From positions 88,763,654 to 88,827,653 of the forward strand of contig OZ023262.1 in assembly GCA_964006375.1 (NCBI GenBank): a stretch of 64,000 nt of DNA, given 5' to 3'. This DNA comes from Tillus elongatus. Taxonomy: Eukaryota; Arthropoda; Insecta; Coleoptera; Cleridae. The notes under the pieces were generated by a model, which was not told the origin of the DNA, made no database searches, and worked only from the letters and a program-made list of their open reading frames with translations. Shown piece after piece: positions 1 through 64,000 of this stretch (the stretch's first letter is position 1; the number at the start of each line of letters is the position of its first letter). The position numbers and the translations under genes are program-made.

Positions 1-147
1 ATACCTTACTAATAGTGTACAATTTATTTGAAAATTCACTACTATAATGCACTTGCTACGTACCGAACATTTTTCATTATCAAGAATGAAACGCTATTAC
101 TTTGTTGTTAATTATTTAGTGTATTGTAAGGAAGTTCGTTAACCGGT
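1..147. repeat. 147-bp direct duplication, copy 1
   Basis: Bases 1-147 are repeated in the same orientation at 2471-2617 with no difference that I can find, ending at the shared AACCGGT. The repeat may extend leftwards beyond the window. The first copy runs into a (TA)n array, the second into unique sequence. Confidence 0.9.
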
Positions 148-150
148 ATA

Positions 151-228
<78 letters not shown>

Positions 229-345
229 CACATTTCAACTCAGTTTGGCTATTGGTTCTAGGGGCCCTAATTCGCGTGCATTTAAAGAAATTTTCCAAAT
301 GTCTTACGATCGATACGATATTACTGTTTTTAAAATGTTCCAGCA
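147..345 (-). repeat. Repeat A left part with (TA)n array (copy A0)
   Basis: A (TA)n array with a few CA/GT interruptions occupies 147-229. The following 110 bases are the reverse complement of the left part of repeat A, whose landmarks are a cccgactttt-like block, an ATTTCTTCAAATGAGCGC-like block and a CCCCTAGAACCCATAT-like block. The copy is clearly diverged. Its left end faces copy A1 at 811 in inverted orientation. Confidence 0.6.
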
Positions 346-810
346 AATAGTTTCGGGTCATTACCTACAGGTTGAGGGCAGCTGCAGTACTTTCCTTTTA
401 AGGGACTTAGGTCATATTTAACATATATATTCATAGGCTAGTATGCATGCTTTCTTATGAAGTGTGTCCTATCGGTCACAAATTAATCTTTACAATTTTA
501 CTAATTGCCCCTTGGTATATAAGCGAAAAATCGTAAAATTCCTCTTCAGACAGGCAAGCAACTTCGATATGTTTTATCTCCGGAACCAATCATTTGTAGA
601 ATTGCTATTTTATGCATTGCTGTTAAATAAACCATGTTTTTAAATTGCTGTTAACAACTGACAACCACTGTCATGCGATTACAATCAGACAGCTAAGGCA
701 ATTTAAGCAAAATTAACATTACCAACTGTTAAAAATATTGATACCTTTTATGTCTTCTTTTTAATTAATACGGTCCAAAAAGGAGACTCAAATTGTTTTT
801 GCTTCCTTTT
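346..810. other. Non-coding stretch between two inverted repeat-A ends
   Basis: No open reading frame or RNA gene is recognised. It lies between the facing left ends of repeat-A copies A0 and A1. Confidence 0.5.
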
Positions 811-920
811 TGTGAATTTTCATTAAGAAAATTCACTAACGAGAGATATCGGTGGTAATATTTTTGAAAATTTTCTTCAACCGAGCGTGAACTAGGGCCA
901 CTAGAACCCAAATTCAAGGT

Positions 921-1012
<92 letters not shown>
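811..1012 (+). repeat. Repeat A left part with (TA)n array (copy A1)
   Basis: Begins with the TGAATTTTC/GAAAATTCACTAA palindrome typical of the left end of repeat A and runs into a pure (TA)n array at 925-1012. The right part is absent. The 3' end of a LINE abuts the array directly. Confidence 0.65.
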
Positions 1013-2340
1013 CTTTATTAACCTTTGATCAAGTACATACATACTACAGGCACGTCAAAGAATTATAAAAACATAAAATGTCAGTATTCAATAATTACAA
1101 AAACAGAAGTCAAAAATAACAACACCACTTTACATACAGAACCAACTACAAAAATATACAATCAGTTTACATCACACCTAAATTTATAGTTACAACGGTG
1201 CTATTTTTACAGCCATTATCATTCTCTCCGTTGCCCAGGGCCTGTACACATTTCAATAAATTCATGATATGATAAAAAGAATTGTCAACCAAAAATGATT
1301 TCAACCTATGTTTGAAGCAGCTCAGTGTATCCGCAGCCTTAATCTCCTGAGGAAGCATATTAAAATAGAAGCAGCCAGCATACACAGGTGATTTCTTGTA
1401 TGCCATATACTGGTAATTTGGCAAGTGGATGTCATTTCTTGCCCGGGTAGTGTAGCTGTGAACTGCACTGTTTTTAGTAAACCTGTTCCTACGTGCATAT
1501 GTGAAACTCAGGAGTTTATACAAATACACCCCCGTGACAGTCAACAGTTTTTTTGTTTTAAAAGTAGTCCTGTATGATACTTTTTGTCGTAGTCCAAAAA
1601 TCAGGCGGATTACTCGTTTTTTGGCATACGAAAACCCTGTGTATATCATTTGCATGACCACACACTATTATGTTGTATGCCAGCACACTATACACTAAAG
1701 CAAAATACACATTAATTAGAGAAATTGCATTTAAGGTGTTCTTCAGCTTCATGATGCAAAAATAGGCCTTACCCAATTTGTTTGATATACCTTCTATCTG
1801 GATGTCCCATGAGAGCCTATTATCTAAAATGCAACCTAAAAAGTTGGTGGAGGTACTTAAGGCAATATAGTTATCATTAAAATGAAAATTAATATCAATA
1901 GAAGGCTCTCGACATCTTCCCATAAACTCTACACAAACTGTCTTAGAACTATTTACAATCAGGTGATTGCTGCAGCACCACTGACCGAAGTGCGACAAAA
2001 TACTATTCACCTTACGCATAGCATCGGACAATACCGGATCCGGAACTACGATTGCTATGTCGTCCGCGTACATAAACAACCTCCCACCTGTCAGATAGTT
2101 GGGAAGATCATTTACGTACAACATAAACATAAGTGGTCCCAGGACGCTTCTCTGCGGAGCGCCCAGCTTTATTTCATATTCATCAGATTTAACACCGTCC
2201 ACTGAAACTACTAATCGCCTGTCTCTTACAAACGATACAAGCCAATCACTAACAGGTCCCCTAAGTCCGACCGCATTTAATTTTCTTTCGAAGAAATGGA
2301 ATTTGTAACACAATTGTTTTAAAGATACTTGCATTACTTA
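1012..2340 (-). pseudogene. Truncated LINE reverse transcriptase (CR1/Jockey-like)
   Basis: This is the C-terminal half of a non-LTR retrotransposon reverse transcriptase. The upstream reading frame (minus strand, from about 2334) shows the usual RT landmarks: a GAPQRSVLGPL block, then the catalytic FMYADDIA motif, then an NFLGCILDNRLSW block. The following thumb/C-terminal region (KKRVIRLIFGL, then HSYTTRARNDIHLPN) is in another frame, so there is at least one frameshift between about 1600 and 1660. The 5' part (endonuclease and fingers) is missing, a typical 5' truncation. The 3' end abuts a (TA)n array at 1012. The clade assignment rests on motif style only. Confidence 0.8.
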
Positions 2341-2470
2341 CACATATCTCTGCCAAATTATCATTTTCTAGCTCTATATAAAATAGAAATTTCTTCAAAT
2401 AATCGCTAACTGGGACCTTTAAAACCGATTTCCTAGGTCCATTTAAATTTAAGGACTTAGTTTTATTAAT

Positions 2471-2617
2471 ATACCTTACTAATAGTGTACAATTTATTTG
2501 AAAATTCACTACTATAATGCACTTGCTACGTACCGAACATTTTTCATTATCAAGAATGAAACGCTATTACTTTGTTGTTAATTATTTAGTGTATTGTAAG
2601 GAAGTTCGTTAACCGGT
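2471..2617. repeat. 147-bp direct duplication, copy 2
   Basis: Same sequence as bases 1-147. Together they bracket copies A0/A1 and the LINE fragment. Confidence 0.9.
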
Positions 2618-3410
2618 TAAATTTTATCTACCGTTAATTTTTGCAATAAATTTTAAAACAACAGCATTTTTAAATATAGAATAAACATATATTTTGAATG
2701 AGGTATCACAAACCCCTAGCTCCCATTTTAAAATTTGGCAGTTGCAGCTGTCACTCGAAGGCGGTTGGATGTAGAGACGAAGTTTTCTGGTTGCACAATG
2801 TGATTTTTTAATCTAAAACTAACGTGCTTCAAATTTTTTAATAAATGTAAACAGTAATTGAGATACTGAATTTATTCCATTTGGGATTCCACATTGTATA
2901 GTACTTGACAAAATCCTGAATCATGCAGCACGTCCTTTGATAGCTTTGTCATATATCTTTTCAATCTGCAGCCTATTTCTTTTTGAAGTTGAGTAAAGAA
3001 AGAAACTTCAAATATATAACGATCATATTTTTATTTTGTAGTATTCGCATGATGAAAATGTAATAATTTTTTTGTGCTTGCACCTAAAGACACGTGTGAA
3101 CACTTTTCGCTGTCTGGTAGCACACAAGCGCAAGTGAAACGTGTAATTTGCAGCAAGAATATGGGATACAAAGTAAGAAATAAAGTGGGTGGTTCGCAAG
3201 AGGCGACGTAACAATTTGTAGTTAAGAGAGTGTCTGTTTTCTCCTACACTTTTATATGTACGACACACTGGGAATGTATATACTTTACTTGTAATTGCCT
3301 TGGGGGTTCACACGCAGCTGAATATTAAGTCTTAACTTAATGTTTAGAGGAGACAACAAACGTAAATTACCCTATTCTGTTTCACATGACACTACGGTTC
3401 AACCCAATAA
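2618..3410. other. Non-coding stretch, nothing recognised
   Basis: AT-rich sequence with only short chance reading frames. No transposon, RNA or repeat landmark is recognised on either strand. Confidence 0.5.
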
Positions 3411-3415
3411 CGTAT

Positions 3416-3790
3416 TGTAACATTCTTCGAGGTTCGGGATTTGTTGACTAACAAAACACAGCTTTTTAAACTACAAATTTATTACAGCTAATTATTTTCC
3501 GACAATAAACCCACCAACCAGAATATTACTCTATTACGAACGTCCATAGAACTTTATTTCACTATTCACTTTCCATGATCACTACTGACTGACTGCTCTA
3601 TCTTTGGCTTTATTTATACAATCCATATGGGTTCTAGACTTTTCTACATTGTTCCAAATCTGTCACTTCTAGTCTATTCTCGAAATATAATTTGAGAGTA
3701 TTTGCTGTTACCAACACACTTTACAAGATGATTGTGACCATAGAAGTAACATGCTTCATTAACTTAATTTTCATAGAAAGGGATGTGACA
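3416..3790 (-). mobile_element. Long terminal repeat of a Ty3/gypsy-like element
   Basis: Read on the minus strand this 375-bp block starts TGTCACATCC and ends AATGTTACA (TG...CA). It contains a TATA box (TATAAATA, around 3607-3617) with repeated TCAGTCAGT initiators about 30 nt downstream and an AATAAA signal. It is preceded on the minus strand by a purine tract (AGAAGGGGACAG, 3791-3803) and a remnant of an integrase C-terminus. This is the order expected for integrase, polypurine tract and 3' LTR. The second LTR is not seen, so no target duplication can be confirmed. Confidence 0.65.
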
Positions 3791-4025
3791 CTGTCCCCTT
3801 CTTATATTTGACCGACGGGGTCGAATTCTGTAATTTCTTGGTACGGCGTAAGCGAATGATGGCGAGAGACAACGTCGTTCATAGTTTTCACCACCCAATA
3901 TGGACGTTTTCATAATTTCTGTAGTTTCGGTGACCGTCGCTTGCCTCGTACTGGATTGTAGAGCCACACCCGATATTCTTCTTCAAACCCAGCCGAAAAA
4001 GCTCGAACGTCGCTTTATACTCCTA
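3791..4025 (-). pseudogene. Gypsy integrase C-terminal remnant
   Basis: On the minus strand one frame reads VWLYNPVRGKRRSPKLQKL, a stop, then RPYWVVKTMNDVVSRHHS. This is the chromodomain-less GPY/F-type end of a Ty3/gypsy integrase (known pattern: WLY-P, SPKL, W-GPY-V). It carries at least one in-frame stop and lies directly upstream of the purine tract and LTR at 3416-3790. The rest of the pol gene is not recognisable. Confidence 0.65.
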
Positions 4026-4289
4026 TGTGAGATCTGTTAGCCGAACGGGTGGTCTCCCTGTTCTTTATCAGAACGAAGCTCCCTTTGCATTAGTTTTTCC
4101 TTCAGATTCCTCCTGTGTTGGTGTCCCTACTCGGCAGAAATTCCTGCAGGCCTTATTCTGCTCGTCGACATCCACTCTGTACCAACAAATGTTTTCATTG
4201 GCCTTTTTTCTGCGTTTGCTTCAACCTACATGGCATATATACGCTTTGTCTTGTGCTTTTCCCAGGATCTTAACTCTTACTTTTGACTA

Positions 4290-5215
4290 AATAAGTGGGT
4301 CGTTTCAATGGCAACTTCGATTTCATGTTTCATGTCGTCAATCGTCTTTGGATGGTTAGCGTAACACTTGTCTTTAACGGCTCCCCACAAAAAAAGTCCA
4401 ACGGAGTCAATTTGCAGCTTCTAGGTGGCCAATTGACATCAGCATTTCGGCTGATTGTGCGATTTTCGAAAACAGTCCGCAACAGATTGATTGTTACGTT
4501 GGCTGTGTGACACGTTGCGCCGTCCTGTTGAAACCAAAAGTCGTCTATGTCATTTTCTTCAATTTCGGGAAACAAAAAATATCTTAGCATGGCGCGGTAG
4601 CGATCGCCGTTCACCGTATCGGCGTTTTCTTGCTCATTTTTGAAGAAAAATTGCTCAAGAATTCCGCCAGGCCAAAATCCGCACCAGACAGTCAATCGTT
4701 GTGGATGCATTGGTTTCTCCACGATAACGTGTGGATCTTTTGAGCCCCAGGTATGACAATTTTGCTTATTGAGGTATCCTCCGAGGTGAAAATGAGCTTC
4801 ATTTGAAAATATGATTTTTCAGTAAAAATGCTCATCTTCGATCAAGCGGTTTTCGGCCCATTGAGCAAACCAAAAATGCATCGGAAGGTCATGCTACTTC
4901 AGCTTTTGCACTAATTGAATTTTGTACGCATTCATATACAGATCTTTAGACATCATTCTTCTCAAACGAGTGCGTGAAATGTTCAATTCATGAGAACGAT
5001 GACGACTTGATGTTGATGGTTGTCACGCACACTCTGAACAAGAGCAGCGATGTTTTCGGTTAAGCGCACTAGACGAGTACGTACACGGATTGTTTCATCC
5101 AACAACGATCCAGTTTCACGAACTTGCTTCCCAAATTGATCCACAGACTGCGTTTTTGGCACACCCTTTTGTCATTTTTTTTTTGTAAATTTCTTACTAT
5201 TTAATAAGAAGACTC
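4290..5215 (-). pseudogene. Mariner-like (IS630/Tc1 superfamily) transposase fossil
   Basis: The readable part (minus strand, 4330-4722) contains RLTVWCGFWPGGI, then FWFQQDGATCHTA with the second catalytic Asp, then WPPRSCKLTPLDFFCGEP with the third acidic position. These are hallmarks of a large insect family of DDE transposases. Upstream, in broken frames around 4990-5170, the helix-turn-helix/linker region is recognisable (VRTRLVRLTENIAALVQSVR). Stops and frame changes make it inactive. I could not define its terminal inverted repeats. The first catalytic Asp region is disrupted. Confidence 0.75.
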
Positions 5216-5664
5216 ACCATTTTGAAAATAAGTTTTTAATATTTCCCAACATAAAACGAACTTTCTGTCACATCAGAAATGTCATCAAACCATCCAACCT
5301 CAAAATAACCTATAGTTCCAATTCCAAACGTCAGATGGCCCACCCAGTACAACATATGTGTATGTGGCGCTAGCTACGTTACAACTATTCAGAAGTTTAT
5401 TTTACTTAAAAAGCTTTTATATTCACCTAATAGGCATCTAACATTTTAATTATCAAGTACTTATATTTAGCGAAACGATGTTTATCTCCCCTTGATGTGA
5501 TTATCTTCTTATTTAATTATTGCCAAAGGCAATATTATTTGCTGTTTACTGGTGTATAACGTAGAAACGTAATTAATTTTATTAATAAAATTCACGATTA
5601 TAAACGCCTCATTATCTTAAAACGATTACTTTGTAATACAATTATTTACACTTAGTTTGAAAGG

Positions 5665-5905
5665 TCAAGTGCAGCGGTAAGAACATGTGCCTCTGAACCA
5701 AAGGGTACTGGGTTCGGTTTCCAGGGTTTCCATTTCACTTTTCAGTATACACTGCATGTAAAATGAACATCAACCCAGCTTGTGACATTGTATTTGAGCA
5801 AGTTGAATGTATGCACTTCTTACTTCGTGGGGGACGTAAAGCCGTCGATCCCGTGCCCATGTACGTTTAAGACCCCTACCATGCTTACAGAAAGGCAGGG
5901 GTAGT
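5665..5905 (+). mobile_element. tRNA-derived SINE, old and 3'-truncated
   Basis: Shares the head (GTAAGAACATGTGCCTCTGAACC, here split by substitutions) and the body landmarks TTTGAGCAAGTTGAATG, GTAAAGCCGTCG and ACAGAAAGGCAGGGGT with four better preserved copies at 36301, 42899, 46357 and 51355. It is the most diverged copy and lacks the 3' tail. Confidence 0.8.
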
Positions 5906-6099
5906 TCTATTTTTATTCATTCCGTAGTTACATGAAAAGCCGCACTATCCCAATTAAAAAAAATCGCTAAATACCTGGTCGCATAATCTGATCGGTTATT
6001 AGATATAAACTGTTGGACCTGTGCGGTGGTCAAAATTCAATATATAAAGGCCAGGTCAGAACTGGCACGGACCGGGGAATCCGACTGTCGAAATAAAAC

Positions 6100-6820
<721 letters not shown>

Positions 6821-7172
6821 AGTAGATAGTGCGCCACCTGGGACCATCCCCTCCACTTTTTACTGCGCATGCGCGTGACGTCATGCGCATGCGCTGACCT
6901 GCGCAGACCTGTGACAGTTGACAGCTGACCTGTCAGATTTGACAGGTGTCAAATGTCACTGACCTGACAGCTGTCAGCTGTCAGCTGTCAGCTAACCTGA
7001 CAGCTGTCAACGTCAGCTGTCACCTGACCTGACATGTGTCAACGTCAAATGTCACCTGACCTGTCAGATGACGTCACAAGCATTCCAAGATGGCTGACCT
7101 GTAATAGACAGTTGCAACCCGGGTTCTCTCTATGGAACTAACCTGAGATGACGTCACAAGCATTCCAAGATG
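6821..7172 (+). repeat. Left terminal inverted repeat (352 bp)
   Basis: Matches the reverse complement of 16593-16944 at all but one position; the first 282 bp are identical. It contains two GCGCATGCGC palindromes around TGACGTCA (about 6863-6895), then a dense run of GACAGCTGTC, TGACCTG and ACATGTGT-type motifs. Confidence 0.95.
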
Positions 7173-7470
7173 GCTGACCTGTCATAGACAGTTGCAACCC
7201 GGGTTCTCTCTATGGAACTAACCTGAGATGACGTCACAAGCATTCCAAGATGGCTGACCTGTAAGAGACATCTGCAACTCCGGGTTCTCTCTATGGAACT
7301 AACCTGAGATGACGTCACAAGCATTCCAAGATGGCTGACCTGTAAGAGACATCTGCAACTCCGGGTTCTCTCTATGGAACTAACCTGAGATGACGTCACA
7401 AGCGTTCCAAGATGTCTGACCTGTGTGTCCATAGATAGCCACAAGTCAGGTTAGGTATTAACTGTCTTGT
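7067..7470 (+). repeat. 80/81-bp tandem array in the left arm
   Basis: Units start at GATGACGTCACAAG at 7067, 7147, 7227, 7308 and 7389, giving periods of 80, 80, 81 and 81. Each carries TGACGTCA, TTCCAAGATGGCTGACCTG and TTCTCTCTATGGAACTAACC. The right arm has only one full and one partial unit, so the array expanded on the left only. Open reading frames through it are a by-product of the near-81-nt period. Confidence 0.9.
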
Positions 7471-7472
7471 GA

Positions 7473-8640
7473 TGACGTAAGATGTTCCGTCTGACCTGTG
7501 TGTCCATAGATATCTACAAGTCAGGTCTCCATGTGTGTATTTGAAGAATACCATCTGTCTGATTGTTTATTAAGGTTATGTATGTATGTGTTTATTAAGG
7601 TTAGGTGTTCGTATACAGACTGATTACCAAGCCATTTTGATTGTTTATTAAGGTTATGTTTGTATTTGTTGATTAAGGTTATGTTCGTACACACACACAC
7701 TACTGTCTGTATTTGTTTATTAAGGTTATGTTCACACACGTGTTGATTACCAGTCATATGATTGTTTGTTAAGGTTATGTATTTGTTATTTGAATGCAAA
7801 CAGAGATAATACAAGATTGTACTTACATACAACAAGAGACGTCAGCCTTCTTTCACAGCTTAATACACACACTACTGAACAGGTGTCTTCTGTGTTGAGG
7901 ATACAGACAGACAACTGATTGCCATTGTTGAAGCTTATACATGCTGTTTAACAAACACGTCATGACAGTTCAAAGTCTTTGCTTAAACTGACAGATGCAT
8001 GTGTATTTGAAAGAAAAGCATTCGCCTGAACTTAGATTTGAACCCACGAACCTCGAATCAGCCGTTGTTTGCTTTACATATATACACTGTCCCTAAACCA
8101 ATAGCTCCACAGACACACACGTTAAAAGTTTGTTCGCTGTTGTATATATAAAACAAAGCCAGTTGTTGTTTACATATGAGGTTAGGTGTTCGTATACATG
8201 TTGATTACCAATCATCTGATTGTTTAGTAAGGTTATGTTTGTATTTGTTATTTGAATGCAAACAGACATAATAAGAAGAGTGTACTTACATACAGCAAGA
8301 GACGTCATCCTTGTTTCACGACTTAACACATACTGAACAAGTGTCTCTCTTGTATTGAGGAAACAAACTGATGTAAGAGAGAGAGGCCTTACAAAGGATA
8401 AACAACGTTTTACAGTTGTTAACCTTGATCCTGTTTGAGCTTGTCTGTGTATCTGTTTAATATACACAAGAGAGAGGCCCTCTTAAAGGTAAACAACCTG
8501 TCAGTTGATGACCTTGTGTTATATCTGTTCAATAACCCCACATTATTCGTGTTTGAGCTTGTCTAGAATACAGTCATTAGAAGTATGACATCATCCATGT
8601 AAAAACAAATACAGTTTAAAACGGTTACTGTGGGTAACAT
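7473..8640. other. Left subterminal non-coding arm with iterons
   Basis: Holds about seven copies of TTGTTTATTAAGGTTATG or one-base variants, near 7563, 7587, 7640, 7666, 7712, 7762 and 8218. It also holds a diverged direct duplication (the blocks around 7740-7890 and 8190-8350 share TACTTACATACA, GAGACGTCA and GTATTGAGGA/TGTTGAGGA landmarks). No protein-coding frame is credible; those seen consist of the repeats. Confidence 0.75.
8024..8114 (-). other. tRNA-like sequence, left copy
   Basis: On the minus strand, a B-box-like GGGTTCAAATC lies 3' of a degraded A-box region, and the ends GTCTG and CAGGC can pair as in an acceptor stem. The T-stem and anticodon arm do not fold well, so it is not called a functional tRNA. 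The same block, also with tRNA-like boxes, occurs in inverted orientation in the right arm at 15938-16018. Confidence 0.35.
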
Positions 8641-8690
8641 GTATAAATTGGCTACACACAGACACTCTTAAACATATTCACAAGTCAGTT
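8641..8690 (+). promoter_or_regulatory. Putative promoter of the KilA-N gene
   Basis: A TATA box (GTATAAAT, 8641-8648) is followed by a TCAGTT initiator-like sequence at 8685-8690. The spacing of about 45 nt is longer than at the other genes of the element, so the start site is uncertain. Confidence 0.4.
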
Positions 8691-8742
8691 GTTGTTGAGA
8701 AAAGACTTACTGCAGTTTGTTCTAACCCAAATCTGTTTTAAA

Positions 8743-9678
8743 ATGGCTACATTAAGTGATGTGTGTTACCAACAAATTAAAGACAACTTCTGGTATGGTC
8801 TATTTGGAGATTTTCAACTTATTATCGATAAGAACACTGGCTATTTTAATGCAACTAAACTGTGTAAAACTAGTAATAAAAAATTATATCATTGGATGGA
8901 AAATAAGAAAACTAAAGAGTTGATTGCCTATTACAACAGTCGGCTGAAGGAACAATTGGGTTATCGGAATACCGAAAAGCCAAATATTCCAACCGAAGGA
9001 GCCCACTTAGAGTCGCTTCCAAAGGGTCGAAATACTAATACCCTAAAAACGGACGCAGCATCTCAAGTAACACCAGCAACAGCTACATACGTATTAAACA
9101 TTGGTGGAGCGCTCGCTGAAAACGACACGATATCTGGTACATATGTGTGTAAAGATTTGATAGTAAATTTGGCTTGCTGGATATCCAATCAGTTCTATGA
9201 CAAATGCAACCAAATTATTTTTGATTTTTTCCTAAACGAATTTGATCAGAAATACAAGGACAACCTAGATGCGATTGAAGTAAAATTAATGGAGATAAAT
9301 GATGAGGTGCAACGTATGCGAGAAACAAATGCTAAAGTCACAGAATATCTTGAAGATATATCCCCAAAGCCAAGTAACCTGGGAAAAATAAGTGTGTTTG
9401 GTTTACTTGCAAGAAACGAGACAGGCGCCCCCTATCCATATCATGCTGTAAGAACACAAAAGAAAAGTTTCCCCAGGGCTGTGAGGAACTTTAAAAATAA
9501 ACACCCCAACGCCCAAGTGATCCTAAACAAGCTGTACGATCCAAATGTAGTAAATCTCTTTAACAGAATAAAGACTGAAGTGAAATACCTTACAGCACAT
9601 AGAAACAACCTACATATAGCTGATGTAGCACAAGATAAGTTTGTTCAGGATATTATTGCTTTAAGACATACTTTTTAA
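8743..9678 (+). CDS. KilA-N domain DNA-binding protein
   Basis: Predicted 311-residue protein. I place the start at ATG 8743 (context AAAATGG); the open frame extends 18 codons upstream without an ATG. The N-terminal part (about residues 16-55) has the KilA-N signature: an aromatic/Gly-rich strand, then GYFNATKLC, then a HW motif. KilA-N proteins of large DNA viruses and their mobile relatives bind DNA. The C-terminal third (about 220-311, from SVFGLLARN) resembles the DUF3627/MSV199-type C-termini found with KilA-N in insect DNA viruses. A short coiled-coil-prone stretch (about 185-205) lies between. It is the only plus-strand gene in the left half of the element and converges on the DUF8207-like gene. 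It may regulate element genes or bind the iterons; that role is inference. Confidence 0.8.
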   Translation: MATLSDVCYQQIKDNFWYGLFGDFQLIIDKNTGYFNATKLCKTSNKKLYHWMENKKTKELIAYYNSRLKEQLGYRNTEKPNIPTEGAHLESLPKGRNTNTLKTDAASQVTPATATYVLNIGGALAENDTISGTYVCKDLIVNLACWISNQFYDKCNQIIFDFFLNEFDQKYKDNLDAIEVKLMEINDEVQRMRETNAKVTEYLEDISPKPSNLGKISVFGLLARNETGAPYPYHAVRTQKKSFPRAVRNFKNKHPNAQVILNKLYDPNVVNLFNRIKTEVKYLTAHRNNLHIADVAQDKFVQDIIALRHTF

Positions 9679-9689
9679 TTGTATTACAA

Positions 9690-9695
9690 AATAAA
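9690..9695 (+). terminator. Polyadenylation signal AATAAA for the KilA-N gene
   Basis: AATAAA lies 11 nt past the stop codon. The minus-strand signal of the converging gene (TTTATT at 9720-9725) is only about 25 nt away, so the two transcripts end face to face. Confidence 0.7.
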
Positions 9696-9720
9696 AACAC
9701 ATTAATTTTAACAAAGACTT

Positions 9721-9843
9721 TTATTTGATTCTAAGTACAAGTATGTAAACTCTTTGTTGGAATACATTTATAGAATTATTAACATTAGATGGTTCAGTGT
9801 TGCGTTGGTGCTGTTGTTGTTGTTGTCGTCGGTGTCTCTTCAT
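9721..9843 (-). CDS. Possible 40-residue basic protein
   Basis: An ATG at 9843 opens a 41-codon frame beginning MKRHRR followed by a short glutamine run and ending with a hydrophobic-basic tail. Its TAA stop is part of the AATAAA polyadenylation signal, the same economy seen at the end of the PX-like gene. It starts 13 nt after the stop of the DUF8207-like gene and would be on the same transcript. No homologue is recognised and it could be chance. Confidence 0.3.
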   Translation of the reverse strand: MKRHRRQQQQQHQRNTEPSNVNNSINVFQQRVYILVLRIK

Positions 9844-9856
9844 GGCTGTGGGCTTA

Positions 9857-10981
9857 CTAGGTGATAACACTAGCTTCTTTTAGTTCTTCCAAGATTGACT
9901 GAATTTCGTTGTTATGAGCAGTATTACCTGCAACTTGGGAAGCCACTAAAAGTCTAAGTCTGTCAACCAACTCGTTTATGTCATTCCAATACACATAGGC
10001 TATTTGTTTGTTATTTTGTATCATATAGTTGTTGGTGCTGATGTTGTTTGGGCTCATGCCGTTGCTATCGCTGCTCTTATCACTCTGAGTTTTAAGTTCA
10101 GTCTTTTGTTTTTTGTTAAGATGTCTGTCGGTGCTGTCGTCATCGTCTTCCTCGTAGGTGTAACCAAAACCTTGAGGAGTTGAGGATCTACGGCCTCGTG
10201 GATTTATCACTGGTTTTATTAAAGTCAGATACTTTTCAGAGGAACAACCCTTGGTTCGGGCGTTAGGATCATAGTTCATTTTATAAACACTAGTTGCTTC
10301 TAGAATATCTCTATAGTGTTGAAGATCGTCATAAGTATACCCCTGGGGTCTTTTCATAAATAACAATTCTAGCAAACCTTGTGTTTGCGGGTATCTCCTT
10401 TGGCCCAGTTGAATCTCAGCATCGGTAAAGTCTAAGTGTTTGTTACCAAGACTCCAGCTACCGGTATCTTTAGCGTAGCGGGCACCATACGTTTGATCAA
10501 TGGTACCGAGCCTTGGTGGTTCAGTAAAATACTTGTCTACATAATATCGAACTCGGTCAGGATATTGCTCCAAAAATTCTTGATATGCAGGGTTGGTTGT
10601 GACAGTTTGTAGGTCGGCCTCAAGCTCTTCAAATGTTGGGATATCCTCATCGGAACTTGCCGCCTCAGCCTCTTCCCTTGGTTCAGCTTCAAAAACTTCA
10701 TGATCTTTAAGGAACTGTACTTGGGGTTTCGTTTCTGGTATATCGACTTCGTCTTTGATTTGTTCAGCCTTTAGTGGTTGCGGTGGCTGCTGCTGCTGCA
10801 GTGCTGCTGTGTTTTTAGATATTTCACTTAGGGGGTCAACAAGTGGTTTATATAAACGTTGCAGAGCATCATCATTCTCAGCTCTGTTAAGTTTAAGCAT
10901 TAAATGTTTTTTTCGAATATTGTCAGCAAGTTGTAAAATCCTTTTCTTAACTTTTTGCTCTTCCTTACCCAACACTTCCAT
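9857..10981 (-). CDS. DUF8207-like protein of Polinton-type elements
   Basis: Predicted 374 residues, start ATG at 10981. Residues 1-60 are basic and helical; 61-125 are Gln/Pro- and then acidic-rich and probably disordered. Residues about 164-257 form the recognisable core: YGARYAKDTGSWSLGNK, then RRYPQTQGLLELLFMKRPQG, then DLQHYRDIL and KYLTLIKPVI. I match this from memory of the family to DUF8207, which occurs in many arthropod and cnidarian proteins linked with Polinton-like elements and whose biochemical function is unknown. An acidic stretch (EEDDDD, 277-282), a KKQK basic patch and a helical tail (329-370) follow. Its own TATA/initiator lies at 11061-11096. A structural or DNA-associated virion role is possible but not shown. 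Confidence 0.72.
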   Translation of the reverse strand: MEVLGKEEQKVKKRILQLADNIRKKHLMLKLNRAENDDALQRLYKPLVDPLSEISKNTAALQQQQPPQPLKAEQIKDEVDIPETKPQVQFLKDHEVFEAEPREEAEAASSDEDIPTFEELEADLQTVTTNPAYQEFLEQYPDRVRYYVDKYFTEPPRLGTIDQTYGARYAKDTGSWSLGNKHLDFTDAEIQLGQRRYPQTQGLLELLFMKRPQGYTYDDLQHYRDILEATSVYKMNYDPNARTKGCSSEKYLTLIKPVINPRGRRSSTPQGFGYTYEEDDDDSTDRHLNKKQKTELKTQSDKSSDSNGMSPNNISTNNYMIQNNKQIAYVYWNDINELVDRLRLLVASQVAGNTAHNNEIQSILEELKEASVIT

Positions 10982-11060
10982 TGTGCTACAACTGTTTGGT
11001 GTTACCAGCAGGTCTAATCATTTGTTTGAGCGATACAGGTTGTGTGGTGGTTTAACATAT

Positions 11061-11096
11061 ACTGACTCCGTTACGGTACATGCCTTCTTATTTATC
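11061..11096 (-). promoter_or_regulatory. Promoter of the DUF8207-like gene
   Basis: On the minus strand GATAAATAA (11088-11096) is followed 31 nt later by the initiator TCAGT (11061-11065), the canonical arthropod spacing. The transcript leader would be about 80 nt. Confidence 0.65.
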
Positions 11097-11111
11097 ACGA
11101 TGTCCGGCTGT

Positions 11112-11520
11112 CTTGTTAGACAGCTGTGTTAGACAGCTGTCTGTTAGACAGCTGTGTGTTAGACAGCTGTGTGTTAGACAGCTGTCTGTTAGACAGCTGT
11201 CTGTTAGACAGCTGTGTGTTAGACAGCTGTGTGTTAGACAGCTGTGTTAGACAGCTGTGTTAGACAGCTGTGTGTTAGACAGCTGTGTGTTAGACAGCTG
11301 TCTGTTAGACAGCTGTGTGTTAGACAGCTGTCTGTTAGACAGCTGTGTGTTAGACAGCTGTCTGTTAGACAGCTGTCTGTTAGACAGCTGTGTGTTAGAC
11401 AGCTGTGTGTTAGACAGCTGTGTGTTAGACAGCTGTATGACAGCTGTATGACAGCTGTATGACATCTGTGTTAGACACCTGTATGACATCTGTGTTAGAC
11501 ACCTGTGTTAGACAGCTGAC
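11112..11520. repeat. GACAGCTGT minisatellite (about 21 units of mostly 15 nt)
   Basis: Units read GTGTTAGACAGCTGT or CTGTTAGACAGCTGT, with a few 13-nt versions and degenerate ATGACAGCTGT/GACACCTGT units at the end. The AGACAGCTGTCT core is palindromic and matches GACAGCTGTC in the TIRs. Long open frames on both strands are artefacts of the 15-nt period. It separates the DUF8207-like gene promoter from the end of the ATPase gene. Confidence 0.95.
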
Positions 11521-11537
11521 TGTCCTGTCTATCATTG

Positions 11538-12233
11538 TTAGAATAATATATATCTATCGAATCCTTTTCTATATCGACCTTTGTGTACATCGTTTTCCTT
11601 CACAATCACCAACACACCATACTTATTATCTTTCCAGCATTGGTGGCAGATAGTTTTAAATTGTTTAAAGTCCATATCGGTGGTTACATGATCGTCGTAC
11701 ACATGTTTTAAATTGGTTTCATCTTGCTTGAATAACACAATAACATTGGTGTTGTCACGTACCAGATGCTTGGGTATTCGTGTATATGTTTGACAGAGAT
11801 AGAATGAATCAATATTCTTATGTCTGCCCATACTGAAGTATGCTCTTATTTTATCTTGTTTGTCACAAGCTACATCATCAAATATAAACACAGAGTTGTC
11901 CTTGGCATCTGCCGGATCTAATATTTCATCGTTTTCTCTATAAGGATAGTAACCAACACCTTTTGTTGCATTCATCACCTCCTTTAACATCTTGTATTTC
12001 GGTTGATACAGAGACTTTGAATACACATACACGTTATCAAATTTTAAACCGTTTGCTTCAAACAATAAACTCAGCATGACATTAGTTTTACCACAACCAC
12101 TCGGACCACATATGATACAGCGAACGGTGTTTGGAAAGAGAGGACCATGCCTCAGTTGTTGTTGAGCTGTGTCCGTAACAACATCGTCTATATTTGTAAT
12201 GGGTAAGGCAGAAGCGTGTTTGCTGGTACGCAT
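11538..12233 (-). CDS. A32/FtsK-HerA-like DNA packaging ATPase
   Basis: Predicted 231 residues from ATG at 12233. A Walker A motif GPSGCGKT lies at residues 43-50, a Walker B strand SVFIFDD at 114-120, a sensor-like Gln in YLCQTY (145-150) and an Arg at 159. This order and length fit the genome-packaging ATPases of Polintons, virophages and other double-jelly-roll viruses, which use ATP hydrolysis to translocate DNA into the capsid. The reading frame is intact with all catalytic positions present. The 5' end is divergent from the PX-like gene, sharing an intergenic region of about 160 bp. The 3' end abuts the GACAGCTGT minisatellite. Confidence 0.88.
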   Translation of the reverse strand: MRTSKHASALPITNIDDVVTDTAQQQLRHGPLFPNTVRCIICGPSGCGKTNVMLSLLFEANGLKFDNVYVYSKSLYQPKYKMLKEVMNATKGVGYYPYRENDEILDPADAKDNSVFIFDDVACDKQDKIRAYFSMGRHKNIDSFYLCQTYTRIPKHLVRDNTNVIVLFKQDETNLKHVYDDHVTTDMDFKQFKTICHQCWKDNKYGVLVIVKENDVHKGRYRKGFDRYILF

Positions 12234-12271
12234 CTTAACTTAAACTAAACTATATTTTATTTGGGTGTGTA

Positions 12272-12306
12272 TATATAAATGAATGCAAGTGAGACACCCA
12301 GTCAGT
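12272..12306 (+). promoter_or_regulatory. Promoter of the PX-like gene
   Basis: TATATAAAT (12272-12280) is followed by TCAGT (12302-12306) with about 31 nt between the TATA box and the initiator A. The reverse strand of the same TATA-rich block could serve the divergent ATPase gene, but no initiator is clear there. Confidence 0.65.
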
Positions 12307-12392
12307 ATGCATGTTGGTGTCACAGAGTGAGGGTTGTTATTAACAAAGACAGATACAGGTTTTGCTGAAACGTTGCTAGCGTTACAAACACC

Positions 12393-12902
12393 ATGAAAGT
12401 TAACAGAAAACTTGATGAGGGGTTTTATGTAATCAACTCGAAGCCAAAGAAGAAGGTCCCCTTTAAAAACATACTAAGTCTGATTGAGGAAGTTATAAAA
12501 GATAGAAACCTTATTCCAACAGCGAACGCCGTGTTTGATATAGCTCATACAATCGTTAGAAACATTGGTGGACGTAAGAATGTGCAGAAACCTCGAGTTA
12601 TTCCAATACCTAAAAGTGGAGGCTTCCTTCCGCTGTTGCCTCTTATATTTGGTGGGCTGTCAGCACTAGGAGCTCTGGGTGGCGGTGCTGCAGGTATTGC
12701 CAAAGCCGTGAACGATGCCAAGTCTGCGAAACAGAAACTAGAGGAGGAAGAACGACACAACAAAACAATGGAAGCCATCGCGATGGGTAGGAGAGGGAGT
12801 GGCTTGAAATTTAAGCCAAAATGCAAGAGACTGGGCAAAGGCATGTATCTCAAGAAACAGCGCTACGGTTATGGGTTGTATCTGCAAAAACCAATGCAAT
12901 AA
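12393..12902 (+). CDS. PX-like small hydrophobic/basic virion protein
   Basis: Predicted 169 residues. A basic N-terminal half is followed by a Gly/Ala/Leu-rich hydrophobic segment (about 77-105, containing GGFLPLLPLIFGG and GALGGGAAGIAKAVN), a short charged helix (106-130) and a very basic tail (135-165) rich in Lys, Arg and Tyr. This layout matches the adenovirus pX/mu-like minor virion proteins encoded beside capsid genes in adintoviruses and Polintons. Such proteins are thought to condense DNA or act on membranes. It is first in a tight plus-strand block with the penton-like and capsid genes. Its TAA stop overlaps AATAAA (12898-12903). The assignment rests on composition and position rather than a strict motif. 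Confidence 0.65.
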   Translation: MKVNRKLDEGFYVINSKPKKKVPFKNILSLIEEVIKDRNLIPTANAVFDIAHTIVRNIGGRKNVQKPRVIPIPKSGGFLPLLPLIFGGLSALGALGGGAAGIAKAVNDAKSAKQKLEEEERHNKTMEAIAMGRRGSGLKFKPKCKRLGKGMYLKKQRYGYGLYLQKPMQ

Positions 12903-12933
12903 AAGACTGAAACAGTAGCCTGTGTGTATCAGT
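12898..12933 (+). promoter_or_regulatory. Fused stop codon, AATAAA and TATA box; promoter of the penton-like gene
   Basis: AATAAAAG at 12898-12905 contains the PX-like gene's stop codon TAA (12900-12902), a polyadenylation signal and an ATAAAAG TATA-like box. TCAGT follows at 12929-12933, 31 nt from the TATA T to the initiator A. The next ATG is at 12935, so a transcript from this site would have a leader of only about 4 nt. Confidence 0.5.
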
Positions 12934-12934
12934 C

Positions 12935-13645
12935 ATGGCGCACACCTTTGTGTTGAAAGACCGCAGCTCCCATCTGTCGTCAGACTACCATCCACCAATT
13001 GTTTTGGATGGTAATTATGCTGTTGCCTTGATAGGCTTTCACACCTACAACAACATACCCAACATCTATGAAGGTAAAAACAAATTTCATGTAAAAGAAG
13101 GAACCGGTTGGCGAACCATCACGATACCCACCGGTGCTTATGAAATAACACACTTGGAAGAGTTACTTCAAAATGAACTTGTTGGTGCTACAGCAACACA
13201 CGAACAAAAGCAACAGGCTCTGATTCTGAGACCTAATCCGAACACCATCAAATGCAGACTAAAGTGTTATACAAATGTCAGTTTTGAATTTGATGGTTCG
13301 ATTGGGCGAATGTTGGGTTTTTCAAAACAAGTTCTTCAGCCGGACACCTTTTATGAATCTGATTTACCTGTTGATATAGTGGATGTTAGACAGATTCGCA
13401 TCGAAACCAATATCGTGTCTGGTTCCTATTATAACGGACAACCCTCACATACGCTGTATGAGTTTGCTCCGATGGTTGATCCTGGCTACGCAATCGACAT
13501 AGAACCTAAAAATTTAATTTACTTGCCGGTGAACAAGCAAGAGATTTCCAATATAAGCATCGACATCGTCGACCAAGATTCAGTTCCTGTCAACTTTCAA
13601 GGTGAAGAGGTGTCTGTTCGCTTGAAACTTATAAAAGTTGCTTAG
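12935..13645 (+). CDS. Penton-like minor capsid protein (predicted single jelly roll)
   Basis: Predicted 236 residues, beta-rich, no signal peptide or membrane segment. Conserved-looking segments are YAVALIGFHTYNNIPN near residue 30, TITIPTGAYEI near 65, IGRMLGF near 128 and IVSGSYYNG near 165, ending NLIYLPVN. These are typical of a protein family found with double-jelly-roll capsid genes in invertebrate Polinton-like elements, generally taken to be the penton (vertex) protein. It lies 32 nt after the PX-like gene and before the major capsid gene, matching the morphogenesis module order of such elements. The frame is intact. The penton role is from family knowledge and position. Confidence 0.68.
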   Translation: MAHTFVLKDRSSHLSSDYHPPIVLDGNYAVALIGFHTYNNIPNIYEGKNKFHVKEGTGWRTITIPTGAYEITHLEELLQNELVGATATHEQKQQALILRPNPNTIKCRLKCYTNVSFEFDGSIGRMLGFSKQVLQPDTFYESDLPVDIVDVRQIRIETNIVSGSYYNGQPSHTLYEFAPMVDPGYAIDIEPKNLIYLPVNKQEISNISIDIVDQDSVPVNFQGEEVSVRLKLIKVA

Positions 13646-13646
13646 T

Positions 13647-13808
13647 ATGTTGGTCTTTAAGGATATAAAAGCAAGTGCATCTACCACATCAAATTCAGTT
13701 GAGTCAGACACGTCAAAGGGTACGCTTCGTCCCGATAATATTGAGTTCCTGCAAAGCCTGGGTTATCATGTCGTCAAAACTAGAAATATTCAAAGAACCC
13801 GTGTTTGA
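13647..13808 (+). CDS. Possible 53-residue ORF bridging the penton-like and capsid genes
   Basis: The ATG at 13647 lies one base after the TAG of the penton-like gene, and the frame overlaps the first 41 nt of the capsid gene in another phase. It is Ser/Thr-rich and ends in a segment containing FLQSLGYHVV. The capsid gene's TATA box lies inside it, so only read-through transcripts would carry it whole. It may be a small conserved protein expressed by reinitiation, or chance. Confidence 0.3.
   Translation: MLVFKDIKASASTTSNSVESDTSKGTLRPDNIEFLQSLGYHVVKTRNIQRTRV
13664..13699 (+). promoter_or_regulatory. Promoter of the capsid gene
   Basis: TATAAAAG (13664-13671) followed by TCAGT (13695-13699), about 31-33 nt apart. 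The leader to the capsid ATG at 13768 would be about 70 nt. Confidence 0.65.
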
Positions 13809-14973
13809 TGATGGCATCGATCGAGAAGAGCTGCGCTCTTACTATTCACCAACTAAATCGTTTGGTAACAGCGATGAAATTGAAATAGCCATCAACCAAC
13901 AAGATGCGTTCGTATGTCTGGCCGAGTCAGCTCTAATAATCGAAGGTGCTCTGGAACCTGTAGCAATCCAAAATGCCACTGGTGCTTGTTATCTGTCAAA
14001 TAATGGAGGAGCAGCTCTGTTTGAATCAATGACCTATGAGTTAAATAACAAGGAAGTGGAACGAGTGCGAGACCCATACACCACAACCATCATCAAAAGT
14101 CTGCTATCGTTCAGTAAGAATGAAGCCCAATCTCTTAGCAACGCCGGTCTGAATGTGTCGTCGGAGCACATCACCTTAAATGATAACAAGTTTCACATGC
14201 TCATACCTGTCTGGTTCCTCTTCAGTTTCTTTCATCATTTCAAAGGAGTTCTCTGTGGCAAACATACTTTCCGCTTTACAAGAAGTCGAAACGATTCCAA
14301 TGGCTATTACAGCACAGGTACGGCACGAGCAAAAATTACCGTAACCAATATGTTTTTAAAGGTAAAACATGTCTTTCCCAATGATAAAATGAAATTGGAA
14401 CTGATGGATAAAATAGCCAAAGACACCTCTATATTTCTCGCCTACCGCAAATGGGACATATACGAGTTACCAGCACTCAGAGATATCAACAGAGATGTGT
14501 GGGCTGTTAAAACTGCAACCAACTTGGAAAGACCTCGATATGTGATTATAGCATTTCAAACAGATCGTAAGGATAACGTGAAGAAGAGGTCAGACTATTT
14601 CGATAACATTGGTATGATGGACCTTCGAGTGTTTCTAAATTCAGAATGCTACCCTTATGAATCTATGAATATGGATTTTGAGAAATCGAAATATGCAGAA
14701 GCCTATAACATGTATACAGATTTTCAAAAAAGCTTCTGTTATAAAAACATGTCGGAGCCTATCTTGAATTATGACGAGTTTAAAGACAGAGCTCTATTTG
14801 TGATTGACTGTCAGCACCAGAACGAGTCAATCAAGTCTTCAACGGTGGACATTAAGGTGGAGTTTATGAGTCACGCCAACTTCCCAAAAAATACTCGTGT
14901 TTATTGTCTGGTTATTCATGACAGTGTAATGGAATATAAACCTCTAACGGGCATCGTTAGAGCCATTATGTAA
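13768..14973 (+). CDS. Double-jelly-roll-like major capsid protein
   Basis: Predicted 401 residues. I choose ATG 13768 because the upstream open frame has no ATG. The protein is beta-rich and lacks a signal peptide. Segments around ERPRYVIIAFQTDR (about residues 254-267), DLRVFLNSECYPYE (about 285-298) and the C-terminal CLVIHDSVMEYKPLTGIVRA are typical of the DJR-like domain family of invertebrate Polinton-type elements (Pfam DJR-like, from memory). These form the hexagonal capsomers of icosahedral particles in related viruses. At about 400 residues it is somewhat short for the group. The frame is intact. It ends the plus-strand block after the PX-like and penton-like genes and is followed by AATAAA at 15021. 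It could be a diverged cousin rather than an orthologue of classic Polinton capsid proteins. Confidence 0.75.
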   Translation: MSSKLEIFKEPVFDDGIDREELRSYYSPTKSFGNSDEIEIAINQQDAFVCLAESALIIEGALEPVAIQNATGACYLSNNGGAALFESMTYELNNKEVERVRDPYTTTIIKSLLSFSKNEAQSLSNAGLNVSSEHITLNDNKFHMLIPVWFLFSFFHHFKGVLCGKHTFRFTRSRNDSNGYYSTGTARAKITVTNMFLKVKHVFPNDKMKLELMDKIAKDTSIFLAYRKWDIYELPALRDINRDVWAVKTATNLERPRYVIIAFQTDRKDNVKKRSDYFDNIGMMDLRVFLNSECYPYESMNMDFEKSKYAEAYNMYTDFQKSFCYKNMSEPILNYDEFKDRALFVIDCQHQNESIKSSTVDIKVEFMSHANFPKNTRVYCLVIHDSVMEYKPLTGIVRAIM

Positions 14974-15020
14974 TAATTGTATGTCATTTATGTATCAATA
15001 TGTACAACTTAATTAATCCT

Positions 15021-15026
15021 AATAAA
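15021..15026 (+). terminator. Polyadenylation signal of the capsid gene
   Basis: AATAAA 48 nt after the stop codon, followed by a T-rich stretch and a TTGTTTTATTTT block. Confidence 0.65.
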
Positions 15027-15937
15027 TTTTTATTGTATGTAAAACAGTTGTTTTATTTTTATTTTGTTGCATTTTTATTAACCCCTTTCTGTCTGTCAGT
15101 CTAAGCAAAGACTTCGAGCTGTCATGACGTGTGTGTTAAACAGCTGTACAAGCTCAAACAAGATTATCTAAGATACTTGTTGGGCAATCAATTGTCTGTC
15201 TTTTATTACACAGCTCTGTCAGTCTAAGCAAAGACTTCGAGCTGTCATGACGTGTGTGTGTGTGTTAACAATCAACAACAGCGTCTATATGTTTTGTTTG
15301 GTTCAAGTGGATGTCATTAAACAACTGTGTTATTTCTATAACGGGGCCCCATTCAAGACCTCAACATACGTTAGTGTGTACTAAGCCGTGAAACAAGTAT
15401 GACGTCTCTTGCTGTATGTAAGTATACTATTATATTATTTATGTTTACATACAAACAATACTTATCAAACAATCCTCGTATATCAAAGTTTAATTTAGTT
15501 GTTTTAAATTGAGTTTTGTTACTTGTGTGTTTTTGATCACTCCCTATATAAATTTAGATTCATTCATTCAAAATACAAACACACTAACATAAACAAACAC
15601 GCCGACAATAAAACCAAGTCCCCGAGTTTTATTGCGCTATTAAAATAAACTCATTAACATATCTAGATGTAAATACGTTTTTCTTATTGATATAGTTTAC
15701 TTCAAACGTTTTTTGTTATTAAATGATATTAGATAGGTAAATTGGTACGTGTTTTAAATTTCTTTTTACTATAAATAAACAATTGTTTTTTAAATTACAG
15801 TTCCTATTATTCAATTGGAATGTAATAGAGATACACCCCCTGCCTACACACACACAAACTCAGCAGCCTCATAAACTCGTTTTATGTAACAGGTTTTTGT
15901 TTTATATATACCCACTGATAACAAACTTTCATCGTAT

Positions 15938-16018
15938 GTCTGAATAGCATAATCGGTTTAGCGACGTTTGCATATCTTAGTAAGTTGTATGGTTGGGGGT
16001 TCAAATCTAATTTCTGGC
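15938..16018 (+). other. tRNA-like sequence, right copy
   Basis: A consensus-matching A box TAGCATAATCGG (15945-15956) and a near-consensus B box GGTTCAAATCT (about 15999-16009) are spaced as in a tRNA gene. The ends GTCTGAA and TTCTGGC pair with one mismatch and one G-U. The D-stem and T-stem have several mismatches and no clean anticodon arm forms. The inverted counterpart is at 8024-8114. It may be a tRNA relic or a Pol III-type signal retained in both arms. Confidence 0.4.
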
Positions 16019-16149
16019 GAATGCTTTTCTTTCAAAAATCATATTTCAAATTAAATTCAAAATTTCAAATTACCCGCTCAATATATCTTCCTCATATATG
16101 TATGTGTGTGTGTGACTAAACCGAATGACTGTGTCCAACAGATGTCTCC

Positions 16150-16214
16150 CATCGAGCTAGAGAATATTCTCTACACTCTACAACTTTACAAATAGAATAT
16201 TCTCTAGCTCGATG
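16150..16214. repeat. Perfect 21-bp hairpin
   Basis: CATCGAGCTAGAGAATATTCT (16150-16170, written CATCGAGCTAG then AGAATATTCT) is repeated in perfect inverse orientation at 16194-16214 around a 23-nt loop. Flanking GTGTCCA and TGGACAC extend the palindrome imperfectly. The stem contains the self-palindromic AGAATATTCT. Confidence 0.9.
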
Positions 16215-16338
16215 AGTCATATCTCTGGACACAACAGACAGAAATTTTCAAACAAATTCAAATTTCCCGCCAAAAACGAAATACCCTAACAAACTTCAAT
16301 ACACCTTAACAACAACACAATAAACAAACCAAACAGCT

Positions 16339-16535
16339 GTGTTTACGAACATAACCTTAATAAACAAAATACACCTTAACAACACAATAAACAAACAAAC
16401 AGCTGTGTTTACGAACATAACCTTAATAAACAAAATACAAAACATAACCTTAATAAACAAACAGATGCATGGTAATCAACACGTGTGTGAACATAACCTT
16501 AATAAACAAATACATAACCTTAATAAACAATCAGA
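16339..16535 (-). repeat. Right-arm iterons
   Basis: Five copies of CATAACCTTAATAAACAA at about 16350, 16416, 16443, 16492 and 16513. These are the reverse complement of the left-arm iteron, so the repeats point inward from both ends. Confidence 0.85.
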
Positions 16536-16592
16536 CAAACACACATGGAGAGCTAACCTGACTTGTAGATATCTATGGACACACAGGTCAGA

Positions 16593-16944
16593 CATCTTGG
16601 AATGCTTGTGACGTCATCTCAGGTTAGTTCCATAGAGAGAACCCGGGTTGCAACTGTCTATGACAGGTCAGCCATCTTGGAATGCTTGTGACGTCATCTG
16701 ACAGGTCAGGTGACATTTGACGTTGACACATGTCAGGTCAGGTGACAGCTGACGTTGACAGCTGTCAGGTTAGCTGACAGCTGACAGCTGACAGCTGTCA
16801 GGTCAGTGACATTTGACACCTGTCAAATCTGACAGGTCAGCTGTCAACTGTCACAGGTCTGCGCAGGTCAGCGCATGCGCATGACGTCACGCGCATGCGC
16901 AGTAAAAAGTGGAGGGGATGGTCCCAGGTGGCGCACTATCTACT
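16593..16944 (-). repeat. Right terminal inverted repeat (352 bp)
   Basis: Reverse complement of 6821-7172 with one mismatch (A/C at the position matching 7103). Ends CACTATCTACT directly before the duplicated GACCCT. Confidence 0.95.
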
Positions 16945-17035
16945 GACCCTTTCTCCGATTCTTTGGCAGTAGTTTTATTTAGGTTTACGGTTTAATGGTC
17001 TATAAGTTTACTTCCACATCGTCACAACGTGTGGA
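16945..17035 (+). repeat. Right target duplication and remainder of repeat A copy A2
   Basis: GACCCT at 16945-16950 is the right target duplication. The sequence then continues repeat A (TTTCTCCGATTCTTTGGCAG, AGGTTTACGGTTTAATGG) exactly where the left part broke off at 6820. Confidence 0.85.
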
Positions 17036-17089
17036 AGTATCGCTTCGACCAAAGAAATTTCAAATGTTTTTTTTTCGCTTAAACCTTGC

Positions 17090-17760
17090 AAAAAATATTA
17101 AAACATATAGAAAATATGATTGGGAATAAAGTTTTTTTTGTCTGTCGGTCTGTATGTCTGTCTGTTTGGAGCAACGATAACTTTAGAACAAATTGAGATA
17201 TCGTCTCCAAATTTGATATACAGTTAGCACTCGACAAACGAACTGTTTGGATGTTTTTGGGAATGAATGGGGTAATTTGGTGAAAATTTATATTTTTTGT
17301 TAAAACTAGAGTAACATAAGGTTTTGGGGTTTATTTATTAGAAAACCTTTAATTTTATCAAACGTCTGGTACTCTGTGCTGAAATTAAATTAGGGGTTGA
17401 ATGTATGGGCGTGGAATATTGTTGGCAAAGTTTTCAATTTTTTTGATAAAACGGCGTAAAAAGTCTTAAAACAGATGTAAAACTTGACACTGGAACAAAA
17501 ACATTGTTGTCTGTCGGTCTTTCGGTCGGTCTGTCTGTCGGTATGTCGCCATTTACGTCTGTCTGTTAATAGGCGCAATAACTTTGAAAGAAATTGAGAT
17601 ATAATATTCAAATTTAGTATCCAGTTAGCACCAGACAAAGGAACGCTTCGAATTATTTTTCGGTAAGATCGCTTCAGCGGGTAGGTGCCAAATAAGGGAT
17701 GATTTGATGAAAATTGACTTTCTTTCAATAAAACTCGAGTGACATAACGTTTCAAAAGAT
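17090..17760. repeat. Diverged tandem duplication with GTCTGTCGGT tracts
   Basis: Two units of about 360 bp (from about 17130 and about 17500) share a GTCTGTCGGTCTG tract, an AACTTTAGAAC/AACTTTGAAAG block, ATTGAGATAT, CAGTTAGCAC and a GTGAAAATT block. They are strongly diverged, and no protein homology is recognised. Confidence 0.6.
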
Positions 17761-17914
17761 TACGGGTTACAGGAGTACAAGGATTTTCTTTACAGTCAAG
17801 TCGTGGGCCCTAAATTAATTCCATGACAATGTCTTTCTGGTGAGAATAAACTATCACAGCTACGTGGAAGTTGCGATTCCATTTTCAGCACTATTTAGCC
17901 AATTTTCGTTGAAA

Positions 17915-18610
17915 AAAAAAGTTAATGAAGGGACCGCGACTTTGCTTTTAAAAGGATTTCTTCAAATAAGTGCAAACCAGGCCTTCTAGAATTTATATCC
18001 GGGCCTAGTTTCAAGTTTTATCTGTTTACATACATACAGGTGGCGCATTTCCACGGTAGAGCTAAATATAATTGTTATTGCACAAGGTACGAGAAAAAGT
18101 TGTGTACGTTAATTATAGTGTGGCTTGAGCTGCATTTTATAAAATAATTTTGACAATCACAGGGTGGCCCATAGTCGTTGGTGATACCTACAATTTTTTT
18201 CGAACAACCCTTATATTATTGCATTTTTGCATTTTTTTTACAAATATGCAGCATGTTTGTAATAAAAAAAATCGAGACGCAGTAAGTGCGTTTTGGTGGC
18301 GAATTTTCATTAAATGCTGCAAATTCCAATAACTCAATTTGCTATTAACCTAAGGTTCGTTGGCTACAAAACCAGTTATCTTGGAAACATTTTACGCTTA
18401 TTTTCGGAAATTTCATACATTTTCAAACAATAAGTTATTTTGATAAAATATGATACATTGTTTCTACTATATAGGTTTTACCGGTCACCAAATTGATGCC
18501 TTCTTGCATTAAAGATACATATTTGCTATTAAAAACATTTTTCTGAAAATTCCCTTCCAAACGCACTTGCTGCGTCCAGACTTTTTAAATGTTTGAGTGA
18601 GAGAGTTCCA
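17915..18610 (+). repeat. Repeat B, copy B1
   Basis: Carries the repeat-B landmarks in order: a tail of the left repeat-A end, ACAGGTGGCGCATTTC, the CACAGGGTGGCCCATAGTCG block, AGACGCAGTAAGTGCG, CTATTAACCTAAGGTTCG, a TATAGGTTTTACCGG block and finally CGCACTTGCTGCGTCC. The AGACGCAGTAAGTGCG and CGCACTTGCTGCGTCC blocks are inverted copies of each other about 270 bp apart. Confidence 0.7.
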
Positions 18611-19380
18611 ACGCATGTCCTGCGTTATGACTTTCACTAGTTATACGAGGGTAATACGTCATGCGTATTCCAGATGCGAATGTTTCCTATAGTTTCAGAT
18701 TGCGTTTTGGTGTTTTAAATAACATTTATTAGAAATTTGTGCAACTTATAATGTGTTTGCTAAAAAGTTTTCGAATACGATCACTTACAGATTATTTTTA
18801 AGGTTTATTTTGTATGAAATAGCAGTTAGATCGAAACTGTTGTCTTGAAGACAACATTATTTTTTTTTGAGGTGTTGTGTTGTAAACATAACTGCACAGT
18901 GAGTGAACGATATTATGAATTGGATGTTATTTATTCAAGATAATTTTTATATTCTACAATTAAATCGGCCAATCGTCATAAAGGTAGACAAGTATGTGTT
19001 TAATGTACAAGAACTCAATAAATATAACTTAACCTAAATATCTGCTTCGATACCCGATGGAGTTGTTTGAAGTGTATTAATTTGCAAAAGTAATTCTAAA
19101 AAGGCAATCGAAACTGGAGATAGACCTTCCTTCTTTTCTTTTCAAGAAAAAGTCAAAATAAAATATTAGGTAAATTTGCAGACGATCTTACAGAGGACTT
19201 TTAGGAAAGAATTTTCAGGAACATGATCAGTACCCCTCTTAGATGCATAAACCACATTGAAAATTTCCTGCAAACAACCCACAAGGAACGTACGGTACTA
19301 GAAGTTAATAGTGTTGCTTGGCGGGGAAGAAGATAAAAAGGAAATATAAACAATAATGCAAAAAACAGCTTAGCTGTACC
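18611..19380. other. Non-coding stretch
   Basis: No gene recognised. Part of it (about 18680-18990, TGCGTTTTGGTGTTTTAAAT onwards) is a diverged copy of the stretch at 32180-32460, so it belongs to an unnamed interspersed repeat. Confidence 0.55.
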
Positions 19381-19384
19381 TATA

Positions 19385-19880
19385 TAAACTGCATTTATCC
19401 CATTTTGCAGCTACACCTCCTTAAAATTCTGTTTACCACAGACAGAACCCCTGTTCTCTACAGGTCTAGTAACTTTCTTGGAGCTTCCTTCCAAGCATTT
19501 TTTCTTGTGGTTTATGCATTGACGGTTGGGTGTAGGTATGCACAAGCGAAGGAGAAGCCCCCGTGTTTTGGAGGTGTCAGCCGGGATGTTACAAGCGTGG
19601 GGGTGGGTTGGGTGTTTCGTACTTGAAGGTTTTCCTTCCCCTTCTGTATATATACAACCACCCTCAATACGTAAACCACAAGAAAAAGTTTCTTGGGAAC
19701 AACCTGACGAAGGTAATGGGACCTGGGGCGAATAGGGCTTCTGTGCGCGGTAAACAGTTTTTAAGGAGGTACAGCTGCAAAATGGAAGTAAGGCAACTCA
19801 TACAGAACCGGCTAAGATGTTTTTTCGAATTTTTAATTTCTTCCTCCCTGCCTATGACCCCTATTCACCCCTGGTTCTAA
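19385..19880. repeat. Foldback repeat C, copy C1
   Basis: Palindromic unit: TTTTCTTGTGGTTTATGCATTG...GTATGCACAAGCGAAGGAG (19500-19555; each run quoted in part) is matched in inverse by CTTCCCCTTCTGTATATATAC...CAATACGTAAACCACAAG (19630-19685). The flanks AACTTTCTTGG and CCTGACGAAGG/ACCTGGGGCG extend the palindrome. It is related to copies at 30390-31150 and 62270-62520. Confidence 0.65.
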
Positions 19881-19926
19881 GCATGTTTCTGAAATATAGT
19901 TCATATAGTTGTTTGGTCAATAATTT

Positions 19927-21440
19927 TTAAACAACGAGTCTGTCTAGCTGATTTACGTTGGCAGAAGACTGATGAATTATATATGCATTTATTGAACATA
20001 TATCCACAAATCTATAAAACATAGCCATAGGCCAACGTTGTGTTCTTCTGCTACAGCAATATTTACTGCATTTTTCATCTACAGCATCCACTCCAGATTT
20101 TGTATTATTATAATAGGCATTAATTTGAGTCAAACCGTTATCATCCTGTATGCAGTGATGCATCGAAGGAATCATGATAACAGCTCTATTTTTCTTTGAT
20201 TCTCTAGAAATCAATGTTTTATTACTTGTAAAGCCATACAATGTAGATACCACCTGTCTTGTTTTTGAGGGTAAAAATTTCTTGGGTATTTTACGTTTTT
20301 TTTATAGTTTCAACGTAAATAAGTTTATTTTTGATGAGATAGTCTGTAAGCTCTATTAAGGAGTACCAATTATCAGCGGTAATGTTTCTGTTGCTTCCAA
20401 ATATAGGCTTACAAAGACGAATAACAGCTTGTGCTGGAATAGTGAACCGTTTTTCTTCATCTGTAACATCTTTTAATGAATCAGTGCCCTTGCCACAGTA
20501 AATATATGTATTATATATGTAGTGGGTTCGAGCGTCAACAAGACATTGAACTTTTAACCCATATTTCACGGGTTTGCTCGGTAAATACATTTTAAATTTA
20601 CACCTGCCCCTGAAGGCGAACAACATTTCATCCACAGTTGCATTAGCTCCCAACGAGTAAGCTGATTGTGAATGTCTATTAAATTTTTCATAAATATGTG
20701 AAATCGCTGCAGCTGGATCCGTTTTTACTCTTAAAATTCTTTCCTCGTGGGTATCGAACCCTAGGCAAGTTAACAAAACAGCAAATCTTTTTGCTGACAC
20801 TACTAGCCGAAAAATTTCCCGGCCAGTTCCGTCTGTTGAAAAAATTGATTCAATAGCCTCGGTATTAGATTTAAAAGCAGCAGTTAATAATAAAAGTCAC
20901 AGAAAACCATTTATTTCAACAGAATTTGTTTCCATGTATTCTCTGCGATTTTGACTGCCTGATGACTTATTACGAAATTCTTGAATTTTCAAATTTGTTT
21001 AATGTACAACGATATCTAGTATATCTTGTGAGAAAAATTTCAGCCATGCATTCACCGGTTCAATTTTTGGCAAAGTACCTTTATTTCCTGTCAACTTCAA
21101 TATATTGCGAGCTGGTGTTCTTACCTTTCGGGTTGGTTCAGTGGCAGCCCATGTATATCTGTTTTTTCCATAGAAATATTTCTTAACTCTATCAATTGTG
21201 TCATTATCCTCTTCGCTTGCAGTAACTTGCATCTTATCTTGGTCATCAGATTCACTGCCGGAAAGTTCACTAGCTGTTTCGTGATCACTTGTGATAGCAT
21301 TATCAGTAGTAATATTTCTATCAGGATCACCATCTTGGTCTGACAACTCTGTGTCACATTTTTCAAACCATTTTAGCACAGTTTCCTCAAAGTTAGGATC
21401 TGTAGTTCTGACTTTTTTGGATTGTCGAACATAAATACTA
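19927..21440 (-). pseudogene. PiggyBac-like transposase, decayed
   Basis: On the minus strand an acidic N-terminal region (about 21379-20999; multiple Asp/Ser/Glu, then a VKKYFYGKNRYTW segment) is followed by the DDE_Tnp_1_7 catalytic region (20800-20291: VDEMLFAFRGRCKFKMYLP, KPVKYGLKVQCLVD, ITADNWYSL with a catalytic Asp) and the C-terminal part (20253-19927: NTKSGVDAVDEKCSKY, RRTQRWPMAMFY). The first two blocks share a frame but are separated by a stop between 20801 and 20998. The last block is in another frame. At least two lesions, so inactive. TTAA-flanked ends were not identified. Confidence 0.85.
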
Positions 21441-21463
21441 AAATTGAAAATATTACACTAACT

Positions 21464-21655
21464 GTGTCGCGGAGTCCCACGAACTCTAAGACCTTTGTAA
21501 TACACACTTGCTTTGATGATAGACTGAAGTCGACTGAGCACGTGACTGATCACATCACGACTGGAAGCTACTAAATAACACATGATGCCTGATTCACAAA
21601 TACAATAGTTACTAAACAGTTTATTCTTCCAAGTGTCCCAGAGACTCCGCAACAC
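21464..21655. repeat. Small inverted-repeat element near the piggyBac 5' end
   Basis: GTGTCGCGGAGTC (21464-21476) is matched in inverse by GACTCCGCAACAC (21643-21655) with one difference. The 192-bp interval has no coding potential of note. It could be a MITE or part of the piggyBac element's end. Confidence 0.4.
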
Positions 21656-21959
21656 CGGTAAGCGTTAAATGAGGCATATCCAGTAAAATAGGTAAGTAAA
21701 CTATTAAAGCAACTAAAAGCCTAGGTTGTGGTTTAGAGGAAAACATTTGGTCCAATTTAAGATATCATGAATTTATAATTGCATAAATATTAGTTGATCT
21801 TTTAAACCCCTTTCAAGATAAACCAATTAGTTGATTCCTGAAAATCGATTAATAACCTAAAACTGCAATGCTTTTTGTTACTATGTGACAAAAATCTTAA
21901 TTTTCAATTATCATAAAATGTTCAATCTTGTTATAAGTTCAAAAAGAACATAACTTTGA

Positions 21960-23325
<1,366 letters not shown>

Positions 23326-23424
23326 CAATGCACTATTATTCCACTAGATTTAAATTGGAAATACCAGTGACGTATTCCCGCTTCACTCTCTGATTGGTCT
23401 AGACTTATTATGCAACCGCTTTAA

Positions 23425-23445
23425 TATATAAACCTTGGTCAGTGA
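23425..23445 (+). promoter_or_regulatory. TATA box upstream of the F-box gene
   Basis: TATATAAA at about 23425-23432 and TCAGTG at 23439-23444, only about 16 nt apart, so not the canonical pair. The coding start at 23502 follows closely. Confidence 0.35.
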
Positions 23446-23501
23446 CAACGCATCTAGCGTGTCATTTTGACAGAAAGTCTAAATCCTTGCGACAATTTGT
23501 A

Positions 23502-24771
23502 ATGTTAGAGAAATCAAGCACAAGTTATAATGATAGTGACAAGAGCAACGATGATTCAACAAGTTCATCTAAAAGCAAATCAAAATTAAATACCTTTCAA
23601 GAGCTACCAGAAAAAATTCTGGTGAAAATATTTAAGAACTTCAGCAAAAACGAACTAACACGTTCCGTACTTCCAGTCTGTCAAACTTGGAAACATGCAG
23701 CGCTCAACCCTTCCCTATGGAAAACACTCGTGGCTGGAAAACAAATACCGACAAAGGAGATATGCCAGAAATTAAGACGCTTCACAGAACTAGAAAGTCT
23801 TTCCTTAAAAGAAATCTCCAATCCAACGCAAGTATTAAGACAAATAACTCTTTGCAGCAAGAACTTGAAAGAACTTACCATAAGATATTGTTATGGTGTC
23901 AAAGAGCAAACACTAAGAAATTTAATTCACGTCTGCAATAATCTAGAAAAGCTCGACCTGAAAGGAACCGAGTTTAAAGGTATGAAATTTTACCAAGACT
24001 TGCTTAAATTAAAAAAAAAAACTCAAATCGATTAATCTTAGTGGAAACAAGCAGTTAAAGAAGCAAAATATTCTCACGGTGGTGCTGAACTGCCATTGTC
24101 TAGAAGAATTTATCTTATGCAATAACAGTACAATTGCTGAAATGACTGAAACCGAATGGAGCTTTCTAATACGATCAATGTCGGCCAATTTGAAGTCAAT
24201 ATGCATTGACGCCTCAGCCATCGGTAACCACACGTTTCACGCCATAATAGAATGCCCTCACATTGAGGCTATAGGTTTCTGTGGTGCTTATAACCTGAGT
24301 AGTGATGTATTTGAGAAAATGAGCGAATATCCAATAGAGCTAACGACGCTTAAACTCAGATTCGCCCATTTGATTGATGGTCACAACATTAGGGAAGTGT
24401 TTACCGCAAACGATATGAGCAAGCTGAAGGTATTAGACCTGACGGGTTGCTGGAAAATAACAGATGTTGCAATGGCTGCAATAGCCACTTGTATCAATCT
24501 TGAAAGGCTCATTCTGAAGAACTGCAAGCGCATTACTAATCTGCGGCCAATACTTGAAAACTGCCTGGAAATTAATCAGCTGAACGTTGCGTTTTGTGAT
24601 AGATTGGATATTGATGAAACAGTGCTAAAACTTCCTAAGCTAAAAGAGCTATATGTAAATGAAGAACTAAAATTTTGTGATATATTGGGTGCGATTATAT
24701 CGGAAAGGCTGGACATCAAAGTAAATATTTGTTTATCTGAATACAACAAACAATATAAGTGCTTTAATTGA
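23502..24771 (+). pseudogene. F-box/leucine-rich-repeat protein gene with a frameshift
   Basis: The start is ATG 23502. A Ser/Asp/Lys-rich N-terminus is followed by an F-box (FQELPEKILVKIFKNF...NPSLWKTL, about residues 32-75), the part that binds Skp1 in SCF ubiquitin ligases. Leucine-rich repeats of the cysteine-containing type follow, for example LEKLDLKGTEF and, in the second frame, LKVLDLTGCWKITDVAMAAI. The frame breaks at an A11 run (24011-24021): frame 1 ends at 24035, while the repeat-consistent reading continues one base over to a stop at 24769-24771. Removing one A would restore a single intronless frame. So it is a recent pseudogene, a homopolymer sequencing error, or (less likely) a programmed shift. 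It lies between inverted copies of repeat A, suggesting retrocopy or transposon cargo. Confidence 0.8.
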
Positions 24772-24837
24772 TTAGATGTAAACGGTTAACTGCTATAGAA
24801 CAATTTTTATTATAATAATAAAAATACTGCCTGCCCT

Positions 24838-25660
<823 letters not shown>

Positions 25661-26500
25661 CATTTTTTTTTCAATTGTGCAATGTGGAAGTTTGTTATGG
25701 AGAAACGGTGTTGCTAAGTAGTTCCTCCTTTCTATGGACTTCTGCAAGGTGAGTGTTACTTTGCAGAGAACCTCAAATTGACTTTAGGTCTCTTAACTCT
25801 ATTGTGGAGTTGAGATCACAGCATTTTTCCGATGGTTAATGCATAAAGGGTTTCCTCTAAGCATGTTTTTGAAATATTTTTTTCAAAAAACGAACAATAC
25901 GCTATTCTGCTAATTTACCTATAAATGTTATTGATATAAAAATAAATGAAATCAACGTTCGTGCCTGGAATAAAGTTCTGTTCGTCATTTTAACTTTAAA
26001 TGAAATTTCCTTCTCCCGTTTCGCATCCGTTCAACACATTGTACACAGAAAATATATGAATTAACTTAAAATTATCATTTATAATTGAAGGAAAATACAA
26101 TTTGTTCTAGGTATGCAACGAAAAAATTCACACAAAATAGAATAATTTCTAGATTCGAAAACCTACTGTGACGCTATAATGAAACAACGTCAAATGAAAT
26201 GAAAACCATTTCAGGTTAAGGGATGGAAAAATGTTTTTACAGTAAAATAAGCTTTCGTACTCCAAAAATATTCTTATAAGGCGTAATACAATAGTGCATA
26301 ATGATAGTCCACGGCAACAGTTCATGTCATATTCAACTGACAAATTATTTTGATAAATGTCAGATCTACTTTCAAAGTGACATGTAAATAAGTATTTTGT
26401 TTTCTGACAATTGTAATACAAATGTAGACATGCTCTTCTTCTTACAATGATATTTATTTTTGGCCATCACAATTTTACTCATAGAGTTGGATACAATTTT
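25661..26500. other. Non-coding stretch
   Basis: AT-rich; a short trace of repeat C (GGTTAATGCATAAAGGG, about 25833) is the only landmark seen. Confidence 0.5.
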
Positions 26501-27145
26501 AGTGACTTTTGATTTTTTTAAAGATTTCTTTAAATAAACGCGAAGCAAGCCCCATAGAACCCATATCTGGGTTAGTTTCAGTTTTTATCTGTTTTCATAT
26601 ATACAGGGTGACGAATTTCTAGGGTAAAGCTCAAAATATCCATTATTATACAAGATATGATAAAAAAAATTATATGTTAATTATACGATGTCTGGAGCTG
26701 CATCTTATTAAATTATTTTTACAATCACAGGTGGCCCATAAGTCGCTGCTGATGCAACTTTATTTCCTAATCGAACACTCCTTATAGTATTACGATTTTT
26801 GCATTTTCCATCGATAGATAATTAATGTTTGTAAGAAAATAAATCCGGGACTCAGCAACTGCGTTATGGTAGCGATTTTTCATAAAATCTTTCTTTCGAT
26901 AGCTTAATTTACTATTAACCTAAGGTTCGTTGGCCAGGAAACCAGTTTTTTGGGCATATTTTAGGTTTATTTTCGGAAGATTTTTATATATTGTCAAACA
27001 ATAAAGTTATTTTGATGAGTATGGTACATTGTTCCTCCTATATAGGTTATACTGGTAACCAAATTGGATCCAAGCTTTCTTAAAAAATATATATTTCCTA
27101 TTAAAAACATTTTTATAAAAACTCACTACCATAACGCCCTTTTTT
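26500..27145 (+). repeat. Repeat B, copy B3
   Basis: Runs from a left-end trace (TAGTGACTTTTG) through ACAGGGTGACGAATTTC, CACAGGTGGCCCATAAGTCG, TATTAACCTAAGGTTCG and CTATATAGGTTATACTGG to a damaged end block (ACCATAACGCCCTT). Confidence 0.7.
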
Positions 27146-27846
27146 AAGTATTGTTTCATTGTAAAAAAAAGCTGTGTTGACTTTGTAAAATCTAAACAAC
27201 AGGCAAAAAAATGTCATAGTCAAGTCAGTGATAATCGGACAAGTTTGTATTTTTACAAAGAAATTATTAAAAGTACGTGTTGCATTCCATTGTGAATACC
27301 GATTTGACCAGCCTTCTAAAAATTATGATATTTGAAAATTGCCATGGATAAATAAACTATTAGTAATTTTTAGTGAATTTTCATAGAATAAATGAACTTA
27401 TGAGATCGCAACTCTGATACTTTGACAGTAGTTTAAGTTATATTGTTCGTGATTTAATAGTCAGCGAATTATCGCATTTTAGTATCGCGACTTTTGAATA
27501 TTTACCTCCTTGGACCTAATTATGAAAGTAAATTTTAAAACACTGATGCAGAAAATGTGTTATGGTAATTAATGATATATCAACATACATTATGCAAAAA
27601 TACTGGCGCAGCAAGTGCGTTATAACAATGGCCGAGTTAAGGGCTTAATTAAAAACTAAATTTAAAAATACCAACGCAACAAGTGTGTTATGGTAAAAAA
27701 TAAAATATCAGCATATATTGTGAAATAAATGCTGTCGTACCCAGTGTGTTAAAGGATAGAATGCCGTGTGGTTCCGGTGCCTAAATGAAAGAACAGGAAC
27801 AAAGCAACTCCTGGTTGTTGTAAGAGGAGACTTACTGGATACAAAC

Positions 27847-28370
27847 ACTGGCGGGCGTTGAGTTCAGATGAACCTGAAGAGAGGCGGAAATCTCTAGCAA
27901 GTGATACTCACACGGAGGTTGAAGCCTCTACTGTGGTCTTTGAAACATAACAACAATTCTGTTTGGATGTTACTCGGGAGCGAGATACTGAATGTTACTG
28001 CCTTGGGTCAAACCAACCCAAAGGGGGCTAATATCTCTAGGGGTGATTTGCACCTCGAAGCTAAAGTCTTCACTGTATGCTTCGAAATAGGCAAACCTCG
28101 CTTGAGTGAAACTCGGGAGCCAAGTTTGGACATATCTCCTTGAGTCAAGCACCGGCGGGTGTTATTAGGAGGTGGATTACACCTCAAGGTCAAGGCTTTC
28201 ACCGCATGCTTCAAAACGAGCAAACGATCTCGTTTTGGTGAAGCTTGGCAGTGAGATTCCGTGGATTATTACCCCGCGTCGAGCACTGACGGGTGTCGGG
28301 TCTAGACAAACCCAAAGGAGAGCTGAGATTACATTCAGAGCGGAAGGTTTTAAATTAGTTTCCTTCTGTT
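27847..28370. repeat. Satellite-like array, about 4 diverged units of 137-150 bp
   Basis: GCACYGGCGGGYGTT-type starts occur near 27847, 28147 and 28284, and an equivalent unit boundary near 28000. Each unit repeats AAGTCTTCACTGTATGCTTC-like and ACTCGGGAGCGAGAT-like blocks. It is more GC-rich than its surroundings and has no coding evidence. Confidence 0.6.
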
Positions 28371-28490
28371 CGTGAATGGGACAAGAACTGCCTTATGAGG
28401 ATTGACATTAAGCACCTCTGCTCACACCAGTTCCTCACTATATTTAGGGCTGTTTGAATCAGTTTGGGTTACACAACATCATGTTTGCCC

Positions 28491-29037
28491 TTTTTTTTTC
28501 TTCCTCGGGGCTCGTCTGCGCCTCTGCCTCCCTGATGTCACTGCAGCCTTTGGCTTATTGTGCATGCGTTAGTCTTTTCTACTCCACCCATTCCAAAATC
28601 TTTGTTCCTTAAACTAGTATGCACAGCAATTGGTAGGGTGAAGTTTTATATTGCTCTGTCTCCGGTCTAGGCTGACCGTAGATTAGTTGTCTTTTGTGGT
28701 ACAGAGCTTTACACGCGCACAAGATGTGCTGGGCTGATTCCTTCCCCTCGCTGCAGAGTTTGCATGAGAGGTGCCCCTCGAACCGCCCCATTTTATGCAG
28801 GTGTTTCTTGACGGTCATATGCCCCGTCAAGAGACCTATTATCTTTCTGGGCTGTCCTCTGCTAAGATTTAGCAGCTCCACAGCTCTCTTTGAACGAAGT
28901 TCGTCAATTATTGACTTCCCATGTCTGATCTCTGGACAGTCTACCCAGTACACCTTGTGTTCATTTCTGACCAAGGACTTAATGGCTCCCCTGGCCGTGT
29001 TCCCTGTTACGCCCAGAACCCGTTCTGGTCCCATAAG
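28491..29037 (-). pseudogene. 3' end of an RNase-H-bearing LINE, copy 1
   Basis: The minus strand encodes the region after the RNase H domain (VLGVTGNTARGAIKSLVRN, then LNLSRGQPRKIIGLLTGH and a zinc-knuckle-like CKLCSEGKESAQHILCAC), then a 3' UTR ending in a T-run on the plus strand (A-tail) at 28491-28499. 5'-truncated at about 29037. The same family occurs at 40991-41162 and 44863-45826. Confidence 0.8.
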
Positions 29038-29039
29038 TG

Positions 29040-29900
29040 GTTTGTAAAATTATTACAGCATACAACAAAGAGTAAAACAATGGATTTCGTTAGAATTAGA
29101 AAGCCCATGAAAGTCCCCTTGCTGCTAGGTATAGTTTGTTAATACTTAGATAAAAACTATAAAGCAACTTCCACTTTGGAGGCAGCGTTTAATCTTGCTA
29201 CGACCGGTTTGCGATGTCTTCAACTGCGTAAATTTGATACAAGTTTTATTTGTGTTTTGTTCTCTTTGGGAGAAAGTTGCATAATTTAATATTCATATAC
29301 TTATACTTATTTATACTTATTTATTGTTATCTTAATTATACAGCATGTCTCACAAAAAAGCTTAGCTTGTGCTTGCAAAATGACATAATTTTTAACTTCT
29401 TCCCAAAAAATCAAACTGTCAAAAGGTTTTATTCTGTCACTTTCCAAATTTCCTCTGAACTTCTCTCTCCTGCAATCCAAAATCTCACCAATATATCCAC
29501 TGTAGCATTTTATATCTAAATTTACTTTGGTATAAAAATAATTACTTTTCTATAACTATATATCTCCAAAAATTTTAATTCTTCTACGGCAAAAATTTGA
29601 CATTACATTTCTGACATTATTGACTATAAGCTATATTAAAGTTTAAAGAAGGTAACTTTCTGCACACAGTTGTTTTTTATTACAAAGTAGTTGGAAGAAC
29701 AGTAGGTGCATGTTGTTAAGAGCATGTTACTTAATCCCCGAGCTTAAAGAAAAATAGCAAGTAATGCTACATAAAAAACAAATTTTGTTAGCTATGAATC
29801 CCTATTTTAGAAAAAAAAATATATGCAACCCTTTACTAATTATCTATTTATGCTCTGCAGTTAATTATAGAGTGGGGCGTACCGCGAATCTCCCACGCAG
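29040..29900. other. Non-coding stretch
   Basis: AT-rich with no recognisable gene or repeat landmark. Confidence 0.45.
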
Positions 29901-29924
29901 ATTTTTTCCATTGTGGCAAAATAA

Positions 29925-30370
29925 AAAAGTCTGGACGCAGCAAGTGCGTTGTGGTAGCGATTTTTTTTTAATATTTTTAATAGCAAATGTCTTTCTTTGA
30001 TGAAAGCAGGCATCAAACTTGGTTGCCTATATAGTGGAAACAATGTACCATATTTCATCGAAATAACTTTATTGTTTGAAAGTATATAAACATTTTTCAA
30101 AAGTCTGGGTGCAGCAAGTGTGTTATGGATGTGAATTTCCATAAAAATGTTTTTAATAGCAAATGCGAGCAGGCATCAATCTGATTACCGGTATAGCCTA
30201 TGTAGTAGAAACAATGTACCATATTTTATCAAAATTACTTATGGTTCAAAAATATACAAAAAAAGTCCGAAAATAAACTTAAGTGTTGGTTTCCTAACCA
30301 ACAAAGCTTACGTAAATAGCAAATTGAGTTATTGAAATTTGAAGGATTTAATGAAAATTCGGTAAATTTG
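29925..30370 (-). repeat. Repeat B fragments, copy B4
   Basis: Two CGCAGCAAGTGCG/TGCAGCAAGTGTG blocks (29936, 30110) with ATAGCAAATG, GCAGGCATCAA and CTATATAGTGG blocks in minus orientation. The internal part is duplicated, giving two overlapping partial copies. Confidence 0.65.
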
Positions 30371-30389
30371 CAGATTAGCTCCCGAACGC

Positions 30390-31150
30390 TTTTCAAAAAA
30401 TTGTTTTTATAAACTGGGACCCCACTTGGATGCATAAACCACCAAAAAAAAAATCTGTCCTTCACCCCCCCCCCCCCCCCCAAGGGAGTTACGCGGCTGG
30501 GAGTGAATAGGGGTGCTGACGGGGTAGGTAGTAAAAAGAAAATATGAGCAGACAATGCAAAGAAAACTGCTTGAAAGCTGTCTATTTGAAGCCATATCCC
30601 CATTAAACCCTGCCTACCCCGCACAGTATACCTATTTGCGCCAGGTCACGTAACTTCATTGCGGGGTGTGAACAATAAGTTTTTCTTGTAGTTTATGCAA
30701 CGAGGGTGGTTGTATGCACATGAGGGGGATAGGAAAATGCCTACAAAGAAGCAGACCCCCCCGGTTCGACTTTCGGTAGTATGGGGGGTTGGGGGGTGTC
30801 TGCTTCGTCGTGGGGATTTTCCTTCCCCCTTGCGTGCATACAACCACCCTCGCTGCATAAACCACAAGAAAAATGTCTTGTTCCTACACGCCAAGGAAGT
30901 TACGGCACCTGGGCGATAGGGGTGCTGTACGGGGTAGGCAGGGTTTAAGGGGGATATGGCTTCAAGATGTGAAAAACACAGCTATCAAGCCCGTGTTATT
31001 CGAATTTTTTGCCCATATTTCCTTTTTACTACGTACCCCGCCCAGCACCCCTACTCACTCCTGGTCCCCTAACTTTCTTGGGGAGTGTGAACAAGAAATT
31101 TTTCTTCTTGGGGTTTGTGAATCCAGGGGGGGGGGGGTCTAGGCAGGTTT
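30390..31150. repeat. Foldback repeat C, nested copies (C2)
   Basis: Several mutually inverted blocks: GTTTATGCAACGAGGGTGG...TGTATGCACATGAGGGGG (30690-30730) against CCCCCTTGCGTGCATACAACC...CTCGCTGCATAAACCAC (30825-30870; each quoted in part), flanked by an outer pair with GTACCCCGCC/CACAGTATACC and a run of C17-18 at about 30466. The structure is consistent with a foldback element inserted into another copy of itself. Confidence 0.65.
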
Positions 31151-31189
31151 CTGAAAACAGTTTTTTGAAAAGCGTTCCGGAACTAAACA

Positions 31190-31872
31190 GCAAATTTACC
31201 GAAAATTCGCTACCAAAACGCGCTTACTGCGTCCAAATTTTTTTCTTACAAAGGCATCATATTTCAATAAAAAATGCAAAAATGCATTAACGAATTTGTT
31301 CTACGAAAATTAGCTAAAAATTATAGACCGTTAAACCATAAACTTCACTAAACCTACAGCGAAAGCATCAACTTAACTAATCCGACAGCCAAAGCATCAG
31401 AGAAAGGGTCTATTTGAAATGAATTTTTTGTAAATATTTTAGTAAAATGAATGGCAATGACGGTTGAATCTGAAACTTAAGGGTTTGCAGAACACTCTTC
31501 TTGCAACATTTTCTTTACACAATCCGTATTTGTTTGACGTTCTTTGCCTAAACAATGCCAATTTTGACGTTCAAAATTGCGAGTTTAACGTTTTGAGGAA
31601 AACTCCAAAATGTGTTTCTTTAACTGGCCATAACTTCTTTGTCTTCAAACCTAGAGACCTAAATTTTGGTACAGAGTTCACTCTTTATAATTCAAATACG
31701 CGTACCGAATTTGGTATGGAGATATAATTTTTTTTTGGCAAGAAAACACAAGATTTTCCACGAAAACCTGGTCCGATTTTGCTGGCTAACGAATTTATCC
31801 AAGCCACTTGCAAAAGGAAGGTACTCACCAAATTTGATCAGGATTGGAACATTATATTTTGAGTTATCGGTC

Positions 31873-31955
<83 letters not shown>

Positions 31956-31985
31956 TCTCCTCATTATCGATTTTTTTTAATTCGC
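31190..31985 (-). repeat. Composite repeat A with B end (copy A5/B5), minus strand
   Basis: On the minus strand: left end (31955-31985), (TA)n array at 31875-31952, ACCGATAACTCAAAATATAA, TATCTCC, TCAAATAGACCCTTTCTCTG (31395-31415), then the start of repeat B with CGCAGTAAGCGCG at 31215. Faces copy A6 at 33188 in inverted orientation. Confidence 0.75.
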
Positions 31986-33187
31986 TAAAAACTAAGCACA
32001 CCAGTTTCACTTTTTACTGGGACAGTCTCATACATAATACTCAGTCACAAGTTTTGTAAAAAATAAGTCCCAGATCAAGGTTTATAGATTAGATAGGTTG
32101 CCTGATAACTCTTAGAGCGGTGAGATGTGAGAGGACGGCACTACGTCATATATATGCCAGACACGGATAACCGCTATAGTTCCAGATTGCGTTTTGATGT
32201 TTTAAATAACATTTATTAGAAATTTGTGTAACTTTTAATATGTTTGCTAAAGAATTTTCGAATACAATCAGTTACAGATTTATTTATGTTTATTTTATAC
32301 AAACTGGCAGTTAAATCAAAACTATTATCTTAAGTTAAAGACAATATTTAATTTGTTAGTGTTGGAAACATAAACATCAACGGTGTTACGAATTGGACGT
32401 TATTTATTCAAGACTATTTTTATATTGGACAATTATATCGGTGAATCGTCCTAAAGGTAGATATGTGTTTATTTTTTTTCTGAACGTCAACACGTCTGTG
32501 TTTGACATGGTAAAGGAATAACTAAAAGGCTTTTATACCAGACAATATGTTTATTTTTTAACCATACGCGTTTCGGCCCTTATTGAGCCATCTTCAGGGG
32601 TTAAGACCTAGAATGTAAAAAGATCCTTGTCAGAAACTATGTTCTGGTAGACCTAACATGCGACCAACTACACTGCAACTACAGAAAGTACATGGTCTAA
32701 CAAAAGCTAATGTCAAACATCAAAACGAGTCCTAACGGCCATGCAAAGTTAAACTAACAAGAGCCTCAGGAATTATAAAATATTTTCACAAATATACATC
32801 TAAAACAGGACTTAAGTCCCACAAAAGAACAATATTCTGATGAAGTCGAAATAACATGTTGAAAAGTCAAAGTAATCAATTAGTTAAAAGCAAAAGACAA
32901 GCATAACATAAAAGGCAAGCAGGCCTCACAGCCGAGCAGAAGCCCCTGAGATCCTCTGAACAAGTGAAATTCAGAAAGAAAACGAAAAGAAAGCAGATGC
33001 CACTTAGGCAATTGATACTTACTAATTCCTGGCTTTAGTTACAGGAAATGTGCTGTATGGGATGTTGCCAAAGTTTTAGTTTTTCATCTATTGTCTTCAG
33101 ATTTTCAAACGAAAATAGCATTGAGCAAGAAAACAAAAACATCACCAGACTTGAAATAGCTAGAGGATTAATATAAACGACGCTTAT
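31986..33187. other. Non-coding cargo between inverted repeat-A ends
   Basis: Contains the second copy of the unnamed repeat seen at 18680-18990 (32180-32460), and on the minus strand the block CTGAAGATGGCTC...GGGCCGAAACGCG (32560-32598), which resembles the conserved strands of hammerhead ribozymes of Penelope-like elements. No protein-coding frame is recognised. Confidence 0.5.
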
Positions 33188-34720
<1,533 letters not shown>

Positions 34721-34797
<77 letters not shown>

Positions 34798-35755
34798 GTG
34801 AATAAATAACCAAAATTGAGGTCTGTACGTTTAAAGACAAAAAAGTTAGAGGCATTTAAAAGAAAATTGGGGTTTTCCTCAAACGTAAAAAGTCGCGATT
34901 TGAAACGTCAAAATTGGCAACATTTAGGCAAAGAACCTGAAAGAAATACAGATTATGTAAAGAGTGTTCTGCAAGCCCTTCGGTTTCAGCTTAAACCACC
35001 ATTGCCATTCATTTTAATAAAATATTTACAGAAAATTCATTTCAAATAGACACTTTCGCTGATGCTTTGGAAGTAGTTTTAGTTAAATTTATGATTTAAC
35101 GGTCTTTAATTTTTAGCTAATTAAAAAAATTCGAGGAGACCGCGGCTTTTGAATTCTAAAAAGCTTTCTTCAAATGTGCGCAAACTAGGCACCCTAGAAT
35201 CCAAATTCGGGTTTACTTTCTGTTTACATATATACAGTGTGACGCACTTCTACGGTAAATCTCATTATAATTGTTATTTTGCAAGATACGAGACAGAATT
35301 GTATACGTTACCTATAGGTGTTTTGAGCTGCATCTTATAAAATTATTTTGACAACCACAGGATGTCCCATGAGTCGTTGGTGATACCTACATTTCTTTTA
35401 ACATTCCTTATTGCATTTTTTTCATCGAAACATGATGCATGTTAAAAAATCGAGACGCAGTAAGTGCGTTTTAGTAGCGAATTTTCATTAAACGCCTTAA
35501 AATTCAATAACGCAATTTGCTATTAACCTAAGGATCGTCAGATAGGAAACGAGTTTTCTCGGAAATGTTTTAAGTTTATTTTCGGAAAATTTTTGTACAT
35601 TTTCAAACAAGTTATGTTGGTAAAATATGGTACATTGTTCCTACTATATAGGTTATACTGGTTACTAAATTGATTCCTGCTTGCATTAAAAAGACATATT
35701 TTCTGTTAAAAACATTTAAAGAAAATTCACTTCCATATTACTTTTAACCTTAAAA
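34721..35755 (+). repeat. Repeat A right part (A7) joined to repeat B (B6)
   Basis: (TA)n at 34721-34795, then AGGTCTGTACGTTTAAAGAC, TTTCAAATAGACACTTTCGC and ACGGTCTTTAATTTTTAGC, a second left-end trace, and repeat B (CACAGGATGTCCCATGAGTCG, AGACGCAGTAAGTGCG, CTATATAGGTTATACTGG; each in part). Confidence 0.7.
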
Positions 35756-36300
35756 TAAGCATCTGAAGTATCGATTCGGGTAAAATAAACTTTACGTTGC
35801 TGTCCAGTACAAGCTGTGCATTATACATTCCAATAAACATGTCGACACATCTAACACTTGAACACGTCGAGAGACCTAAACTAAGCTAAAAGCTAGTTTT
35901 TCTTACCATTTTTCACAGTAAAGGGTTGTTCGAGTGACAGTATTCGGTGAAACGTTGCAGATACAGTTAAGCTTTATGTCAACATGATATGTCTCAGATT
36001 GTAAAGAGCATTTAGTAGTCCTGCCGCATACGTGCATTTGACCACGGTTTGCTGTTACAACTTAAAGCTTTCCGGTCGAAGCTGGAAATATACGAGTCAG
36101 TTTGTGGCGCCGTCTTTCACGAGCAATGTCGACTGGACGTCAGACTTCAGCTTATTTAAGACTCATAAACACCAGCCAATACATGTTTACCGCTATTCTA
36201 GTACACTAATAAACTTACATTACATCATTATCCATATTATGCATGAAGATGACCTACGGAATCAAGCGTTAGTAAATACGTAGATGAAACAGAACTTAGA
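35756..36300. other. Non-coding stretch
   Basis: No gene is recognised; an 84-codon plus-strand frame at 36032-36283 has no recognisable motif and is probably chance. Confidence 0.45.
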
Positions 36301-36652
36301 GCCTCGGTGGTTCAGGGGCAAGAACGTGTGCCTCTGAACCGAAGGGTACTGGGATCGATCCCAAGATTCTCCTTTCACTTTTTCAGTATAATCTGTAATA
36401 ATAACATCAACCGTGGTTCTGGCATTGTATTTGAGCAAGTTGAATGTCTGCACGTTCCGCCCTTCGGAGGGGGCGTAAAGCCGTCGGTCCCGTATCCATG
36501 CGATGTTGAACACGTTAAAGATCCTTACTCTCCTTACAGAAAGGCAGGGGTTCGGCAAAATTTTCAGGATAGTGAGGTGAAACTGCTCCCTGGCGTCGGT
36601 GATTGGCCATAGTCGCGGACATAGGCCGACGTTAAAAAACAAAACACACACA
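36301..36652 (+). mobile_element. tRNA-derived SINE, full length
   Basis: The head is tRNA-like: A-box-like TGGTTCAGGGG and B box GGATCGATCCC (consensus GGTTCGATCCC in the copy at 51355). The body has TTTGAGCAAGTTGAATG, GGGCGTAAAGCCGTCGG and ACAGAAAGGCAGGGGTTCGG, and the tail is AAACACACAC. About 350 bp; five copies in this window. Confidence 0.9.
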
Positions 36653-36829
36653 TAACTTTTTAGTTACGGCCAAACTTTATGAACTATGTTAGTTAACTCC
36701 GGATTCTGTGTACAGGCTGACTAACGTTTTTACCTCTTTTAATTTTTATTTCTTTTAATTAAATGTTGATATATGGAAAAAACTGTCATAGAAAAATTTG
36801 CCTACAGATAGGTAACGACTTTTTAATTT

Positions 36830-37030
36830 TAAAAACAGCTTGAAAAGAGCCTGAAGTAGCGCCTCCAGAACCTATATTCAAGGTCAGTTTTAGAGTATAC
36901 AGACGGTGAGATTGAAAGAAAGTTAGAGTATAGAGGCGGTGAGATTGGAGGAAAATCAGAGTATATAGAGGGTGAGATTGAAAAAAGGTGCAATGCGTAG
37001 TAGTACGCGATAGAGGACGTCAAAAAAAAA
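36830..37030. other. Short degenerate direct repeats
   Basis: Three units with AGAGTATACAGACGGTGAGATTG-like sequence (36892, 36927, 36958; each quoted in part). No function evident. Confidence 0.4.
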
Positions 37031-37104
37031 GGAAGTTCCTGTACACTTATGTCCAAAACCCTTTCGTGTTCGAGATACAGTGTATTTTTTTTTCCTTTCC
37101 TTTC

Positions 37105-38490
<1,386 letters not shown>

Positions 38491-38499
38491 TCACTTAAG

Positions 38500-38830
38500 T
38501 AGAGCTAACATAACCAAAATTGTTACAAAAAATACCCTTACGGGCTGCCACATGGTGTAAAAATATCACCCGTTCTAAGCAACCAGTGGCGGAATTAGAG
38601 GAGTTCATTATCATTAAGTTGATTAAATAAATTAGTACGGCGCTATAAACAAATTTTCTTAATTATTAGTTATTAATATTATCTCGACTAATAAATAAAC
38701 ACGATAAAATAATCAAAATCAGTAGCTTAATGGGTTATGAGCAACTTGATACAAACAAGAATAATAACAAGCATAATAAAAATTATCAAATAATCAAGGG
38801 TAACTTTAAAGAAAGTGTTTAAATTGGCAG
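38500..38830. other. Non-coding stretch
   Basis: Nothing recognised; may contain the end of the transposon fossil that follows. Confidence 0.4.
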
Positions 38831-39150
38831 CTTCTTTTTCGAATACACATTTCCAATCTTCTGATAATCGACTAGCGACATCTCTGAAATATCCCTGGAT
38901 TATTACGAAATATATCAGTAGCTTCCATAATTATGTTCCATAATCGGTCTTCATTATTTATTTCTGGGTAATAAACCCCATTTTTCAAAAACCCACAAAA
39001 TGAAAAATCGAGTGGATCAAGGTCGGGACTTCGTGCTCAATATGCAATAGGTCCACCAACATCAATCCACCTATTTCTATTTTCTATTTAGAAACTCCCT
39101 TGCTATTCGGAAAAAATGAGCTGGCGCACCGTCATACATGTAGTACATGC
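38830..39150 (-). pseudogene. IS630/Tc1-mariner transposase fossil (DGAPAHF type)
   Basis: On the minus strand, in broken frames: MYDGAPAHFFRIAREFL, then WIDVGGPIAY, a stop, ARSPDLDPLDFSFCG with a catalytic acidic residue, FLKNGVYYPEINN and LWNIIMEAT. These are the hallmarks of a distinct mariner-superfamily lineage (DGAPAHF, then GGPIAWPARSPDL-P-DF). Stops and frame changes make it inactive. It differs from the QQDGATCHTA-type fossil at 4290-5215. Only the C-terminal half is readable. Confidence 0.75.
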
Positions 39151-39283
39151 TTCTAATTATGCTTAACTGTAAATCTTCTAACAAAGTGTTAAGTTTATGC
39201 CTGCAAGGAGTTTCGATAGAGTTCCCCTCTAAAACGATTGGGCATTTTAAATGTTCTAATTAAAAGAATGTCAATTATGCCAC

Positions 39284-39458
39284 ACCAGCGTCCATTAAAA
39301 ATGTTGTAAAAGTTTTGCGTAGGTAACAAAAAGTCATTTAGATATGCGTTATCTTAAGATATATTTTGCTGAGTTTTTTTTGGAGCACCTTAATCTAAAT
39401 GCCTTCTTGTTACTTACGCAAACCTTTAAGAACATGTTATCTTACAATGGACGCTGGT
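39284..39458. mobile_element. MITE with about 70-bp inverted arms
   Basis: ACCAGCGTCCATT...GTTTTGCGTAGGTAACAA on the left matches in inverse TTGTTACTTACGCAAACC...AATGGACGCTGGT on the right, with about 85% identity by eye, around a short centre. 175 bp, no coding capacity. The target duplication is not evident. Confidence 0.8.
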
Positions 39459-39771
39459 AAGACCCAACTCAAGCATTATGAATTTCTTGGAAAATCTTAA
39501 AAATCTTCTGAACGAATAAACCCAAATTCAAAAGTAAAAACGCAGTGTATAGGCAACTAAAATTCCTTTTCGACGAGCAGTCACATGACCTCCATTCCCA
39601 TTTGAAAGAATTTGAGGGATGACACCCCTGCTTAGACGGGTACAGTTTTGGCTATACTGTTTGTGTCAAAAGTTATCCCCCACACAAATATACTTGACGT
39701 GTTTCAATTTTTTTCGACAAAGCAAAACCTCTTTTCTGGCAGTAATGGCTGCCAGCTCGTTTTCCGGGGGC

Positions 39772-39902
<131 letters not shown>

Positions 39903-40079
39903 TAGTAAAAGTTATGTAACGTCACGTATGTTTCCTAAAATATTCATTAATAAAAAATATTTGAAACACATTTTTTTCACATGTTTTTTTGCTACAAACG
40001 GGCTAGATTCAAGTTTTCCTAGCGCAAACAATTTCGCTACTCCAGCAACCTTTTTTTTTTGGTAAAAAAATATGATTTT

Positions 40080-40705
40080 TTGAATTTGCGGAAAGAAGGT
40101 CTCCTTGGTACATACTATAAAAATTTAATCGTGTTCGATAAGAAAAAAATTCAGTGAAAATAATTTCTTAAATATCACCTCCTTCGTTTGGACTTCATTA
40201 ACTTCATTAAACAAATTTCTTATCAGATTACCCCTTGAAAAAGTGTGATGATATTTGTAGCTCTGAATTGCAGACATTGTTTGTTGTCAATTATCTGCAA
40301 TTTGTAATACTTTAGAGAGCTTCACAGGAGAAATTTGTAAACTTATACAAATGAATAATAATTATTATTGTTACGTCAGAACTGAGCAACAAGCTAAAAA
40401 TAAAAATATAAATGATGTTGGGCTACGATGACCGAAAACGTAGTTATAAAGAAGTTTACATGCTTTTTCATGAGGTGTATGGCATATTGAGAAGTCCCAA
40501 GAATGACTGAAAGTGGCTAAGGAGCGATGCAACTCAATGCCCGTCGTGGTATAAGTGAGGGGAGTAGTTGTTGAGCGTGCCAGTTTTCTCTCCACGGCTT
40601 CCTTCTTACTGCACTCTTTGTAGGTAGAAGCTGCTGTGTGAGCCTAGAAGAGTCAGAACACCAGAGATGGCCCTCTGCGCTATTCTCCGTTGCACACACA
40701 CACAC

Positions 40706-40706
<1 letters not shown>
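40080..40706. other. Non-coding stretch
   Basis: No gene recognised; short chance frames only. Confidence 0.45.

Positions 40707-40707
<1 letters not shown>

Positions 40708-40797
<90 letters not shown>
40708..40797. repeat. (TA)n array next to (CA)n
   Basis: A (CA)8-type tract at 40692-40706 runs into 90 bp of TA. Confidence 0.95.
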
Positions 40798-40799
<2 letters not shown>

Positions 40800-40990
40800 T
40801 CGCCAGGCGAGCAACCTTTAGATTCGTACTTAGAGGTCACGGGTTCGGTTACAGTATTGAGAGAGTCGGTTTTTTCACTCGAATGTGGAAAGGCCGACTT
40901 GTGATGAGTTAGGGTTGGTGCATTTTTTTCTATATGTGTGTGTACGCTCCCGCACAGGTCAAAGGCTTCTGGGTGGAAGTTTGTCTACTG

Positions 40991-41162
40991 TTTTTTTTGT
41001 GTTCCCTCAGGGCTCGTCCGCGGCTTTGCCGCCCCGATAGCACCGCAACCCTTGGTTGATTGTGCATACCCTTAGTCTTACTCCACCCATTCCAAGATCA
41101 CTGTGCCTTGAACTAGTCTGCACAGCGATTGGTAGGGTGAAGTTTTATATTGCTCTGTGGTG
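40991..41162 (-). pseudogene. RNase-H LINE 3' UTR, copy 2 (severely truncated)
   Basis: The same 3' sequence as at 28491 and 44863 (CTCCACCCATTCCAAGATCA, CTGCACAGCGATTGGTAGGG), with the T-run at 40991-40998 marking the A-tail. 5'-truncated at the (TA)n array. Confidence 0.8.
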
Positions 41163-41253
<91 letters not shown>

Positions 41254-41360
41254 AACTGACATTAACCGTGAATATGGGCCACAGGGGTCTTAGTTCGTGC
41301 TCATTTGAAGAAACTTTTTGAAAATTTAAAAGTCGCAATCTCCTCATTTATGAATTTTTA
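41163..41360 (-). repeat. Repeat A left part with (TA)n (copy A9), minus strand
   Basis: (TA)n at 41163-41248, then CACAGGGGTCTTAGTTCGTGC and CATTTGAAGAAACTTTTTG (each in part) in minus orientation. Confidence 0.7.
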
Positions 41361-41399
41361 AAAGACATATTTGATACTAAAAAGATTTTTCTGAAAATT

Positions 41400-42884
41400 T
41401 GCTACCACAATGTACTTCTTACCGCTAGATTGTTTCATTTGGCAGTATCTGAAGTGAGAAGTTAAAACCACTCATGGTCAAAATTAAATAATATAGATTG
41501 AATGGATATTGGGTTGTTCTATAGGAAAAATTGTTAGGAAATTACGCACTTCTTCCGTCTTGACTTTTCATTTGGCTTAATTGATTAGGTTAGCAGCGAA
41601 AATAAGAATTAATGGTTCAAAGTCTAAAAATACTATTCTACTCTTTCTTGTAACAAACTATATTCTTGGATAAGATTGTCTACTTCAAAAATTATCTCGA
41701 GGATAACAGGAACTTGATATCATAAAGACTGTATTAGATCAGGGAATATCGCGATAACCAAAGGCGATACCACTAGTAGATTATGAGAAAATGGACAAAT
41801 AACTACATCAAAGAAACAATGTTCAATTCCAGTTAATATCACATTTTATGGGATCAGGATTCGTGCTTTTTGAGCCTATAATAAAATAAAGAACAAAAGA
41901 GCGGTAAGATAGGGAAAGACCACTAGTGTCAAGGTTTATAACAGAAAATAAACTGTCCAGTCGTTATTTCCAGACGAATCGTTCCCATTACGTGACTACA
42001 AAAGGAGCGCGGTTTACATATTGATGTAGGAAAACATGCTTGCATAGTAAAAAACTTTGGAGGCCGGACACTCGTTATTGTTATTGCGCTATATTTTTGT
42101 TTTTGTCCAATTCAATTTCGTTGTATTTGATTAAGTATAAGATCAGTTGTTTGCGAATATAAATGAACCTTTCGTTGATTCACTTGTATTCATTTTTTCT
42201 AGCTTTAATCAATAACTATAAATGTTTCCGTTTGATAATCTTTATCTGTCTTATAATTTATGCAATGATTTCCAAAAAATGTACATTAAATATGAACATT
42301 TTTCATTTTAATTTAGAAAGAAATTAAGCCCTTCGTTTCACTAGACTCATTCAACCTCGACTAGATACACAATTTTCACTAAGAAAATAAAAATGTAACT
42401 TGTAACATATCTTCATTGTTGTAAGACCGTGGACGATTTCGTAAATCAGCTATAACGAATATTTTTTGGTATGAGACGTCACATCTGGCAGAAAATTGTG
42501 CAAGTAAACCTCTGTTGTCAATTTTAAGTAACTCGTTTCACAAAATTTGGATTTTTTTTCATTTAAAAATAAAATATGAAAGACATGAACGACTTAAGTG
42601 GTTAAAGTCTAATGTCTGACAAAGACAAAGTAGTTAGCTGACATGCGTAAGTTGATTTGTAATGAACAATACAAATAACACAAATAAAACATAGTACCTG
42701 AACTAAGAATCAGAAATTTCAGCCACAAAAATCGCATGAACCATTTATAGACAGTAGACGATAGACAATATTTATTAAGCATAACTATTACACAAAAACA
42801 AAAAGAAACAACAAAACACTACAATGCTGTTTCAATAAACATAAATAAATGTGAAAACATTGAGCACAATATATAAATTGTATA
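41400..42884. other. Non-coding stretch
   Basis: No recognisable gene or repeat except a repeat-B end trace (CATATTTGATACTAAAAAG) at its start. Confidence 0.5.
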
Positions 42885-42898
42885 AACATATACAAACT

Positions 42899-43253
42899 GT
42901 GTGTGTGTTTTGTTTCTTTAACGTCGGCCTATTTTCGTTACTATGGCCATTCACCGACGCCAGGGAGCAGTTTCCCCTCACTATCCCGAAAATTTTGCCG
43001 AGCCCCTACTTTTTTGTAAGGAGGGTAGGGATCTTTAACATGCCCAACATTACATGGACACGGGATTGCCGGCTTTACGCCCCCTACGGAACGGAACGTG
43101 CAGACTTTCAACTTGCTCAAATACAATGCCAGAACCTCGGTTGATGTTAATGTTACAGTTTGTACTGGAAAAGTGAAAGGAGAAGTCTGGGATCGAACCC
43201 AGTACCCTTCGGTTCAGAGGCACACGTTCTTACCTCTGAAGCACCGAGACTCT
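42899..43253 (-). mobile_element. tRNA-derived SINE, full length, minus strand
   Basis: Same family as 36301. It is flanked by a perfect 14-bp target duplication AACATATACAAACT at 42885-42898 and 43254-43267. The A/C-rich tail lies on the left, so the orientation is minus. Confidence 0.92.
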
Positions 43254-43269
43254 AACATATACAAACTAA

Positions 43270-44039
43270 AATCAAGCATACACAGCTAGTAAACAACTGT
43301 GCGAAGTTGTAAATTAATTAGATATATACAGACATATTACTCAATCCAACGTGAAAGTAGCTAAGTGAATATTGGAACCTGCGATTAACACTCATAAGTA
43401 AAATTAAAAATATATTTTTTCATCCTCTTATGGCGCTCAATTTGTTAGTGACACGATCGTCAGGTCTTTAAAAATATGTGTTGTGGTGATTTGGGTTCTA
43501 CAATTGTACTTATTATGCTTATCCCAGGTTCAGATCTTCACTTAGCAACTTTCAGAAAAATGCAGTGGTTTCTTCCCAAAATTTAAGATGCTGGTCCGAT
43601 CAAAGTCCAAATTGGGTAATATATTGCAAAGGGGTGTGTTTCCGCATTTCTTTAGAACACTCTGTGTAATATATGCGGTTGATATTATGTGAGTTAATAC
43701 CCTAGGTGACTCTTAAACCATTGGCATTCTAATATTGGAAGACACTCAGTAGCGTTTGCACAAGGCATTCCAAAAGGTCGATTTTTTTTTCATTTTTTGC
43801 ACTCAATTTGTGAACACTCTGTGTAAGTTACGATATTGAAACTTGGAATTTGTGGCTTACAGATGCGCCTAAATCGATAATGGTATTTGTTTGTTTCGTA
43901 AAACAATGCCTTATATGCTTTAGTCATTTTTGGGGTCTAATTTGTTAGCGTAAAAACAGCGAATCTTAAAATATTGCATACCAGGATGTTGAGATTTTGA
44001 AGTACCTTGTTTAAAAAAACTACTTAATTATGTACAGAC
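43270..44039. other. Non-coding stretch
   Basis: No gene recognised. The phrase CACTCTGTGTAA recurs at about 43659 and 43815 and AATTTGTTAG-like segments recur, suggesting an old tandem structure. Confidence 0.4.
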
Positions 44040-44862
44040 TTGGTCCATTATGGCTTGATCATTGCAGTCGTTCTTGCCGCTTTCCAGGTCGTATTCCTTT
44101 CTTGGAGTAAGCCACTGCTCTATCCCAGGCCTCCTTTGGTCTAAACCTTATTACCCTTGACTACTACACTTTTATACTACTCTTTCACTGTTCATTCTCA
44201 TCAAATGTCCAAACCACTTTAGTTGTTGTTTTTCCACTATTTTGTTCACCGCTTGTGTTTTCAAATGTTCTCTCACCTTCTCATTCCTTATCTTATCCAT
44301 TATGGTGCACCCCTTAACCCTTCATAGGTATTTCGTTTCCACCGCTTGTAATCTGCATTAAATATCTTTTGTCAGGACCCAACTTTCGCTGCCATAAGTT
44401 AACACTGGACAAAGCACGGACTTGTAGACACTCACTTTGGTTTTGGTCGATATTTCTTTCTTTTCAACGAACAGCTGTCTTAAGGCTTGGTACAGTCTAA
44501 CTACGGCTTGTAGTCTTTCATTTGATTCTGTCTCCTGGTTCCCGTTTGCATGCAGCTACACTCCCAGGTATTTAACTTGTTCTAGTTGTGGTCCGTTGAC
44601 TATTATCGTTGCTTGTTTCTCCTCCTTTCCCAGTACCATAACATTTTAATTATTTTGCTCATGTTAATATGCATGTTTCTTTTTGCCAGCGCCTCCCTCC
44701 ACACCTCAATATTCCATTGTAAATCTTCCTCGGTTTTCCCATATATTTCCAAGTCGTCGGCAAACGCATTTTCTGCTACATATACTGGTTGTCAGTTTCT
44801 GTAGCGCACTTGCATTCGTTTTAGTTTTGGCTGCATCTCTTTCGTTACATCGTCCGTCACCA
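44040..44862 (-). pseudogene. LINE reverse transcriptase, C-terminal part (outer LINE)
   Basis: On the minus strand, in frames broken by several stops: AFADDLEIYGKTEEDLQ with the catalytic FADD box, EALAKRNMHIN, VMVLGKEE, GPQLEQVKYLGV, VSVYKSVLCPVLTYGSESW, GCTIMDKIRNEKVREHL and QQLKWFGHLMRM. This is the end of the palm and the thumb of an insect-type endonuclease/RT LINE. It ends abruptly at 44862 where another LINE's A-tail begins. Confidence 0.75.
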
Positions 44863-45826
44863 TTTTTTTTCCCTCGGGGCTCGTCCGCGTCTTTGCCGCC
44901 CCGATAGCACTGCAGCCTTTGGCTTATTGTGCATGCCCTTGGTATTTTTACTCCACCCATTCCAAAATCACTGTGTCTTGAACTAGTCTGCACAGCGATT
45001 GATAGGGTGAAGTTTAATATTGCCCTGTCTCCGGTCTAGACTGACTATAGATCAGTTGTCTTTAGCGGTGCAGAGCTTTACACTCGCACAAGATGTGCTG
45101 GACTGATTCGTTCCCCCTCGCCGCATAGTCTGCATGCGAGGTCCTCCTCGAACCGCCCCATTTTATGCAGGTGTTTCGTGACGGCCATGTGTCCGGTCAA
45201 GATACCTGTTATAATTCTGAGCTGTCCTCTGCTAAGATTTAGCAGCTCCACAGCTCCCTTTGAACTGGGTTCGTCAATTATTGACTTCCCAACTCTGAGC
45301 CCTGGGCAGTCTGCCCAGTACACCTTGTGTTCGTTTCTGACCCAGTACTTAATGGCTCCCCTAGCAGTGCTCGTTGTCACGCCCAGAACCGGCTCTGGTC
45401 CCATAAATGGTTCTGCTGACCCTCTCTTCGCGAAACTGTCAGCTTCTTCATTGCCTTTGATCAAAGAGTGACCCGATGAGGGTGACCTTATTCTGCCCAG
45501 CCACGTCGCTCGTCTCGTCTCGGCACTCACTTACCAGCCTGGAGTTTACCCGTGGACTGCTTAGGGCTTTAAGGACTGTCCGGCTCTCTGTGGCTATGAG
45601 GATCCACTTGCTCCCCTTGTTCTCCCGAACACAGTGCAGGATGGCGTACATGTCGGCCTGAAAGACCGATGCATGGGCTCCGAGGGAAATACTATGACTT
45701 ACACTCGGTCCTTCCGAATAAACACCTGCTCCCGTCCCATGCTCCCCGCCAGATCCGTCCGTGAACCAGACGAGCGCGTCCCGTGGTAAGCTCGGCGTCT
45801 CCTCCCGCCATGCCTCGTTTTTTGTT
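44863..45826 (-). pseudogene. RNase-H LINE, copy 3, nested in another LINE
   Basis: The minus strand encodes an RNase H domain (LVWFTDGSGGEHGTGAGVY, FQADMYAIL, IATESRTVLKAL; the D-E-D catalytic pattern), then after a frame change SLIKGNEEADSFAKRG and the same C-terminal region as copy 1. The 3' T-run lies at 44863-44870. The frame fuses by chance at its 5' end (45826) with the endonuclease start of the outer LINE (LLGITETK). Confidence 0.82.
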
Positions 45827-47130
45827 TCAGTTATTCCTAACAAGTCTAGTTTCGCCTCTTCAAATTCGTCCATTAACTCGTGTTCCTTTCCAGATAAACC
45901 TAAAATATTTCACGTACCAATTTTTCAGTTTTACTGGCTTTACTGTTTATTTCCTATTTCTGTATGCAGTTATCCATAATCAAATCCCTCTTTATTGCCT
46001 GTATCATTTCCGCGCCTCAATCGTTTTCTTCTGTTAGTTTTTTGTCTCATCTTTGGTGTAATCCTTTAATACTCCTTGCTGTTTGTCCTACTGTAATGCC
46101 TTTCCATTTGTAATCAATTTTATATATCCTACTTTTACGTTGTTTCCTTTATACCTTTATACTCTTGCCATGTCCCTAATTTCCTTCTGTATTTCTTGTT
46201 CTTGCTCTGTAAGATCCGACTCGATGTAAATGCGTTTTTCTAAGGCCTTTAACTTTCTCTCATTTTCCAGTATATTTATTTTATGCGTCATGCTATTTGT
46301 TTGGAGGATGCATGTTTTGTCATTTATTTTTATTACATCTCTTAACTTGACTTCCGGAACCTCGGTGGTTCAGGGGTAAGAACGTGTGACTCTGAACCGA
46401 AGGGTACTGGGTCCGATCCCAGGGTACTCCTTTCACTTTTTCAGTACAAACTGTAACATTACGATTAACCGAGGTTCTGGCATTGTATTTGAGCAAGTTG
46501 AATGTCTACACGTTCCGCCCTTCGGAGGGGGCGTAAAGCCGTCGGTCCTGTCTCCATGCCATGTTGAGCACGTAAAAGATCCCTACCCTCCTTACAGAAA
46601 GGCAGGGGTTCAGCAACATTTCCAGGATAGTGAGGTCAAACTGCTCCCTGTCGTCGGTGATTGGCCACAGTTGCGGAAATAGGCCGACGTTAAAGAAACA
46701 AAAACACACAACACAACTTAACTTCCGTTTCTAATTTTTCTGCTATAATTGTTTCTATCTCTTCCTTTCGTATCTTCTCGTTGAAAGCTCTTATTTTAAG
46801 TCCTGACACTACTAAGTTTCTTATGCTTTCCCGAACTTTCTTCATTTTTACATGTTCTTCCTTTATTTGTTTCAGTTCTTTATAATATTTTTTTTTGTTC
46901 TGTTCTGATATTCTTTATTTCCACCATTTCTGTATTGTGCTTCATAAATTCTTTCATCATTTCGACCATTTCGCTTTCCGGCTCATTGTTATCCTTACTG
47001 ATACTCTTGGGTAGCGATCGTTTTGTTAATTTACTTCTGAAATATGCTGCATGTTCCAGTTCCTTCTGTCGTTTTGTTTCCCTCCCTGTGTCCATTTCGC
47101 TTCCCGGCAAATCCGATTTTATTTTAACTA
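45827..47130 (-). pseudogene. LINE ORF1 and endonuclease start (outer LINE)
   Basis: On the minus strand: a Lys/Glu-rich coiled coil (MVEMMKEFMKHNTEMVEIK, about 46975-46919), then SIRNLVVSGLKIRAF, ENERKLKALEKRIYIESDL and, near 45915-45826, KIGT-stop-NILGLSGKEHELM then LLGITETK. The last is the endonuclease start with its expected Trp changed to a stop. A SINE splits ORF1 at 46357-46714. Several stops make it inactive. Confidence 0.75.
46357..46714 (+). mobile_element. tRNA-derived SINE, full length, in LINE ORF1
   Basis: Same family as 36301. It is flanked by a 13-bp target duplication, AACTTGACTTCCG (46344-46356) and AACTTAACTTCCG (46715-46727), with one difference. Confidence 0.92.
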
Positions 47131-47513
47131 TATTTTTAATTATGACCAGTTTATTTCCTTACCTACTCCAGCCCTGTTTTCCCTACCCACCTATTGCTGT
47201 AGCGGCCAGTAAAAGCACAGCCGGTGCTGATATCTGTTGAACACCGCGATAAGAGCCGCTACCCGAATCCACTCCTCGGAGGTTATGAACGACTCTTCTC
47301 ATTGTTTTCACATGGATTTTCGCCACAAACCCTTGAACTAGTTTTTAGTTTTTACTACTGTCACTACTTAACACGTTATTCACTTATATTGTGCTTTTAC
47401 GTACACATATCACACAAAAATTGGTGACGCAACTCACATATTTCCAAAATTTCGGTTTAATTTCGGAACGTTTAATTTGCACCAACTTTAATCTACCCGG
47501 CCAGGAACGAACT

Positions 47514-47639
<126 letters not shown>

Positions 47640-49140
47640 CTATGGTATTTGGTATTTAGTGTGGTTTCTTTATAGCACTTTTAATTGTAGAGTATGAGAA
47701 TTCAAATTGCGTCTTTATTCAAAAAAACGCTAATATTGATGATCCTGAAATTATGCCAAAGATTGTTTACTTACTGTTGTGATTTTAAATTTTTCTCTCA
47801 TCTCATGGGTAGGGTTCTGTGCTTGGGCTAGCATTTTTGCTTAATATATCGTTTTTATTAATTATAGAAGTTCCAAAAAAAAATTGTATATTATTGGTTT
47901 TTTATTTTACTTTTAATTAACGGTGAAAAATAGCCTTACTTTATCATATAATTAGTATTTGTTTGATTTAAGGTCAAAATTATACAGATTATGTAAGTAC
48001 CATCTAGTATGTTTTATTTCTGATTGATTAAATTCACAAATTCCCAAATTTCCTTTAAATCAAAATTATCATCGCTGATTGTCGATAAATCAATACAAAT
48101 CAGATATATTTAAAACAATGAATTACCTAACTATGATCTAGTGATTCGGCCTTTCTCTAATATACCCCTTAGTGAGCTAAAGATACATTAAAATCATCAA
48201 CGGGACAAAAATATTCTTAAAAACTATTCACACTATAGAAAAGCGTCTGCATATTTATTACGGTAAAGTTCATAAAACGACTTACTGAATGATGTCCTAA
48301 TTGCTCCTTCCATTTTATGTGTACTTATTGCTTTCCATTTTATCTACTGTTTGGCTTTTGTAGCTTGCCTGTGATTACTAATTAATTTCCATTTTATTAA
48401 AAACGGTCTTAAAAAACCGTGTACCAGGTATTCATTTTTACTTTGTTTACCCAAAATTTAAAATGATTTTATTATAGGGCACTTGTCTTTCACGTTTAAT
48501 TCTCAACTTCCATATTTACAGTGTAGTCGCACATCAACGAGTTTCAAGATTCACTTGCCGCAGTTGAATTACGAATCCTCCTCTCCGACCTGTCGTCGTC
48601 TCCTTAAATAAACTACACCTGTCTTACAAAAAACATTTTCTCCTGTTCCTCGGGTAAAACAAAGTGAGGCCTTGCGTTTTCCCATTGTCCAACTTTTTGT
48701 TCGTCCCAGTCTTTTGAAACAACCACACAAAAAATTATCCCTATCAACTAACACTGGGTCTTTTCTTATAATTGGTATTTATAAAAACTTATTTTTAACT
48801 TTATATTATAAATGTATAATATAGTAAATGTACTTACTGCCTAAGGATAAAATAAAATCGTTATATTGTGTTAAAACTCTATAAATAAAAACAAGGATAT
48901 TGTTCTGCGTTCTATTGTATTCCAACGACTCTTGGTTAGTGAACTTAAAATGTACTACATGTAAAAAGAAATCATTGTTCTGCGATCTTTTAGCTGTCTT
49001 GCTATTCCTTATTTAATCCTAAAATATTTTACACTCCCAATTATACAGGGCATTTAAATATTAGGACGTATTAACCTTATGTACATTGCCCGTTTTACTC
49101 CACAATAATGTTTCTAATTCTGTGACATATTTGCTATCTA
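47640..49140. other. Non-coding stretch
   Basis: AT-rich; no recognisable gene, RNA or repeat. Confidence 0.5.
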
Positions 49141-49143
49141 TAG

Positions 49144-49144
<1 letters not shown>

Positions 49145-49235
<91 letters not shown>
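49145..49235. repeat. (TA)n array
   Basis: 91 bp of TA directly upstream of the LTR-like unit at 49244. Confidence 0.95.
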
Positions 49236-49236
<1 letters not shown>

Positions 49237-49243
49237 TGTACGT

Positions 49244-50740
49244 TGTGACGAGGCCTTGGCTTACAGACCGTTTTTCGGTGACACGGATTGACGGTTACTA
49301 TCTGAGGATCTCGGGCGCCAGATTTAAAAGGGTTACTCCTTGTTGAGTATGTCTGCGACCTCTTCACTTAACTCTGACCGACACAACGATCAAAGTACCT
49401 GGGTAACTCTGTGGAGAAGGGTTCGGTAGCCTTTAGGTAACATAGGCTAAATTTAGTGACCCCGAGTGAGCGGGCTTAATCGCTGATACGGCGTGATCCG
49501 ACCACTTCTGTTTTAACGAAAGGTGTAGCAGATTTTGTATGATAAGGGGTTGGATAATAAATAATTAATCAATGTATTTAATTTACCCAACCCTATATTA
49601 CAGATTTGAAACTATTTACAAAATATATATATACAGAAAACTATTTACAAAATATGTACAAATAAAATATGCGGATACTAACATCAATCGGAACGTGGAC
49701 CTCGCTAAAGCGGTAAAGGTTAGTGCGTGACGAAGCGTACAGATTCGGTCAGGTATATATGACACGGACGGTATTTCACTCAAGCGAGGATACGGCAGGC
49801 GGGCAACACACAGCGATAGACAACATCAGACTACTAGCTATAACTTCTCCGTCGAAGCAGGTGACAGCGGAGACGAAAAAGTGCAGACGGAAAAGACGGG
49901 ATGATAGTTCCCGGAGGCGTATGCGGACTGTGAATTCTCAGCATCTCCGCTAGGGCCAAATCAGGACGAAAACATCTTGATTACTTTAGTGAGCTGTGAA
50001 TCCTCAGCGTCCTCACTAAAATAACACAAGGGCTTATACTGTATGGGGCGGAAATCCGGGAGCCAGATGAAGTGTACAGGGCTAATTGGAAAGGAAAGTT
50101 TCACTTGGAGTGGCCTAGATAGGCTGTGAATCCTCAGCGTCCCTATCGAGATCAAACCAAGGTGAATATATCTCGATTATTTATGTCAGCTGTGAATCCT
50201 CAGCATCCTCACAAAAATAACGCAAGACAATCTAACATACGGGAATTGTCTATAGGGACGGCGGCAGGTCAGGAAAAGCAGAAATAATTCACTTGAGGAG
50301 ATTTGGACTGAGAAGCGTGATGATTTAAAAATATGAAAATTCGCTACAAAATATGAATTACTTAAAACGGATAATTCTCACCTATAACAATATTTTTGGA
50401 TACGGAAATCGAACAACCAGGTGCTCTCGGACAGCAAACGGAATCGGTGCGGACTCGTGGCGACTTAACTTAACAGCTGAATTAACAATACTGCGTGTGC
50501 CCCGTGTTGCTTCTCCTTTTATATGAATTTCAAAGCCGACCCAAAAACTCTGCCATGCTTGGAATTGTATCACCTTATCACATCCGGATAAGATAATAAG
50601 TATTAAAATATTTCATGGTGAAAATATTTTAGCAAATATTTATATAGTTTGTATTTAATTACTTTCTTATTTAATTCATTACTTACTTAGGAGTTATGCA
50701 TTTTGTACCACAGACCGATAGAAACTAATACTTCATCACA
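49244..50740 (-). mobile_element. Solo-LTR-like or non-autonomous LTR element (1.5 kb)
   Basis: On the plus strand it begins TGTGACGAGG and ends CTTCATCACA, giving TG...CA with an inverted TGTGAYGA at the ends, and is flanked by ACGT at 49240-49243 and 50741-50744. On the minus strand TATAAAAGG (around 50517-50525) could be its promoter, and TGGCGCCCGAGATCC (49306-49320) resembles a primer-binding site. It also holds four near-identical CTGTGAATCCTCAGCGTCC repeats. There is no coding region. Orientation is uncertain. Confidence 0.55.
49925..50212 (+). repeat. Four dispersed 19-mers, CTGTGAATCCTCAGCGTCC type
   Basis: Copies near 49928, 49992, 50112 and 50190 (one or two changes each). Each is flanked by short matching arms (for example TAGTGAG...CTCACTA and GATAGG...CCTATC), so each 19-mer sits in the loop of a small potential hairpin. 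Confidence 0.75.
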
Positions 50741-50744
50741 ACGT

Positions 50745-51342
50745 AAGTGAAACCCACTGAGAATATGTGTTTCGCGATCTCCTCAATGTAAACTTTAAAT
50801 TTTATACTTATTTATCATTATAAGAGAAATAGTATACGCTTTTCCGTTTCAACAAAACATTATTTTCTTTACACGAAGCCCTTAGATAATTACGGAACAA
50901 TTATAGTTGCATAGTTCGGTGTATCTAAGAAGCTTCTGTAAACTAAGAAGATAGGATCACTTAATACAGGTGGGAAAACCGGAATGTAACAATTATCTAA
51001 AACATGCAGATTTAATTATATGATATTCGCGTGGCATGCGGCATCACGAGCTTGAGTGTGCCACCACTGTTTTGGTATTCATGCTGCCGACACAATGGGA
51101 AGGCTCTTGATTAACCCGCAAAAACAGAACGAAAATGACACTTCGTTAAAGGTAACTGCTGCGCTCTGCGTTGTAATTTGCTTAATGTTACTTTGTTATA
51201 ACTGCAGTGAATACTTTCAGCCCAAAGGTTATTTTACTCTGACCTGTTACGTAAAATGTTACATTCGTTTGAATTACCTGTTTCTTTAGTCAAATGTGAA
51301 ATGTATATAGCTAAATATAATACTAGCTGTAAGGTCTATTAT
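50745..51342. other. Non-coding stretch
   Basis: No gene recognised; a short plus-strand frame from 51095 ends at a GTAACT that could act as a splice donor, but nothing supports it further. Confidence 0.4.
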
Positions 51343-51354
51343 AAGTTTCACTTG

Positions 51355-51710
51355 AAGAACCTAGGTGGTTCAGGGGTAAGAACGTGTGCCTCTGAACCGA
51401 AGGGTACTGGGTTCGATCCCAGGGTACTCCTTTCACTTTTTCAGTAAAAACTGTAAAATTAACATCAACCGAGGTTCTGGCATTGTATTTGAGCAAATTG
51501 AATGTCTGCACGTTCCGCCCTTCGGAGGGGGCGTAAAGCCGTCGGTCCCGTGTCCATGCGATGTTGGGCACGTTAAAGATCCCTACCCTCGTTACAGAAA
51601 GGCAGGGGTTCGGCAAAATTTCCAGGATAGTGAGGTGAAACTGCTCCCTGGCGTCGGTGATTGGCCATAGTCGTGGAAATAGGCCGACGTTAAAGAAACA
51701 AAACACACAC
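51355..51710 (+). mobile_element. tRNA-derived SINE, full length
   Basis: Best-preserved copy: A-box-like TGGTTCAGGGG and a consensus B box GGTTCGATCCC. Perfect 12-bp target duplication AAGTTTCACTTG at 51343-51354 and 51711-51722. Confidence 0.95.
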
Positions 51711-51869
51711 AAGTTTCACTTGCAAATACGGCTTTAAAGTGAGACGAACCCGATGCGCCACAACATAATATTAGACCCGACAATCGTTTCGTAAACTAAG
51801 TTAGCTTCAACAACTGATATAAACTGAATTGGATATTTAAAAAGGATCGAAAGTTACAATTTTGGGAAA

Positions 51870-52118
51870 AATCGTCTTTAGTGACTTTTATTTAAAAAAA
51901 TTCACTAATGGGGAGTTCGCAACCTTTGCATTTAGAAAAAAAGTCTCAAAATGAGCGCGAACTAGGCCGCCTGGAACCCATATCTCAGGTCAGTTTCAGA
52001 CTTTATATGAAATATGAAAATCAGTTTTTTGGGAAATTTTGTGTTTTCTTTCGGAAATCACCGCAAATAACAAAGTAATGATAACCAAATTAGATACGCA
52101 GGTTTACATAAGAAAAGG
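51870..52118 (+). repeat. Repeat A fragment without (TA)n (copy A10)
   Basis: Left end (AAATTCACTAATGGGGAG), AGCGCGAACTAGGCCGCC block and, after a deletion of the TA array, TTTTCTTTCGGAAATCACCG and ACAAAGTAATGATAACCAAA. Truncated by the LINE tail at 52118. Confidence 0.7.
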
Positions 52119-54225
52119 TAGTAGTAGTAGTAGTAGCAGTGGTGGCGAGGCCAACTCCAAGCAAGTAGGCCGCAATGGGCCCTTTTTGCCAACCCCAGCA
52201 GCCCAGCAACCATGCTCTACTCTTCCTCGGTTCCGTCGCCAATCTGCCTCGACCTCGAAATGAAGGCCGTGACGGTCTTTTATTGGACGGTACTTACCTG
52301 ATTCCTCTAGAGAGTCCTCGAACCTAACGATTCTGCTCGGGACTCCCAAAAGCCTCGCATTCACACAGGTGGTGGTAGGACGTTTCTTCATCCTCGCCTC
52401 ATCCCTGGCAAATGGGATCCCTCTCTACGCCTATCAATGTGCGGTGTCTTCTAAGGGCGCAGTGGCCTGTCAGCACCTCAAGGTGCGGCGAAGTGTAGGT
52501 CGACTCCTACCGAATATCTCTGTCGGGCCACTCCACAAAGTCCCTCGCCCGCCTATAGCCACCAACCGACTCCGGTGCCTCTCCATTGCTTCCTCAGTCC
52601 ACCTGTCTAACGCGACAGAGACCGTCTTCCTACTTATGCCTATCGCAGGCTCCAGGTCACAGAACGGATGCCGGGAACCAAGCCTTGCGAGATTATTCGA
52701 TACCTCATTCCCCGCTACGCCACAGTGTTCCGGAATCGACACTAGTTGCACCTTCTTTGTTTTGGCTAGTCCTTTGAGGGCGTGAACGCACTCCTGAACC
52801 AGTTTTGACCTGATTCTAGCCGCGCAGGCTGCCCCGAGGACGCCTGGCTATGCGAGCAAATGTATACACATTTCTAAGGGCTCCTCCTCACATCCTGTCT
52901 ATTGGCCATAGACAGGAGAGCGTACACCTTTGTTTCGAATGCCGTGGTATATGCGCCGAGAGCATAACTATCGCGCGCCCCCAGGCCCTCGATGTATATT
53001 CCTGCTCCGGAGGATTGTCCTCCAGCCGCGATCCGTCGGTGAAACAGAACAGGCTGGCGGGCTGGAATGCAACCTCATTTTCCCCCCACTGATCCCTTCT
53101 GGGGATCCAGAGGGTATATGGCCTAGTCAACCTAATAACGTACTCGACATCCCGTACCTTGATGACGAAAATCGGAATTTCCTTTTCCGCCTCCTTGGCG
53201 ACTCTTGCATTCCCTATTACTGCTTTCTCTCCGCAGCAGTTTCCAGAGTCTCGCATTCTAAGATGCGACGCCATAGACTCCCTTCTGATACAGATGGGAA
53301 GCGGTGGCAGCATCAACAGGACATATAGCGCGGCTGTGGTTGTCGTCCTTATAGCGCCTGTGATACCCAGGATTTCCAGCCCTTGGAGTTTGGCCAGCTT
53401 CCTTCTGGTAATTTGGTTCACCCCACACCACCACACCAACCTCCCATAGAGTTTTCCCGGCCTGATGATCGCAGTGTAAATTCAATGAAGGGTCCGAGGA
53501 TTAAGTCCCCAGGTCCTCCCTATCATTCGACGCAGCTGCCAGAGGGTCGCTACTCCCTTCCTCACTACTCGTTCTATTTGCGACCCCATGTAAGTTTGGA
53601 GTCCAGGACCACCCCCAGATATTAAACCTCCCGCACTAAAGCTAAAGGTTTTCCAAACATCACGGGCGCCCTGAACCCCTCTACATTCCTCTTCTTAGTG
53701 AATAGGATCGTCTCCGCCTTCGCTGAGTTTACGGAGAGTCCCAGCTCACCACACCAACTTTCAATTATGCTACGGGCAGCTTGCATGCACTCACAGACGA
53801 CTCCGAGGAATGTTCCCATTATCAGCGTACGCCTGGGCGTAAAATCCATTCTCGAAGAGCCGCTCCAAGAGGCCATCCATCACCAGACACCATAGATAAG
53901 GCGAAAGGCAACTGCCCTCAGGACAACCGCCGGTCACCCCAACGTCCAGCCCCCGGCCCCTCATGATCAGCGAGACTCTCCTGTCCTCTAGCATGCTCGT
54001 CACCCAGCTTATTAGGAACCTCGGCGTTCCCCTATCCTGTAGGGCGGCACAGATCGTATCCGTCCCTGCCTTATCAAAGGCCCCCTCCACATCCAATAAC
54101 ACAGCTAATGTGCTTTCCCCGTAGTGTAGGGCCCTTTCCACCTTCCGCGTCACAGCGTAAAGAGCCGTCTCCGTCGATTTCCCCCGCTGGTACGCGTGCT
54201 GGCCTTTATGGAAGGATTGATCCTT
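52119..54225 (-). pseudogene. LINE reverse transcriptase + RNase H (I/R1-like), decayed
   Basis: On the minus strand: RT fingers/palm (VLLDVEGAFDKA, GCPEGSCLSPYLW, then AYADN in place of the catalytic YADD), GLSVNSAKAETILF, an RNase H core (SLFCFTDGSRLEDNP), STOP-broken linkers, IPEHCGVAGNEVSNNLA, and a 3' region ending in a (TAC/CTA)n tail at 52119-52141. It is more GC-rich than its surroundings. At least four frame breaks, 5'-truncated near 54225. The family differs from the RNase-H LINE at 28491/40991/44863. Confidence 0.82.
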
Positions 54226-55132
54226 AAAAATTTTTTTGCAAATGGCAATGTCTTTCCATTCACTAAAAATATGTTTGGATATATATAAATATCTATATTT
54301 AATAGTGCTAGATAGAAAGAATTGAAGATGTTATTTTTGTTTACCTGTTAAGATTTTGAATAAGAAATGAATATGTTATCATCGACTTGCCCTGTTCAAT
54401 AAGGGATACTCCTGAAAATTCAACTGACAGATCCCCAACGAAATCACAAGTTGTTTGCTAGGCCTCCAATAAGTGCTTTCAAACGAGTTGAAACTTTGTG
54501 GTAAATAAGTTATTTTATTTCCGTAATATTGTTCACCTTGTGTTAACCATTGAATATTTAGAAATAAGTATCTGTGTGGGAAGAACGATGATGAAATTAA
54601 AAAGTGTTTTCAGATAACTCTAATCACAAAAATGTATTTACCTGTAACGTTACTAGTAAAATAATTCTACTCTGATTTAAAAACAATAGAATATTTCAAA
54701 GTTTACGCGAACTAACAAACGGGATTTTATTTTCGTTAGATTAAATACACCTGTTACAACATTTCCCGAAACCTTGTTCAGAAGTTTACCTTTGTTGCCC
54801 TAATTTTTCGTTTTACTTTAACTCCGAGACTTAAAGCTATGAGCACATAAAGCAACTCAAGCCAGACGACATACAGCACGGAAAGAAGTAAACATTTTAT
54901 AGAGGTGTCACGGGAATAGTTCACCCAGCGGCAGTCCACGTCTCCCTGAACAATTTCTGTAGAGTTGCAGTGCAGTAAATACAAGTTCTGATTGCTGCGG
55001 GATTCTCGTACGGAGCCTGCATTTAGTTGCTTTTCGCTCCTCTAGATACCAACACATATCAGACGTGATAGCTAAACGTTGTATAAGTGAAGGCGGATGA
55101 AAAAATAATGCTGCCAAATCAAGCAGAACAAC
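54226..55132. other. Non-coding stretch
   Basis: No gene recognised. Minus-strand frames at 54778-54984 and 54908-55144 have a hydrophobic stretch but no recognisable domain. Confidence 0.45.
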
Positions 55133-55195
55133 ATGGAATTCCATAAATTATTAAAGGTGAAACTGGAAGTTAAAGAAAACGAAATAGAAGACTCT
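55133..55195 (+). CDS. Possible first coding exon (21 codons)
   Basis: ATG in good context (ACAACATGG) begins a Lys/Glu-rich frame containing VKLEVKENEIEDS, which ends in phase at a GTGAGT splice-donor consensus at 55196. Such short acidic/basic N-terminal exons are common in arthropod zinc-finger genes, but no downstream exon is recognised in the window. Speculative. Confidence 0.2.
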
Positions 55196-55199
55196 GTGA

Positions 55200-56790
55200 G
55201 TGGCAGGCAGCTGTAGAATGTTAAAAATTTATAGGAGCTGATAAACAGCTACATTTTACTTGATACACAAAGCTCTAAACTTAGCTCATTTTGCAACGCT
55301 AAGGTTGTGTGTAGTTGATTGGGAACCAAAACACGAATTATTGATAATAAAGGAAAGGAATATATGCAATAAAAATTTCGGGACGTAGTATACCGGTGAC
55401 GTTTCATAATAATTATACAGTATTAATACAGCGTTTTACTAAAATTAACAGCTTCACTTTAAACAGACCTTAGAGATCGACTCTAGAGGTCCTAGTACGC
55501 GCCTATTTGAAAAATTCTTTTGAAAGTATTACCATCGATATATGTCTATTATCAAGAAATAACAATTTTGTGTTCTAGCTGCTTTTTAAGAAAAATACGC
55601 AAAACTCAATATTCTATGAAGCTAGAAGTTTGAAATTTTGTATATCTAGGTTTCTAAGTCCCTAAAGGAACTTGCATTACAAAATTGATTAAAGTTGCAA
55701 CAGCTTTCCAGGAGAAAACTTAATTCATATCTGGAAAAGAAAAATATCCTTCAAATTATAAAAGTGGCAGGTATCTTTCTTTATCAATAGCCTGGGTGAT
55801 TTCATTTTAGTTTTAAATATAGTGTGTTTTAAAAATCTGTTGAAACCCTTACTTAAAAAACAATCGCCTGGCAAATTTTTAATTTTATGCCATCTGTCAT
55901 TCTAACGGTCGACAAACGACTTAAACGGTTTCTGGAATTTTTGTGGCTGAGATTTCTCGATCGTTCGTTCGGGTAATATGTTTTATCTGTGTTATTTGTA
56001 TTGTTTTATTATCGTTATATTATGTTGAAAAGTGAAAAAAATATGGTTAAAAATACACGTTGGCCCTCCCAAACGAAACGCTTATGAAAGTATTTTAAAT
56101 ACATATTTTACAGCCAACGATTTGGCATATTAGGATAAGTGTGCGTATCAAATTCATTCTTATTAGGTGGACGCGTTCTAAAGATATTTGAAAAAAACTT
56201 GAAAATAAAGCCCCATCTTAAAAGAGCTCTAGCTTCGTTAGGAAGCATTTAGAATATTTGCGTCAAAACATCATTAAATTATCTCTCGAAACTGCTGTTT
56301 TCGTTTTCGGGGTTACTTTATGGACAGCCTGTATAGACTGGCTATTGACATATTATGTACAACGGGCTCTAAATGCGGCATTTAAGAAAAATTGGATATT
56401 TAAAGGGGCATTTTTATAAGCAAGAGGCCAGTCAAGTTTTACAGCTTCTACCGGCGCACAGAGGAATATGTATCCAAAATAGCTGGCACAAATTATTTAA
56501 GCTTTTAAATGATATGCTCACTGTGAAGCATCCATCAACGAAGTCAAGAGCCATATCTGTTTCTTTGCAATAAAAATGATCAATTAACCAAATGAAAACC
56601 ATGAATAAAATTCCTATGTTAGTTAAAGATATTGAGCAGTTAATTTTTCAAAAGGTTTTTATCGCACTCTTATCTGCTAGAACTTATCTGATCAAATATG
56701 ACTCCCTGTCTTGATATTCCCCAACTTCCTTCTTAAATAATGAATACCATTTATGGTCCAAAAACCTGCCAGCCCTTTTTGTCCCATACA
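55200..56790. other. Non-coding stretch
   Basis: Only a short repeat-A left-end trace in minus orientation (about 55468-55560, GACTCTAGAGGTCCTAGTACGCGCC in part) is recognised. Confidence 0.5.
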
Positions 56791-56999
56791 GTCTGGACCC
56801 TGCTATTACGGTTAATTGCAATCACGAAATATACTGCTACTACGAAATTGAACTACAACTACGAATCTGAACTACAACTACGAAACTAAACTGTTACCAT
56901 ACTACTTCAGAGGCTTAAAAGTGACTAACAGCCATGTGAATCACCTGATGCTAACAAGCCAGTACAACGACCACCATGTACCTATATAATAATTTTCCA

Positions 57000-57465
57000 T
57001 ATAATACTATCCAAACAACACTGGGATAATGAATTTTCAGCCTACACTAGGATAACTTTCTCTCTATACTGCGATAATTACCTTCCAATACTAGGGTAAC
57101 TTCCACCATACACTACGATATTTAATTTACAGCCATTAATCATTGAATTTTCTCCCTACACTGCAATATTTTCTTCTTTATACTGCGATAGCAACTACCC
57201 TATACTGCAATATTTTTCTCTCTGCACCGCGATAATATTTACCCTATACTGAAATATTGCTAGACGCTGCGATACATTCCTCCCTACACTGGGACATTTT
57301 CTTCCCTGCACTGGGATAACTATTAATTATGAAATTTCCTCCCTACACTGGGATAATTTCTACCCTATACTGAAATAATTTCCACTCTACACAGGAATAT
57401 TCAGTCTCCCCTATACTGGGGTAATTTCCTCCCTACACTGAGATAATTTCTTCCGTATACTGAAA
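57000..57465. repeat. Degenerate CTACACTGGGATAAT minisatellite
   Basis: At least 15 degenerate units of roughly 25-35 bp. The core is YCCCTAYACTGSGATAATTT, with recurring variants TATACTGCGATA, TACACTGGGATA and TATACTGAAATA. A neighbouring short array of ACTACGAAAYTGAACTACA lies at 56830-56895. No coding potential. Confidence 0.8.
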
Positions 57466-57479
57466 CCCTAAAAACACAA

Positions 57480-58080
57480 AAGAAACGAAAACTGCGGCTA
57501 AAGCAACCACATAATTACCCCTTTACCTCCTATATGAGTGTACCTCAATTACGTCCAGCCATGTAATTAATTCACACGTTGACCAGTGTGCGATCTCTGC
57601 TTCCGGCTTCGCGGTTCCTGAAGCTATAAAACGTGGTGTACCAAGATTGGCGTATTTTCTCCCTTACTTGCGGGTATTGGTATGTCTTCCTTGACGTGTC
57701 CCGGACACACACAATGGTAGATCAAGTGTGGATAAATACCCAAACTCCCTGGGTAGATACGACCTATCTGTCCATCTAGCTTCCAACACTTAAATCTCCA
57801 CCAGCTCTCCGGTATGACCACCTAACTCTCGTCACGCTCTTCAACCGCACGTTCTCTTCTCTCTACCGTTACATTCTTCGTCGTCCGCGATTTTCTCTCA
57901 GCAGAGCCTGCGCCGGTGATATCTCGCTCTCTCTGTTTCACCTAGTCTTCCGACATATATCCAACGCTATCCCTTCTTCCGTGATAGTCTCGATACGTGC
58001 CACTAGCTGTCGCTGTCCAACCTCGCTTTACGTTGACGCTTCCAATTACATCGCAAGCGGCTATATACAGTCTGTCCCAT
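57480..58080. other. GC-richer non-coding block
   Basis: Higher GC than its flanks with a 65-codon minus-strand frame (57624-57821) lacking recognisable motifs. It could be LTR or leader sequence of a retroelement; not resolved. Confidence 0.35.
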
Positions 58081-59710
58081 AAAAAGCAAACAGACAACAA
58101 GTGAACAATTCAACAAACCAAGTTATAAACCATGTCAAGCCAGCATAAATGAAGCCACAAAAAATCATTAAAGTAAGAAAGGCTGTTTTAAATTGATTAA
58201 AATCATAATAATTATACCAAAAGTTATAGCCAACGATTTTATACCATTACAACCTATATAAAAAAATTACACATGTAGCCACCCATTATTTTAATTTATT
58301 TATGCCATCTATATTCCTGATTGAATATTATTTTAAATAGCTACCAATTTCCCAAAAAATATTCTTGTAAAACTCTTATTTTTTTGTATAAAAAAGTTTT
58401 TCATTGCAATTCTGAAGTGACAGGAAAACGCACGACCTTGAAAATTTTAAAATTTTCGTCTGCGGCGTCGGTGATTGCTAATAGGCAATCGTACTCACGA
58501 ACCCTATTTCCACCCATATAAGGCACCCACCAGCCGCCACTGCATTGATGACGACTTTTTTTGAAATTGACTTTTGGCCAGCTAAATCTGGAATATACAC
58601 CACTGCGCGGCGTTTAATATTAGAACAATCGATCATTTATTCTGGTCACATTTATATGAAAAATACAGGCAATAACACAAAGTGTAAAAAATACTAAAAT
58701 ATTAACACCGATATATAATGCCACTTATTCGTTATTATGCTTCCTGCTATGTTGCGTGATGAATGGGATATTAATGTAAAACACCATAAATGTTTCGATC
58801 AGCAATACGGTGCACAACTTTCCTTTGAAAGAGATTGAATATACGAGCCAACAACTAAAATTTACCCTTTTTTGTCCAGCACAATATGAATTGGCTCGTG
58901 CGTGATGTGCATGCTTCATGCAGCATGTTGCCATATTTTCTATATGCCTCCAGAGGAGGTTTTTATTACAGCAAAGAGTGTGAAGTGAAAATTTATTAGT
59001 TTCACTTGTACTGACGTGATAGGGATTGCAATTTCATGTCTGAAATGCAGACCAACCAGTCAGAACATATACATCACATAGAGATTTATCTCCGGTTGCT
59101 ATTTGTACAAGTCTTAAATTTGCTACTGCAGGAAGGGATGTTCCATAGACTCCTCTGGTGCAATAATATTTGCGTTTCTTGATAATCGGAGAGATAGATC
59201 AGCAATAAATTGTATATGTGTATTTTATTTTCGTCGCGCTTGCTTCTAGCGTGTCAACTTTAGTTAAAAAAAAAGGATTTATGGTGTACTACAACAATTT
59301 TTCCAACAGAATCAGCAACTAGAATTTTTTATAAAAGCAGTAATTTTAATATGTTTCACACCTTTCAAGTTCAATTTGGAGAATCCAATTTATCACAATA
59401 AAGTTTTCAGACTTGACGATCCTTTAGAGAATCATTAGAGAGATGTATAAGTTAAACTAATAAAAGCTAGAACTATTATTTATATGTTAGTTTGACAAGA
59501 AATTGCGAACAGCGTCCTCTGCCAAGGTATACCGACAAGCTTTTACTGCTCCCCAATAATCACTGTAATGAAGATTACATGCTTTTGCAAAACCGCTTGT
59601 CTAATATAAATATTCCTTCTGGGAAAGAAACACTGATTATTAAGTTAAAATTAAACTACACACACCCGAGACCTGCTCTGTACATCGAAAAATTTTTGTT
59701 AACATTTCCT

Positions 59711-59715
<5 letters not shown>
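58081..59715. other. Non-coding stretch
   Basis: AT-rich, nothing recognised on either strand. Confidence 0.45.

Positions 59716-59788
<73 letters not shown>
59716..59788. repeat. (TA)n array
   Basis: 73 bp of pure TA without repeat-A flanks. Confidence 0.95.
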
Positions 59789-59789
<1 letters not shown>

Positions 59790-60099
59790 TTTCGTAGGCG
59801 TCTTACTCTCGCAATTTCCTGACATTTCTTATCAACTTGAGATTTTCTTATTTACATGATGATTATTATCCCAAATATGCCAAACATTACGTGATTTATG
59901 AATTGCTAGTGAATCAATTGTCAGATCTGATGAGCTGTGTTCTTCAAATTGTACTTGCCAGTGGTCATCACAGGTCTCAATTTTTAATTATTTAACACCT
60001 TTGCTGTATAATTGGTTAAAACTCCATCGGGAACCAAACGTATCTTTTATTTTGCGAACCGGTGTTAATAGTGCAGACACTTGATGATGCCAGTTTGTA

Positions 60100-61025
60100 G
60101 TATAAAACCTCTGGACGCACCAAGTATGTTATGATAAATTTTCATAAAAATGTTTTTAATAGCAAATATGTTTTTTTTAAGAAAGCAGACATTAAATTTA
60201 CGTACCAGTATAGCCTGTATATACGAAACATAATGTACCATATTTCATCATAAAAACTGTAGTATTTGAAAATATACAAACACTTTCCGAAAATAAACTT
60301 AAGAGTTTCCCGAAAAAACTGCTTTCCTGACCAACGAGCCTTATAGGTTAATAGAACATTGAGCTATCCAAATTTGAAGCATTTAATGAAAACTGGCTAC
60401 CCTAACGCACTTGCTGCGTCCAGAATTTATTTTCTCACAAACATGAATTATATTTCGATGGAAAATGCAAAAATGCAATAATATAAGGCGTGTTCGATCA
60501 AAAAAAAAAATAATTGTATCACCAACGACTTATGGCCGGCCTGAGATTGTAGCAACATGTTTTTAATATGAAGCTCAAGAGACCCTATAATTAGCGTTTG
60601 CAATTTTTTTCGTATCCGGTATCATAACGGATATATTGAGCTTTATCGATTTTTTACGAAAATTCGTTAAAAATTATTTACCATTAAACGATAAACTCTA
60701 CAGCTAAAACTACCGCCAAAGCATCAGAGTAGCAGATAGACCCTATTTGAAATGAATTTTCTGCAAATATTTTTGTAAAATAAAGCACAATGCTGGTTGA
60801 AGCTGAGAGTTTACGGTTTGTAAAACATTCTTTTTGTGAGATTTTCTCTACATAACTCGTATTAGTTTCAAGTTTTTTGGCTAAATGTAGCCAATTTTGA
60901 CGTTTCAAATCGCGACGTTTTGAGGGAAAGTCCAAATTTTGTTTAAATTCCTATTTTGTCTTTTAACTTACAGATATAAATTTTTGTACTACCTAATTTA
61001 CCTTTAATGATATAAATTCGCGTAC

Positions 61026-61111
<86 letters not shown>

Positions 61112-61180
61112 TGTGTGTGTGTATGTGTGTATCCAACCGATAACTCAAAAAATACTTTACTGATCTGAACAGAATTTGGT
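60100..61180 (-). repeat. Composite repeat A+B (copy A11/B8), minus strand, with head-to-head right arm
   Basis: Repeat B in minus orientation (60100-60650; CGCACTTGCTGCGTCC at 60406), then repeat A right part in minus orientation (AGACCCTATTTGAAATG at 60737) and (TA)n at 61029-61108. After the array the block ACCGATAACTCAAAAAATAC appears in plus orientation, as in copy A2. Confidence 0.7.
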
Positions 61181-61189
61181 AATTATCTT

Positions 61190-62265
61190 TATTTTGTTAA
61201 TGGCTCGGATGTGTTCGCTTATCAGATCTAAACCCCCAATTTTTCTTAACACAAATTAAAAAATATTTTTAAAACGCAATATCTCTCAAATTCTTTAAGT
61301 AGTTGAAACAAAAATCTACAACTTAAAAGAACATAGACAGACGTGTTCGTGTACCAATTTTCAAGTCTTTTGATCAAATAAAAATGAAGTTATTCGAAAT
61401 TAAAATGATCCTCGACATCACTTCAGATTATGTAATGCAATATATACAATGTTGGACAAAGGTAGATTACGCTACCCGTACTGCTCTGCTATTTAAATAA
61501 ATGGTGGATAAAAATCTAAACAATGGAAGTTACAAGTATTATTGCAAGATGTCAGAACGTAGAACATTGTGAAATGTACGACAAGGACGCCATCTCGGTG
61601 CGTAACCAGGTAGTATATCGTCACAATAGCTCTAGTTAACACAAAATGTTATAGATGGAGATTGTGTACAACCAACTAACAATTTTGTAAATTGTCAACT
61701 CTGACGCATTTCGTTCCTAATACCGGGACAATGCTTGTTCTTAAAAGCGCTAAATATTAGCATGCCACAATGTTCTTTGCAAGTATCAACACCTGCTCAC
61801 AAAATAAAGACGGTACTGATAGATAAGTTTATTTATTTATATTATATTTTTATTATCGATGATTTCGCAGGTTAGTTGGTCAATATTTTTTAGTAGATAG
61901 CACCTTAAAGCATATTTCTGCATTCCTCATATTGTATGTTTCAAACAGGTACAGTCTCCCGTTTAAAATTAGACATACCTACGTTTCTTAACCGTGCAAG
62001 CCTCTCCAGCTTAATTTACTAACTGCCTACTTGCGGTGTCGACCGGATTTCAGTGTAGTCTTGGACAAAAGCTAGATTCATACACTTGCGAATTGTGAAA
62101 TCTCCGCCGTACGTATTCGTATTGGTTTAGTTAAAATAATATCGTAAAACTGTTGTCTTTTATTAGATTTTATGAATGTGTTTTTACCCATTTTTGTGTC
62201 TTCTCTACTTTTAAGTTTGTGTCGCCCCAATGCTAACTTAGTCCGACGTTGAAAAGGTGCGTGTT
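61190..62265. other. Non-coding stretch
   Basis: No gene or repeat landmark recognised. Confidence 0.45.
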
Positions 62266-62269
62266 TCAC

Positions 62270-62520
62270 ATTTTGTAGCAATACCTCCTTTCAACCCTGT
62301 CTACCCGCCACAACACCCATATTCTCCCAAATTCTTGGGGGTTGTTCCCAAGAAATTTTTCTTGTGCTTTATGCCTGAAAGCAGTTGTATGCATGCACAA
62401 GGAGAAGAAGAACCTCTCGTGTTTTTCGACGAGGGGGCTAAAACCCTCTTCCTCCTGGGGTTCTTCTTCCCCTTCTGTATGCATACAATCACCCCCAATG
62501 CATAAGCAATGTGATTTTTC
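62270..62520. repeat. Foldback repeat C, copy C3
   Basis: GCAGTTGTATGCATGCACAAG and GAGAAGAAGAACC are matched in inverse by GGTTCTTCTTCCCC and CTGTATGCATACAATCACC (parts quoted), giving a hairpin with a centre near 62440. Confidence 0.7.
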
Positions 62521-62739
62521 CTATGTTCAGCTTTCTGGTGTGTTTCTTTGTGTGAGTATATTTCCTGTTTATCAATTGCTTTGTTTGAGTTTTGTATCCA
62601 AATGACTGTACGAATGTTTACGTTAGAGATCGTGCTTTAGCTTGCCCTTCCTTATCCTATTTTTTTACTATTCCTAATTAAATAACGTAAGGTTTTATAA
62701 CTTTTAATATAAGGCTAAATTACTATAATATATTATTCT

Positions 62740-62885
62740 AATGAAAATTTACTACATTTTAGTAAATATTTATTAGAAAAAAAATCACTAATAGAAAGGT
62801 ATCGATGGTGAGACTTTGCAAACAAATTTTCAAATGAGCGCGAACTAGGACCCCTAGAACCCATATTCGGGGTCAGTATCATTTT

Positions 62886-62984
<99 letters not shown>

Positions 62985-63420
62985 GTATAGGTATCCACCC
63001 GATAACTCAAAAAATAATTAAGCGATTACGATAATACTCAGCAAGTGCCTTTCTTTTATTAATGGCTTGGATGAGTTCGTTAGCCAGGAAAATAAGACAA
63101 GGATTTCTGGAAAAGTTTAGGTTCTTTCTAGGATTTCTTTCGAAAAAAAATTTTTTCTCCCAAAATTATAGAGTTATTTTAATAAAGTTTGACGAATGTG
63201 TTGCCGTATAAGAGACCTTACTACCTACAAAAATTCAACTTTCTATGTTAATATAAAGTGGAGTTATACAAATTTTGAGTTTTCTGTCGGAAAAATTTTT
63301 TTACTCCGAAAATAACAAAGCTATTTTAATTAAATAAGTTGATAGGTTTCCCTGGGAAAGACCTTACTATATACCAAAATTAAACTTTCTAAGTTTATAA
63401 GAAAATCAGTTATTAGAATT
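62740..63420 (+). repeat. Repeat A, copy A12
   Basis: Left end, ATGAGCGCGAACTAGGACCC block, (TA)n at 62893-62978, CCCGATAACTCAAAAAATAA, TTCGTTAGCCAGG. The right part is internally duplicated and diverged. Confidence 0.7.
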
Positions 63421-64000
63421 TGACCCATATAATAAATATTCACTACCATAACTCACTTGCCGCGTCCCGAACTTTTTGTAATATAAACCTGCGTACTGAA
63501 TCCGGTTGCAGTAGCTTCATTATCTCCGGAGATATAAAAATTTCCTTAAAAGAAACTCAAAATTTTCCCAGAAAAACTGGTTAGATTTTCCTGGCTAACG
63601 AAACTTGTATAAGTCACTTGCAAAAGAAAGGTGCTCACCAAAATAAAACCTCTGGGCGCAGCAAGTACGTTATGGAAGTGAATTTTTATAAAAATGTTTT
63701 TAATTACAAATATATCGCTCTAATGCGAGCAGGCATGAATTTGGTTACCGGTATAACCTATATAGTAGGAACAATGTAACATATTTTATCAAAATAATTA
63801 TTTGAAAATGTACAAAAATTTTCCGAAAATAAACTTTAAATGTTTCGGAGAAAACTGGTCTCCTAGCCAATGAACCGGAGGTTAATAGCAAATTGAGTTA
63901 ATGAAATTTAAAACATTTAATGAAAATTCGCAACCAAAACGCCCTTGCTGCATTCAAACAAAAATGTTCCGAAAATAAAGTTAAATATTGGTATCTTAAC
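63421..64000 (-). repeat. Repeat A/B fragments to the window edge (copy B9)
   Basis: A repeat-A piece in minus orientation (TATCTCCGGAGATATAAA, TTCCTGGCTAACG), then repeat B in minus orientation from GGGCGCAGCAAGTACGTTAT at 63653, running off the end of the window. Confidence 0.65.

What the first reader, a model, noticed from the sequence alone, without database searches (positions are those of the whole stretch)
6821..16944. A compact Polinton-like element with capsid and packaging genes but no polymerase, integrase or protease
Seen: exact ends, a 6-bp duplication and intact ATPase, DJR-like capsid, penton-like, PX-like, DUF8207-like and KilA-N genes. Every open frame of size in the 10.1 kb is accounted for; none has PolB, rve integrase or adenain motifs. 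Known: Polintons encode PolB and integrase and are usually 15-20 kb. Inference: a virion-forming satellite that borrows replication and integration from a helper, the reverse of the usual non-autonomous transposon, which loses capsid genes. This is the best candidate for an undescribed system here.
Basis: partly seen in the sequence, partly recalled or inferred. Interest (0 to 1): 0.92.

Follow-up and report, generated by a model that had tools for sequence, protein, structure and literature searches.

The report
Capsid-only member of split Polinton
A 10-kb virus-like element in what is probably an insect genome carries only shell-building genes, while relatives with the same ends carry the DNA polymerase or the integrase on separate elements, so the parts of one virus appear to be split over three kinds of mobile element.

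Summary
Window 6821-16944 is an intact 10,124-bp element (362-bp TIRs, duplication GACCCT) with KilA-N, DUF8207, packaging ATPase, a small protein, penton and double-jelly-roll capsid genes, and no trace of polymerase or integrase. It is one of many: its genome (1.72 Gb) holds 1,228 matching termini and at least 97 unbroken copies of this capsid gene. Same-ended elements that were read fall into three types. C (about 8-11 kb, the window's) has capsid genes only. A (about 17.5 kb) has the integrase and its own, 39%-identical capsid set, but only an N-terminal stub of PolB. B (about 17.5 kb) has PolB and KilA-N, with no capsid or integrase found. Of 23 terminus pairs with one exact 30-nt end, 12 are C-sized, 8 hold PolB, 3 hold capsid A plus integrase; none holds both enzymes. 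No scored integrase (0 of 128) lies within 25 kb of a scored PolB (120). C is therefore not an internal deletion of any element found. Virions and trans-action are inferred.

The parts
6815..6820 (.). target-site duplication GACCCT, left copy
16945..16950 (.). target-site duplication GACCCT, right copy
6821..16944 (.). complete type C element, 10,124 bp
6821..7182 (+). left terminal inverted repeat, 362 bp
   Evidence: 99.4% to right arm
16583..16944 (-). right terminal inverted repeat, 362 bp
7066..7424 (+). 81-bp tandem repeat, 4.5 copies, starting inside the left TIR
6821..8601 (.). left end shared with type A and B elements (about 77-92% DNA identity in the main blastn pieces)
8689..9678 (+). 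KilA-N + DUF3627 protein (329 aa by mechanical start); 87% identical copy in type B; deleted in 3 of 7 C copies that reach it, window included
9857..10981 (-). DUF8207 (PF26634) protein, 374 aa, function unknown
11114..11506 (.). tandem arrays: 15-bp unit TGTTAGACAGCTGTG (11114-11436) and 11/24-bp derivatives, rich in CAGCTGTC, upstream of the DUF8207 gene
11538..12233 (-). packaging ATPase (Pox_A32-like), 231 aa
   Evidence: 78% identical to type A ATPase
12393..12902 (+). 169-aa small protein with a hydrophobic Gly-rich stretch and basic C-terminus; type A homologue has an extra PLA2-like domain
12935..13645 (+). penton protein, 236 aa
13675..14973 (+). double-jelly-roll major capsid protein (432 aa by mechanical start)
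   Evidence: Pfam PF21738 2.5e-77; 97 of 97 scored genomic copies have no stop
15193..16944 (.). non-coding right end shared with type A and B elements (79-92% DNA identity in the main blastn pieces)

Best explanation
The element is type C of a Polinton (Maverick) family whose functions are divided among three element types with common termini. SHOWN: types A, B and C share TIR ends, flanking non-coding ends and 6-bp target duplications; gene contents of the copies read are complementary; each type has many young copies with unbroken genes among those scored. INFERRED: PolB made from B copies replicates all three from the shared TIRs; integrase made from A copies inserts all three; the packaging ATPase, penton and capsid proteins of C (and a diverged set from A) form particles that carry any DNA with these ends, so the elements spread as a mutually complementing, multipartite virus-transposon. 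KilA-N, present in B and in many C copies, probably binds repeats in the element (candidate: CAGCTGTC) and regulates it; this last step is a guess.
For: (1) 1,228 termini within 3 mismatches of the first 30 nt, control 0. (2) The 100 listed termini give 41 pairs: 29 of 7.5-11.5 kb, 10 of 17-20 kb, one of 118 bp, one of 29 kb; 18 termini stay unpaired. (3) For one exact 30-nt terminus the list of 51 places is complete: 23 pairs; all 11 large ones hold either a scored B-type PolB (8) or capsid A + integrase (3), none both; 12 are C-sized, 4 of them with a scored C capsid gene. (4) PolB is PF03175 3.4e-37, integrase is rve 2.8e-12 with a weak chromodomain. (5) Linkage: 91 of 97 capsid A genes have integrase within 25 kb (median 5,748 bp); 0 of 97 capsid A and 0 of 128 integrases lie within 25 kb of any of 120 PolB places; 0 of 97 C capsid genes have integrase within 15 kb; 2 of 97 have PolB within 25 kb, both parted from it by a C terminus, one being a C element nested in a B element. 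(6) Six-bp duplications for one A, one B and four C elements. (7) No stop in: C capsid 97 of 97, PolB 42 of 43, integrase 122 of 128, capsid A 96 of 97 scored places. (8) Fewer replacement changes than random in C: penton+ATPase+169-aa gene 18 synonymous / 7 replacement, p 9e-8; capsid 17/12, p 9e-6. (9) Gene losses shared by several C copies with identical breakpoints (169-aa gene in four, KilA-N in two), as expected if products act in trans.
Against: No particle, transcript or trans-activity was observed. Searches score only the best candidates, so a rarer complete element with more diverged genes could have been missed; 37 of 128 integrases had no scored capsid A within 25 kb. Of the 29 small pairs, 6 hold a scored C capsid gene and 5 more were partly read and are C by content; 18 are C by size only. 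The PolB stub in A was read in two A copies only. Other PolB families exist (77 scored places) and could also serve. About 6 kb of tandem arrays in B are unexplained. No maturation protease was recognised. The selection test pools changes shared by descent; 8 of 11 capsid copies had been chosen for capsid score; short spacers near the capsid core are also little diverged (8 and 12 mismatches per kb), so low divergence there partly reflects a recent spread of that region, not coding constraint alone. The nested C's duplication TATATA lies in a TA repeat and is weak.
Confidence: 0.6

Rival explanations
1. A complete autonomous Polinton or adintovirus with the C-type capsid exists or recently existed (exogenous, or unsampled in this genome); A, B and C are parallel deletion and recombination derivatives mobilised by it, without needing each other.
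For: Remnants look like losses from a complete ancestor: A keeps a PolB N-terminal stub (41-42% over about 127 aa) and, in one copy, a KilA-N fragment. Searches list only top-scoring copies. Complete elements with PolB and integrase are the textbook form (PMC6431247, passages).
Against: No scored PolB lies near any scored integrase (0 of 128 within 25 kb); in the one fully listed terminus variant 0 of 11 large pairs hold both enzymes. C and A capsids are only 39% identical, so C is no deletion of A.
Confidence: 0.28
2. C is an ordinary non-autonomous DNA transposon; its capsid genes are passengers no longer used.
For: It lacks the enzymes of mobility; some C copies have lost KilA-N, the 169-aa gene or part of the ATPase and still moved. 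One of 13 penton copies has a stop. Low divergence of the core may be recent spread rather than constraint.
Against: 97 of 97 scored capsid genes have no stop (best-scoring places only); replacement changes are depleted in capsid, penton, ATPase and 169-aa genes.
Confidence: 0.08
3. C is a one-way parasite (satellite) of A+B, giving nothing back: the A capsid suffices and C capsids package C alone, as virophage-like competitors.
For: A has a full capsid set of its own including a PLA2-like domain that C lacks; the C-sized class is the largest (29 of 41 pairs).
Against: B has no capsid gene found and must use that of A or C; B and C share KilA-N besides the ends, which suggests that B and C travelled together.
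Confidence: 0.25

Closest known systems
Polintons / Mavericks (Eupolintoviridae) and adintoviruses
   Same: DJR capsid, penton, packaging ATPase, long TIRs, 6-bp duplications; the family as a whole also has PolB and rve integrase.
   Different: Here no element found carries PolB and integrase together; the window element has neither and is 10 kb.
Polinton-like viruses (PLVs) and 'meldviruses' lacking PolB and integrase
   Same: Capsid module without rve integrase or PolB. PMC4642659 (passages) suggests that integrated PLVs without integrase could use that of resident Polintons in trans; PMC11071296 (passages) reports genomes with adenovirus-class virion proteins and no recognisable PolB or integrase.
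   Different: PLVs mostly encode another replication protein (PMC11071308, passages); none is seen in C. Partners with identical termini are identified here in the same genome.
Virophages (mavirus)
   Same: Penton fold close to mavirus penton, tied with a PBCV-1 chain; presumed dependence on another element.
   Different: Mavirus encodes its own PolB and integrase (recalled) and depends on a giant virus (recalled); a giant virus was not looked for here.
Multipartite viruses, incl. segmented bidnaviruses
   Same: Genes for replication and capsid on different molecules with common ends. Up to twelve segments are reported for some bidnavirus-like viruses (PMC11071296, passage). Theory predicts multipartite genomes from complementing cheats (PMC10159356, passages).
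   Different: Here the parts are integrated dsDNA elements, with a capsid module in two of three parts; the searches made list no such Polinton.

Membership tests
Polinton/Maverick | DJR major capsid, penton and packaging ATPase | tested here: met
Polinton/Maverick | terminal inverted repeats of hundreds of bp and 6-bp target duplication | tested here: met
Polinton/Maverick | protein-primed family B polymerase in the element | tested here: not met
   no trace in window element; catalytic PolB found in type B only
Polinton/Maverick | rve integrase in the element | tested here: not met
   present in type A
Polinton/Maverick | adenain-like protease | tested here: inconclusive
   no Pfam protease of that kind in the C, A or B proteins scanned and no convincing motif; a diverged protease is not excluded
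Polinton/Maverick | size 15-20 kb | tested here: not met
   10,124 bp; 29 of 41 pairs 7.5-11.5 kb
Internal-deletion derivative of a same-TIR autonomous element | remaining genes near-identical to those of a larger same-TIR element that also carries PolB and integrase | tested here: not met
   capsid 39%, penton 48-49%, DUF8207 37-40% identical to type A; no element with both enzymes among those scored
Multipartite virus | complementary genes on separate molecules with shared cis-acting ends | tested here: met
   that the shared ends are cis-acting is inferred
Multipartite virus | parts packaged in separate virions and all needed for infection | not testable with these tools
   no virion or infection data
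Virophage / satellite virus | propagation shown to need a helper's replication functions | not testable with these tools
   inferred only from gene content
Polinton-like virus (PLV) | PgVV-type MCP and an own replication protein | not tested
   MCP falls in PF21738 with insect homologues; no comparison with PgVV was made

The most novel reading that the evidence does not exclude
A multipartite Polinton in an animal genome: replication (B), integration (A) and two alternative capsid sets (A, C) lie on three element types that share termini and complement each other in trans, a natural end state of the cheater route to multipartite viruses, caught as a genomic record of hundreds of copies.
Probability: 0.5. 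Interest if true: 0.92.

Novelty: new variant of a known kind. Interest (0 to 1): 0.82.

Why it matters
Polintons have been read as self-sufficient virus-transposons. A family in which no element found holds both PolB and integrase, yet each type is young, numerous and largely unbroken among scored copies, would show how such viruses split into cooperating parts, and would make trans-complementation, packaging specificity and the cheater theory of multipartite viruses testable from genome sequence. It also warns that annotators who require PolB plus integrase will miss whole families.

Tried and rejected

Paper searches for prior description: (listings with titles and abstract starts; passages of nine papers); none of what I saw describes a Polinton with split functions, but most subscription papers, and Starrett 2021 (not held), were not seen.
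Full report
WHAT IS THERE. Window 6821-16944 is bounded by 362-bp inverted repeats with two mismatches and flanked by GACCCT on both sides. Six genes have open frames: KilA-N/DUF3627, DUF8207, packaging ATPase, a 169-aa small protein, penton and DJR capsid. The penton model matches virus pentons; mavirus is best by Foldseek and tied with a PBCV-1 chain by VIA. Capsid relatives (70 with E <= 0.001) that bear names include proteins from beetles (Sitophilus, Onthophagus, Phaedon, Zygogramma) and ants (Monomorium, Vollenhovia), 53% identity at most over all 70.

COPIES. The window lies in a 1.72-Gb assembly of 30 contigs. The capsid gene was scored at 97 places, all printed as 100% identical and without stops; this is a lower bound, as only best candidates are scored. 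The first 30 nt of the terminus occur 607 + 621 times within 3 mismatches, the control pattern never. The 100 listed termini form 41 plus/minus neighbour pairs under 40 kb: 29 of 7.5-11.5 kb, 10 of 17-20 kb, one of 118 bp, one of 29 kb. Of the 29, 6 hold a scored C capsid gene, 5 more were partly read and hold C genes (L019-L023), 18 are known by size only. The 29-kb one has C-type capsid and penton genes near its right end and duplication CACATC, so it is probably a C element with an insertion.

THREE TYPES. Parts of nine large and six small elements were read first, more later. Type A: matrixin/hemopexin protein, several unknown ORFs, capsid, penton, a protein homologous to the 169-aa one with a PLA2-like domain (PF08398, 1.8e-12), ATPase, DUF8207, integrase (rve 2.8e-12, weak chromodomain), and a 277-aa ORF matching about 127 residues of the PolB N-terminus at 41-42%, read in two copies. 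Type B: KilA-N (87% to the window's), two unknown ORFs (226 and 139 aa), PolB (PF03175 3.4e-37), then about 6 kb without ORFs of 120 aa, rich in tandem repeats. No capsid or integrase was found by tblastn (E < 0.01) in ten stretches assigned to B, of which L017 was assigned by its arrays only. Type C is the window's. All share the ends: element bases 1-1781 and 8373-10124 align to A and B ends at about 77-92% in the main blastn pieces, and B also shares the KilA-N region. By contrast A and C core genes differ: capsid 39%, penton 48-49%, DUF8207 37-40%, 169-aa 62%, ATPase 78% amino-acid identity over full-length matches.

LINKAGE. Positions of 97 C capsid genes, 97 A capsid genes, 128 integrases, 43 B-type PolBs and 77 further PolBs were compared (recounted). 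A capsid with integrase within 25 kb: 91 of 97. A capsid with any PolB: 0 of 97. Integrase with any PolB: 0 of 128. C capsid with integrase: 0 of 97 within 15 kb, 1 of 97 within 25 kb (21.8 kb, not followed up). C capsid with PolB within 25 kb: 2 of 97. In one, the C element (9,791 bp) is nested inside a B element; its duplication TATATA lies in a TA repeat and is weak. In the other, a C terminus lies between capsid gene and PolB. All lists are capped at best-scoring places. For the exact terminus with GGGCCC the list of 51 places is complete; 23 pairs: 8 B, 3 A, 12 C-sized (4 with a scored C capsid), none with both enzymes scored; 5 termini unpaired. So the same 30-nt terminus occurs on all three types.

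MOBILITY. Six-bp duplications were read for one A (ATGGTA), one B (TACTCA) and four C elements including the window's. The flanks of a second B, in a rearranged region, did not match.

SELECTION AND RECOMBINATION. Seventeen C stretches, the window's own copy (L008) among them, were compared with the window. Pooled distinct codon changes: penton 5 synonymous/3 replacement, ATPase 7/3, 169-aa 6/1, capsid 17/12; fewer replacements than random in each (p 0.016 to 9e-6; first three pooled 9e-8). One penton copy of 13 has a stop. Eight of the eleven capsid copies, the window's among them, came from the capsid search, a bias. DUF8207 and KilA-N were not testable this way (no gapless copies). Mean mismatches per kb against the window: capsid 4.3 (10 copies), penton 3.4 (12), ATPase 4.0 (4), 169-aa 9.0 (5), two short spacers 8 (7) and 12 (6), DUF8207 22.7 (6), right non-coding 31 (7), KilA-N 90 (3). 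The contrast thus follows position in the element as well as coding. The KilA-N of two other C copies is 94-95% identical to that of B and about 87% to the window's. This looks like recombination between B and C ends around a recently spread capsid core. Shared deletions: the 169-aa gene with identical breakpoints in four stretches and larger deletions in two more, of 15 that reach it; KilA-N in 3 of 7, two with the same breakpoint.

POLB. The PolB gene runs over two frames in B. The second starts before GKFGQREN after TTTTTCTCTCTATTGTTTCAG; a break at the same motif with a weaker acceptor-like site occurs in two other PolB families. An intron is the simplest reading. One B copy has a continuous 1,281-aa frame; its element has B genes and ends otherwise.

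HOW IT LIKELY WORKS. The shared ends are the only long sequences common to all three types, so they should hold origin, integrase site and packaging signal (inference). PolB from B, integrase from A and capsid from A or C would then serve all three. Gene loss within C fits trans-supply. Capsid genes kept under selection argue for particle transmission, the argument made for vertebrate Mavericks (PMC8097293, passages).

NOVELTY. Elements without PolB and integrase are known (PMC11071296, PMC4642659, passages), use of a resident Polinton's integrase in trans was suggested (PMC4642659, passage), and bidnavirus-like viruses with up to twelve segments are known (PMC11071296, passage). I found no description of a Polinton whose PolB and integrase lie on different TIR-sharing elements (searches).

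LIMITS. One genome; capped scoring; other PolB families examined only in seven 5-kb flanks; no transcripts, virions or assays. A complete helper is not excluded.

Noticed in passing
G000, e.g. C5:117391400(+)/117403353(-), C4:101722449(+)/101735531(-): Further PolB families (77 scored places, none within 4 kb of a B PolB). Eleven PolB pairs lie within 25 kb of each other, nine of them in inverted orientation 7.7-16 kb apart; seven 5-kb flanks of four size classes showed no capsid gene and no Polinton integrase (one weak integrase match sits in a retrotransposon-like ORF). Possibly palindromic PolB-only elements.
   Followed up: partly
L015:1772-3475, L009, L028: Type A carries a matrixin + hemopexin metalloprotease gene (Peptidase_M10 7.3e-27), perhaps captured from a host.
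   Followed up: partly
L016:3247-4071: Type A homologue of the 169-aa protein has an N-terminal PLA2-like domain (PF08398, 1.8e-12), as in parvovirus capsids (recalled), missing from C.
   Followed up: partly
window 6821-16944: Octamer CAGCTGTC occurs 48 times in the element and 2 times in the other 53.9 kb of the window, mostly in the TIRs and the central array; tandem repetition makes the counts non-independent. Candidate KilA-N site.
   Followed up: partly
window 6821-7424: The left end holds ATGACGTCAC, TGCGCATGCGC and CAAGATGGC motifs that resemble CRE, NRF1 and YY1 sites (names recalled), as if the ends doubled as promoters.
   Followed up: no
G000:C1:274002296-274002413: A 118-bp unit made of little but two termini: a miniature derivative of the family.
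   Followed up: no
G000:C7:96699557-96748723: C element, B element and a second C element nested in the B, apparently with a local duplication.
   Followed up: partly
window 1558-2337, 20291-20896, 53791-54330: Other mobile elements: reverse transcriptases (RVT_1) and a DDE_Tnp_1_7 transposase fragment (piggyBac type, recalled).
   Followed up: no
window 23403-24771: F-box plus leucine-rich-repeat gene over two overlapping frames, perhaps a host gene or a processed copy.
   Followed up: no
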